Assembly (NCBI RefSeq): GCF_018274385.1
Contig: NZ_JAAFYZ010000066.1
Span: 1 to 44,548 of the forward strand
Origin: Catenulispora pinistramenti
GTDB lineage: Bacteria > Actinomycetota > Actinomycetes > Streptomycetales > Catenulisporaceae
Length of the DNA: 44,548 bases
Direction of reading: 5' to 3'
Shown here in pieces: positions 1 to 44,548 of the stretch. Made by a program: the position numbers and the translations under genes. The notes beneath the pieces are model-generated. The model was not told the origin of the DNA. It saw nothing but the letters and a program-made list of their open reading frames with translations, and searched no databases. The first letter of the stretch is position 1. Each line of letters starts with the position of its first letter.

Positions 1-30
1 GACCCCGCACCGGTCCGGCACCGGCTTCGG

Positions 31-68
31 CGTCGTGGGCCGCGCCCCTGCTCGCGCGGCCCACGACG
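31..68. terminator. Strong GC hairpin, probable terminator of an upstream gene
   Basis: Two perfectly complementary 15-base arms (31-45 and 54-68) enclose an 8-base loop. No T-run follows, which is common for actinobacterial terminators. No gene in the window lies before it, so it probably ends transcription of a gene outside the window. The rest of 1-225 shows nothing else I can support. Confidence 0.5.
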
Positions 69-225
69 TCGTCCCCGCCGGCCCGGTCTGACTGCGGTGT
101 CGAACCTTGTGTCTGTGATAGCCGAATTGGGAGGCTAATACCGAAAAGTCCCTCTATCGAGTGGCGCAACGCCACCCGACCTCGGTAAGGCCTCCGGAGG
201 CCGTCGGCCGCCTAGACTTTCGGGC

Positions 226-1080
226 ATGCCGCGCGCCAAGACCCCGCAGGAGCCCGCCGACGACGACCAGCCGGACGGCCCGGAGCTGTTGCGCGACCTG
301 GACCGGCGCAACGCCTACCAGCTGATGATCGGCGGCACCCCGCAGTCGCACGTCGATCTGGACGACCCGACGTACCTGGAGTACGAGTACATCCGCCAGA
401 TCGCGCACCTGGTGGACCTGGTCGCCGACGAGGGCGCGCCGCTGCGGGTGCTGCACCTGGGCGGCGGCGGCCTGACCCTGCCCCGCTACGTCGCCGTCAC
501 CCGCCCGGGCTCGGGCCAGCAGGTCGTGGAGATCGACGGCAAGCTGCTGGACTTCGTCCGCACCAAGCTGCCGCTGCCGCGCAACGCGCGCGTGCGGCTG
601 CGCACCGGCGACGCCCGCGACGTGCTCGGCCGGGTCCCGGCGGGCGCGTTCGACCTGACGGTCACCGACGTCTTCGCCGCCGCCCGCATCCCGAAGCACT
701 TCACGTCGACCGAGTACGTGGCCCTGTCCAAGCGCGCGCTGCGCCCGACCGGAGTGCACCTGGTCAATCTCGCCGACGGAATAGCCGGTACGAGCCTGGC
801 CTTCACCCGCCGCCAAGTCGCCACCGCGAAGGCGCACTTCGCGCACGTCCTGCTGCTCGCCGACCCCGGCATCCTGCGCGGCCGCAAGTTCGGCAACATC
901 GTGCTGATGGCCTCCGACGCCCCGCTCCCGGTGGCCGGCCTGGTCCGGCGCGCGGCCTCCGACCCGTTCCCGAACCGGGTGGTGCGCGGTCAGGAGCTGG
1001 ACGACTTCCAGGGCGGCGCCAAGCCGGTGACGGACGCCGACGCGGAGGCGTCGCCGGAGCCGCCGGCCGACGCGTTCTAG
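226..1080 (+). CDS. Spermidine synthase-like SAM-dependent methyltransferase fold protein
   Basis: 284 aa with a Rossmann methyltransferase core of the spermidine synthase/fused-PABS type. A glycine-rich SAM-binding loop LHLGGGGLTLPRY lies near residues 74-86, followed by an acidic strand end VVEIDGKLL that should contact the SAM ribose, GDARDVL, and the TVTDVF strand at the active site. Bacterial relatives are usually annotated as spermidine synthase, but many lack proven polyamine activity. No polyamine genes lie nearby, so the substrate is unassigned. The C-terminus (about 30 residues, Ala/Pro/Asp-rich) looks disordered. The gene stands alone between a terminator-like hairpin and the acyl-CoA dehydrogenase gene. 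The fold is clear; the reaction is not. Confidence 0.8.
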   Translation: MPRAKTPQEPADDDQPDGPELLRDLDRRNAYQLMIGGTPQSHVDLDDPTYLEYEYIRQIAHLVDLVADEGAPLRVLHLGGGGLTLPRYVAVTRPGSGQQVVEIDGKLLDFVRTKLPLPRNARVRLRTGDARDVLGRVPAGAFDLTVTDVFAAARIPKHFTSTEYVALSKRALRPTGVHLVNLADGIAGTSLAFTRRQVATAKAHFAHVLLLADPGILRGRKFGNIVLMASDAPLPVAGLVRRAASDPFPNRVVRGQELDDFQGGAKPVTDADAEASPEPPADAF

Positions 1081-1205
1081 GCCGGCTCGTTCTAGGGCGT
1101 CCCACCGGAGGCCCACCGGCCGCACCGGCGCCGACTCCCGGCCCGGCACCAGCAGGTCGCCGCCCGGCCATGGCCTTTTGCCATACCCGCCGGTAACTTA
1201 GCGCC

Positions 1206-2363
1206 ATGCGCCGCACCGTCTACACCGAAGACCACGAAGCCTTCCGCGCCATGCTGCGCGATTTCATCGCCAAGGAGGTGGTGCCGGTCTACCCCGAGTG
1301 GGAGCAGGCCGGACACCCGCCGCGCGAGTTCTACCACCGCCTCGGCGAGCTCGGGGTGTTCGGGATCGAGGTGCCGGAGGAGTACGGCGGCGCCGGCATG
1401 AGCACGTTCAAGTACCAGTCGATCGTGATCGAGGAGACCACGCGCGCCGGGGTGAGCTTCGGGACGACGACCGTGCACGTCGGGCTGATCCTGCCCTACC
1501 TGCTGGCCTACGCCACCGACGAGCAGAAGGCGCGCTGGCTGCCGAAGTTCATCTCCGGGGAGCTGATGACCGCGATCGCCATGACCGAGCCCGGCACCGG
1601 CTCGGACCTGGCCGGGATCCAGACCACCGCGAAGCTGTCCGAGGACGGCCGGCACTACGTGCTCAACGGCGCGAAGACCTTCATCACCGGCGGCGTGCTG
1701 GCGGATCTGGTCCTGGTGGTGGCGCGCACGGCGCCGGCCACACCGCAGGACCGCCGGGGCGGGCTGTCGATCCTGTGCGTGGACACCAAATCGCCGGGGT
1801 ACTCGGTCGGGCGCAAGCTGGACAAGATCGGGTTGAAGACCTCTGACACCGCCGAGCTGGCCTTCACCGACGTGCAGGTCCCGGTCGAGAACCTGCTCGG
1901 CGAGGCCGGCAAGGGCTTCAGCTACCTGACCCACAACCTGCCGCAGGAGCGGCTGGCGATCGCGGTCGGCGGCTACGCCTCGGCGTCGGCGGCACTGCGC
2001 TTCGCGCTGGACTACGTCCGGGAACGCACGGTCTTCGGCACCTCGGTGGCCTCCTTCCAGAACACCAAGTTCGTCCTGGCCGAATGCGCCACCGAGGTCG
2101 AGGCGGCCGAGTGCATGATCGACCGCGCGCTGGAGCTGCACGAGGCCGGCGAGCTGTCAGTGGCCGATGCCGCGAAGGTGAAGCTGTTCTGCACCGAGGT
2201 GGCCGGGCGCGTCATCGACAAGTGCCTCCAGCTGCACGGCGGCTACGGCTACATCACCGAGTTCCCGATCGCGCGGCTGTACGCGGACACCCGGGTCTCG
2301 CGCATCTACGGCGGCACCAGCGAGGTCATGAAGACGATCATCGCGAAGTCGTTGGGCTTGTAG
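1206..2363 (+). CDS. Acyl-CoA dehydrogenase
   Basis: 385 aa, the normal length for this FAD flavoprotein family, which forms the alpha,beta double bond of acyl-CoA in beta-oxidation or branched amino-acid breakdown. The N-terminal helical domain is followed by the FAD-binding signature MTEPGTGSDLAG (about residue 121) and the C-terminal signature RIYGGTSEVMK, whose Glu lies where short- and medium-chain enzymes have the catalytic base. ATG at 1206 fits the family N-terminus, although no strong Shine-Dalgarno sequence precedes it. It converges with kynureninase, and a 16-bp tandem repeat array lies between their 3' ends. Chain length and electron-transfer partner cannot be read from context. 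Confidence 0.93.
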   Translation: MRRTVYTEDHEAFRAMLRDFIAKEVVPVYPEWEQAGHPPREFYHRLGELGVFGIEVPEEYGGAGMSTFKYQSIVIEETTRAGVSFGTTTVHVGLILPYLLAYATDEQKARWLPKFISGELMTAIAMTEPGTGSDLAGIQTTAKLSEDGRHYVLNGAKTFITGGVLADLVLVVARTAPATPQDRRGGLSILCVDTKSPGYSVGRKLDKIGLKTSDTAELAFTDVQVPVENLLGEAGKGFSYLTHNLPQERLAIAVGGYASASAALRFALDYVRERTVFGTSVASFQNTKFVLAECATEVEAAECMIDRALELHEAGELSVADAAKVKLFCTEVAGRVIDKCLQLHGGYGYITEFPIARLYADTRVSRIYGGTSEVMKTIIAKSLGL

Positions 2364-2384
2364 CCGCACGACACCGGGCCACAC

Positions 2385-2480
2385 GTCACTGTGGCCACAT
2401 GTCACTGTGGCCACATGTCACTGTGGCCACATGTCACTGTGGCCACATGTCACTGTGGCCACATATCACTCTGGCCTCAC
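2385..2480. repeat. 16-bp tandem repeat array, 5 perfect copies plus 1 degenerate
   Basis: The unit GTCACTGTGGCCACAT occurs five times without change (2385-2464) and once degenerated (2465-2480). Each unit contains the perfect 10-bp palindrome TGTGGCCACA, so the array offers five evenly spaced dyads about 1.5 helical turns apart and can also fold as RNA hairpins on either strand. It fills the gap between two converging genes. The degenerate copy overlaps the kynureninase stop codon (2477-2479 on the minus strand). Possible roles are a bidirectional terminator, a protein-binding array or a variable-number repeat. Confidence 0.95.
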
Positions 2481-3748
2481 GTCACTTCGGTGCGCGTCGG
2501 GTCGATCTGCTCGTACGCCTTCGTCTCGACGATCCGGCGCATGGCGTCGAAGGCGTCCCACACGTCCACGAACCGCGTCGTGGACGGGGCCATGCCCAGG
2601 CGGACCCGGTCCGGCTCCCGGAAGTCCGGGATGACGTCGTGCTGCTCGATCAGCGCGCGGCAGATCCGGTACGCCTCGGGGTGCCGCACCGAGATGTGGC
2701 TGCCGCGGACGGCCGCGTCGCGCGGGCTGCCGAGGCTGAAGCCGATCGGGGCCAGCCAGGCGTCGAACAGCTCGATGGCGAACTCGGTGAGCGCCACGCC
2801 CTTGTCCCGCAACGGCTTGATGCCGGCCTCGGCCAGCACCCGGGCCCCGGAGTCGACCAGCGAGACCCCGACGACCTGCGGCGTGCCGACCAGGAAACGG
2901 CTCGCGGAGGCCACCGGGTCGTAGCCCTGGCCCATCGCGAACTGGTCGCGCTGGCCGTACCAGCCCCAGATCGGCTGGCGGACGGCGTCGATCAGCGAGG
3001 CGTTGGCGTAGAGGAACGCCGGGGACCCGGGGCCGCCGTTCAGGTACTTGTAGGTGCAGCCGACGGCGAAGTCGGTGCCGGTGGCGTCCAGTTCGATCGG
3101 GACCGAGCCCGCCGAGTGGCACAGGTCCCACAGCGCCAGAGCGCCGGCATCGTGCACCACCTGGTTCACGGACGCCAGATCGGCCAGCGCCGAGGAGCGG
3201 TAGTCCACCTGCGAAAGCGAGACCAGCGCGGTGCGGTCGTCCAGGACCGGGCGGAGCTGGTCGGCGGTCGGGCCGAGCAGTTCGTCGAACTCGACCAGCT
3301 TGAGCTCCAGGCCCCGGGCGGCGGCCAGGCCCTCCAGGACGTACCGGTCGGTCGGGAAGTTGTTGAGATCGCTGACGATCACGGTCCGGTCGGGACGCGC
3401 GTCGAGGGCGGCGGAGGCCAGCTTGTAGAGGTTCACCGACGTGGAGTCGGAGACCACGACCTGTCCGGCGGCGGCGCCGAGGAAGTGCTGTCCGAGGAAG
3501 TCGCCGACGGTCTGCGGCAGCGTCTGCCAACGCTCGTTCCAGGACCGGATCAGCCGGTCGCCCCATTCGCCGGCCACGACTTCCTGGACCCGGTCCAAGG
3601 AGGCCTTGGGGAGCCGGCCGAGGGAGTTGCCGTCGAGGTAGATGAGCTTTTCGTCGGGGATGACGAACTGGGTACGGAGCGACGCCAAAGGGTCGGTCGC
3701 GTCCCGGTTCTCCGCGTCATTGCGGGGGTGAGCTGTGGAGTCGGACAC
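2477..3748 (-). CDS. kynU: Kynureninase
   Basis: 423 aa PLP enzyme that cleaves kynurenine or 3-hydroxykynurenine to (3-hydroxy)anthranilate and alanine in tryptophan breakdown. Family marks in order: YLDGNSLGR near residue 38, DLCHSAGSVPIEL in the middle, and YKYLNGGPG, where K234 should form the PLP Schiff base. ATG at 3748 gives the expected N-terminus. No tryptophan 2,3-dioxygenase or kynurenine formamidase gene is adjacent, so the rest of the pathway must lie elsewhere, or the gene feeds anthranilate into another route. The last codons run into the degenerate copy of the 16-bp repeat array. Confidence 0.95.
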   Translation of the reverse strand: MSDSTAHPRNDAENRDATDPLASLRTQFVIPDEKLIYLDGNSLGRLPKASLDRVQEVVAGEWGDRLIRSWNERWQTLPQTVGDFLGQHFLGAAAGQVVVSDSTSVNLYKLASAALDARPDRTVIVSDLNNFPTDRYVLEGLAAARGLELKLVEFDELLGPTADQLRPVLDDRTALVSLSQVDYRSSALADLASVNQVVHDAGALALWDLCHSAGSVPIELDATGTDFAVGCTYKYLNGGPGSPAFLYANASLIDAVRQPIWGWYGQRDQFAMGQGYDPVASASRFLVGTPQVVGVSLVDSGARVLAEAGIKPLRDKGVALTEFAIELFDAWLAPIGFSLGSPRDAAVRGSHISVRHPEAYRICRALIEQHDVIPDFREPDRVRLGMAPSTTRFVDVWDAFDAMRRIVETKAYEQIDPTRTEVT

Positions 3749-3858
3749 GTGATCAGACTAGGCGAGGGTGTCCGCGCGGGGAATGGGGGCTCGCGGGGCA
3801 CTGAGGATTCGGGTGGGCGACCGGTGGCGGCCGGCCGCCCCTGGTGGGAGTCATCGGA

Positions 3859-4821
3859 TTACCGCTTCGAGAACTCCTCCGTCGCCTCGTTCAGCGCCTG
3901 CCCCATGGCCTGGCTGCCGGTGTGCCCGGAGTCCTCGATGACCACGAGCTTGGCGTCCGGCCACGCCTGCGCCAGCTCCCACGCGGTGTATACGGGACTG
4001 CCCAGATCGTGGCGGCCGTGGACGAGGACCGCCGGGATGCCGTGCAGCTTGTGCATGTCGCGCAGGGTCTGGCCCGGCTCCAGCCAGGCGTCGTTGCCGA
4101 AGTAGTGCGCGCAGATGCGGACGAAGGCCAGCCGGTCATCGCCGACGAAGTCCTCCTCGTAGGCACCGGGCTTCCCGTTGCTCTCCAACGAGATCACGGC
4201 ATCCTCCCACCGCATCCACTCGTCCGCCGCCGCTTCGCGCACCGCGCGGTCCGGGTTCTCCATCAGCCGGCTGTACGCCTGCACCAGGTTCCCGTCGCGC
4301 TCGGCCTCGGGCACGTGGTTGCGGAAGCGGTCCCAGGCCTCGGGGAAGATCCGCCGGACGCCGTGGTAGAGCCAGTCGGTCTCCTCCGGGCGGGTCGAGG
4401 TGACCGCCGGGATGATCATCTCGGTCACCCGCTCCGGGTGCGCCTGCGCGTAGACCAGGGCCAGGCTGGCGCCCCAGGAGCCACCCTTCACCAGCCACTT
4501 CTCAATGCCCAGATGCTCGCGCAGGAGCTCGATGTCGCGGACGAGGTGGTGCGTGGTGTTGACGGACATGTCCGTCGCCGGGTCGGACGCGTGCGGCGTG
4601 CTGCGCCCGCACCCCCGCTGGTCGAAGCGGATCACGCGCCACTTCTCGGGGTTCCAGCCCCTGGTCGGCCCGACCATCGAGCCGGCGCCGGGGCCGCCGT
4701 GCAGGTTCACCGCGGGCTTGCCGTCCGGGTTGCCGAGCTCTTCGTAGTAGATCTGGTTCCCGTCACCGACGTCGAGATATCCGGTGGCGTAAGGACCCAT
4801 TGGCGGGTAGGAAATAGACAT
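3859..4821 (-). CDS. pip: Proline iminopeptidase (peptidase family S33)
   Basis: 320 aa cytosolic alpha/beta hydrolase that removes N-terminal proline from peptides. The oxyanion-hole motif HGGPGAG precedes FDQRGCGRS, both typical of S33 prolyl aminopeptidases. The catalytic triad is visible: S115 in GGSWGAS, D272 in HGRHD and H300 in DSGHTGS. The start codon at 4821 overlaps, on the opposite strand, the start codon of the methyltransferase remnant (both lie in CATG, 4819-4822), so each promoter must lie inside the other gene. An in-frame ATG at 4800 would remove seven residues and the overlap. Neither start has a clear Shine-Dalgarno sequence. Confidence 0.93.
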   Translation of the reverse strand: MSISYPPMGPYATGYLDVGDGNQIYYEELGNPDGKPAVNLHGGPGAGSMVGPTRGWNPEKWRVIRFDQRGCGRSTPHASDPATDMSVNTTHHLVRDIELLREHLGIEKWLVKGGSWGASLALVYAQAHPERVTEMIIPAVTSTRPEETDWLYHGVRRIFPEAWDRFRNHVPEAERDGNLVQAYSRLMENPDRAVREAAADEWMRWEDAVISLESNGKPGAYEEDFVGDDRLAFVRICAHYFGNDAWLEPGQTLRDMHKLHGIPAVLVHGRHDLGSPVYTAWELAQAWPDAKLVVIEDSGHTGSQAMGQALNEATEEFSKR

Positions 4822-5273
4822 GGACGCGATCGTAGACCAGGGCAGCGAATCCGCACGCGGATCGCGGGACTGGAAGAACTGGTTCGCGGCCTACGACGAC
4901 CCGGAATCCCCGCTGGTCAAGCGGCTGGCCACGGTCCAGCAGGGCATCCGGCGGGCGCTCGACGAAGCACCTTCAGGCGTGATCAAGGTCCTGAGTCTGT
5001 GCGCCGGCGAGGGACGGGACCTGATCCCGGTGCTCGCCGACCACCCGCGCCGCGCATCTGACCGCGCTGGGCGGCACCGCGATCTGGACCCGCCACCGGC
5101 ACGATCCGGCCGTCATCCCGAGAATCCACGGCTGGTTCGGCGAAGCGGGCTTCTCCGATCTGTGGGAATCTGACGCGGATCTGCCGACCGTCATTTACGT
5201 CGCCGCGAATCGGCAGGAGCGGGAACCCGCTCCTCTTCCCGACGACCGCAAGCTTTTCACCTTCGTTCGATAG
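4820..5273 (+). pseudogene. Class I SAM-dependent methyltransferase, broken by internal deletion and frame change
   Basis: The first ~75 residues from ATG 4820 (TAGGAAATAGAC just upstream is a fair ribosome site) look like an intact methyltransferase N-terminus: DWKNWFAAYDDPESPL, then the SAM loop VLSLCAGEGRDLIPVL. Frame 1 then becomes nonsense and stops at 5173. A second frame from about 5050 reads on to TAG at 5271-5273 with a normal family C-terminus (GGTAIWTRHR, IHGWFGEAGFSDLW). The central ribose-binding and active-site strands, roughly 80-100 residues of a ~260-residue protein, are missing. I infer a deletion that left the two ends out of frame. It ends 8 bases before the PARG-like gene, whose translation may once have been coupled to it. 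Confidence 0.8.
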
Positions 5274-6135
5274 AACCATTCATGGGGATTTACAAAAGCG
5301 TCGCTCTTGAGAACGAGAGCATTGTCGCCGCAGGTCATTATGTGGACGCGCGTGGCGCCCGGGTGGATCTGGCCGCCGATGTGGCCGCGGCTTGCCAGGG
5401 GACTCGGTCCTACGACCCCGGCCAGACGCTGCGACTGTTCAACGACCAGACGCACCAGGCCGCCGGCGCACCGCGCCACGAAACAGCCTTCGAAGTCACC
5501 GACGAGACCAGCACTCAGGCCGGTCAGCGCTTGGTGCTCGCCGAGGGCGCGACCGACGTCGCGATCCTGAACTTCGCCTCGGCGCGCAACCCCGGCGGCG
5601 GGTACCTCGGCGGCGCGCGGGCTCAGGAGGAAGACCTGTGCCGCAGTTCCGCGTTGTACACGACACTGCTTGAGGCTCGTGACTACTACGACGCGCATCG
5701 GGCGAATCGCGATACCCGGTACAGCCATCGCGTCATCTTCTCCCCCGCTGTTCCGGTCTACCGTGACAGCGCCACGCGGCTGCTGGACACGCCCTATCAG
5801 ATCTCTTATTTGACGTCGCCGGCTCCGAACGCCGGAGCGCTGGCCCGGCACGAGCCGTCGGCCCTGGACGAGGTCGAGGGTCTGCTCACCGAGCGTGCGG
5901 GGCGGGTGCTCGCGGTCGCGGCACACCACGGCGTCCAGACGCTGGTGCTCGGCGCGTGGGGCTGCGGCGTGTTCCGCAACGATCCGGCGACCGTGGCGCG
6001 GGTCTTCCACAGCTATCTCGCGGGCGGTGGCGTATTCGAGGGCAGATTCGCTCGAGTCGTGTTCGGCGTCTATGACACCTCCTCAGCGAGGACAACGCTG
6101 GGAGCGTTTCAGACAGCCTTCGCGGACCTTGTGTC

Positions 6136-7494
<1,359 letters not shown>

Positions 7495-7516
7495 AGCGGG
7501 GCCACCTCCGGGAGGA

Positions 7517-7541
7517 CTAACATGAGTCATCCTCAGGTTAG
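7517..7541. promoter_or_regulatory. Candidate operator between bglucosidase and TetR genes
   Basis: In the 68-bp gap between divergent starts (GTG 7494 minus, ATG 7563 plus), CTAAC (7517-7521) and GTTAG (7537-7541) form a 25-bp interrupted dyad, with a second small palindrome ATGAGTCAT inside it. The position fits autoregulation by the TetR protein. The arms are short, so this is only a candidate. Confidence 0.35.
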
Positions 7542-7562
7542 CGGGCGAGGGAGAATAGGGGA

Positions 7563-8219
7563 ATGGAATCCACGACCGAGACCGCGACGGGACTCCGGCG
7601 CCGCCCCATGCAGCGGCGCAGCGCCGAGCGCTACGAGCGGATCCTCAACGTGTGCGCCGAACTCCTCGACGAGCTCGGCTTCGCCGGCCTGACCACCACC
7701 GCGGTCGCCAAGCGCGCCGAAGTCCCGATCGGCACCGTGTACCAATTCTTCGCGGACAAGAGCGCCCTGGTACACGCCCTAGCCGCACGAAACCTCGAGA
7801 ACTACATGGGCCGCCTGGAGCACCGCTACAGCGAGGCGGTGCCAAGATCGGTAGAGGCGGTCGTAGACGTCGCCATCGACGAATTCGTGGACATGCGCCG
7901 CACCCAACCCGGCTTCGGCGTCCTGGACTTCGGCGCCGGAAGCGAATGGTCGGAGGCGGACCCCCGCGACCTGTACCTCCTGGACGAGAACGTCGAGAAC
8001 AACACCGCAGTAGCACGCCGTCTACGAATGCTGACACCCTTCCTGGACTCCTCCCGCGCCGACACCGCCGAGATCGAGCTGGCACTGCGGGTGACGATGG
8101 AAGCCGCGGACGCGGTGCTGCAACTGGCCTTCCGGACCGATCCGGAAGGGGACGCGGGACTGATCGCGGAGTGCAAGAAGCTGCTGGTGGCTTATCTGGG
8201 GCCTTATTACGTGGGCTGA
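7563..8219 (+). CDS. TetR family transcriptional regulator
   Basis: 218 aa. The N-terminal helix-turn-helix (about residues 20-65) has the family pattern with AERYERILNVCAEL, then TTTAVAKRAEVPIGTVYQFF. The C-terminal ligand domain is helical and gives no clue to the effector. It is divergent from the beta-glucosidase gene, so it probably represses that gene and itself, perhaps responding to a glucoside or aglycone. An AGGGGA motif lies directly before the start and GGGAG slightly further upstream. From the neighbouring 3' end at 8219 to 8274 nothing is seen. Confidence 0.9.
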   Translation: MESTTETATGLRRRPMQRRSAERYERILNVCAELLDELGFAGLTTTAVAKRAEVPIGTVYQFFADKSALVHALAARNLENYMGRLEHRYSEAVPRSVEAVVDVAIDEFVDMRRTQPGFGVLDFGAGSEWSEADPRDLYLLDENVENNTAVARRLRMLTPFLDSSRADTAEIELALRVTMEAADAVLQLAFRTDPEGDAGLIAECKKLLVAYLGPYYVG

Positions 8220-8274
8220 TGCCGGCACAGCTAGGACCGAAGGCCGCAACGAGCTTTGAAACCCACAGCCAGCG

Positions 8275-9171
8275 CTAGTGCCGATGCGTATTGTCGGGCT
8301 GCGAGGGATCACCGGGATGCTCAAAGCCCGGCGCGTACGCGACAAGCGCCCGGCGGCGCTGGTCGAGCCAGCGGTTGAAGGCGGCCAGGCGGGTCGGGTC
8401 GGTGGCGTCGGTGCGCGGGGCGGGCTCGGCGGGCCGGACTTCGGTTGCGGTGACGGTCGCGAAGTGCCAGCCGAGGCCGGTGCGGACCGGGCCGACACGG
8501 GTGCCGGGCGGCAGGGCGCGGAGCTCGGCGGCGAGGGTGGCCGGGATGTCGTCGAGGGTGGTCCAGCCCAGGGAGACGTCCGGGGCGGTCGCCGCCTCGA
8601 ACGCGGTGCCGGCGACGGTGTGTGTGACGCGGTACCAGGTGCGGGTGCTGGTGTGTGGCGCGGCAGTGCTCGGCGCCGCGGCTGTGCTCGGCGCGGCGGG
8701 CGGGGTCGCGACAGTGACGAGGTTGTAGAGGGCTGACATCTCCGGGGCCGTCGACCAGGCGGCGGCGTTGATGGAGCCCAGGTGCAGGGACTCAGCTTGG
8801 GTGAGTGGCCGAGGCGGGGCAGGCACATCCGCCAAGCGCAACGAGCCGGGCACTGGCACTGGCTGGTCGGCCAAGTCCGCAGCCGCCGGAAGTCGCTCTT
8901 CCTCGGCGCCCCGCACCCGAGCCGACTCCACCCGACAAAGCTCCTCGGTCAGCAGCACCTGCGCCGTCCATCGCAGAAACTGCCGATCCTCCTTGCTCCC
9001 CACCGCCGGCAGGCGCGCGGCCAGGCGCCCGGTGCGCAGCTCGCGGACCCGGGCTTCCAGACGCTCGCGCGGGATCGGCGTGCCGTCGACCCAGCCGATC
9101 ACCGCTGCCTCGCGTTGTGCTTGCGCGGCGGCAGCGGCGTCGCTGTGGTGGTGCTCGTGCGCGTGCGTCAC
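8275..9171 (-). CDS. Parvulin-like (PpiC/SurA-type) protein coupled to alpha-mannosidase
   Basis: 298 aa from GTG 9171, which overlaps the alpha-mannosidase stop in GTGA (9168-9171), so translation is coupled. A His-rich start (THAHEHHHSD) is followed by GWVDGTPIPRERLEARVREL, a SurA-N-like helix pattern, and near residue 215 by GWTTLDDIPATLAAELRAL, PPGTRVGPV and TGLGWHFATV, which match the rotamase fold of parvulins. Homologues in this position are often misnamed malonyl-CoA:ACP transacylase; I see no GHSLGE motif. There is no signal peptide, so it should be cytosolic. The coupling suggests a dedicated folding or assembly role for the very large mannosidase. This is inference. Confidence 0.65.
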   Translation of the reverse strand: MTHAHEHHHSDAAAAAQAQREAAVIGWVDGTPIPRERLEARVRELRTGRLAARLPAVGSKEDRQFLRWTAQVLLTEELCRVESARVRGAEEERLPAAADLADQPVPVPGSLRLADVPAPPRPLTQAESLHLGSINAAAWSTAPEMSALYNLVTVATPPAAPSTAAAPSTAAPHTSTRTWYRVTHTVAGTAFEAATAPDVSLGWTTLDDIPATLAAELRALPPGTRVGPVRTGLGWHFATVTATEVRPAEPAPRTDATDPTRLAAFNRWLDQRRRALVAYAPGFEHPGDPSQPDNTHRH

Positions 9172-12100
9172 CGCACCACCACAGCCATCGCCGCCGTGTA
9201 CTGCGCGCGCCCGAACCACATCAGCTTCACCATCGCCCACCAGTGCCCGGGTTCGGCGCCGGCGGGAATGGCGACCTCGAACTCGATCTCGGTCTCAGCG
9301 CCCGGCTCGACGCTGAACGCCTGGGCGTAGGGCCCGATGAAGTCCCACGTCCCCCACGGGCTGACCGGCATGGCTTCGCCGTCAATGCGGCCGCGGGTGC
9401 GGTTGGCCAGGCCGACGCGCAGGGTGGTGCGTTCGCCGGGCGACAGTTCGAGCTGCCCGGTGGTGGAAGTGATCTCCAGGCCGGTGGGGCGTGCGGTTTC
9501 GCTCTTGGTGCCCTGGGTTTGGACGCCGAGTTCGATCTCGGTCTCGGGGGACGTCGCGGGCGGCGCGTACTCCGGGGCGTCGATCAGAACGCTGATGACG
9601 TCCTCGATCGTCGACTCCCCCACCGCGAGCTGCACGCGCACGAAGTACATCCCCGGTGCTGCCGCGGCGGCGTCCGCGGGGGTCACCGTCAGCGGGAACA
9701 CCGTGTGGCCGCCGGGTTCCAGCGCCACGGGACGCGACTCCGGCTCGACGTGCCAGCCGTCGGGTGCGGAAACCGTCAGCATGCCCTCGAACGTGGTGTC
9801 CGTGTACTGACTCGCCACCGCGACCGACACTTCGCCGCCGCTCCACCCCGCGCCCGCGAACCTGCCGGTGAGCGCGGCCGGGGTGGCGGCGACCGACACC
9901 GGCAGGAAGCCCATCGGCGCCGGCCCCCGGTTGTGCAGCCAGTACCGCGAGTAGACCGGCTGCGCCGGCTCCGTCGCGCGGCCGAGCACCGGAGCCAGGC
10001 CAGAGGACCCAGAGCCCTGATGCGGCACGACGATCGCCGTCGAGATCTGCGACCCGCCCAGCTGCACCGAACCCGCGGCGCGCACCTCGCAGCGCCTGCC
10101 GCACTCCTCGAGCAGGTCGGCGCGGTCGCTGGACAGCACGCCCAGGGGGCTGCGCACCGCGACGGTCTGGCCGGTGCCGTTGGCCTCGACCAGCCGCACC
10201 ATGAAGCCCAGTTCCGGGGACGCCTCCAGCGCCGAACCCACCGACTCCGGGTTCCCGGCCGGCTTGACCGCCGTCACCTGTGCGGCGCGCTCCGGCGTGA
10301 CCGAGAGCAGCGCGTGCCGGGCCGGCAGTGCGCCGCGGTGCGCCCTCTCCTGCCGGGCCAGCATCGGCGTCGAGAAGGCCGCGCCGGACGCGACCAGCCC
10401 GACCGCGCGCCAGTCTCCCGCGCCGCTCACCAGCGCGTAGTCGAAGTCGTGGGTCCAGTGCTGGAGTTGGAACGCCGAGTCGTCCGGCATGCGGCGCAGC
10501 GGCGGGTCCAGCCAGACGCCCGACGGCCAGCCGGTGCACGAGCGCATCAGCGACAGGTGCAGCGCGCCGGAGGGGTCGACGGCGAAGCCGGGCAGGCCGT
10601 TGTTGATCAGGCCGACGGTGTGGTCGTCGAGCAGCGCGGTGTCGGCGGGGCCGGCGGTGACCGCGCGCAGGGAGGTGTCGGCGGCGAAGGCGGACGCGGC
10701 CTCGTGCACCCGCTGCGCCGTGTCCTCCGGACGCTCGCCGGCGATGATCAGGACCGGCAGTGCCCGCGCGGCGCGCAGGTCGGCGTTCGGCACCCACGCC
10801 TTCTCGACCGGGAGCTCGGCCGGGATGAAGAAGCGGGCGTGCCCGTCGTTCTTCATCAGCAGGTCGAACTCCTGGCGGACCGAGGGGTCGCAGTGTTCGA
10901 AGACCTCGGCGGCCAGCGGGTTGGTGTCCGGCCCGCCGATCACGATGCGCAGGTCCGGCAGGTTGGAGTCGACGTGCAGCCAGCCGTAGCGGGCGCCCTC
11001 GGCGGTGGTGGTGGTCGCGGTGACGCCGATCCGGGCCAGCGCCACGACCAGGTCGCGGATCGGGTCGGCGTGCCGGTCCAGATCATCGGCCACGACCTCG
11101 GCGATCGAGATCGCGACCTGGCCGAGTTCGGCTTCGGCCCGGTCGCTCAGCCGCAGGGTCGCGGTGCTGCCGAGCGCGAAGAAGGTGTTCGCCGGGTTGT
11201 CCAGCGTCCACGGCGCGACGGCCACGTCCGAGTCCGGCAGCGCGAAACCGCGGCCGATGACGGCACCGGCGACTTCGGAGACGGGGCGCGCGCCGGGGAC
11301 GTCGCAGGGGAACTTGACGCGCAACAGCCGGTCGGCGCCGGTGAAGTCCAGGACCCGGGTGCGGAAGTCGACGCGGTCCAGGCCGTGCCAGAGCGTGATG
11401 CGCTGCTCGTAGTCGACCTCGCCGACGGTGCCGGTGACGACGTAGCGGCGGCCGAGCGGTGATTCCTCGGCGCGTACCGAGGTGGCGGCCGCGGCGGCCG
11501 AGCCCAGGACGGTCCCGTTCGGGACCAGGTGCCACGGGCCCTCGCCGAACTCGGGGTGCTGCGGGTACTCCTCGCTGACCCGCAGCTCGTTGCCGATCTC
11601 GCCGGGCTTGAGCAGCTGACGGCCGGTGGCCAGTTCGCGGATGCCGCTCAGGCCGCCGCCGCGGGCCGGGTCGACGGCGATTTCGAAGTACTCGTTGGCG
11701 ATGGACGCCGGGAGCTCGGCGATGTCTTTCCAGACAACACTTTCAGTGTCGGCCCCGTTGTCGGCGCCGTACTCCACGAACCAGCTCCGCCACCCCATCC
11801 CCGGCACCCCGGCGGCGACGAAAGCCACATCGACGTGCGCGCCGTCCCGGGCCTGGATCACGAACGGCACCGCGGCGCCTTCGTCATCGGTGAGCCGCAG
11901 CGCGTCGGCGCCGACGCCCTCGGGCAGCCGCAGCCTCACCCGCACCACATCGGTCCGCTCGAACGCCAGGGTGTTGAACACCCCGACCGTCCCGTTCCCG
12001 GCCCCGCCGTAGGTCTCCACGTTCCGGAAGATCGCCTCCAGCGCCGCGTCCCGGGCCTCGACGGCCAGGTCGTGCGCCTCGCGCCAGCCGGTGACCAGGT

Positions 12101-13559
12101 CGATGTAGACCTGGTCCGACTCCGAGCCGGTGATCGCGTCGTGGTGCGCCCCGTACGCCAGCTGCCGCCACACCTTGTCCAGCGCGGCGCTCGGGTAGCG
12201 GCCGTAGCCCAGCAGCGAGGCGAACGTGGCCAGCTTCTCGGCGTCGGCCGCCGCGGTCTCGGCCGCGCGCTGGGCCTGCTTGGTGTCGATGTACGACACG
12301 TCCTTGCCGGTGTAGACCGGGTTCATGTCCCGGGTCTGCGGGCTCGGCCGGACGCCGCGCTCGGCGAGTTCGGCGTGCACCGCGGCGAAGAAGTCCCGGG
12401 GCAGGCCGGTGACGAAGCGCGGCCAGACGTAGCGCGCGTTCCAGTCGCGGTGGATGGCCGTGACCCACTTGTTCGGCGGGGTGTAGTCGGTGCCGACCGG
12501 CAGCAGCGTGTTGCGCGTGGCGGCGGCCTGCTTGAGCCCCAGGAACAGGTCGTAGACCTTCTCCTCGGCCTCCTCCAGCGTCGCCGAGGAGTCCATCCAC
12601 CAGCCGGCCGAGTAGTGGTTCGGCATGTAGTGGGTGACGACGCCCTGCCCGGACGGCGAGATCCACTCGAACTCTGCCGGGAACTGCATGTTCTGCACGT
12701 CGCCCTGGACGCCGTCGAACTTCGTCAGCATCGGGCCCCACTGGTGGTACGGCCCGCGCGCCCAGGACGTGGAGCTCAGCCCGGCGTCGGCGACCAGGCC
12801 GGGGAACTGCGGGTCGTGGCCGAAGACGTCCAGCTGCCAGGCGGTCTGCGGGTCGGCGCCCATGATGTCGCGCTGGTAGCCGATGCCGTAGACCAGGTTG
12901 CGGATCGTGGTCTCCAGCCCGGTGAGGTTGGTGTTGGGCTCGTTGTAGGTACCGCCCATCACTTCCACCCGCCCGGTGGATATCAGTTCCCGGAGAAGCG
13001 CGCGATACTGCGGGTAGACGTCCCAGAACGGCTTCAGATAGTCGACCTCGGCCAGCACGAAGCTGTAGTCGGGGTCGGCGGCGGCGAGATCGAGGTGGGC
13101 TTTGACGAGATGGAACGCGTTGTTCTCCCAGACCGGGCGCGTGCTGCCGTCGTTGCCCTGCAGTTCCCAGGTCTGGGTGTAGCCGGCTTGGGTGTTCCAC
13201 CAGACGGGGTCGTAGTGGAAGTGCGAGACCAGGTACATCGTCCAGCCCGGCTCGGCCACCGTGATGCTGACCTGCTGTTCGGCCAGGATCTGGCCGTCGG
13301 CGCCGAGCACTTGCAGCTGCCCGGTCAGGGTCTGGCCCGGGGCCGCGTCGGCCTCGACCGTCATCGGCAGCTCGACGACACTCTCCCCGTCTCCCGGGGC
13401 GAGTTCGCAGGCTGCTCGCACCTTCAGAGCGAGAAGCGATACAGTCACCGCACCGTCGGTGACGGCCCGCTCGAGCACGACCCGTAGGACTTGACGCGGT
13501 TCCGTATCGGTTCCGACGAAAAGCTCCGTCGAGTCCGCGGACTTGATCTGGACGGCCAC
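9168..13559 (-). CDS. GH38 family alpha-mannosidase with C-terminal NEW3-type beta domains
   Basis: 1463 aa from GTG 13559, which has a full AAGGAGG ribosome site four bases upstream. The ATG at 13619 would add 20 untypical residues and run through the operator region. The GH38 catalytic domain shows the zinc-ligand motif SHFHYDPVWW (about residues 108-117) and LDVFGHDPQFPG (about 240), where the Asp is the expected nucleophile; both lie early, as usual. Middle and C-terminal beta-sandwich domains follow, the last ~330 residues resembling NEW3/alpha-galactosidase-associated repeats. It should hydrolyse alpha-mannosides, perhaps from fungal wall or glycans. No signal peptide is seen. It is coupled to the parvulin-like gene and divergent from a LacI regulator. 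Confidence 0.92.
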   Translation of the reverse strand: MAVQIKSADSTELFVGTDTEPRQVLRVVLERAVTDGAVTVSLLALKVRAACELAPGDGESVVELPMTVEADAAPGQTLTGQLQVLGADGQILAEQQVSITVAEPGWTMYLVSHFHYDPVWWNTQAGYTQTWELQGNDGSTRPVWENNAFHLVKAHLDLAAADPDYSFVLAEVDYLKPFWDVYPQYRALLRELISTGRVEVMGGTYNEPNTNLTGLETTIRNLVYGIGYQRDIMGADPQTAWQLDVFGHDPQFPGLVADAGLSSTSWARGPYHQWGPMLTKFDGVQGDVQNMQFPAEFEWISPSGQGVVTHYMPNHYSAGWWMDSSATLEEAEEKVYDLFLGLKQAAATRNTLLPVGTDYTPPNKWVTAIHRDWNARYVWPRFVTGLPRDFFAAVHAELAERGVRPSPQTRDMNPVYTGKDVSYIDTKQAQRAAETAAADAEKLATFASLLGYGRYPSAALDKVWRQLAYGAHHDAITGSESDQVYIDLVTGWREAHDLAVEARDAALEAIFRNVETYGGAGNGTVGVFNTLAFERTDVVRVRLRLPEGVGADALRLTDDEGAAVPFVIQARDGAHVDVAFVAAGVPGMGWRSWFVEYGADNGADTESVVWKDIAELPASIANEYFEIAVDPARGGGLSGIRELATGRQLLKPGEIGNELRVSEEYPQHPEFGEGPWHLVPNGTVLGSAAAAATSVRAEESPLGRRYVVTGTVGEVDYEQRITLWHGLDRVDFRTRVLDFTGADRLLRVKFPCDVPGARPVSEVAGAVIGRGFALPDSDVAVAPWTLDNPANTFFALGSTATLRLSDRAEAELGQVAISIAEVVADDLDRHADPIRDLVVALARIGVTATTTTAEGARYGWLHVDSNLPDLRIVIGGPDTNPLAAEVFEHCDPSVRQEFDLLMKNDGHARFFIPAELPVEKAWVPNADLRAARALPVLIIAGERPEDTAQRVHEAASAFAADTSLRAVTAGPADTALLDDHTVGLINNGLPGFAVDPSGALHLSLMRSCTGWPSGVWLDPPLRRMPDDSAFQLQHWTHDFDYALVSGAGDWRAVGLVASGAAFSTPMLARQERAHRGALPARHALLSVTPERAAQVTAVKPAGNPESVGSALEASPELGFMVRLVEANGTGQTVAVRSPLGVLSSDRADLLEECGRRCEVRAAGSVQLGGSQISTAIVVPHQGSGSSGLAPVLGRATEPAQPVYSRYWLHNRGPAPMGFLPVSVAATPAALTGRFAGAGWSGGEVSVAVASQYTDTTFEGMLTVSAPDGWHVEPESRPVALEPGGHTVFPLTVTPADAAAAAPGMYFVRVQLAVGESTIEDVISVLIDAPEYAPPATSPETEIELGVQTQGTKSETARPTGLEITSTTGQLELSPGERTTLRVGLANRTRGRIDGEAMPVSPWGTWDFIGPYAQAFSVEPGAETEIEFEVAIPAGAEPGHWWAMVKLMWFGRAQYTAAMAVVVR

Positions 13560-13590
13560 GGCCCCTCCTTGAAACCCACCCGAACGAGCA

Positions 13591-13606
13591 ACTAAAGCGC
13601 TAAAGC
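13591..13606. promoter_or_regulatory. Candidate LacI-type operator between GH38 and LacI genes
   Basis: The 62-bp gap between GTG 13559 (minus) and ATG 13622 (plus) holds ACTAAAGCGCTAAAGC. Its centre AGCGCT (13596-13601) is a perfect palindrome and is the core found in many LacI-family operators, for example the streptomycete CebR site. The flanks (TAA and AAA) are AT-rich but not symmetric. The position suits repression of both genes by the LacI protein. Confidence 0.5.
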
Positions 13607-13621
13607 AGCTGGGAGTCATTA

Positions 13622-14719
13622 ATGCCCACCTCTGGCAGCGGTGTCAACAAGCCTGGTGCCGCCGCGGGTCATGGACGGGCGGCGGGCGTCGGAAAGAACA
13701 AGACCCGGCTCACCATCGCCGACATCGCCCGCGAGGTCGGGGTGTCGCCGAGCGCGGTCTCCTTCGCGCTCAACGGACGCCCCGGTGTCAGTGAGGCTAC
13801 CCGGACGCGGATCCTTCAAGCCGCCGAACGTATGAACTGGCATCCGCACAGCGCCGCGCGCGCCCTCGGCGGGGCCCCGGCCGGCGCGGTCGGGCTGGTC
13901 CTGGCCCGGCCCACCCGGACCCTCGGCGCCGAGCCGTTCTACGCGCAGCTCATCTACGGCATGCAGTCGGTCCTGTCCGCGCGCTCGGTCGCCCTGCTGT
14001 TACAGGTCGTGGACGACACCGACGCCGAGTTGGTCGTCTACCGGCGCTGGGCCGGCGAGCAGCGGGTGGACGGGCTGCTCATCGTGGACCCGCAGACCAA
14101 GGACCCGCGGATCTCGGCCGTGGAGGCGCTGGGCGTGCCGGCCATCGTGCTGGGCGGGCACGGCAAGCACGGCGAGTTGCCGACGGTCTGGGCCGACGAC
14201 CGGGAGGCGATGCTGGAGACGGTGCGCTACCTGGCCGCGCTCGGGCACACCCGGATCGCGCACGTGGCCGGCACCCCGGCGTTCCAGCACACCCAGCGCC
14301 GTATCAGGGCTCTGAAGGACGCCGCGGGACAGCTGGGGCTGGTCGAGACCCAGTCGGTGCCCACGGACTTCAGCGACGGCGAGGGGGCCGCGGTGACCCG
14401 GCGCCTGCTGTCCCAGCCGGACGCGCCGACCGCGATCGTCTACGACAGCGACCTGATGGCGGTCGCCGGCCTCGGGGTGGCGACCGAGATGGGGGTGCGG
14501 GTGCCGGGCGAGTTGTCGATCGTGTCGTTCGACGATTCGGTGCTGACCCGCGTGGTGCATCCGGCGATCACGGCGTTGTCCCGGGACACGCACGCTCTGG
14601 GCGTGCAGGTCGCCGAGGCGCTGCTGCGGATCGTGGAGGAGCCGGGGACGGTCGGCGACATAAAGGCCGCCACGCCTCGGTTGACGGTGCGGGAGAGCAC
14701 GGCGAAGCCGGGGCGGTAG
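13622..14719 (+). CDS. LacI family transcriptional regulator
   Basis: 365 aa. The DNA-binding helix-turn-helix and hinge begin at LTIADIAREVGVSPSAVSFALN (about residues 30-50) and end in the hinge helix SAARALGG. The rest is the periplasmic-binding-like sugar sensor domain with IVSFDDSVLTRVVHPAITAL near its end. GGGAG lies 6 bases before ATG 13622. It is divergent from the alpha-mannosidase gene and is its obvious candidate repressor, with a mannoside or released sugar as likely inducer. Its stop codon lies inside the first copy of a 16-bp tandem repeat array. Confidence 0.92.
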   Translation: MPTSGSGVNKPGAAAGHGRAAGVGKNKTRLTIADIAREVGVSPSAVSFALNGRPGVSEATRTRILQAAERMNWHPHSAARALGGAPAGAVGLVLARPTRTLGAEPFYAQLIYGMQSVLSARSVALLLQVVDDTDAELVVYRRWAGEQRVDGLLIVDPQTKDPRISAVEALGVPAIVLGGHGKHGELPTVWADDREAMLETVRYLAALGHTRIAHVAGTPAFQHTQRRIRALKDAAGQLGLVETQSVPTDFSDGEGAAVTRRLLSQPDAPTAIVYDSDLMAVAGLGVATEMGVRVPGELSIVSFDDSVLTRVVHPAITALSRDTHALGVQVAEALLRIVEEPGTVGDIKAATPRLTVRESTAKPGR

Positions 14720-14792
14720 GCGACGGGGGCTGTAAGCGATAAGAGCGGTAGGCGACAAGCGCGGTAGGCGACAAGCGCGGTAGGCGACGGGC
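14713..14792. repeat. 16-bp tandem repeat array, five copies
   Basis: Five head-to-tail 16-bp units: 14713-14728, 14729-14744 (most diverged), 14745-14760, 14761-14776 and 14777-14792. The consensus is GCGGTAGGCGACAAGC, and units 3 and 4 are identical. The first unit contains the TAG stop codon (14717-14719) of the LacI gene, so the array seems to have grown from the gene's 3' end. The unit length equals that of the unrelated array at 2385-2480. It is not palindromic. The function is unknown. Confidence 0.9.
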
Positions 14793-14835
14793 AACGACGC
14801 GCCGATCGGGTACCACGCGTGATAGAGAGATCGGC

Positions 14836-15165
14836 ATGACTGATCTCGACGTCGCGACCCTGCAACGCCGGCTGGTGGCTTTCGCCGAGGCCCGCGACTG
14901 GGGCCCGTTCCACACCCCGAAGAACCTCACGATGGCCTTGAGCGTCGAGGCCTCCGAACTCGCCGAGATCTTCCAGTGGCTCACCCCGGAGGAGTCGGTC
15001 GAGGTGATGTCGGACCCTGACAAGGCCTTCCGGGTCCGGGACGAGGTCGCCGACGTACTGGCGTATCTGTTGCAGGTGGCGGCCGCCTGCGACGTGGACG
15101 TGTTGCAGGCGCTGTCGGAGAAGATCGACCGCAACGAGCTCCGTTTCCCTGCCGGGCCCAGGTGA
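14836..15165 (+). CDS. MazG-like nucleotide pyrophosphohydrolase
   Basis: 109 aa, the size of the small dimeric all-alpha NTP pyrophosphatases (MazG/RS21-C6 type). The metal-binding pattern ExxE...ExxD is visible as E39-x-x-E42 and E71-x-x-D74 (EASEL and DEVADVLAY). These enzymes hydrolyse (d)NTPs to the monophosphate and pyrophosphate and clean the nucleotide pool. The FHTPKNLTMAL segment before the first motif fits the dCTPase-like branch. A GAGAGAT ribosome site precedes the ATG. The gap to thioredoxin is short, so the two genes may be co-transcribed, but no functional link is evident. Confidence 0.88.
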   Translation: MTDLDVATLQRRLVAFAEARDWGPFHTPKNLTMALSVEASELAEIFQWLTPEESVEVMSDPDKAFRVRDEVADVLAYLLQVAAACDVDVLQALSEKIDRNELRFPAGPR

Positions 15166-15213
15166 ACAGAGGGAAACGGGCACTTTGTCCAGTCCCCGCG
15201 TAGGGTGGTGCGC

Positions 15214-15606
15214 ATGAGCACTTTGGAACTGACCAAGGACACGTTCGAGCAGGCGGTCACCTCCGACGGGATCGTGCTTGTCGACTTCTGGGCCGAGTGG
15301 TGCGGACCGTGCAAGCAGTTCGCGCCGATCTACGACAAGGTGTCGGAGGCCAACCCGGACATCACCTTCGCCAAGGTGGACACCGAGGACCAGCCGGAGC
15401 TCGCGGGGGCGTTCGAGATCCGCTCGATCCCGACACTGATGATCTTCCGGGACGGCGTGATGGTCTACGGCCAGCCCGGTGCGCTGCCCGAGGCGCCGCT
15501 GGTGGACTTGATCAAGCAGGCGCGGGAACTGGACATGGAAGAAGTGCGCAAGCAGATCGCCGCGCACCAGAACGGCGGGCATGAGGGAGCTGACGCGCAA
15601 GCGTAG
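15214..15606 (+). CDS. Thioredoxin
   Basis: 130 aa. The active site WCGPC is at residues 29-33 (C30, C33), preceded by VLVDFWAE and followed by the family's cis-proline loop RSIPTLMIFRDG. It is a cytosolic dithiol/disulfide exchange protein. I start it at ATG 15214 rather than at an upstream in-frame GTG, because STLELT is the usual thioredoxin start and GGTGG lies just upstream. It is about 20 residues longer than E. coli thioredoxin, with an extra charged C-terminal tail (EEVRKQIAAHQN) seen in other actinobacterial copies. No thioredoxin reductase gene is present. Confidence 0.95.
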   Translation: MSTLELTKDTFEQAVTSDGIVLVDFWAEWCGPCKQFAPIYDKVSEANPDITFAKVDTEDQPELAGAFEIRSIPTLMIFRDGVMVYGQPGALPEAPLVDLIKQARELDMEEVRKQIAAHQNGGHEGADAQA

Positions 15607-15621
15607 CCACGACCGGGGTCG

Positions 15622-15655
15622 GGCGGCGCCGGGGACGGACCCGGCGGGCGCCGCC
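15622..15655. terminator. Hairpin between converging thioredoxin and LysR genes
   Basis: GGCGGCGCC (15622-15630) and GGCGCCGCC (15647-15655) are perfectly complementary 9-base arms around a 16-base GC-rich loop that can pair further. No T-run is present. It lies between two converging 3' ends and could serve both strands. Confidence 0.45.
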
Positions 15656-15698
15656 GGCCCTGGGGAGCATGCGGAGAAACGGTGTCTGGCCAAGCGGT

Positions 15699-16598
15699 TC
15701 AGGCCCTCCCGCGTGCCACCTGAACCAGCCGACCAGCCGCGTCGTTCAGCTCCCGACCCCGCCGCCACACCGCACGCAGCGTCCGGCGCAGCGCGACATC
15801 CTCGGCGAGCGACACCTCGACCAGACGACCCGAGGCGATGTCCTCGGCGACCGCCAAGACGCTGAGCACCGCCGGGCCGCTGCCGGCCAGCGCGGCCGAG
15901 CGCAGCGGGGCGGTGGCGCCGAGTTCGATCAGCGGCACGGCCGGGCCGTCGTGGGCGGCCAGCGCCGCCTCCAACACCTCTCGCGTCCCGGATCCGGGTT
16001 CGCGCAGCAACAGCGGTTCGGCCGCGAGTTCGGCCGCCGTCAACGGTTCTTTGCGCCGGGCCCACGGATGCGCGGGCGCGACCACCACCACCAGCCGGTC
16101 CCGGCCCACGACCGCCGAGTGCAGGTCGCGCGGGACCCACGTCCCCTCGACGAAGCCCAGATCCACGTCGCCGGCCCGCAGCGCCGCCACCACTTGGTGA
16201 GAGTTCTCCACGGTCAGCCCGACCCGCGTTCCCGGGCGGAGCTGGCGCAGCTCGATGAGCCATTTGGGGACCAGGTGCTCGGCGATGGTGAGGCTGGCGG
16301 CGACCGCCAGCCGCTCATCGGCGTGCGTGCGCAGCGCTTCGGCGCCTTCGACCAGCGCCTCGGCCTGCTCCAGGACCCGGCGGGCCCAGTCGGTGACCAC
16401 GGCCCCGTTGCCGGTCAGGCGGGAGCCGGAGGTGGTGCGCTCCAGCAGTTTCAGGCCGAGGCGGCGTTCCAGCGTCGCCATCCGGGCCGAGGCCGAGGGC
16501 TGGCTGATCCCGGTGCGCGCGGCCGCCTTCCCCAGCGAGCCGGTGTCGGCGACGGCCACCAGGAGCTGGAGCGCGTCGAGATCCGGGAGCCGGGTCAT
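15699..16598 (-). CDS. LysR family transcriptional regulator (YeiE/CysB-like)
   Basis: 299 aa, normal for the family. The N-terminal winged helix-turn-helix is LDALQLLVAVADTGSLGKAA followed by GISQPSASARMATLERRLG. A two-lobed substrate-binding domain follows, with the lobe-linking ALRAGDVDLGFVEG. It is divergent from a YeiH-type transporter, the same pairing as yeiE-yeiH in E. coli and LysR/YeiH pairs in many bacteria, so it probably controls that gene. Its ATG (16598) overlaps by ATGA the stop of a 20-codon leader ORF that repeats its own N-terminus. Confidence 0.92.
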   Translation of the reverse strand: MTRLPDLDALQLLVAVADTGSLGKAAARTGISQPSASARMATLERRLGLKLLERTTSGSRLTGNGAVVTDWARRVLEQAEALVEGAEALRTHADERLAVAASLTIAEHLVPKWLIELRQLRPGTRVGLTVENSHQVVAALRAGDVDLGFVEGTWVPRDLHSAVVGRDRLVVVVAPAHPWARRKEPLTAAELAAEPLLLREPGSGTREVLEAALAAHDGPAVPLIELGATAPLRSAALAGSGPAVLSVLAVAEDIASGRLVEVSLAEDVALRRTLRAVWRRGRELNDAAGRLVQVARGRA

Positions 16599-16655
16599 AG
16601 CGAATCCGGAAGGCGGGTCGGATCCGGAGGGCGGGTCGAATTCGGGAGACGGGTC
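16579..16655. repeat. 18-bp tandem repeats spanning the LysR start
   Basis: Four imperfect ~18-bp copies run from inside the LysR coding start (16579-16596) through 16602-16619, 16620-16637 and 16638-16655. All share a core like ATCCGGAGGGCGGGTC. The first and last are followed by the same ATAG, which brings an ATG with each. The expansion has therefore duplicated the LysR start codon and its first codons upstream. Confidence 0.85.
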
Positions 16656-16657
16656 AT
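16595..16657 (-). CDS. 20-codon leader ORF overlapping the LysR start
   Basis: ATG 16657 opens a 20-residue ORF (begins MTRLPNSTRPP, ends RLPDSL) that stops at TGA 16595-16597, sharing ATGA with the LysR start. The LysR protein itself begins MTRLPDLD, so the leader is a tandem copy of its N-terminal codons. The ATGA overlap would let ribosomes from the leader reinitiate on LysR. There is only a weak ribosome site (AGG 8 bases upstream), so translation is uncertain. Confidence 0.45.
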   Translation of the reverse strand: MTRLPNSTRPPDPTRLPDSL

Positions 16658-16670
16658 AGAGACAGCCTAT
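16656..16670. promoter_or_regulatory. LysR-type T-N11-A operator
   Basis: ATAGAGACAGCCTAT is a 15-bp dyad (ATAG-N7-CTAT) with the T-N11-A spacing typical of LysR-type regulator boxes (T16657, A16669). It lies in the divergent LysR/YeiH gap, about 60 bp before the YeiH start, and overlaps the start of the leader ORF. It is the best candidate site for autoregulation and YeiH control. Confidence 0.55.
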
Positions 16671-16729
16671 GAGGTCTTCGGCAATCTCCGGCTACCCGAC
16701 TGCGTTCCGGGCGACCAGGCTCGTATGAC

Positions 16730-17899
16730 GTGGGAAAGAGTGGATTGCCGGGCCTGGCGCTGACGGCCGGCGCGGTGGCGGTGTCCTGGTTCGCGAACCG
16801 GATGTGGCCGACGCTGTCGCCGCTGACGGCCGCCGTCATCCTGGGCGTCCTGGCCGCGAACCTGCTGCCGGCCGCGACGATGAGCGCGGCACGGCCGGGC
16901 GCGCAGATCGCCGCGAAACGGCTGATGCGGCTCGGGATCGTGCTGCTGGGGCTGCAACTGGCGCTCGGCGACGTGCTGAAGCTGGGCTGGCAGAGCCTGG
17001 TATTGGTGGTCGCGGTCGTGTTCGCGACGTTCTTCGGGACCCAGTGGCTGGGCCGCCGGATGGGCCTGCCCGGCCGCCAGCCGCTGCTGATCGCCACCGG
17101 CTTCGCGATCTGCGGCGCGAGCGCGGTGGCGGCGATGGAGGGTGTGACCCGGCGGTCCGGCGACTCCGAGGACGACCCGGACCCGGTACTGGCGGTCGCG
17201 CTGGTGACGCTGTGCGGCTCGCTGGCGATTCTGGTGCTGCCGCTGCTGCGCGGACCGCTGGGGCTGCACGACCCGGCGATGTTCGGGCACTGGGTGGGAG
17301 CCTCGGTGCACGACGTGGGGCAGGTGGTCGCGACGTCCAGTTCGGGCGGCGCGGTCGCGGTGAACGGCGCGGTGGTGGTGAAGCTGATGCGGGTCGCGAT
17401 GCTGGCGCCGATGGTGGCCGGGACGGCGGTTGCCTGGCGGCGGCGGGTGGCGGTGCCCACGGCGGAGGTCGCCGCCGCTGAGGCGAAGCTGCCGGTGTCG
17501 GTCGGCGTACCGGCGTTGGTCGGCGTAGGCGGCGGCTCCCCCAATACCGCAACGGAGGTGACCCAGCCGAGTGATGTAGCAGCGGACCCGGCGGCTACCG
17601 AGGCCCCCGTTGACGCTCCGAGCCCCCCGGTGGCCAAGCACCCCCCGATCGTCCCCCTGTTCGTCGCCGGCTTCCTGGCGATGATCGCCCTGCGCACCAC
17701 CGGCATCCTCCCGACCTCCGCCCTGAACGCCGGCAAGCAGCTCCAGGACCTCCTGCTGGCCGCCGGCATGTTCGGGCTGGGCACCGGCGTCCGGCTGCGC
17801 GAGCTGGCCCGGACCGGGGCCAAACCGCTCGCGTTGGGCCTGGCGTCATGGGCCCTGATCGCCTCAGCGGCCTATATCGGAGTTCGCCTCACTTCCTGA
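16730..17899 (+). CDS. YeiH family (UPF0324) membrane transporter
   Basis: 389 aa membrane protein with about ten hydrophobic segments, starting with GLALTAGAVAVSWFANRMW. Family marks: LSPLTAAVILGVLAANLL, ATGFAICGASAVAAM and HWVGASVHDVGQVVATS, the last the most conserved signature. Relatives are annotated as putative sulfate exporters, and the divergent LysR partner fits this; the substrate is not proven. The start is GTG 16730 (GTG-GGA-AAG). A ~70-residue Pro/Thr/Ala-rich loop with a Gly stretch (about 245-300) is inserted between late membrane helices and looks like low-complexity expansion. The gene stands alone. Confidence 0.9.
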   Translation: MGKSGLPGLALTAGAVAVSWFANRMWPTLSPLTAAVILGVLAANLLPAATMSAARPGAQIAAKRLMRLGIVLLGLQLALGDVLKLGWQSLVLVVAVVFATFFGTQWLGRRMGLPGRQPLLIATGFAICGASAVAAMEGVTRRSGDSEDDPDPVLAVALVTLCGSLAILVLPLLRGPLGLHDPAMFGHWVGASVHDVGQVVATSSSGGAVAVNGAVVVKLMRVAMLAPMVAGTAVAWRRRVAVPTAEVAAAEAKLPVSVGVPALVGVGGGSPNTATEVTQPSDVAADPAATEAPVDAPSPPVAKHPPIVPLFVAGFLAMIALRTTGILPTSALNAGKQLQDLLLAAGMFGLGTGVRLRELARTGAKPLALGLASWALIASAAYIGVRLTS

Positions 17900-17973
17900 C
17901 CACTTACGGTTCGGGGAGAGATGGAACGGCGGCGTTCCGGCCGTGACATGCAGGGGGGCGCGCGGGGCCGAGC

Positions 17974-18021
17974 CCTGGTCCTGGTCCTGGTCCTGGTCCT
18001 GATCCTGGTCATGGTCATGGC
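17974..18021. repeat. Hexanucleotide tandem repeat (CCTGGT)8, imperfect
   Basis: Eight consecutive hexamers: CCTGGT x4, CCTGAT, CCTGGT, CATGGT, CATGGC. It lies between YeiH and the monooxygenase gene, with no convincing gene over it: the plus-strand frame reads as a Leu/Val run and the minus-strand frame as an Asp/Gln run, with no ribosome site. A candidate variable-number repeat. Confidence 0.85.
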
Positions 18022-18036
18022 CTTGCCCCCAGGGGT

Positions 18037-18330
18037 TCAGGACTCTTCGATGATGTCGCCCAACTCCAGGCTGGGATCCTTGGTGATCGCGAATGCGTTC
18101 CCCGCCTCGGGCAGCGTCGGGGCGACGGCGATCACCTCCGCGTATGCGTCCCGCGATGCCCACCGCCAGGCGTCGAACCACGTCTCGTCGTCCACCTTGA
18201 CGAGCTGCGTGCCGGTCAGGCGGTTCGGGAACGCCTCGTGAACCTTCGCGAGCAGGGTTGTGCGCCGCGCTCGCATCTCCGCCTCGTCGGCGGGATCGAT
18301 CGTGAATCTCGTGATCCGCAGAACGGCCAT
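18037..18330 (-). CDS. Small antibiotic-biosynthesis-monooxygenase-like (dimeric alpha/beta barrel) protein
   Basis: 97 aa, starting at MAVLRITRFTIDP (ATG 18330, GGAAGGG about 10 bases upstream). The pattern of a strand with RITRF, a helix with ADEAEMRARRTTLLAKV, then a substrate strand and DAYAEVIAVAPTLPEAGNAF, resembles ABM-type ferredoxin-like proteins. These act as heme-independent monooxygenases or simply bind small molecules. No catalytic residue can be named. It is divergent from a TetR gene with twin palindromic operators between them and is almost certainly that repressor's target. This fits a response to a toxic small molecule. Confidence 0.7.
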   Translation of the reverse strand: MAVLRITRFTIDPADEAEMRARRTTLLAKVHEAFPNRLTGTQLVKVDDETWFDAWRWASRDAYAEVIAVAPTLPEAGNAFAITKDPSLELGDIIEES

Positions 18331-18356
18331 GGCCGCATTCCCTTCCTCGGATTTCA

Positions 18357-18373
18357 CTGGAGTTGAACTCCAG
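18357..18373. promoter_or_regulatory. TetR operator 1 (perfect 17-bp palindrome)
   Basis: CTGGAGTTGAACTCCAG has perfect 8-bp arms around one base. With operator 2, 26 bp downstream, it forms a tandem pair that shares flanking TTTCACT sequences, so both lie in a 26-bp direct repeat. It lies in the divergent gap between the monooxygenase-like and TetR genes. Confidence 0.8.
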
Positions 18374-18382
18374 CGACTTTCA

Positions 18383-18399
18383 CTAGAGTTAAACTCTAG
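18383..18399. promoter_or_regulatory. TetR operator 2 (perfect 17-bp palindrome) abutting the TetR start codon
   Basis: CTAGAGTTAAACTCTAG has perfect 8-bp arms around one base and differs from operator 1 by symmetric changes, so both keep full dyad symmetry. It ends two bases before ATG 18402, where a ribosome site would normally be. The TetR mRNA may therefore be leaderless, with the repressor sitting on its own start. Confidence 0.8.
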
Positions 18400-18401
18400 C
18401 C

Positions 18402-19034
18402 ATGGCTGAAGTCAAGAACCCGGGCAGCCGCGCGGCCAAGACCCGGGAGACCCGGCAACGGATGCTGCGTGCGGCACGCGAGCTGTTCGTGGAACGGGGC
18501 TACGGCACGACCGCGCTCCAGGACGTCGCCGACCGCGCGGGCGTGGCGGTGCAGACGATCTACTTCACGTTCGGCAACAAGCGAACGATGCTCAAAGAGC
18601 TGCTCGACGTGACGATCGCCGGCGACGACGAGCCGTTGGCGACCATGGAACGGCCGGCTTTCCGCCAGGCGCGGGACGCCGACTCCGCCGAGGAGCACGT
18701 GCGGCTCCTGGTGCGCGGGACCCGGCCGATCCTCGAACGGTACGCGCCGATGCACAAAGTCCTGCAGACGGCGGCGGCGATGGACCCCGAGGTCGCCGAG
18801 GTGCTGCGGCCCGACGTGGACCCGCGCTTCACGGTGATGTCGGCGATGGCCGAGTCCCTTGCCGCCAAGCCGGGCGCCCGCCCCGGACTGCGCGCCGACG
18901 TCGCGGCCGACGTGCTGTTCGGGATGCTGAGCCCAGACCTGTACCTCGTGCTCGTCGAGGAACGCCGGTGGTCGCCGACGCGGTGGGAGCAGTGGGTGCT
19001 GGAAGTGTTGCTGCCCCAGCTTTGCGACAGCTGA
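18402..19034 (+). CDS. TetR family transcriptional regulator
   Basis: 210 aa. The N-terminal helix-turn-helix is clear: RETRQRMLRAARELFVERGYGTTALQ in the first helices, then DVADRAGVAVQTIYFTFGNK (about residues 42-61). The ligand domain has HKVLQTAAAMDPEVAEVLR, similar to actinobacterial regulators of unknown effectors. It is divergent from the monooxygenase-like gene. Two near-identical 17-bp palindromes in the gap are its likely operators. No Shine-Dalgarno sequence precedes the ATG because operator 2 occupies that place. From 19035 to 19180 I see no gene. Confidence 0.92.
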   Translation: MAEVKNPGSRAAKTRETRQRMLRAARELFVERGYGTTALQDVADRAGVAVQTIYFTFGNKRTMLKELLDVTIAGDDEPLATMERPAFRQARDADSAEEHVRLLVRGTRPILERYAPMHKVLQTAAAMDPEVAEVLRPDVDPRFTVMSAMAESLAAKPGARPGLRADVAADVLFGMLSPDLYLVLVEERRWSPTRWEQWVLEVLLPQLCDS

Positions 19035-19180
19035 CCGGCAGACAGGGGCGTCGTCCGGCACGCCCGGCCGGCAGCGGCGAAGCCGGGCGAAGACACGAGC
19101 CCCGAGGAGTTTTCCGTGCGCTGCGGCGGCCGCGCCTCGCCGGATCGGCCACCTGCCCGCGCACACTCTAAAATCGCAGA

Positions 19181-19975
19181 ATGCGCATCGCGAGATTCTC
19201 CGTCGACGACGAGGTGAAGTTCGGGCTCGTCGAGGGTGCGGGCGAACAGCCCGACGCCCTCGAGGTGGCCGAGATCCTGGGCCACCCGTTCGGCCCGATC
19301 CAGGTCACCCAACGGCGCTGGCCGCTGTCCCGGGTGCGGCTGCTGTCCCCGGTGCTGCCGTCGAAGGTGATCGGCATCGGGCGCAACTACGCCGAGCACG
19401 CTGCTGAGCTCGGCAACGAGGCCCCCGGCAAGACCGACCCGGCGGTGGTGTTCCTGAAGCCGTCCACCTCGGTGATCGGCCCGTCCGACGCCATCCAGTA
19501 CCCGCTCGGCGTGTCCTTCGACGTGCAGCACGAGGCGGAGCTGGCCGTGGTGATCGGGCGGATGTGCCGGCAGGTGCCGGTGGCCCGGGTGCCCGAGGTG
19601 GTGCTCGGCTACACCTGCGGCAACGACGTCACCGCGCGCGACCTGCAGCGCGCGGAGAAGCAGTGGGGCCGGGCCAAGGGCTTCGACACGTTCTGCCCGC
19701 TCGGCCCGTGGATCGAGACCGAGCTGGACCCCTCCGACCTGGCGATCACCTGCACCGTGGACAACGAGCTGCGGCAGGCCGGGCGCACCGCGCAGATGAC
19801 GCGGCCGGTCGCGGACCTGGTCTCCTACGTCTCCGAGGCGATGACCCTGCTGCCCGGCGACGTGATCCTCACCGGGACCCCGTCCGGGGTCGGGCCGATC
19901 GTGGTGGGACAGCAGGTCTCGGTCGGCATCGAAGGCATTGGCAACTTGACTAACCGGGTGGTGGCTCGTGACTGA
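19181..19975 (+). CDS. Fumarylacetoacetate hydrolase family protein
   Basis: 264 aa, the size of the FAHD1-like branch. Family marks: VIGIGRNYAEHA (about residue 66), VVFLKPSTSVIGP, the metal-ligand strand DVQHEAELAVVIG, and the closing TGTPSGVGPI. Members are Mg-dependent C-C hydrolases or decarboxylases of small 3-oxo acids (acylpyruvates, oxaloacetate). The true substrate here is not decided. It overlaps the gltX start by 8 bases, an arrangement common in actinomycetes, so the two genes form one transcription unit. Confidence 0.92.
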   Translation: MRIARFSVDDEVKFGLVEGAGEQPDALEVAEILGHPFGPIQVTQRRWPLSRVRLLSPVLPSKVIGIGRNYAEHAAELGNEAPGKTDPAVVFLKPSTSVIGPSDAIQYPLGVSFDVQHEAELAVVIGRMCRQVPVARVPEVVLGYTCGNDVTARDLQRAEKQWGRAKGFDTFCPLGPWIETELDPSDLAITCTVDNELRQAGRTAQMTRPVADLVSYVSEAMTLLPGDVILTGTPSGVGPIVVGQQVSVGIEGIGNLTNRVVARD

Positions 19976-21485
19976 TACGACAACTGTTCCTGCGCACGCC
20001 GTGCCGAACACGGACAAGCCGGTCCGCGTCCGCTTCCCCCCGTCGCCGACCGGCGACCCGCACGTCGGCATGGTCCGCTCGGCGCTGTTCAACTACGCCT
20101 TCGCGCGCCACTACGGCGGCACTTTCGTCTTCCGGATCGAGGACACCGACACCGCGCGCAACACCGAGGAGTCCTACAGCGCGCTGCTGTCCACGATGCG
20201 CTGGATGGGCTTCGAGTGGGACGAGGGCCCGGAGGTCGGCGGCGCGTACGGCCCCTACCGGCAGTCCGAGCGCATGGACATCTACGCGGACATCGCCAAG
20301 AAGCTCCTCGACGGCGGCTACGCCTACCGCTGCTACTGCACGCAGGAAGAGCTGGACGCGGCCAACGCGAAGGCCAAGGCGGAGAAGCGGGCCCCGGGCT
20401 ACGCCGGCACCTGCCGGAACCTGACCCCCGAGCAGATCGCCGCGCACGAGGCCGCCGGCCGGACCAGCGTCCTCCGCTTCCGGATGCCGGAGGGCACGCT
20501 GACCTGGGACGACCTGGTCCGCGGGGAGATCTCGTTCGACACCTCGAACGTGCCGGACTACGTCCTGGTCCGGGCCGACGGCTCGCCGCTGTACACGCTG
20601 GTGAACCCGGTCGACGACGCCCTGATGCGGATCACCCACGTCCTGCGCGGCGAGGACCTGCTCTCCAGCACCCCGCGCCAGCTGCCGCTGCACTCCGCGC
20701 TGATCGCGCTGGGGCTGTCGGAGACGGTGCCGGTGTTCGGGCACCTGCCGTACGTCATGGGCGAGGGCAACAAGAAGCTGTCGAAGCGGGACCCGGAGGC
20801 GTCGTTCTCCTTCTACGTGAAGGAGGGCTACCTGCCCGAGGGTCTGCTGAACTACCTGGCCCTGCTGGGCTGGTCGCCGGGCGGCGACAAGGAGTTCTTC
20901 TCCCCCGAGGAGATGTACGCGGCATTCGACGGCACCCACATCAACTCCAACGCGGCGCGCTTCGACCTGAAGAAGTGCCAGGCGATCAACGGCGACCACG
21001 TACGCGCCCTGGCCCCCGACGACCTGGCCCGCCGCATCGTGCCCTTCCTGGCCGAGCAGGGCCTGGTCGCCGACCCGCCGCTGCCGGAGCAGGCCGCGAC
21101 CCTGGCCGCCGCCGTGCCGCTGATCCAGGAGCGGATGGTGGTGCTGCGCGAGTCGGTGGACATGATCGGCTTCCTGTTCGTCCCCGAGCACGCCTTCGCG
21201 GTGGACCCGGCGGACGGCGCCAAGGCCCTCGGCGAGGACGCCAAGCCGGTACTGGAGGCCGCGGCCAAGGCCCTGGAGGCACTGCCGGACTGGACGACCG
21301 CGGCCATCGACGCCACGCTGCGCGAGACGCTGATCGAGGGACTCGGGCTGAAGCCGAAGAACGCGTTCACCCCGGTCCGGGTCGCGGTGACCGGGCGCCG
21401 GGTGTCGCCGCCGCTGTTCGAGTCGATCGAGCTGCTGGGGCGGGAGCGGACGCTGCGGCGGCTGGCCGCGGCGCTGGGCTCCTGA
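19968..21485 (+). CDS. gltX: Glutamyl-tRNA synthetase
   Basis: 505 aa class I synthetase. The HIGH-like motif is PSPTGDPHVGM (residues 26-35) and the KMSKS-like motif is KLSKRD (about 269). The C-terminal half is the helical anticodon-binding domain (ALPDWTTAAIDATLRETL). The start is GTG 19968 inside the FAH gene end. It charges tRNA-Glu. In actinobacteria, which lack GlnRS, it normally also charges tRNA-Gln with Glu, corrected by GatCAB. Both tRNA-Gln(CUG) and tRNA-Glu(CUC) lie immediately downstream, and tRNA-Gln starts with the U1-A72 pair that GatCAB recognises. Confidence 0.97.
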   Translation: MTDTTTVPAHAVPNTDKPVRVRFPPSPTGDPHVGMVRSALFNYAFARHYGGTFVFRIEDTDTARNTEESYSALLSTMRWMGFEWDEGPEVGGAYGPYRQSERMDIYADIAKKLLDGGYAYRCYCTQEELDAANAKAKAEKRAPGYAGTCRNLTPEQIAAHEAAGRTSVLRFRMPEGTLTWDDLVRGEISFDTSNVPDYVLVRADGSPLYTLVNPVDDALMRITHVLRGEDLLSSTPRQLPLHSALIALGLSETVPVFGHLPYVMGEGNKKLSKRDPEASFSFYVKEGYLPEGLLNYLALLGWSPGGDKEFFSPEEMYAAFDGTHINSNAARFDLKKCQAINGDHVRALAPDDLARRIVPFLAEQGLVADPPLPEQAATLAAAVPLIQERMVVLRESVDMIGFLFVPEHAFAVDPADGAKALGEDAKPVLEAAAKALEALPDWTTAAIDATLRETLIEGLGLKPKNAFTPVRVAVTGRRVSPPLFESIELLGRERTLRRLAAALGS

Positions 21486-21512
21486 CGGTCCTGATGCCGC
21501 GCTGAGCTGTAT

Positions 21513-21559
21513 CGGGAGGCCCGTTCGAAAGCCGTTTTGGTGGAAGGGCAGGCCTCCCG
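21513..21559. repeat. Inverted repeat between gltX and the tRNA-Gln promoter
   Basis: CGGGAGGCC (21513-21521) and GGCCTCCCG (21551-21559) are perfect 9-base arms 29 bases apart. As RNA this may end gltX transcription. The right arm also ends directly against the tRNA-Gln -10 box, so it could instead be a regulatory site. Confidence 0.5.
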
Positions 21560-21565
21560 TATAGT
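21537..21565 (+). promoter_or_regulatory. Promoter of tRNA-Gln
   Basis: A -35 box TTGGTG (21537-21542), a 17-bp spacer and a -10 box TATAGT (21560-21565) give a start near 21572, about 37 bases before the tRNA. Confidence 0.6.
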
Positions 21566-21608
21566 TATCGACGCAACGCCGCGCGATGAGATCATGTCGG
21601 GTGGTCGT

Positions 21609-21680
21609 TGGGGTATGGTGTAATTGGCAACACGGCTGATTCTGGTTCAGTTGTTCTAGGTTCGAGTCCTGGTACCCCAG
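21609..21680 (+). tRNA. tRNA-Gln (anticodon CUG)
   Basis: 72 nt, ending with discriminator G; CCA is not encoded. The acceptor stem TGGGGTA/TACCCCA is perfect and begins with U1-A72, the pair that marks tRNA-Gln for the amidotransferase GatCAB. The D stem is GTGT/ACAC. The anticodon stem GCTGA/TCAGT (one G-U) holds loop TTCTGGT with CTG. The T arm has TTCGAGT. It is followed by a terminator hairpin. Confidence 0.96.
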
Positions 21681-21687
21681 CTTTGTG

Positions 21688-21715
21688 AGCGGATCCTCTA
21701 AGGGTCCGCTTTTTT
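21688..21715 (+). terminator. Rho-independent terminator after tRNA-Gln
   Basis: A 9-bp stem (AGCGGATCC with GGGTCCGCT, one G-U) with loop TCTAA is followed by six T (21710-21715). It is the most classical terminator in the window. Confidence 0.9.
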
Positions 21716-21800
21716 GCTGTACCTCAGCCGCTTGCTACTCACGAGTAATTGAGTACCCGCACTCTCCCTCCGATGCCCCACCCTCCAGCACGCTGAAGGC

Positions 21801-22625
21801 ATGAAGAAGCAATGGGAGACGTTCTGGGGCTTCGTGATCCTCGGCGGTCTCGTGGCGCTGATCGCGTCCTTCGTACATGTCCCCGGGCGGACGGTCCTGG
21901 ACGTCGGGCTCGGCGCGGTGAGCCTGTACTGGCTCCTGATCATCACCACGGTGCCGTGGAACCTGTACTTCCGGGCCCTGCGGGTCCGGAACGAGATCGG
22001 CGTGTCGCGCGAGCGGGGCATCACGGTGCCCGAGGGCCGCGCGGCCGAGGTGCGGCGCTGGGAGCGGGTCCTGCTGCGGCTGGCGCTGGCCGGGCACATC
22101 GTGACGGCGGCGATCGTGGCCGGCGTGACCTACGCCTCCGGGCACGTGCTGGGCTACTACTTCGCCGCGTTCTACCTGCTCAGCTGCGCGATCCGACCGA
22201 TGGCGGCGTACCTGGGCTACGTGAAGGCCCAGATCGCGGGCCTGCTGAAGGAGACGACGCACCCGCGCGACGACGTGCTCGACCTCACCACCCGGATGTC
22301 GACGCTGACCGCCGAGGTGGAGGCGCTGCGGGGCGCGACGTCCGAGGCCCAGGAGCGCGCCTTCCGCGAACTGGACGACGTGCGGGGCGACCTGCGGGCC
22401 ACGGACGTGCGGCTACGGGAGGACGTACGCCTCGCCCGCGAGGCCGTGGACGCCGACCGGGCCGGACTGCGAGCCCGGGTCGAGGAGGCCGAACGGCACG
22501 TCGCGGCGATCACCCGGCACTTCGACCAGGCCGTGGACGGCCTCACCGACCAGCGCGAACTGCTCAGCGGACTCCGGGCCTTCGTCCGACTGGTACGCGC
22601 GGACGCTGCGGCGATCGGCGAATAG
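21801..22625 (+). CDS. Membrane-anchored coiled-coil protein of unknown function
   Basis: 274 aa. Two hydrophobic hairpins come first: about residues 8-27 and 34-52 (VILGGLVALIASFVHV, VSLYWLLIITTVPW), then 90-110 and 118-135 (HIVTAAIVAGVTYAS, YFAAFYLLSCAI). From about 155 to 265 it is an unbroken charged helix rich in Glu, Arg and Ala with heptad spacing, ending in a predicted cytoplasmic coiled coil. I do not recognise a family. It stands between tRNA-Gln and tRNA-Glu, with its own start about 85 bp after the terminator. It might be a scaffold or an envelope-stress protein; no function is claimed. Confidence 0.75.
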   Translation: MKKQWETFWGFVILGGLVALIASFVHVPGRTVLDVGLGAVSLYWLLIITTVPWNLYFRALRVRNEIGVSRERGITVPEGRAAEVRRWERVLLRLALAGHIVTAAIVAGVTYASGHVLGYYFAAFYLLSCAIRPMAAYLGYVKAQIAGLLKETTHPRDDVLDLTTRMSTLTAEVEALRGATSEAQERAFRELDDVRGDLRATDVRLREDVRLAREAVDADRAGLRARVEEAERHVAAITRHFDQAVDGLTDQRELLSGLRAFVRLVRADAAAIGE

Positions 22626-22683
22626 CGATCCGAGGAGAACAAAGGTTCGCAGAACGGCGCCGCCGCGCTGCCGGGCCTGCGAT

Positions 22684-22712
22684 TTGGGCGAACACCGTCG
22701 ATCGCCTAAGAT
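22684..22712 (+). promoter_or_regulatory. Promoter of first tRNA-Glu
   Basis: A -35 box TTGGGC (22684-22689), a 17-bp spacer and a -10 box TAAGAT (22707-22712) point to a start near 22720, about 35 bases before the tRNA. Confidence 0.6.
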
Positions 22713-22754
22713 AGGTCCCGCTGCTCGCGCCCCAGGCGCGGCGGCAGTGCTAGT

Positions 22755-22830
22755 GGCCCCGTTGTGTAGCGGCCTAGCACGCTGCCCTCTCAAGGCAGTA
22801 GCGCGGGTTCGAATCCCGTCGGGGCTACCA
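22755..22830 (+). tRNA. tRNA-Glu (anticodon CUC), copy 1, CCA encoded
   Basis: 76 nt including encoded CCA (22828-22830). The acceptor GGCCCCG pairs with CGGGGCT (G1-U72 wobble, as in other actinobacterial tRNA-Glu as far as I recall). The anticodon stem CTGCC/GGCAG holds loop CTCTCAA with CTC. The T arm has TTCGAAT. The first 73 bases are identical to copy 2. Confidence 0.96.
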
Positions 22831-22831
22831 C

Positions 22832-22869
22832 CGATAAGGGCTCTTACAAAGATGTAAGAGCCCTTATCG
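22832..22869 (+). terminator. 17-bp perfect hairpin after tRNA-Glu copy 1
   Basis: Arms 22832-22848 and 22853-22869 are fully complementary around loop AAGA. It starts one base after the encoded CCA. A short GTTTTC follows rather than a real T-run. It acts as terminator and probably guides 3' processing. Its outer part (GATAAGGG) recurs in the hairpin after copy 2. Confidence 0.85.
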
Positions 22870-23124
22870 CGTTTTCGGCGGCACTCAGCACCCTGACGGC
22901 GCCGGCGGACGCGCACACGCCGCCGGACACCGCCTTCTGCGGGATCACCCCACCCCGCGGTGCGATACCGGAATTGCGATCGGTGATCGGTGATCGGTGA
23001 TCCGCGCGGCCGACCGGCACCGAGGGCGGCTCCGGGGACGATGCGCCGTCGGCCGCACGCGCGACCGGCCTTTTTGGCATATTGGGGGCCGACCGTATCG
23101 GACGGATCCCAGGGGGGAATCAGC
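22870..23124. other. Intergenic region with heptamer repeat upstream of DUF1266 gene
   Basis: No gene seen. GATCGGT is repeated three and a half times at 22978-23003. AGGGGGGAAT at 23111-23120 is the ribosome site of the next gene. Confidence 0.6.
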
Positions 23125-24384
23125 GTGACGACCGACAATTGGACGGCGCCCTCGATCGACGACCAGCGGCTGCTGGCCGCGCAGGCGGCGGACGACGAGG
23201 ACGCGTACCTGGCCGCTCTGGCCCGGCTGGACGTGTACGTGCCGCGCCGGGACCCGGATCAGGCCTCGAAGTTCAGCCTGCGCAAGTCTGTGGTGAAGCT
23301 GAACCAGTTCAGCGTGTACGGCCAGCTGAACAACGCGATCCGTGGCACGTCGAAGTCGGCCCTGACGGTCAGCCTGGATTACGACACCCACCGGCGCGGC
23401 GCCCGGCTGATCCTGCCGGTCTACACCCGCGCGCTGGTGCCGCCCGAGCAGCCCCAGGGGGTGTACTTCCACCGGGTGCTGTTCCCGTCGTGGGTGCAGA
23501 GTATGGCCAAGCAGCGGCAGACGATGCAGCTGGTGATCAACCCGGGCACGCCGGAGGAGCGGGAGCTGAACGTCGGCAAGGCCGCGCAGTGGATGCGCAA
23601 GCACCCGCACCTGTTGGGAAGTTGGAACGCGTTGCACGGCACCGTGCGCACCATCTACAACGAGCCGACGCAGGGCGAGCTCGCGCGGGCGATGGCGTGC
23701 GGCGCGCACCTGGCGGCGGGCAACGCGGTGCCGTGGAACTCGCTGGGCTACCCGGGGCTGAACTACCACGACGAACGGGAGGCGTTGCAGGAGTGGTGGG
23801 GCATCGAGGGCCCGGTGCAGTGGCAGAACCAGGTCGACAGGCTGCTGGACAACGAGAACCCGCAGCCGGTGGACCTGGTCCTCGGAATCCGCAATGAGCG
23901 CGGCGCCGGCGTGCGGCCCAGCGGCGACCCGGTCCACGACACCCGGCTGCTCACCGAGGCGGTCGAGGCCTGGTGCCGGGACCGGGGCGCGCCGGAGCCG
24001 CTGCGGCAGGACATGATCGACATCGCGCAGTGGGTGGTCCGCTGCGAGACCTGGCTGCGCCGCGACGGCGCCCTCGGCCCGGACCAGATCGTGGTGACCC
24101 AGGACAGCTGGGACTGGGGCCGCTGCGTGAACATGGCCCGCTGGGGCGTGGCCTGCGGCTTCTGCGACCGCACCACCGCCGAGCAGATCGTCCTGCGCGC
24201 CGGCAGCCTGTGCGCGCGGGCGTACCCCGACTGGGCCGCGCTGTCGGTGGCGTACATACTCGGGCGCGTGATCAAGATGGGGCGCCAGGGGAACCCGGAG
24301 GAGTCGTACCGGGATACGTTGCAGATTCACCAGACACTGATGCGGGACCCGGCCAGCCCGTTTCTGACGGTGCCGCTGCACTGA
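23125..24384 (+). CDS. DUF1266 domain protein
   Basis: 419 aa from GTG 23125, which has AGGGGGGAAT four bases upstream; the ~45 codons before it in frame are a non-coding extension. The C-terminal half carries the DUF1266 pattern: WDWGRCVNMARWGVACGFCD, then AYPDWAALSVAYILGRVI. The N-terminal half (HRVLFPSWVQSMAKQRQTM, GTPEERELNVGKAAQWMRK) is unfamiliar. The family is cytosolic and of unknown function. In streptomycetes such proteins sometimes lie near polymorphic toxin genes; none is here. The gene sits alone between two identical tRNA-Glu copies. Confidence 0.75.
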   Translation: MTTDNWTAPSIDDQRLLAAQAADDEDAYLAALARLDVYVPRRDPDQASKFSLRKSVVKLNQFSVYGQLNNAIRGTSKSALTVSLDYDTHRRGARLILPVYTRALVPPEQPQGVYFHRVLFPSWVQSMAKQRQTMQLVINPGTPEERELNVGKAAQWMRKHPHLLGSWNALHGTVRTIYNEPTQGELARAMACGAHLAAGNAVPWNSLGYPGLNYHDEREALQEWWGIEGPVQWQNQVDRLLDNENPQPVDLVLGIRNERGAGVRPSGDPVHDTRLLTEAVEAWCRDRGAPEPLRQDMIDIAQWVVRCETWLRRDGALGPDQIVVTQDSWDWGRCVNMARWGVACGFCDRTTAEQIVLRAGSLCARAYPDWAALSVAYILGRVIKMGRQGNPEESYRDTLQIHQTLMRDPASPFLTVPLH

Positions 24385-24632
24385 GAGCGGGGACGCCACG
24401 CGGCGCGCGGCCGGGGCACGAGGGCGGCGGGGCCGCCCGCCCGGGCCGCGCGACGCCGGGCCCCGCGCCGGGCCGCCCGCACCGGCAGACCCGGAGCTCA
24501 CAGCCCCGCCCGGACCGACGTGACCCTGGTCACGACCCCGGCCACCGCCCGGTAAATGCGGGATGAGCGGCATCCGAAGTGCGCTATGCTTTCGGGGTCG
24601 CGAGGCGCCCCGGGCGCGGACGCGGCAGCTGG
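24385..24632. other. GC-rich intergenic region before tRNA-Glu copy 2
   Basis: No gene supported. TATGCT at 24585-24590 could be the -10 box for the second tRNA-Glu. I see no good -35 box. Confidence 0.4.
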
Positions 24633-24705
24633 GGCCCCGTTGTGTAGCGGCCTAGCACGCTGCCCTCTCAAGGCAGTAGCGCGGGTTCGAATCCCGTCGG
24701 GGCTA
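24633..24705 (+). tRNA. tRNA-Glu (anticodon CUC), copy 2, CCA not encoded
   Basis: 73 nt, identical base for base to 22755-22827, including the G1-U72 pair and loop CTCTCAA. Here the discriminator A is followed by CGG, so CCA must be added enzymatically. The copies are 1.88 kb apart in direct orientation. Confidence 0.96.
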
Positions 24706-24710
24706 CGGAA

Positions 24711-24749
24711 AGATAAGGGTTCGTACTCATCGAGTACGAACCCTTATCT
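24711..24749 (+). terminator. 18-bp perfect hairpin after tRNA-Glu copy 2
   Basis: Arms 24711-24728 and 24732-24749 are fully complementary around loop ATC. No T-run follows. It shares the outer ATAAGGG with the hairpin of copy 1 but differs in the inner stem, with compensating changes on both arms. Confidence 0.85.
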
Positions 24750-24767
24750 CGTTGTCGGGTTCGGGCC

Positions 24768-25646
24768 TCACGCCCGCGTAGCCTGGTACCCCCGGAACAG
24801 CAGGTGGGTGTCGACGATGTCCGAGCCGGCGCTCTCGACCGAGCGGTAGATGCCCCACTTGGGGCGGATGTAGTCGCCCTGGTCGGGGAGGATCACGCCG
24901 TGGCGGGTGCCGTCGGCGACGGTCTTGCCGGTGCTGTCCTGGCAGAGGAAGCGGGCGGAGCCGGATTGGCCGATGGTCAGGGTCCACTGGATGGTGATCC
25001 ACTGGTTCCGTAGGGGTGCCAGGGGCGCGGAGGCGATGGTCGGGGAGCCGGAGTTGGCGTAGGCGCGGGCGCGGAGGGTTTCGGAGACGGCGCTCTCGCG
25101 GGTCAGGTCGAGGGTGACGAAGGGTCCTGCGTTGGTGGACGGGACCTTGGTCTGGAAGATGTGGGTGAACCGGCTGGTGCCGTGCAGGGTGTCGGGCATG
25201 AACATCTGGTAGGTGATGTTCCAGGTCTGGCCGTTGGTCATCTTCACCGGCCTGCCGTCGGCCACCATGCCCCGGGACTCGGTGCGCTGGCGGTCGCCGC
25301 CGCCGGTGGTGTCGCGGTCGTCCTTCCAGATGTTGAAGCGGTAGTGGTCGCCGCCCTCGACGATGATGTAGTCGCCGTGGCGGCCGGGAAACAGGTTGCC
25401 TCGGTCGAATTCGAGGCCTTCGAAGGCTTTCAGGCCGTCGGTGGCCGGGTCGGGGTGCCAGACCGGGGTGGCCGCCGGGCTCACGGGGGTCCCCGGAGTC
25501 GCGAGAATCCCCGAGGCCGCGAGGTTCCCCCGGGTCGTGGCCGAGGCCTGCTCGCTGAGTGCGAGCGGCACGCCCACGGCCGCGGCGGCCAGGGAGCCCA
25601 GCACGGCGCGGCGAGTGAGACGGCGGGGGTCGGAAGGCTGGGACAT
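24768..25646 (-). CDS. Tat-exported jelly-roll protein, probable polysaccharide lyase
   Basis: 292 aa. The N-terminus is a twin-arginine signal: RRLTRRAVLG followed by an Ala/Val-rich core and ASA-TT (cleavage about residue 36). The mature part is beta-rich. DHYRFNIWKDDRD, RQRTESRG, NQWITIQWTLTI and IRPKWGIYRS recall heparin-lyase-like or PL20-like concanavalin folds, in which RTE/ESR and KWG(I)Y line the cleft. I infer an extracellular polyuronide or glycan lyase, without certainty about the PL family. AGGAG lies about 9 bases before ATG 25646, and a palindrome fills the promoter spacer. Confidence 0.65.
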   Translation of the reverse strand: MSQPSDPRRLTRRAVLGSLAAAAVGVPLALSEQASATTRGNLAASGILATPGTPVSPAATPVWHPDPATDGLKAFEGLEFDRGNLFPGRHGDYIIVEGGDHYRFNIWKDDRDTTGGGDRQRTESRGMVADGRPVKMTNGQTWNITYQMFMPDTLHGTSRFTHIFQTKVPSTNAGPFVTLDLTRESAVSETLRARAYANSGSPTIASAPLAPLRNQWITIQWTLTIGQSGSARFLCQDSTGKTVADGTRHGVILPDQGDYIRPKWGIYRSVESAGSDIVDTHLLFRGYQATRA

Positions 25647-25702
25647 GAGTGTTCATCTCCTGAAAACGAGTTGCCCGCACGTGGAAACATCCGATGACCG
25701 GC

Positions 25703-25731
25703 ATTGTGGTTAAGATACTTAACTCGGTCAA
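25703..25731 (-). promoter_or_regulatory. Promoter of the Tat-exported protein with a palindrome as spacer
   Basis: On the minus strand, TTGACC (-35, 25731-25726) and CACAAT (-10, 25708-25703) are 17 bp apart. The spacer contains the perfect dyad GTTAAGTATCTTAAC (25709-25723 on the plus strand as its complement): 6-bp arms around three bases, strikingly AT-rich for this genome. A repressor bound there would block RNA polymerase. Confidence 0.65.
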
Positions 25732-25857
25732 GGGTGGGGGCGCGCGGGGCCCGAGTGGGAGCGCGGCAGAGCCCTGCGATTCGCATACCGGGGGTTTCGT
25801 GGTGCCTGACGGCTGACCGCCCTGTCGATCGCGACGTATTCTCACAGGGGAGGGGCC

Positions 25858-27717
25858 ATGACGGTACGGCACAGTGGATCAGCCACACCCCGGTTCGCCT
25901 CGGTGGTGCGCGTCTTCTTCATCACCGTGGGTGTCGTCAGCCTGGTGCTCGGCTATCTGGGCCTTGACCGCTATCTCGGCCTTCCCGGCCAGCACTACAG
26001 CCACGCCCCCAGCGACCTCATCTACTTCGATCTCGAGCTGTTCCTGATCCAGTCCACTCCCCTGGCCATGGGCGGCCCGTTTCCGTGGCAGCTGTCGGTG
26101 GCTCGGTTCAGCGCGCCGAGTGTCGCCCTCTACGCCATCGCGGAGATCGTGGTCGCGGTCTCGGCCCGGCGGGTACGACGCGCCTGGCTGCGGCGCTCCC
26201 GCAATCACGCCGTCGTCTTCGGCACGACCCGCATCGCCTCGGTGGTGGTCGAAAGGCTGCGGGCGCAAGGGAAACGGGTCCTGGTGGTGCGACCGGACAG
26301 CGCCGCCGACCCGGTCGGGTTCGACAACGTCCTGGACGACCGCTGGACTGTCGTCGGTGTCCCGGCCTCGCAGCGGACGCTGACCGATGCCGGGGTCCGG
26401 CGGGCGTCGGCGGTCTACGCGTGCCTGGACCGCATCGAGGACAACTCCGAGGTCGCCTACGCGATCGAGGCGTGGCGGCGCGGGCAGCGCTTCCCGGAGC
26501 GGGTCTACGCCTCGATCGACGACCTCGACCTGTGCACGGCGCTGAAGGCCCGCCGCTGGTCGATGGCCGGGGCGGGTCGTTCCCACGTCGACTTCTTCAA
26601 CCGCGACGAACTCGCCGCGCAGACCGTCGTGCGCCGGGACCGGGCCGCCATCGACGGGCCCGCGCCGCACATAGCGATCTCCGGCACCGGTGCTTTCGCC
26701 CGCTCGGCGCTTGTCGAACTGGGACGGCAGCGGCTCAGCCGCACGGACCAGAGCGAGGACCCGATCACCATCGTGCTGGTCGGGGCGGACGCCGATACCG
26801 TCGGGTCGCGGCTGCGGGAGCAGTATCCGTTCCTGCGCGAGGTGTGCGTCATCGAGCCCTGGCTCACCTCGCTCTCCCAGCTGTTCGACGCGCGCCGGCA
26901 GGCGCACGCGCCGCGCCTGCGCCGGCTGTATCTGTGCCAGAGCGATGAGCGCGACGCCCTTGCCGACGCCTTGACCTGTGGCTCCTATCTGAGCGCGATG
27001 GACGGCGTGGTGGTCCGGCTGGACCGGATGTCGCAGATGGCTGACATGTTCCACGGCGGCGGCCGCCCCGGCACCCTGTTCGACGCCCTGGACGGCCGGC
27101 TGGAGTTGGTCGACGTCACCGAGGTCGGCTGCGATCCGGACCGCATCGGCGACGACCTCGCCGACAGCCTGGCCCGGTCCATCCATCGCAGGTATCTGAC
27201 CGACCAGTTGAGCGCCGGCCGGTCCTGGCACTCGACCGCGTCCATGACCGGCTGGGACGAGCTCCCGCCGGATCTGCAACGCGGGAACCGGGAACAGGCC
27301 GAGGACGTCGGCCGCAAACTGGCCTCGATCCGCTGTCTGCTGACCCCGCTGCGCCAGAGCGTCGAGCCGTTCCTCTTCCGGCCCGCCGAGATCGAGACCC
27401 TGGCCGAGGCCGAGCACGCCCGGTGGGCCGCCGAGCGCCGCCGGAGCGGCTGGCGCCACGGTCCCCGCCGCGACGACGCGCGCCGCGTGCACCCCGGGCT
27501 GGTGCCGTGGCCGGTGCTGCCCGAGGACCTGCGGCAGAAGGATCGGTTGTTCATCAGGGCCCTGCCGGCGTTGCTGAGCGACATGGGGCTGGCGGTCGTG
27601 CGGGTGCCGGAGCGCCACGACGAGCCCGGCCGACCGGCGCCGCCCCACGCACAGAAGTCCGCCGACACCCCGAGCGCCCACGCGGCGATCCCCATCCTGG
27701 GAGTGGATCTGTGGTGA
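25858..27717 (+). CDS. Membrane protein with two Rossmann (TrkA-N-like) domains and a C-terminal RyR domain
   Basis: 619 aa. The N-terminal ~105 residues hold hydrophobic segments at about 15-38 and 80-102 with a pore-like stretch LELFLIQSTPLAMGGPFPW between them, reminiscent of two-helix K+ channel proteins. Two nucleotide-binding Rossmann units follow: VVFGTTRIASVVVERL (about 118) and IAISGTGAFARSALVEL (about 271). The last ~80 residues match the RyR repeat: LAEAEHARWAAERRRSGW, then HPGLVPWPVLPEDLRQKD. AGGGGAGGGG precedes the ATG. Its stop is 11 bases before the SLOG gene. TrkA/RyR proteins are linked to nucleotide-signal conflict systems. A role as sensor or ion-flux effector is my inference. 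Confidence 0.75.
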   Translation: MTVRHSGSATPRFASVVRVFFITVGVVSLVLGYLGLDRYLGLPGQHYSHAPSDLIYFDLELFLIQSTPLAMGGPFPWQLSVARFSAPSVALYAIAEIVVAVSARRVRRAWLRRSRNHAVVFGTTRIASVVVERLRAQGKRVLVVRPDSAADPVGFDNVLDDRWTVVGVPASQRTLTDAGVRRASAVYACLDRIEDNSEVAYAIEAWRRGQRFPERVYASIDDLDLCTALKARRWSMAGAGRSHVDFFNRDELAAQTVVRRDRAAIDGPAPHIAISGTGAFARSALVELGRQRLSRTDQSEDPITIVLVGADADTVGSRLREQYPFLREVCVIEPWLTSLSQLFDARRQAHAPRLRRLYLCQSDERDALADALTCGSYLSAMDGVVVRLDRMSQMADMFHGGGRPGTLFDALDGRLELVDVTEVGCDPDRIGDDLADSLARSIHRRYLTDQLSAGRSWHSTASMTGWDELPPDLQRGNREQAEDVGRKLASIRCLLTPLRQSVEPFLFRPAEIETLAEAEHARWAAERRRSGWRHGPRRDDARRVHPGLVPWPVLPEDLRQKDRLFIRALPALLSDMGLAVVRVPERHDEPGRPAPPHAQKSADTPSAHAAIPILGVDLW

Positions 27718-27728
27718 GGTCCAGGATC

Positions 27729-28208
27729 ATGTACCGCATCGGAATCACCGGCCACCGCACCTTCGACGCTCCGACGTCCGACCTGATCGGCGTGGCCCTG
27801 CGGCGGATCGTGGAGGCTTATCAGCCTCATGATCTGGTCGGGGTGTCGAGTCTGGCCGAGGGTGCCGACACGATGTTCGCCCAGGCCGTCGCCGACCGGG
27901 GCGGCCGGCTGGAAGTGGTCGTGCCGGCGGCCCGCTACCGCGAGTCCCTGTCGGCGTCGCACCGCCGTACCTACGACGATCTGCTGGCTCGGGCCGCGGC
28001 CGTGCACCGCCTGGCGTTCATCGAGTCCGACGGCCCCGCCTACCTGGCCGCGGGCGTGCGGATGCTGAAGATGATCGACCGGCTGGTCGCGGTCTGGGAC
28101 GGGTTGCCGGCCCGGGGATCGGGCGGGACCGCGGAGGTCGTCAGCGGCGCCTGGGAGCGCGGTCTGCCGGTCGACGTGGTGTGGCCGGCGGGCGCCCGGC
28201 GGGTGTGA
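27729..28208 (+). CDS. SLOG-type (LOG/DprA-like) nucleotide-binding protein
   Basis: 159 aa. It opens with YRIGITGHRTFDAP, the Rossmann-like start of SLOG proteins, followed by VGVSSLAEGADTMFAQAV, equivalent to the phosphate-binding G-A-D loop, and a late MIDRLVAVWDG strand. SLOG domains bind or produce modified nucleotides or ADP-ribose-like ligands in conflict systems. ATG 27729 has GAGGT eight bases upstream. An in-frame GTG at 27714 would overlap the RyR gene stop by GTGA, matching other junctions in this locus, so the start is open. It is most likely co-transcribed with the RyR gene. Confidence 0.75.
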   Translation: MYRIGITGHRTFDAPTSDLIGVALRRIVEAYQPHDLVGVSSLAEGADTMFAQAVADRGGRLEVVVPAARYRESLSASHRRTYDDLLARAAAVHRLAFIESDGPAYLAAGVRMLKMIDRLVAVWDGLPARGSGGTAEVVSGAWERGLPVDVVWPAGARRV

Positions 28209-28237
28209 TCGCCCCGGGCGAGCCCCACACCTGCGTC

Positions 28238-28266
28238 TTGTCGCCTCTGGGATGCGGTGCAATGCT
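28238..28266 (+). promoter_or_regulatory. Possible internal promoter before fxsA
   Basis: TTGTCG (28238-28243), 17 bp, AATGCT (28261-28266) would start transcription about 44 bases before fxsA. Both boxes are weak, but the 108-bp gap here is one of only two real gaps in the locus. Confidence 0.35.
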
Positions 28267-28316
28267 GAACTACGAGAAATGCTCGCCATTCGCTCGTATC
28301 GGACAGGGAGAGGGCA

Positions 28317-28457
28317 ATGGGCTTCGAGGGGGAACTCCTGGTTTCCAACATCCCGGCGGTGGACGACGTGCCGCTGGCCATGCTGGCCGGCGACGACGAC
28401 CTGGCGGTGGCCGACGAAACCGACGTCCCGGTGGCCGAGTTCCAGTCGTCGGTGTGA
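28317..28457 (+). CDS. fxsA: FxSxx-COOH precursor peptide (FxsA)
   Basis: 46 residues, too short for most gene callers. It starts MGFEGELL at ATG 28317 with GGGAGAGGG just upstream and ends V-A-E-F-Q-S-S-V, so the C-terminus is F-x-S-x-x-COOH, the hallmark of this RiPP-type family. The acidic middle (SNIPAVDDVPLAMLAG, DDDLAVADETD) serves as leader. The radical SAM partner FxsB starts inside its stop codon (GTGA, 28454-28457), which gives coupled synthesis of substrate and enzyme. Known Fxs maturases form a cyclophane crosslink from the Phe ring to a nearby residue of the F-x-S motif. Whether the product is released or signals inside the cell is unknown. Confidence 0.88.
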   Translation: MGFEGELLVSNIPAVDDVPLAMLAGDDDLAVADETDVPVAEFQSSV

Positions 28458-30724
28458 GTTCGCGGCCGGCGAGCGCGCCGGGGACGGTCGGCGTCGTGTT
28501 CCGTCAGTTCGTCGTCAAGATCGCCGGACGCTGTGATCTCGCCTGCGATCACTGCTACGTCTTCGAACACGCCGACCAGTCCTGGCGCGGTCGCCCCAAT
28601 CTCATGCCACCGGAGATCATGACGGCGGTGGCCGCCCGGATCGCCGAACACGCGAGGGCGCACGCGTTGGCCGGCGTGACCGTGATCCTGCACGGCGGGG
28701 AGCCGCTGCTGGCCGGGGTGGACCGTATCAGGTTCCTTATCAGGGAGCTGCGGGCGGCGCTGCCGCCGGGCTGCGCGGCCGACTTCCGCATCCAGACCAA
28801 CGGACTTCGGCTCGACGACGCCTTCTGCGAGCTGTTCCTCCAAGAGGGCGTGGGTGTCGGGATCTCCATCGACGGCGATAAGGGGGCGAACGACCGGCAC
28901 CGCCGGCACGCGGACGGCCGCACCAGCTACCCCGAGCTCGTCCGGGCGATCCGGCTGATCGGGTCGCAGCGGTACCGGCCGGTCTTCAACGGGCTGCTGT
29001 GCACGATCGACGTCGAGAACGATCCGGTCGAGGTCTTCGACGCGCTGTCCGCCTTCGCTCCGCCGCGCGTGGAGTTCCTGCTGCCGCACGCCACGTGGGT
29101 GAATCCGCCGCCCGGAGCGGTCGCGGGCGAACCCCGCTACGCGCAGTGGCTGCTGGCCGTCCATCAGCGGTGGGCCGAACGCGGGCGCCCGATGGACGTC
29201 CGGCTCTTCCACTCGGTCGCCGACCTGATCGCCGGGCGGACCAGCCGCACCGAGGCCATCGGCTTGGGGCCGACGGACGTCGTGGTCGTGGAGACCGACG
29301 GCGAGATCGAACAAGAGGACTCGCTCAAGACCGCCTACGACGGGGCGCCGGCGACCGGCTTCCACGTCAGCCGCGACAGTTTCGACGAGGCGGGATCGCA
29401 CCCGGGTTTCGACGGGCGGACGGCGAACGCGGCCGCGCCGAGCCCGGTCTGCGAACGCTGCCCCGTCCTGCGGATCTGCGGCGGCGGGTTGTACGCGCAC
29501 CGCTACGACGGCTCCGGATTCGCCAACCCGTCCGTCTACTGTCGGGACCTCTATACGTTCATCACCAGTCTGGCCAATGAGCGCCACCAGGCCCCGAAGA
29601 TCGCCCGGCATCGGATGGGCGCCGCCGACTTCGCAGCCCTGGGCCGTGGTCAGGGCACTGAGGACGCGGTCGCCGCGTTGCGGACGGCGCAGCTGAGCAA
29701 GGCCCGCGTCAAGCTCGGCCAGTTGTCCAAGCCGCTGCGGGCCGAGCACAGCTGGGCCCTGGTCCAGGAATTCGACACGCGCGACCGCAGCGTGGTCAAC
29801 CGGGTCCTGGCCGATCCGTTCCTGATGCCGGCCGAGGGCCGGGACGCGCTGGGGCCGGCCGGGACGCTGGCCAGGATCGCCCTGAGCTGCGCGGTGCTGA
29901 GTTCGACGCCGGCGGAGCTCGATCTGGTCGCGGCCGAGGACCGGCTCGCGCTTCCGGCCGTGGGCACGCTCGCCACGGCCGCGGGGCCGTGGCACGTCGC
30001 GGTGGACGAGAAGGCGGCGATCACCGTGAACGGCCTGAGCGTCGAGCCGATCCGCCACGAGGCGCGCATAGGTCCGATCACCGTACGGCTGGAGGACCAC
30101 GACCCGGCCCGGGACCGGTTCGGGCATCCGGTGTCCGGGCCGTTGTCCGCCGCCGAGCTCTTCGCCTGGCAGGACGACCTCGACGCGGCCGCCGAAGTGC
30201 TCGCCGAGCGGCACCCCGAGGCGCTGGCCGAGATGGCCGAGGGCCTGACGGCCGTCGTCCCGCTGAAGCCGCACCCCGGGCGCCACCGGAGCGCGACGGC
30301 GCGCAACGCGTTCGGCGCGCTGGGGGTGGCGCTGCCCGATCCGGCCGCCGACACCGCCGGCGAGGCCCTCACCTGCCTGCTGCTGCACGAGTTCCAGCAT
30401 CTGAAGCTCGGCGCCGTGCTCGACATGTTCGACTTGCATGACAAGTCCGACGCGAGCAGCTATCCGGTCGGCTGGCGCCGGGATCTGCGCTCCCTGGAGG
30501 CCGTGCTCCAGGGTACGTACGCGCACATGGCCGTTGCCGAGTACTGGCAAAGGCGTGCTCTGGCTACGCGCCATCCCGGCAGCCAGGAGTTCGCGCGGCG
30601 TTCGGCGCAGGTCGCCGGACACGTCAGGGCGGCCCTGGCCCAGATCACCGCCAGCCCGGCGCTGACCCGGCTGGGCCGGCAATGGGTCGCCGAGATGGCC
30701 GCCGGAGCCGCGCGATGGCGCTGA
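28454..30724 (+). CDS. fxsB: FxsB: radical SAM/SPASM peptide maturase with C-terminal HExxH domain
   Basis: 756 aa from GTG 28454, overlapping the fxsA stop; GTG 28496 is a second option. The radical SAM cluster CxxxCxxC is C27, C31, C34 (CDLACDHCY), followed by ILHGGEPL and the strand FRIQTNGL. SPASM-type cysteines for auxiliary clusters are C333, C336, C342 (CERCPVLRIC) and C363. From about residue 450 a second domain carries HEFQH at 645-649, the HExxH zinc motif typical of this family, function unproven. It installs the crosslink on FxsA. A 116-bp gap with an inverted repeat separates it from the TIR-like gene. Confidence 0.93.
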   Translation: MSSRPASAPGTVGVVFRQFVVKIAGRCDLACDHCYVFEHADQSWRGRPNLMPPEIMTAVAARIAEHARAHALAGVTVILHGGEPLLAGVDRIRFLIRELRAALPPGCAADFRIQTNGLRLDDAFCELFLQEGVGVGISIDGDKGANDRHRRHADGRTSYPELVRAIRLIGSQRYRPVFNGLLCTIDVENDPVEVFDALSAFAPPRVEFLLPHATWVNPPPGAVAGEPRYAQWLLAVHQRWAERGRPMDVRLFHSVADLIAGRTSRTEAIGLGPTDVVVVETDGEIEQEDSLKTAYDGAPATGFHVSRDSFDEAGSHPGFDGRTANAAAPSPVCERCPVLRICGGGLYAHRYDGSGFANPSVYCRDLYTFITSLANERHQAPKIARHRMGAADFAALGRGQGTEDAVAALRTAQLSKARVKLGQLSKPLRAEHSWALVQEFDTRDRSVVNRVLADPFLMPAEGRDALGPAGTLARIALSCAVLSSTPAELDLVAAEDRLALPAVGTLATAAGPWHVAVDEKAAITVNGLSVEPIRHEARIGPITVRLEDHDPARDRFGHPVSGPLSAAELFAWQDDLDAAAEVLAERHPEALAEMAEGLTAVVPLKPHPGRHRSATARNAFGALGVALPDPAADTAGEALTCLLLHEFQHLKLGAVLDMFDLHDKSDASSYPVGWRRDLRSLEAVLQGTYAHMAVAEYWQRRALATRHPGSQEFARRSAQVAGHVRAALAQITASPALTRLGRQWVAEMAAGAARWR

Positions 30725-30753
30725 ATCGTCGTTCGCCACGACGTTGTGCCAGC

Positions 30754-30803
30754 CTGCGAGCGTGAATCCGTGCTGGCATCGCAGACTTCGGATACGCTCG
30801 CAG
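30754..30803. promoter_or_regulatory. Inverted repeat between fxsB and the TIR-like gene
   Basis: CTGCGAGCGT (30754-30763) and ACGCTCGCAG (30794-30803) are perfect 10-base arms. After a 2-base bulge, ATCC/GGAT can extend the stem by 4 bp, leaving a ~20-base loop. It sits 38 bases before GTG 30841. It may be an attenuator, a processing site that sets the ratio of FxsA/B to TIR/FxsC/FxsT, or a protein site. Confidence 0.6.
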
Positions 30804-30840
30804 ACGACGGCACCTTGCCACCGGCATCGAGGAGCGCGCC

Positions 30841-31449
30841 GTGCCAGCCCGTCCGAATCCGCCGTACCCGGTCTTCTTCAGCTATGCCCATATCTCCGGG
30901 GGCGACTTCGACGAGAATCCGAACCGCGCGTTCCACACGTTCTTCGACGACATCGGCAAGATGCTCTACCACCTGACGACGTTCGGCACCGATGTCGCCT
31001 TCGCCGACACCTCGATGCGGGCCGGCGACTCCTTCCAGAAAGTCCTGTTCGAACGGCTGGCGCAGTTCCGGGTCTTCGTGCCGCTGCTGTCCCTGCGCTA
31101 CTTCGAGAGCGAGTGGTGCGGCCGGGAATGGGCCGCGTTCGAGAAGCGCTGCAAGCAGCTGGGTCCGGCCTCGTATCCGCCCATCGTGCCGATCCTGTGG
31201 AACGGCCTGGAGGACCTGAGCCTTCCGGAGTGGTTCACCGAGCGGCATCTGTTCGACGACTCGACCCAGGACAGCCGGTACCGGGAGCACGGGTTCTTCG
31301 GCTTACAGGTCCTTTACCGCGACGACTACCACGCCATGGTGTACGACCTGGCGCGCCGGATCGGTCAGGTGTCGAAATCCGCGGACCTGCCCGACGGCGA
31401 CCCTGAAGATCTTCGCATCCTGCCCCCGCGGTTCGGAGGTTCCCCATGA
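30841..31449 (+). CDS. Stand-alone TIR-like protein of the Fxs locus
   Basis: 202 aa. It begins with the TIR strand YPVFFSYAHIS and shows DTSMRAGDSFQKVLF, then RVFVPLLSLRYFESEWCGREWAAFE, the TIR pattern around the conserved Trp/Glu; E and W side chains are present, but I cannot prove NADase residues. The N-terminal half resembles that of FxsC, so the two are paralogues. GTG 30841 has GAGGAG upstream. Its stop overlaps the fxsC start in ATGA (31446-31449). TIR domains either cleave NAD-type nucleotides or act as adaptors. In Fxs loci both TIR proteins are of unknown role. Confidence 0.88.
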   Translation: MPARPNPPYPVFFSYAHISGGDFDENPNRAFHTFFDDIGKMLYHLTTFGTDVAFADTSMRAGDSFQKVLFERLAQFRVFVPLLSLRYFESEWCGREWAAFEKRCKQLGPASYPPIVPILWNGLEDLSLPEWFTERHLFDDSTQDSRYREHGFFGLQVLYRDDYHAMVYDLARRIGQVSKSADLPDGDPEDLRILPPRFGGSP

Positions 31450-32651
31450 CGGACGACCCGGCGAAGCCGTCGGGCGGCGGCCCGGTCTTCTTCCTCAGCT
31501 ACGCGCGGCCGAGCGTGTCAGAGCGCGTGCAAGGGGATCCCGACCGCGATTTCGCAGCGTTCTACTACGACCTGTGCGCCGCGCTCACGCGGTTCGCGCC
31601 GTTGGACCGCCTGCACAGCCTCGGCGCCGTCAGCGGGGAATGGAACGCCCCGGCTGGTTCCGGAGCGACGGACCCGGCGAAGGACATCGCCGAATGCGAC
31701 GTCTTCGTGCCGCTGCACCAGGAGCGGTACTTCCAGAACGAGCAGTGCGGCAAGGAACTGGCGGCCTTCGAGGCGCGGGTAAGGCTGGCCGGGACGCCGC
31801 GCGCCGACGCGATCCTGCCGGTCCTGTGGGCGCCGGTCCCGCCGCAGTGGGCCGCCGCGCAACCGGCGCCGTATCGGACCGGGCAGGCCGACGTCGACGA
31901 CGAGTACCTGGACAAGGGCCTGTTCTGGTTGCAGGGCGCGTATCCGGCGCGGTACCGGCAGGTCGTGGAGGGCCTGGCGCGGCGGGTCGCGGAGATCGCG
32001 GCCGGCCGCACAGTCGGCCGGGTCGCAGCCGCCGATCTGGCCCACGTGCAGAGCTCGCTGCGGCAGGCTGACCGGCAGCCGTTGGTGGTCGTCCTGCTGG
32101 CACCGACTCTGCACCGGCCGCGGGAAGCCGCCGGCCGGCAGTTCGGCCCGGCGATCACCGACTGGGCCCCGTTCTCGGCCGAGACTTCCCGGCCGCTGGC
32201 CGACATCCTGGTGGGACTGGCCCGGGACAAGGGCTGGGAGCCACAGGTGGTGCCGTTCAGTACCGAGGACGCGCGGCTGTTCGGCGAGACCGAACCCGAC
32301 TCCCAGGTGGTCCTGGTCGTCAATCCGCTGGTGGTGGACGACGACATCTGGCGGGCGGCGCTCCAGCGCTTCGACCGGATCGACAAGCCGTGGATCGGCG
32401 TCGTCGTCGCCTGGGATCCGGCCGGGGTGCCGGATGCGGAACTGCACCGCCTGCGGGCCGAACTCCAGCGCGTCCTGGACCGGAAGTTCGCCCGCCGCAG
32501 CCCCTCGCTGCGGATCAACGCCCCGATCGCCACCTCGTTGCAGAGCTTCGACCTGGCTTTGGACGCCACCGCCAACCACACCCGGATACAGCTGGCGAAC
32601 CACCTGCTCAGCCCTGCCAGCGACCCCGCCGAGGAAGAGAACCACACATGA
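31446..32651 (+). CDS. fxsC: FxsC: TIR-like protein with Fxs-specific C-terminal domain
   Basis: 401 aa. TIR-like N-terminus: GPVFFLSYARPS (about 12-23), then DIAECDVFVPLHQERYFQNEQCGKELAAFE and LPVLWAPVPP. Compared with classical TIR domains, it has a longer insert (DPDRDFAAFYYDLCAALTRF). From about residue 205 (QPLVVVLLAPTLHRP) begins a second alpha/beta domain with PFSTEDARLF and VVLVVNPLVVDDDIW, typical of FxsC proteins. It overlaps both neighbours by four bases (ATGA on each side), so it is made in step with the TIR-like protein and FxsT. Confidence 0.92.
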   Translation: MTDDPAKPSGGGPVFFLSYARPSVSERVQGDPDRDFAAFYYDLCAALTRFAPLDRLHSLGAVSGEWNAPAGSGATDPAKDIAECDVFVPLHQERYFQNEQCGKELAAFEARVRLAGTPRADAILPVLWAPVPPQWAAAQPAPYRTGQADVDDEYLDKGLFWLQGAYPARYRQVVEGLARRVAEIAAGRTVGRVAAADLAHVQSSLRQADRQPLVVVLLAPTLHRPREAAGRQFGPAITDWAPFSAETSRPLADILVGLARDKGWEPQVVPFSTEDARLFGETEPDSQVVLVVNPLVVDDDIWRAALQRFDRIDKPWIGVVVAWDPAGVPDAELHRLRAELQRVLDRKFARRSPSLRINAPIATSLQSFDLALDATANHTRIQLANHLLSPASDPAEEENHT

Positions 32652-35600
32652 GCGACCAGTCGGGCGAGATCATCACCTTCTACTCCTACAAAGGCGGCTG
32701 CGGACGGACGATGGCCCTGGCCAACGCCGCCTGGATCCTGGCCGCCAACGGGAAACGGGTCCTGACCGTCGACTGGGATCTGGAGGCGCCCGGCCTGGAC
32801 AAGTTCTACCGGCCGTTCATCGACCAGGCCGCGCTCAGCGAGCACCTGGGGGTCAGCTTCCTGATCACCAACTACGAGTCCGCGATCAAGGAGACGGCCA
32901 GCCGCGGCGACCAGCCGCGCGCCGCCCGGCGCACCGCGCCCAGCGTCATCGCCAGCCGGTTCACCCAGCTGGCCGAGCACGTCATCCCGGTCCGCTGGGA
33001 GTTCCCCTCGGGCGGCCGGCTCGACTTCCTGCCGGCCGGCGCCAGCAACCGGGAGTACGGCACCGGGATGTCCGGCTTCGAGTGGGACAAGTTCATGCAG
33101 GACTTCCACGGCGACGAGTTCATCGAGGCGCTGCGCTCGGCGATGCGGCGGGACTACGACTACACCCTGATCGACAGCCGCACCGGGATGAACGACGTCG
33201 GCGACCTGTGCACGGCGCTGCTGCCGGACACCCTGGTGATCGGCTTCGCCCTGAGTGACCAGAGTCTGGAGGGCGCCTCCGACGTGGCCCAGCGGGTCAC
33301 CGGCTACGACGTCGACGCGACCATAAGGATCCTGCCGGTCCCGATGCGGATCGAGGACGCCGAGACCGACAAGAAGGACGCCGGTCTGGCCAAGGCACAG
33401 GCACTGTTCCAGCGTTATGTCACCGGCAAAGCCCCGCACGAGTACTGGGGCAAGGTGCAGATCCCCTACAAGACCTTCTACGCCTACGAGGAAGTCCTGG
33501 CCGGGTTCGGCGACCGTCCCGGACAGCCCGGGTCCCTGCTCGCCGCCTTCGAGCGGCTGACCGACGAGATCAGCGACGGCTCGGTGAGCGCGCTGCCGCC
33601 GCTGCCGGAGGAGGAACGCACCGACTTCCTGCGGACCAGGTTCACCCGGCGCAAGCCCGAGACGCCCGCGGAGATCCTGCTCAGCTACGTCTCCGAGGAC
33701 CGGCCCTGGGCCGAGTGGATGACGACGGTCCTGGAGTACTCCGGGCTGCGGGTCCGGACCCAGCGCGAGGCCGAGTTCACGGTCGCGCCGGACGCCTTGG
33801 GCCTGGCGGTGAAGTCGGCCAAGCGCATCATCGCCCTGGTATCAGAGTCCTACCGCACCGCACTGGAGCACGACGCGCTGTTGGGCGCGCTCCAGCTGGC
33901 GGACCCGGGCAAGACCCGCGGTCTGGTGGTGCCCTGCCGGGTGGACGCGACGACGGTCGAGCAGGCCTTCCCCACCCGGATGCTGGTCGAGCTGGACCAG
34001 TTGGACCAGGCCACCGCGTTGCGGCAACTGAGCCAGATCCTGGACGTCACGTTGCGCGCGCCGGCCGCGCTGCGCTATCCCGGCGCGAAGCCGGAGATCT
34101 GGCTGGTGCCGGAGAAGAACCCGAACTTCACCGGACGCACCAAGATCATCGATGAGCTGCGCGAACTGCTGCGGGCCGGGAACACCACCTCGTTGCGCGC
34201 ACTGCACGCCGCCGGCGGGTTCGGCAAGACGCAGATCGCCATCGAGTACGCCGACCGGTTCAAGTCCAGCTACGACATCGTGTGGTGGATCCGCAGCGAG
34301 GAGCCGAACCGCGCGGTGGAGGCGATGGCACAGCTCGGCGACCGGCTCGGGCTGCGGGCGGCGACCGACGTGGCGACCGTGGACCGGGTCAAGGACGCGC
34401 TGCGCCGGGGCGAGCCGTTCAAGCGGGCGCTGCTGATCTTCGACAACGTGGGGCAGGCGGACACGATCGCGGGCCTGGTGCCGGTCGGCGGCTCGACCCA
34501 CATCCTGATCACCACCCGGGACCGGGAGGTCGCGGCCGGCAGCACGGCGCCGCTGAACGTCGACACCTTCGCCCGCGAGGAGAGCATCGCGCTGCTGCAC
34601 CGGCATGTGCCGCAGATGGAGCGGCAGGAGGCGGACCACCTCGCCGAGACACTCGGCGACGTGCCGATCGACATCGACGCGGCCGGCAAGTACATCCGCG
34701 AGACCGCGGTGTCGGTGGACGATTACCTGGCCCGGGTGCCGGTGTCGGTCCGGGGGGCGGTGTGGCTCGCGGCGATCGAGCAGGTCCAGACCGCCTCGCC
34801 GGCCGCGTTGCGGATGATGGAGCTGTTCGCGTACTTCGGCGGCGAGCCGGTGGACCGCGCGATCCTCTACAGCGAGCAGTTCGCCAAGGTCCTCGCCGAC
34901 TACGACCCGGTCCTGACCGTCGACCGGGCGCTGCTCGGCGACTACGCCGCCGCGCTCAACCGGTTCGGGCTGCTGCGCATCGACCAGGTCCACGGGTTCA
35001 CGATGCACCGCGCGCTCCAGGAGTTCCTGCGGCCACGGCTCGTCGAGCAGGGGGTGGCCGAGCGGGCCCGGCTTTCGGTGCAACAGATTCTGGCCCTGTC
35101 CCGACCTACGAGCGGGGACACCGACGACCCCGAGAACCGGGCGGCGTTCGCCCGGATCTGGCCGCACCTGAGCGCCTGCGAGGCCGAGACCAGCACCGAG
35201 GAGAACGTCCGGCAGCTGCTGATGGACCAGGTGCGGCACCTGTCGCTGACCGGCCAGCTGACCGAGGCCGAGCAGATCGCCGGGAACCTGCTGACGCTGT
35301 GGACCGCGCAGTCCGGCGACAACGACCGGACCGTGCTGCGGCTGCGGTTCCTGCTGGCGAACGTGCTTCGGAACGTCGGCCGGGCCCAGGAGTCCTACGA
35401 GATCGACATGGACGTCGCCCGCCGGCAGGAGGACATCCTGCCGGAGAACCATCCCGAGCGACTCAACACCCTGGCAAGTGTCGGCGCCGATCTGCGCGCC
35501 GTGGGCCGCTTCGGGGACGCGCGGTACATCGACCAGATCTGCTACGACGTGACCCGCAAATCGTCCGAGCACGGCCGGGCGGCCCTGCGCGCCGCGCACA

Positions 35601-36523
35601 ACTACGCCTTCTCACTGGCGGTGACCGGCGACTGTTACGCGGCGCGCGACCTGGACCGGCAGCTGTACAACGACGAGAAGCAGATCTTCGGCTACGAGCA
35701 CCCGTGGACCCTGAACACCGCCATCAACCTCGGCCGGGACCTGCGCGACTGCGGCGACTACGCGGGCTCCATCCGACTTCTCGAAGCCGTTCTGCGACGG
35801 TGCAAGGAACGGCGGGGCGAGTACGACCCCTACACCCTGGAGTCCGCCAAGGGCCTGGCCGTGGCGCTGCGCAAGGCCGGCCGGCACGCGGACGGCCTGG
35901 CCCAGACCAAGAACGTGGTGAAGGCGTTCGAGGCGGTGTTCGGCCCGAACGGGGCCGAGACCCTGTCCTGCAAGCTCAACTTCGCCTGCGACCTGTCCGC
36001 GGCCGGCAGCCGGGACCTCGCGCTCGAAGCGGCCAGGGAGATGCGCGAGCAGTACGAGAAGCACTTGGGCAGCACGCATCCGCACACGCTCGCCAGCGCC
36101 AACAACGTCGCGATCTATCTGCGGACCACCGGCAAACCCGAGGACTCCCGCGAGCTCGCCACGGCGACCTTCGACGGGCTCACGGACGTGCTCGGTGCGG
36201 AGCACCCGTTCACCCTCTATTGCGCCGTCAACCTCGCCAACGCGACAGCGGACTGCGACCTCCTCGACGAGGCCGCGGCCCTGCTCGACGCCGCCCTGGA
36301 ACACCTGGAGGCCGTGCTCGGGCCCGATCACCCCAGCACGATCGTCACCGTGGCGAACCGCGCCGTGGTGACGCACCGCCTGGGTCTGGAGACCGAGGCG
36401 GAGGCGGCCAGGAACGCGGCGCTGGAGCAGTTGAAGGCCGCTCTCGGCCCGGACCACACGACCATCGAGACGTTCCTGGAGTGGCGGCTGGCCAACCGCG
36501 ACCTGGAGCCCTATCGCACCTGA
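32648..36523 (+). CDS. fxsT: FxsT: ParA/MinD-like P-loop, TIR, NB-ARC and TPR protein of the Fxs system
   Basis: 1291 aa. Order: a deviant-Walker P-loop K15-GGCGRT-21 with DWDLEAPGL and TLIDSRTGM (residues 1-335); a TIR-like domain from 341 (AEILLSYVSEDRPWAEW); an NB-ARC NTPase from 491 (NPNFTGRTKIIDEL), with P-loop AAGGFGKT at 521-528, LLIFDNV near 594 and ILITTRDR; then TPR repeats from about 870 to the end, marked by HP-x-T-L repeats (EHPWTLNTAINLG, THPHTLASANNVA). This is a STAND-type signal receptor built into the Fxs locus. The TPRs probably sense a ligand or the modified peptide (inference). The end overlaps the convergent hydrolase gene by 13 bases. Confidence 0.93.
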   Translation: MSDQSGEIITFYSYKGGCGRTMALANAAWILAANGKRVLTVDWDLEAPGLDKFYRPFIDQAALSEHLGVSFLITNYESAIKETASRGDQPRAARRTAPSVIASRFTQLAEHVIPVRWEFPSGGRLDFLPAGASNREYGTGMSGFEWDKFMQDFHGDEFIEALRSAMRRDYDYTLIDSRTGMNDVGDLCTALLPDTLVIGFALSDQSLEGASDVAQRVTGYDVDATIRILPVPMRIEDAETDKKDAGLAKAQALFQRYVTGKAPHEYWGKVQIPYKTFYAYEEVLAGFGDRPGQPGSLLAAFERLTDEISDGSVSALPPLPEEERTDFLRTRFTRRKPETPAEILLSYVSEDRPWAEWMTTVLEYSGLRVRTQREAEFTVAPDALGLAVKSAKRIIALVSESYRTALEHDALLGALQLADPGKTRGLVVPCRVDATTVEQAFPTRMLVELDQLDQATALRQLSQILDVTLRAPAALRYPGAKPEIWLVPEKNPNFTGRTKIIDELRELLRAGNTTSLRALHAAGGFGKTQIAIEYADRFKSSYDIVWWIRSEEPNRAVEAMAQLGDRLGLRAATDVATVDRVKDALRRGEPFKRALLIFDNVGQADTIAGLVPVGGSTHILITTRDREVAAGSTAPLNVDTFAREESIALLHRHVPQMERQEADHLAETLGDVPIDIDAAGKYIRETAVSVDDYLARVPVSVRGAVWLAAIEQVQTASPAALRMMELFAYFGGEPVDRAILYSEQFAKVLADYDPVLTVDRALLGDYAAALNRFGLLRIDQVHGFTMHRALQEFLRPRLVEQGVAERARLSVQQILALSRPTSGDTDDPENRAAFARIWPHLSACEAETSTEENVRQLLMDQVRHLSLTGQLTEAEQIAGNLLTLWTAQSGDNDRTVLRLRFLLANVLRNVGRAQESYEIDMDVARRQEDILPENHPERLNTLASVGADLRAVGRFGDARYIDQICYDVTRKSSEHGRAALRAAHNYAFSLAVTGDCYAARDLDRQLYNDEKQIFGYEHPWTLNTAINLGRDLRDCGDYAGSIRLLEAVLRRCKERRGEYDPYTLESAKGLAVALRKAGRHADGLAQTKNVVKAFEAVFGPNGAETLSCKLNFACDLSAAGSRDLALEAAREMREQYEKHLGSTHPHTLASANNVAIYLRTTGKPEDSRELATATFDGLTDVLGAEHPFTLYCAVNLANATADCDLLDEAAALLDAALEHLEAVLGPDHPSTIVTVANRAVVTHRLGLETEAEAARNAALEQLKAALGPDHTTIETFLEWRLANRDLEPYRT

Positions 36524-37503
36524 GCCCCGGCCTTGACCATCCAGCCCAACAGATGCGGGAAGTACCGGACCGCACCGAAGTGCGCCTCTCCCGGATCCAC
36601 GTCCAGCACCGCGTGCGGGATCCGGGAGGCGAGCCAGCGGGAGTGGCCCGGTGGTGAGTGCACGTCGGTGCCGCCGTGCCAGACCAGGGTCGGGCAGCGG
36701 ATGTCCGCGGGGTCGAAGCCCCACGGGGAGCAGAAGGCGACGTGGTCGTCGAACTGTCCGGCCAGGTAGGTCGGCACCGGCTCGGCCGGATCGAGGGCGA
36801 GTTCGGCCGGGTCCAGGGCGATGAGGTTGTCGGGGTTGGTCACCGCGTTGCGGAAGCCGGCGAGCAGCAGGCCCCTGATGCGGCTGTCGGAGACGATCCG
36901 GCGGTCGGCGACCGGCAGTTCGTCGAACAGCCGCTCGGCGATGAAGTCGGTGGCCAGCGCGCCGGTGTCGACGGCCAGGCTGAGCTTCATGGCCGGCATC
37001 AGGGCCGGGTTGTCCAGCGCGGCGCGGGTCAGTTGGTAGGCCGCCACGTTCGAGTCGATCATGCCGGCGTACCAGTCCAGACCCGGGGCGTCGTATGGCG
37101 CGATGCTCACCAGCGCGACCACCGAGCGCACCCGGTCGGGCAACAGCGCGCCGCACGCCAGCGCGTGCGGACCGCCCCCGGAGCGGCCGGACACCGAGAA
37201 GGTCTCCAGGCCCAGCTCGTCGGCGACCGCGAGCACGTCCTGGGCGACCGAGGCCACGTCACGGCCGGCGCGGCGGTCGGACATGCCGTATCCGGGGCGG
37301 TCGATGGCGATCAGCCGCACCCGGCGGCGGGACAGCTCGAAGGGCCGCGGCAGCACGCCGATCCGGCTGCCCGGGGTGCCGTGCAGGAAGAAGATGGGAT
37401 AACCGTTCCAGGGCCCTGATTCGGCGAACGCGACCCGCCCGCCGTCGGCCCTGGTGGCCACCCCGGACCGGTTGCCGGCGACGGACTCTGTGAGCTGGGT
37501 CAT
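36511..37503 (-). CDS. Alpha/beta hydrolase
   Basis: 330 aa from ATG 37503 (GAGAGG 7 bases upstream). The oxyanion loop FFLHGTPGS, the strand LIAIDRPGYGMSD, the nucleophile elbow GRSGGGP (Ser) and the late GGTDVHSP (acid) and GEAHFGAV (His) give a complete triad. No signal peptide, so it should be cytosolic. The relatives are non-specific esterases, epoxide hydrolases or haloperoxidase-like enzymes, and the substrate is not deducible. It faces the Fxs locus and overlaps fxsT by 13 bases, so it is probably not part of that system. 37504-37733 shows no gene. Confidence 0.9.
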   Translation of the reverse strand: MTQLTESVAGNRSGVATRADGGRVAFAESGPWNGYPIFFLHGTPGSRIGVLPRPFELSRRRVRLIAIDRPGYGMSDRRAGRDVASVAQDVLAVADELGLETFSVSGRSGGGPHALACGALLPDRVRSVVALVSIAPYDAPGLDWYAGMIDSNVAAYQLTRAALDNPALMPAMKLSLAVDTGALATDFIAERLFDELPVADRRIVSDSRIRGLLLAGFRNAVTNPDNLIALDPAELALDPAEPVPTYLAGQFDDHVAFCSPWGFDPADIRCPTLVWHGGTDVHSPPGHSRWLASRIPHAVLDVDPGEAHFGAVRYFPHLLGWMVKAGAQVR

Positions 37504-37733
37504 CGGACGCCTCTCAGCGCGGCGGTCGTCGGAGCGGATCCGCTCGACTTCATACGGTAACCGACTTCTGGAATGCGGTAATCCTGCCAGACGATGGAAA
37601 GCCGACGCGACACCGGGGCGCACCGCACCGATGGGCCGTCTTAGCCATGGTTACGCCGAACCGCACCGGCCACAACCACCAGAGGCCGCCCTCCTTCGAG
37701 CCGGTGATGCAGAGCCCTGTTTCGCGCCCCGCA

Positions 37734-38783
37734 TCATCGGGGCGGGACCGGCCCGGTACTCCCCCGCACGACCAGTTCGGTGGCCAGTTCGAGATGCAGA
37801 GCATCAAGGGCTTGTCGCTCCAGAAGCCGGGTCAGCATCGTCACCGCGATGCGCCCGAGCTCGTCAAGGGGTTGCCGGACGGTGGTGAGCATGGGGGCGG
37901 TGGCCTGGCTGATCTCGCTGTCGTCGAAGCCGGTCACCGACAGGTCGGCGGGGATGCCCAGGCCGCGTTCAGCGGCGGCCTGGTAGACACCGACCGCCAC
38001 TTTGTCGTTGAAGCACGCGATCGCCGTGGGTCTGTCGGGGAGGTCCAGAAGTTCACCACCGGCCCGGACACCGGTATGGATCGCGGGTTCGCCGTAGCGA
38101 AGCAGCCGCGAGTCGCCGAGCAGGCCGGCTTCGGACAGTGCGGCGAGGTGACCCGCCAGCCGGTCCGAGCCGGAGAGCCAGTCTTCGAACCCGGAGATAA
38201 CCCCGATCCGGCGGTGGCCGAGATCCAGGAGATGCCGGGTGACGGCGCGGGCGCCGGCGGTGTGGGCCGAGGCTATCGAGACCACGCCGCGAGGCACCGG
38301 AGTGCGCGGGTCCACGACGACCAAGGGATAGCGACGGGTCTGGAGGAAGCGGAGGTCTTCGGCCGGCTCCGGCGGGAGGATCAGGATCGCCCCGGACGTC
38401 TCGCGGGCCGCCGGGAGTTCGCGGAGCACCGGTGCGTCCACCCGAGAATCGCCGACATCGAGCAGAACTCGGCGGCCGGCGGCGGCCAGAGCCTCAGCGA
38501 CCGCTGTGACGAGCGCCCCGAAGTAGTCGCTGAGTTTGTAGGGGCAGCGCACCAGAACCGGCAACTCGGCCTTCGGCTGCCGCGGGCGGGTCGCCGGCGC
38601 CCGGCCGCCCAGGCCGTCGATCGCCTCCTGCACCCGGCGGCGCGCGCTCTCGGACACCTGGTCCTGGGCGTTGATGACCCTGGACACGGTCGCTATCGAC
38701 AAGCCTGTTTCCGCGGCGATCGCGCGGACGGTGACCCGTCCGCGGCCCGCCGCGCCCCGCACCGAAACATCATCTTGTTCCAT
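37734..38783 (-). CDS. LacI family transcriptional regulator
   Basis: 349 aa from ATG 38783. A TTG at 38813 in frame would add ten residues but has no better ribosome site. Helix-turn-helix VTVRAIAAETGLSIATVSRVIN (about residues 17-38), then a linker and the sugar-sensor domain with FNDKVAVGVYQAAAERG and VTGFDDSEISQATAPMLTTVRQP. It is divergent from the chitinase/beta-helix pair and is the likely regulator of those secreted enzymes, responding to a saccharide. The linker PATRPRQPKAELPVL is longer than usual. Confidence 0.92.
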   Translation of the reverse strand: MEQDDVSVRGAAGRGRVTVRAIAAETGLSIATVSRVINAQDQVSESARRRVQEAIDGLGGRAPATRPRQPKAELPVLVRCPYKLSDYFGALVTAVAEALAAAGRRVLLDVGDSRVDAPVLRELPAARETSGAILILPPEPAEDLRFLQTRRYPLVVVDPRTPVPRGVVSIASAHTAGARAVTRHLLDLGHRRIGVISGFEDWLSGSDRLAGHLAALSEAGLLGDSRLLRYGEPAIHTGVRAGGELLDLPDRPTAIACFNDKVAVGVYQAAAERGLGIPADLSVTGFDDSEISQATAPMLTTVRQPLDELGRIAVTMLTRLLERQALDALHLELATELVVRGSTGPVPPR

Positions 38784-38842
38784 CGGGGCAGGATAGCCCT
38801 CCGGTCTCGGCAAAGCCCCCGTAAACCCTCTTTATTCGAGTC

Positions 38843-38871
38843 TTGACGAAAGTCGGGCGCGGTGCTTCACT
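38843..38871 (+). promoter_or_regulatory. Probable promoter of the chitinase operon
   Basis: TTGACG (38843-38848), 17 bp, TTCACT (38866-38871). The start near 38878 would give a leader of about 88 bases that contains the dyad at 38888-38911. Confidence 0.5.
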
Positions 38872-38887
38872 CCCCATCGACCAGCAG

Positions 38888-38911
38888 TGTTACGAGACTG
38901 TTTCTGTAACA
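38888..38911. promoter_or_regulatory. Imperfect dyad in the chitinase leader, candidate LacI operator
   Basis: TGTTAC (38888-38893) and GTAACA (38906-38911) are perfect arms of a 24-bp dyad. Inside lies GAGACTGTTTC, close to the GAAAC/GTTTC pattern common in LacI operators. It lies just after the predicted transcription start, a normal repressor position. Confidence 0.45.
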
Positions 38912-38965
38912 ACTCGGGTCGGTTCAGCTGTATGCCATCTCCACCCCCACAAAGGAGCCAGCACA

Positions 38966-40378
38966 GTGATCCCACCTCCCAAACGACTCAGACCCCTGCG
39001 GACCGCCCTCGCGGGAGCCTGCGTCCTCGGCACCGTCGCGACGGCGGCGGCGCTCAGCACTCCGGCGAACGCGGCCACCACCCACGCCGCAGCCGCCACG
39101 CACGCCGCCGCCACCCACCACGCCGCGGCCGCCATCCCCGCCCACTTCGCCGCACCGTATCTCCAGATCAGCGACAGCGACGCCGGCGACATGGCCGCCG
39201 ACATGAGCTCCTCCGGTGTCTCCCGGTACTCGCTGGCCTTCTTGACATCGCAGTCCGGCTGCACCCTGCAGTGGGAGGACGGCGGCGACGGGGTCGGCGC
39301 CTTCACCTCGCAGATCAATTCCCTGAAAGCCGCCGGCGGGGACGTCATCCCCTCCTTCGGCGGGGCGGGCAGCACCGAGCTGGCGCAGTCGTGCACCGAC
39401 GTATCGTCGTTGACCGCGGCGTACAAGAACGTCGTCGACACCTACGGCGTCACCCGGCTCGACTTCGACATCGAAGGCGACGTGATCAACGACACCGCCT
39501 CGACGACCCGCCGCGACCAGGCACTGGCGGCGCTCCAGCAGGAGGAGCCGGGGGTGCAGATCGACTTCACACTCTCGGTCGATCCCGGCGGTCTGCCGCC
39601 GGAGGGCCTGAGCCTGCTGCAGGACGCGAAGAACCAGGGCGTGAACGTCAGCGTCGTCAACTTGATGACGATGGACTACGGCGACGGCCAGCCGGTCATC
39701 AACGACGCGCTGTCCTCCGCGCAAGGGGGCGCCAGTCAGCTGGCGAACCTGTACGGCATATCCACCGCGGCGGCGTACGCCAAGGAGGGCCTGACCCCGA
39801 TCGCCGGCACCAACGACGACGGCTCCGTGTTCTCCCAGGGCGACGCCCAGACCCTGGAGAACTTCGCCAGCACCAACGGCGTCGCAGAGCTCTCCTTCTG
39901 GGAGGTCGACGCCTACGACAAGGGCGCGGGTTACGCCTACTCCCGGATCTTCAACGCCATCACCGGGACCAGCGGCGGCAATCCGCCCCCGCCGAACGGC
40001 TCCGGTCCGATCACCGGCTACCAGGGTCTGTGCCTGGACGACCGCGGCGCCTCGACGGCCAACCTCAACCCGGTCCAGGTCTACACCTGCAACGGGAGCA
40101 ACGCGCAGAGCTGGACCGTCAACTCCTCGAACAACACCCTCCAGGACCTCGGCAAGTGCCTGGACATCAACAGCGCCGGCACTGCCGACGGCACCACCGT
40201 CGACCTCTACGACTGCAACGGAACCGGAGCTCAGGTCTGGGTCCCGCAGTCCAACGGGGAGCTGCGGAACCCGGCGTCCGGGCGCTGCCTGGACGACACC
40301 GGCTTCGGCGGATCCGGAACCCAGGCCCAGATCTGGGACTGCGCCGACTCCTCGAACCAGAAGTGGACGCTGCCATGA
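38966..40378 (+). CDS. Secreted GH18 chitinase with C-terminal ricin-type lectin domain
   Basis: 470 aa from GTG 38966 (AAGGAG 9 bases upstream). A Sec signal (RLRPLRTALAGACVLG core, cleavage near 36 after ANA) is followed by an Ala/Thr/His-rich linker (37-57). The GH18 barrel has the catalytic DxxDxDxE-type motif LDFDIEGD with E170 as acid. It resembles the short chitinases that attack chitin or GlcNAc chains. Residues 349-470 are a ricin-B lectin (CBM13) with QxW-type repeats (NAQSW, NQKW) that should bind sugar chains. Stop and next start overlap in ATGA (40375-40378). The lectin is almost identical to the one in the next gene. Confidence 0.93.
   Translation: MIPPPKRLRPLRTALAGACVLGTVATAAALSTPANAATTHAAAATHAAATHHAAAAIPAHFAAPYLQISDSDAGDMAADMSSSGVSRYSLAFLTSQSGCTLQWEDGGDGVGAFTSQINSLKAAGGDVIPSFGGAGSTELAQSCTDVSSLTAAYKNVVDTYGVTRLDFDIEGDVINDTASTTRRDQALAALQQEEPGVQIDFTLSVDPGGLPPEGLSLLQDAKNQGVNVSVVNLMTMDYGDGQPVINDALSSAQGGASQLANLYGISTAAAYAKEGLTPIAGTNDDGSVFSQGDAQTLENFASTNGVAELSFWEVDAYDKGAGYAYSRIFNAITGTSGGNPPPPNGSGPITGYQGLCLDDRGASTANLNPVQVYTCNGSNAQSWTVNSSNNTLQDLGKCLDINSAGTADGTTVDLYDCNGTGAQVWVPQSNGELRNPASGRCLDDTGFGGSGTQAQIWDCADSSNQKWTLP
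40009..40374 (+). repeat. 366-bp direct repeat, copy 1 (ricin-lectin code)
   Basis: Copy 1 of a duplicated coding segment in the chitinase gene. It aligns without any gap to 40491-40856. Only 8 of about 122 residues differ between the encoded lectins, four of them in one short stretch (NSSNN versus DSASS). Confidence 0.95.
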
Positions 40379-42549
40379 GAATCCGCATACCCACCGCCGG
40401 TCTCGGCGCGCTCGTGCTCACGGCGGGCCTGCTGACGATCGGCCAGGCGGCCGCCGCCCCGAAGGCGCACGCCGCCGATCCGGTCGGGGCGATCACCGGC
40501 TATCAGGGCCTGTGCCTGGACGACCGGGGCGCCTCGACCGCCAATCTCAACCCGGTCCAGGTCTACACCTGCAACGGCTCCAACGCGCAGAGCTGGACCG
40601 TGGACAGCGCGAGCAGCACCTTGCAGGACCTCGGCAAGTGCCTGGACATCAACAGCGCCGGCACCGCCAACGGGACCACTGTCGACCTGTATGACTGCAA
40701 CGGATCCGGCGCTCAGGTCTGGGTCCCGCAGTCCAACGGGGAGCTGCTGAACCCGGAGTCCGGCCGTTGTCTGGACGACACCGGCTTCGGCGGATCCGGA
40801 ACCCAGGCCCAGATCTGGGACTGTGCCGACTCCTCGAACCAGAAGTGGACGCTGCCCACCGGCGGTGGTGGCGGCGGCGGCATCCCGCACCCGGACTTCG
40901 GTCCGAACGTCACCATCTTCGACCCGTCGATGCCGACCTCGACCATCCAGGCGGACATCAACAACGTCTACAACCAGCAGGTGGGCAACGAGTTCGGCAC
41001 GCAGCGCAACGCGTTGCTGTTCGCGCCGGGCTCGTACAACGTCGACATCCCGGTCGGGTACAACACCGAGGTCGCAGGGCTCGGACTGTCCCCGGACGCC
41101 GTCGACATCACCGGCGGCACGGTGCACGTGGCCGGACACACCGCCGACGGCAACGCCACCCAGAACTTCTGGCGCGACGCCGAGAACATGGAAGTCAGCC
41201 CGCCCTCGGGCAGCACGATGTGGGCGGTCTCCCAGGCCGACCCGTTCCGGCGGATGGACGTCAACGGCGGCATGCTGCTGTACGACAACACCCACGGCAG
41301 CGGCGGCAACTGGTCTTCCGGCGGCTACATCGGCGACTCGCGGATCAGCGGGCAGATCGACTCCGGCACCCAGCAGCAGTTCCTGACCCAGGACACCGCG
41401 ATGAACGGGGGCTGGACCGGCTCGAACTGGAACATGGTCTTCGTCGGCGACACCAACGCGCCGTCCACCTCGTTCCCGAACCCGCCCTACACCACCGTCG
41501 CGCAGACCCCGACGGTCCGGGAGAAGCCGTTCATCTACGTCGACTCCAGCGGCACCTGGCAGGTGTTCGTCCCCGCGCTCCGGACGAACGCGCAAGGCCC
41601 GGACTGGACCAACGGCACGCCAGCCGGCACGTCCGTCCCGGTCAGCCAGTTCTCCATCGTCAAGCCGGGCGACACCTCGGCCACGATCAACGCCGCGCTG
41701 GCGGCCGGCAAGAGCCTGATCGTCACCCCGGGCGTCTACCACCTGGCCTCGGCGCTGAACATCACCAGCCCGAACACCGTGGTGCTGGGCCTGGGGATGG
41801 CGACACTGGTGCCGGACAACGGCAACGCCGCGATCACCACGGCCGACGTCGACGGGATCGACATCGCCGGACTGCTGATCAGCGCCAACTCCACCAACTC
41901 GGCGGTGCTGATGCGGATCGGCGCGAGCAAGACCGGGGTCAGCCACGCCTCGGACCCGACGGAGTTGCAGGACGTGTTCTTCCGCATCGGCGGCGACCAG
42001 CAGGCGCAGGCCACCCAGGCGCTGGTGGTGAACAGCGACAACGTGATCGGCGACGACCTGTGGCTGTGGCGGGCCGACCATACGAACGGGGTCGGCTGGA
42101 CCGTCAACCCGTCGAACAACGGGCTGGTGGTCCACGGCGACAACGTCACGATGTACGGGCTCGCGGTCGAGCACTTCGAGCAGTACCAGACCGAGTGGTT
42201 CGGCAACGGCGGGCGGACGTACTTCTATCAGAGCGAGTGTCCGTATGACGTGCCGGACCAAGGGAGCTGGTCGCCGCCGAACGGGGCCGAGGGGTACGCG
42301 TCCTACCTGGTCGATCCTTCGGTGACCTCGCACGAGGCGTGGGGTCTGGGGATCTACGCGTACTTCCGGGACAACCCCTCGGTGATGCTGGACCACGCGA
42401 TCGAGACGCCGAACACGTCGGGGGTCAAGTTCCACGACATGGTCACGACGGTGCTCGGCGGGGACGGGACGATCAACCACCAGGTCAATGAGACCGGTGG
42501 GCAGGTGACGCCCAGCAACAACGTCAGCTACTTGGTGGGCTATCCGTAA
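40375..42549 (+). CDS. Secreted ricin-lectin + right-handed beta-helix protein (often misnamed adenylyl cyclase)
   Basis: 724 aa. Sec signal (LGALVLTAGLLTIGQ core, cleavage near 33 after AHA); ricin-type lectin about 39-161; a seven-glycine linker; then a ~550-residue domain with repetitive beta-helix strands: NALLFAPGSYNVDIPVG, IVTPGVYHLASALN, TVVLGLGMATLVPDNG and GNGGRTYFYQSECPYD. Homologues carry names such as adenylyl cyclase or coagulation factor. I see no cyclase motif. The fold resembles GH55 and pectate-lyase-type enzymes, so an extracellular glucanase or similar role is plausible. It is translationally coupled to the chitinase by ATGA, suggesting joint attack on fungal walls. Confidence 0.8.
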   Translation: MRIRIPTAGLGALVLTAGLLTIGQAAAAPKAHAADPVGAITGYQGLCLDDRGASTANLNPVQVYTCNGSNAQSWTVDSASSTLQDLGKCLDINSAGTANGTTVDLYDCNGSGAQVWVPQSNGELLNPESGRCLDDTGFGGSGTQAQIWDCADSSNQKWTLPTGGGGGGGIPHPDFGPNVTIFDPSMPTSTIQADINNVYNQQVGNEFGTQRNALLFAPGSYNVDIPVGYNTEVAGLGLSPDAVDITGGTVHVAGHTADGNATQNFWRDAENMEVSPPSGSTMWAVSQADPFRRMDVNGGMLLYDNTHGSGGNWSSGGYIGDSRISGQIDSGTQQQFLTQDTAMNGGWTGSNWNMVFVGDTNAPSTSFPNPPYTTVAQTPTVREKPFIYVDSSGTWQVFVPALRTNAQGPDWTNGTPAGTSVPVSQFSIVKPGDTSATINAALAAGKSLIVTPGVYHLASALNITSPNTVVLGLGMATLVPDNGNAAITTADVDGIDIAGLLISANSTNSAVLMRIGASKTGVSHASDPTELQDVFFRIGGDQQAQATQALVVNSDNVIGDDLWLWRADHTNGVGWTVNPSNNGLVVHGDNVTMYGLAVEHFEQYQTEWFGNGGRTYFYQSECPYDVPDQGSWSPPNGAEGYASYLVDPSVTSHEAWGLGIYAYFRDNPSVMLDHAIETPNTSGVKFHDMVTTVLGGDGTINHQVNETGGQVTPSNNVSYLVGYP
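40491..40856 (+). repeat. 366-bp direct repeat, copy 2 (ricin-lectin code)
   Basis: Copy 2, in the beta-helix gene, offset by exactly 482 bp from copy 1. The synonymous differences are scattered, which suggests an old duplication kept similar by gene conversion or selection rather than a very recent event. Confidence 0.95.
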
Positions 42550-42579
42550 AGAGCCATCCCGCAATACATCCCCACAGGG

Positions 42580-42610
42580 AAGGCCGACCGCTTTGTGCGG
42601 TCGGCCTTTT
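42580..42610. terminator. Rho-independent terminator of the chitinase operon
   Basis: AAGGCCGACCGC (42580-42591) and GCGGTCGGCCTT (42597-42608) form a perfect 12-bp stem with loop TTTGT and a short T-run. The A-rich left flank lets it also act for the converging SDR gene. Confidence 0.9.
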
Positions 42611-42624
42611 CGGTGGCGCTGCGC

Positions 42625-43473
42625 TCACCTGGCCGCGTAGCCGCCGTCCACCAGGTGATAGCTGCCGGTGATGAACGACGCGCGGTCGGAGAGCAGGAAC
42701 GCGACCAGTTCGGCGACCTCGTCGGCTTGTCCCAACCGCCCCACGGGATGCAGGGACACCAGGAATTCATGGGCGTCCGCGTCCGTGTCGGACAGCAGCG
42801 GGGTCTCGATGAAGCCGGGGCCGACGGAGTTCACCCGAATGCCGCTGTCGGCGTACTCCAGGGCCGCGGTCTTGGTCAGGCCGACGACACCGTGCTTGGC
42901 GGCGCTGTAGGCCGGGGCGCCGGCGAAGCCGTTGGTGCCCAAGATGGAGGCCATGTTGACGATGCTGCCGCCCCCTGCTGCAAGCATCGCGGGGATCTCG
43001 TAGCGCATCGAGTAGAAGACCCCGTCGAGGTTGGTGGCGATGACCCGGCGCCAGTCCTCGATCGGGTAGTCGCCGGTGGCGGCGTTGGGGCCGGCGATGC
43101 CCGCGTTGTTGACCGCCAGGCGCAGCGGGCCCAGCCCGGCCACCGCGGCGGCCACCGCGGACTCCACGGAGGCCGGGTCGGTCACGTCGAGCCTCACGGC
43201 CAGCGCCGGGACGCCGGTCTCGGCCAACTCGGTGGCGGCGCGCTGGGCGCCGTCCAGGTCGTGGTCGGCCAGCGCGACCGCCGCGCCGCCGGCCGCCAGG
43301 CGCCGGGCGGTGGCCAGGCCGATTCCGGAGGCGGCACCGGTGACCAGGACGGTCTGGTCGGCGAACTCGATGCCGGCCGGCTCCAGGTCGATGGTCTCGA
43401 TGGCCGCCGCGGTGTCGTCGCCGGCGGCGGGCTCGATGGTCGAGGCCTCGCCGTTCGTCAGGTCACGATCCAT
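42625..43473 (-). CDS. Short-chain dehydrogenase/reductase (SDR)
   Basis: 282 aa from ATG 43473. The cofactor motif TGAASGIG (about residue 45), D of ADHDLDGA, NNAGIAG, the catalytic Ser in MASILG and YSAAK (Tyr and Lys) are all present; the closing IRVNSVGPGFIETPL is typical. It is an NAD(P)-dependent alcohol or 3-oxoacyl reductase of unknown substrate. The ~35-residue acidic N-terminal extension (DRDLTNGEASTIEPAAGDDT) is longer than usual. A start at an upstream ATG (43548) looks non-coding. No good ribosome site is visible before 43473. Confidence 0.9.
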   Translation of the reverse strand: MDRDLTNGEASTIEPAAGDDTAAAIETIDLEPAGIEFADQTVLVTGAASGIGLATARRLAAGGAAVALADHDLDGAQRAATELAETGVPALAVRLDVTDPASVESAVAAAVAGLGPLRLAVNNAGIAGPNAATGDYPIEDWRRVIATNLDGVFYSMRYEIPAMLAAGGGSIVNMASILGTNGFAGAPAYSAAKHGVVGLTKTAALEYADSGIRVNSVGPGFIETPLLSDTDADAHEFLVSLHPVGRLGQADEVAELVAFLLSDRASFITGSYHLVDGGYAAR

Positions 43474-43562
43474 GAGTTGATGCTGCGGGGCGGGCGGGGA
43501 GATGGCAACAGGAACGGCGATGGGGAACGGAACTCGGCCTCTGTGCACGAACTATGCGCGCG

Positions 43563-43598
43563 AGCGGGCCGGTCGGCGACCGCGCCGATCGGCCCGCT
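43563..43598. terminator. 16-bp hairpin after the cyclophilin gene
   Basis: Arms 43563-43578 and 43583-43598 pair over 16 bp with a single G-U and loop ACCG. It lies about 20 bases after the stop of the minus-strand cyclophilin gene, so it probably ends that transcript before the SDR gene. The T-run is on the plus strand only. Confidence 0.65.
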
Positions 43599-43618
43599 TT
43601 CAGGCCACGCCCGGTGTG

Positions 43619-44389
43619 CTACCGGTCGGTGCGGATCCGCACGTGGTGGAACTGCACGAAGTCGTTCGGGTAGCCGTCACCGACCGCGTTCTGGTCGTCC
43701 TCGCCGGCGGCGGCGATCTTCTGCAGGACGTCCATACCGCTGGTCACCACACCGAAGGGGGTGTAGTTCGGCTGGAGCTTGGTGTCCTTCCAGGTGAAGA
43801 AGAACTGGCTGCCGTTGGTGTTCGGACCGGCGTTGGCCATCGCGACGGTGCCGGCCGGGTAGGTGGCGCCGGCCAGGTTCTCGTCGTTGAAGGAGTAGCC
43901 GGGACCGCCGCTGCCGGTACCGGTCGGGTCGCCGCACTGGAGCACCCACAGGCGCTGGGTGGTGAGGCGGTGGCAGTGGGTGCCGTTGTAGTAGCCGTGC
44001 TCGATCAGGAAGCGGAAGGAGTTGGTGGTGCACGGCGCGGCCGATGTCAGGGCCTTGACAGTGATGTCGCCCTGCGAAGTGTGGAACACCACCGAGTACG
44101 GCTGCGCCGCCTTCTTCGCGTCGAACTGCGGGATGCCCTTGAAGTCATCGGCGGGCACGGACGGCACGTAGCCGCAGGGGTTGGCGGCGGTCGCGGCGGC
44201 GGCGTGCACGTCGGGTGCGACACCCGGCGCGGCGGCATCCGCGGCGACCACGGTGGCGTGCCCGGGACGCACCGGCGCGGCACCCCCGGTGGCACCGGCG
44301 CCCGAAGCGGCGACGACGCCGACGCCGAGCAGCAGGGCGGCCGCCGCGGCAAAGCGGCCGGACCGGCTGGAAAGGCGGGTTATCCGCAT
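43619..44389 (-). CDS. Secreted cyclophilin-type peptidyl-prolyl isomerase
   Basis: 256 aa. The N-terminus is a Sec signal (RFAAAAALLLGVGVVAASGAG, cleavage near 34), then an Ala/Pro-rich linker, so the enzyme acts outside the membrane. Cyclophilin core from about 97: YSVVFHTSQGDITV, the catalytic Arg in CHRLTT, then AMANAGPNTNGSQFFFT, the family signature. Cys pairs (CGYVP, APCTTN, THCHRL, LQCGD) suggest a disulfide in the extracellular form. GAGGAAAAC precedes ATG 44389. It may fold exported proteins such as the chitinase, but there is no operon link. 44390-44548 shows no gene. Confidence 0.93.
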   Translation of the reverse strand: MRITRLSSRSGRFAAAAALLLGVGVVAASGAGATGGAAPVRPGHATVVAADAAAPGVAPDVHAAAATAANPCGYVPSVPADDFKGIPQFDAKKAAQPYSVVFHTSQGDITVKALTSAAPCTTNSFRFLIEHGYYNGTHCHRLTTQRLWVLQCGDPTGTGSGGPGYSFNDENLAGATYPAGTVAMANAGPNTNGSQFFFTWKDTKLQPNYTPFGVVTSGMDVLQKIAAAGEDDQNAVGDGYPNDFVQFHHVRIRTDR

Positions 44390-44548
44390 GTTTTCCTCAG
44401 CTCCCTGAGAGGTTGGTCAGGACGCATGGAGCATTTCCCAGACGTGGCTGTGCTGTAAACCCCTGATGAGCTAGATGGATCGGCGAATGGCTACTGATTG
44501 GGTCGAAGCGGACTTCGGATTCTGGCGGGTTGGGGCGGAGGGTGGGGT

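What the first reader, a model, noticed from the sequence alone, without database searches (positions are those of the whole stretch)
28317..28457. 46-residue FxsA peptide ending F-Q-S-S-V, translationally coupled to its maturase
The short gene has a strong ribosome site and ends exactly as F-x-S-x-x-COOH. Its stop codon shares GTGA with the fxsB start. The only Phe in the second half is this one, so the crosslink site is predictable. Automated annotation would probably miss this gene.
Basis: partly seen in the sequence, partly recalled or inferred. Interest (0 to 1): 0.7.

Follow-up and report, generated by a model that had tools for sequence, protein, structure and literature searches.

The report
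Cyclophane peptide gene beside its maturase
A soil actinomycete carries a tiny, easily missed gene for a peptide that its neighbouring enzyme probably staples into a small ring and then hydroxylates, inside a known family of immune-like gene clusters; the family is known, but the pairing between the peptide's last residues and the state of the second enzyme domain gives a testable rule.

Summary
Window 28317-28457 encodes a 46-residue peptide ending FQSSV, just upstream of an FxsB-type radical SAM/SPASM gene (TIGR04269, 506.6 bits, cut-off 370). Of 158 non-redundant FxsB loci, 134 have a short ORF ending F-x-S-x-x upstream, against 1 of 975 short ORFs on the opposite strand. NCBIfam's FxsA model misses this peptide but hits 5 of 10 family peptides tried. 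It is a new member of a known kind: FxSxx-COOH cyclophane peptides of FxsABCT systems.

Possibly new: precursors with an intact HExxH have Ala one or two residues before the ring Phe in 110 of 113 rows, against 8 of 80 without. On loci examined only after the rule was noted: 9 of 9 against 4 of 18. Only five supported independent tree pairs exist, so shared ancestry is not excluded.

The parts
28317..28457 (+). fxsA: 46-aa precursor ending PVAEFQSSV; predicted crosslink F42-S44; predicted hydroxylation near V39-A40-E41 or on Q43
28305..28314 (+). purine-rich ribosome-binding-like stretch AGGGAGAGGG
   Evidence: sequence; identical in L051, altered in L055
28454..30724 (+). fxsB: radical SAM/SPASM maturase fused to an HExxH domain (start GTG 28454 overlapping the fxsA stop, or GTG 28496)
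28499..29572 (+). radical SAM/SPASM domain of FxsB (CxxxCxxC at residues 27-34)
   Evidence: TIGR04269 506.6 bits; PDB 9gm3 ChlB E=8.4e-82
30179..30697 (+). HExxH peptide beta-hydroxylase domain, HEFQH at 30386-30400
   Evidence: TIGR04267 120.5 bits; PDB 22nu E=1.8e-39 over residues 392-755
30841..31449 (+). short FxsC-like TIR protein (start codon uncertain)
   Evidence: NF040588 118 bits, under its cut-off of 130; TIR_2 38.5 bits
31446..32651 (+). FxsC: TIR-like N-terminus plus FxsC C-terminal domain
   Evidence: TIGR04276 80.7 bits (cut-off 55); NF040588 121.2 bits (cut-off 130)
32648..36523 (+). FxsT: KGGVGR ParA-like ATPase, TIR_2, NB-ARC and TPR in one protein
   Evidence: NF040586 820.3 bits (cut-off 300), NF047398 129.1 bits (cut-off 90); Pfam TIR_2, NB-ARC, TPR_12
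27729..28208 (+). flanking gene, possibly SLOG-like; neighbour, not core
   Evidence: YAcAr 14 bits, under its cut-off of 28.2; homologue in 12 of 76 examined loci, one duplicate pair included
25858..27717 (+). flanking TrkA_N plus RyR domain gene; neighbour, not core
   Evidence: homologue in 6 of 76 examined loci, one duplicate pair included

Best explanation
The gene encodes FxsA, the precursor of a peptide modified at its C-terminus. FxsB's radical SAM domain joins the ring of Phe42 to the beta-carbon of Ser44, a three-residue cyclophane (minus 2 H). Its fused HExxH domain then adds a beta-hydroxyl to the pre-cyclised tail, most likely at or beside V39-A40-E41 (net about +13.98 Da). No exporter family was among the matches of the 19 window ORFs scanned, and the next genes encode TIR and ParA-like/TIR/NB-ARC/TPR proteins; I infer that the mature peptide acts inside the cell as a self ligand or signal for the NLR-like protein FxsT. 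Shown here: the genes, their homology, the recurring gene set, and the association of HExxH state with the precursor motif. Inferred from relatives: crosslink and hydroxylation. Inferred only: the site of the hydroxyl and the immune-like role.
For: FxsB domains over curated cut-offs; homology to solved ChlB (9gm3) and to the chain 22nu over the HExxH part. FxSxx tail upstream in 134 of 158 FxsB loci. MscB, given as IPR026335, is reported to join C4 of Phe to C-beta of Ser (PMC11002830, passages; that IPR026335 is the FxsB family is recalled). A radical SAM-fused HExxH enzyme is reported to beta-hydroxylate Asp and His, depending on a pre-installed cyclophane (PMC12636437, passages). An FxsT homologue (tblastn E<=1e-8) lies in 76 of 76 FxsB stretches of at least 9 kb (L053 and four with upstream or partial matches included). 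Exporters: 19 ORFs scanned. Ala at F-1 or F-2: 110 of 113 with intact HExxH against 8 of 80 without; also where HExxH is a separate gene (8 of 9 rows) and on loci examined after the rule was noted (9 of 9 against 4 of 18).
Against: No peptide was measured. The site of hydroxylation is not shown; the Ala rule may reflect recognition. The enzyme described in PMC12636437 targets Asp and His, and the last ten residues here hold neither. On the tree of 193 rows only 5 supported independent pairs exist (Ala goes with HExxH in 3.8, against in 0.2, no difference in 1.0); on the first 131 rows it was 4.0 with and 1.0 against; neither can reach 0.05. Pagel's test gives LR 49.9 for Ala but also 33.6, 30.7 and 31.4 for three of four control columns (4.3 for the fourth), so it is inflated by shared ancestry. 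Nothing measured links the peptide to FxsT or to TIR activity; most of the window's other ORFs were not scanned for exporters.
Confidence: 0.6

Rival explanations
1. FxsA is crosslinked only; the HExxH domain is structural or inactive on this peptide (final product minus 2 H).
For: 54 of 131 rows keep the extension without the HExxH motif, so the extension can persist without catalysis.
Against: The window's domain keeps HEFQH and scores 120.5 bits against a cut-off of 40; its tail has the Ala typical of intact systems.
Confidence: 0.2
2. The hydroxyl goes on Gln43, inside the ring, and the Ala residues before Phe serve only recognition or space.
For: X=Q in 52 of 103 intact against 8 of 77 lost systems; PMC12636437 (passages) reports HExxH enzymes that hydroxylate Gln residues.
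Against: X=Q is not significant on the tree (LR 4.3, p 0.37); in the first set 40 of 77 intact systems have another residue there, 33 of them Asn.
Confidence: 0.25
3. The HExxH domain is a metallopeptidase that cuts FxsA, as proposed in the 2020 eLife paper.
For: PMC7159879 section 24 (read in full) reads it as a zincin-like peptidase releasing the C-terminal peptide.
Against: PMC12636437 (passages) reports that a radical SAM-fused HExxH protein is an alpha-ketoglutarate-dependent iron hydroxylase, contrary to its earlier annotation; NCBIfam names TIGR04267 a peptide beta-hydroxylase.
Confidence: 0.1
4. The ORF is a chance reading frame and the true precursor lies elsewhere.
For: No NCBIfam model recognises it.
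Against: Position and tail (134 of 158 loci against 1 of 975 opposite-strand ORFs); frame and tail kept in L055.
Confidence: 0.02

Closest known systems
FxSxx-COOH cyclophane RiPP peptides (TIGR04268) and SjiA family (NF040585)
   Same: Short ORF directly before fxsB, tail F-x-S-x-x-COOH, leader with a VPL-like stretch that recurs in many of the 134 rows (by eye)
   Different: The window peptide is not hit by either model at E<=1, nor are those of L055, L047, L082 and L182; the other 5 of 10 peptides tried hit TIGR04268, 4 of them above its cut-off
FxsB / MscB-type cyclophane synthases (TIGR04269; IPR026335 by recall)
   Same: Radical SAM/SPASM domain well over cut-off, CxxxCxxC
   Different: Fused to an HExxH domain; at 509.2 bits it lies near the bottom of the fused members listed (up to 613.9 bits)
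Radical SAM-HExxH fusion ChlB/ChlH (Morishita et al. 2024; paper not held; known here from PMC12636437 passages and PDB names)
   Same: Same two domains by sequence
   Different: ChlH is reported to hydroxylate His and Asp; here the ring motif is Phe-Gln-Ser, with no His in the peptide and no Asp in its last ten residues
Standalone FxSxx peptide-processing conflict systems with ParA-like AP-ATPase (PMC7159879 section 24)
   Same: Peptide, radical SAM, HExxH protein, and AP-ATPase with TPR and ParA-like domain
   Different: HExxH fused to FxsB; two TIR/FxsC genes in tandem; TIR and ParA-like parts in one protein with NB-ARC and TPR

Membership tests
FxsABCT / FxSxx-COOH triceptide system | Short ORF next to fxsB ending F-x-S-x-x | tested here: met
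FxsABCT / FxSxx-COOH triceptide system | FxsA model TIGR04268 over its cut-off | tested here: not met
   The model also misses 4 of the 9 relatives' peptides tried that sit before fxsB, so this is read as a gap of the model; a model score is a tool for finding the family, and membership rests on tail, position and FxsB
FxsABCT / FxSxx-COOH triceptide system | FxsB radical SAM/SPASM over cut-off | tested here: met
   506.6 against 370 bits
FxsABCT / FxSxx-COOH triceptide system | FxsC and FxSxx TPR protein downstream | tested here: met
   TIGR04276 80.7 against 55; NF040586 820.3 against 300 bits; NF040588 121.2, under its cut-off of 130
FxsABCT / FxSxx-COOH triceptide system | Phe-Ser cyclophane in the product | not testable with these tools
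   needs mass spectrometry or NMR
aKG-HExxH peptide beta-hydroxylase | TIGR04267 over cut-off with intact HExxH | tested here: met
   120.5 against 40 bits; HEFQH 645-649
aKG-HExxH peptide beta-hydroxylase | Alpha-ketoglutarate-dependent hydroxylation of the precursor | not testable with these tools
   enzyme assay needed
Inactivated-HExxH FxsBH form (NF040587) | Loss of the HExxH motif | tested here: not met
   motif intact; profile 98.3 bits against a cut-off of 225

The most novel reading that the evidence does not exclude
In the Fxs family the residues just before the ring are written for the second enzyme domain. Where an HExxH hydroxylase is intact, fused or separate, the precursor has Ala at F-1 or F-2 (110 of 113 rows), most often V-A-A-F. 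Where it is lost, F-1 is Ser or Thr in 60 of 80 rows against 9 of 113. The bold reading is that Ala is the substrate and is oxidised to a serine-like residue, so that a hydroxyl beside the ring is either installed by the enzyme or encoded by the gene. L082, with a lost HExxH and APEGSF where intact relatives with a similar leader have VAVAAF, looks like a recent natural switch.
Probability: 0.25. Interest if true: 0.65.

Novelty: new member of a known kind. Interest (0 to 1): 0.42.

Why it matters
The peptide class, its radical SAM enzyme and the fused hydroxylase are known. This locus extends the precursor family to a clade that the NCBIfam models tried miss, and corrects the expected product mass. 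The pairing of HExxH state with the residues before the ring turns 'what does the second domain do in these immune-like clusters?' into a direct test by co-expression and MS/MS, with natural losses as controls.

Tried and rejected
Chance ORF: rejected by position and tail. Structured RNA leader upstream of fxsA: 28209-28320 folds no better than shuffles (z 0.57). Sigma-70-like promoter in 27900-37700: none found; one terminator-like site, fewer than expected. PADLOC: of 8 proteins, only a weak viperin match to the radical SAM domain and PDC-M28B matches to FxsT's ATPase part. Q in the ring as the HExxH signature: strong by counts, not on the tree. Pagel's test as decisive: rejected, because X=N, S+1=A and end=L also reach p 9e-7 to 4e-6. 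Ser/Thr at F-2 as the partner of lost HExxH: weak on the tree (0.4 with, 0.7 against, 4.0 no difference), while Ser/Thr at F-1 goes with loss in 3.0 pairs and never the other way. FxA tails read as 'Ala that becomes Ser': weakened, since such tails also occur without HExxH (L122; L329).

Rows and definitions. One search used L047-L207 and the window; the shorter loci L001-L046 were not used. Three duplicates (L147, L163, L187) and L207 (no match at the threshold) dropped out, leaving 158. Of the 24 without an F.S.. tail, by my reading: 13 have a related tail, 7 have short FxsB proteins, 1 is cut, 3 show none. Of the 134, 3 short or cut rows were dropped. In this first set 'intact' means HE[FYVI][QN]H late in FxsB; in later sets any HE..H within a hit of my own HExxH HMM, fused or separate; 'lost' for separate genes means not found in the stretch held. 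The 24 class-level rows were picked by me; duplicates and rows without a tail were left out, and so were tails judged chance in L242, L263, L146 and one of two in L260. In L240, L260 and L262 the precursor is not directly upstream (+1520, -2640, -2759). The 13 variant rows were taken tails. In one search, 13 of 40 loci had no F.S.. tail and 27 were counted; L300 and L309 (doubtful tails) count there (4 of 18) but not (4 of 16). Exceptions: intact without Ala L137, L192, L264; lost with Ala L097, L119, L130, L225, L321, L323, L330, L333. Trees are FastTree.

Full report
What is there. The ORF at 28317-28457 encodes a 46-residue acidic peptide (pI about 4.05) ending PVAEFQSSV. A purine-rich stretch precedes its ATG, and its stop overlaps a possible GTG start of the next gene, 28454-30724. 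That product matches FxsB (TIGR04269, residues 16-373, 506.6 bits, cut-off 370) and, at residues 576-748, the HExxH peptide beta-hydroxylase model TIGR04267 (120.5 bits, cut-off 40), with HEFQH at 645-649. By sequence it is related to solved ChlB (9gm3, E 8.4e-82) and to the chain of 22nu/22ob over residues 392-755 (E 1.8e-39). Downstream follow a short FxsC-like TIR protein, FxsC, and a 1291-residue FxsT with ParA-like ATPase, TIR, NB-ARC and TPR parts.

The host. The window lies in an 11.46 Mb assembly of 671 contigs. The best named match to its FxsB is Catenulispora pinisilvae NH11 at 94%, so the genus is probably Catenulispora. The genome holds a second FxsB locus over the cut-off with a different precursor ending FNSAV (L047).

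More than chance. L047-L207 and the window gave 158 non-redundant FxsB loci; 134 have a same-strand short ORF ending F.S.. upstream (134 of 1089 short ORFs in that stretch). On the opposite strand 1 of 975 short ORFs has such a tail; inside fxsB 0 of 375. Of the other 24 loci, 13 show a related tail (FDASL, FNASL, FQSSLL, FESSIG and the like), 7 have a short FxsB without the extension, 1 is cut and 3 show none (my reading). Against L055 the frame survives an in-frame codon indel, third positions change most (6/5/11; 7 synonymous and 10 non-synonymous codons), and the last 12 residues are identical.

Annotation. No NCBIfam model recognises the peptide (best an LPXTG model at E 0.18). Of ten peptides tried, five hit TIGR04268, four of them over its cut-off of 28 bits; those of the window, L055, L047, L082 and L182 do not. 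The own-genome search with TIGR04268 did not list this ORF either, though it scored only 150 of 803 candidates.

Coupling. GTGA is present in the window and L051 but is CTGA in L055; GTG at +42 (28496 in the window) is the other in-frame start in all three. In 118 of 134 rows the precursor stop lies 20 to 180 bases before the first aligned codon of fxsB. Coupling by overlap is at best a local feature.

Chemistry. PMC11002830 (passages) reports that MscB (IPR026335) joins C4 of Phe to C-beta of Ser. PMC12636437 (passages) reports that a radical SAM-fused HExxH protein beta-hydroxylates Asp and His of a precursor that already bears the cyclophane, and that other HExxH enzymes hydroxylate Gln. 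The 2020 eLife paper (PMC7159879, section 24 read in full; passages) read the HExxH protein as a peptidase and describes standalone FxSxx systems with a ParA-like AP-ATPase; the window fits that gene set. The primary triceptide and fusion papers are not held, so a published hydroxylation site in an FxSxx peptide cannot be excluded.

The pairing rule. In the first 131 usable rows, precursors whose FxsB keeps HExxH have Ala at F-1 or F-2 in 75 of 77 cases, against 3 of 54 where the motif is lost; lost sites read RGFRR, EGVQQ, RGFQY and similar. With 13 variant tails and 24 class-level rows the counts are 101 of 104 against 4 of 64. In nine of the added rows the HExxH enzyme is a separate gene, and eight of the nine follow the rule (for example LAGFQSSI, IAGFQSSV); in three of the nine the precursor is not directly upstream. 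I fetched 40 further loci, wrote the rule down, and only then examined them: 9 of 9 intact against 4 of 18 lost. Without two doubtful tails the pooled count is 110 of 113 against 8 of 80; Ser or Thr stands at F-1 in 9 of 113 against 60 of 80.

Limits of the rule. These counts treat related loci as separate. On the tree of 193 rows HExxH state changes at least 8 times; in the 5 supported independent pairs Ala goes with HExxH in 3.8, against it in 0.2 and does not differ in 1.0, too few for significance. On the first 131 rows the figures were 4.0 with and 1.0 against. Pagel's test gives LR 49.9 for Ala but also 33.6, 30.7 and 31.4 for X=N, S+1=A and end=L, and 4.3 for X=Q; only the ranking deserves weight.

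Meaning. The simplest mechanism is cyclisation of F42 to S44, then hydroxylation by the fused domain with the segment before the ring as target or recognition element; the window peptide (V39-A40-E41-F42) follows the intact pattern. In 76 loci of at least 9 kb (the pair L051/L147 is one place), tblastn found an FxsT homologue in 76, FxsC in 69 and the short TIR in 68; the last two queries often fall on one gene, the L053 match is weak, and in L148, L159, L169 and L180 the FxsT match is partial and upstream. An intracellular role beside an NLR-like protein is inferred from this neighbourhood, and from the lack of exporter matches among the 19 window ORFs scanned.

Literature. Searches run: FxsA+FxsB, FxsB or cyclophane (5 of 1198 listed), triceptide/FxSxx terms (21 of 22), HExxH+radical SAM+hydroxylation (8 of 10), HExxH/cyclophane/hydroxylase (12 of 49), Sji/Chl names (15 of 1054, swamped by a disease acronym), and radical SAM+TIR+TPR+RiPP. 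None of the titles or abstracts listed states the pairing rule or a tested function for an Fxs system. These were capped lists from an open-licence library, so this is no proof of absence.

Verdict. A real, easily missed member of a known peptide family, with a corrected product prediction and one possibly new, testable regularity.

Noticed in passing
G000:C555, locus L047: Second fxsA-fxsB-TIR/FxsC-FxsT locus in the same genome, precursor ending VAASFNSAV, HExxH intact; the same type was found at 9 loci of the genus.
   Followed up: partly
L048, L057, L059, L062, L065, L122, L329: Precursor tails with Ala in place of the acceptor Ser (FDASL, FDASI, FNASL, FDAII, FNAGL, FDAAL). The first five have an intact HExxH, L122 and L329 do not.
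   Followed up: partly
L081, L126, L128, L129, L139, L185, L202, L315, L316, L317: F-x-S not exactly five residues from the C-terminus (FSSSVG, FQSSLL, FQSFSSK, FQSKIKG, FNSSLSAP and the like): possible extended precursors.
   Followed up: no
L235, L236, L237, L240, L256, L260, L262, L264, L267: Short FxsB without the extension and a separate HExxH gene in the same stretch; 7 of the 9 precursors have A-G-F before the ring.
   Followed up: partly
L082: Lost HExxH (RGFQY) and APEGSF in place of VAVAAF, with a leader that resembles those of intact relatives such as L188: a natural control pair.
   Followed up: partly
25858-28208: TrkA_N plus RyR protein and a possible SLOG protein just upstream; homologues near fxsB in 6 and 12 of 76 loci (one duplicate pair included), the second often on the other strand.
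   Followed up: partly
38843-40378: Protein with a ricin-type lectin domain and a GH18 match just under its cut-off.
   Followed up: no
9168-13619 (-): GH38-type alpha-mannosidase.
   Followed up: no
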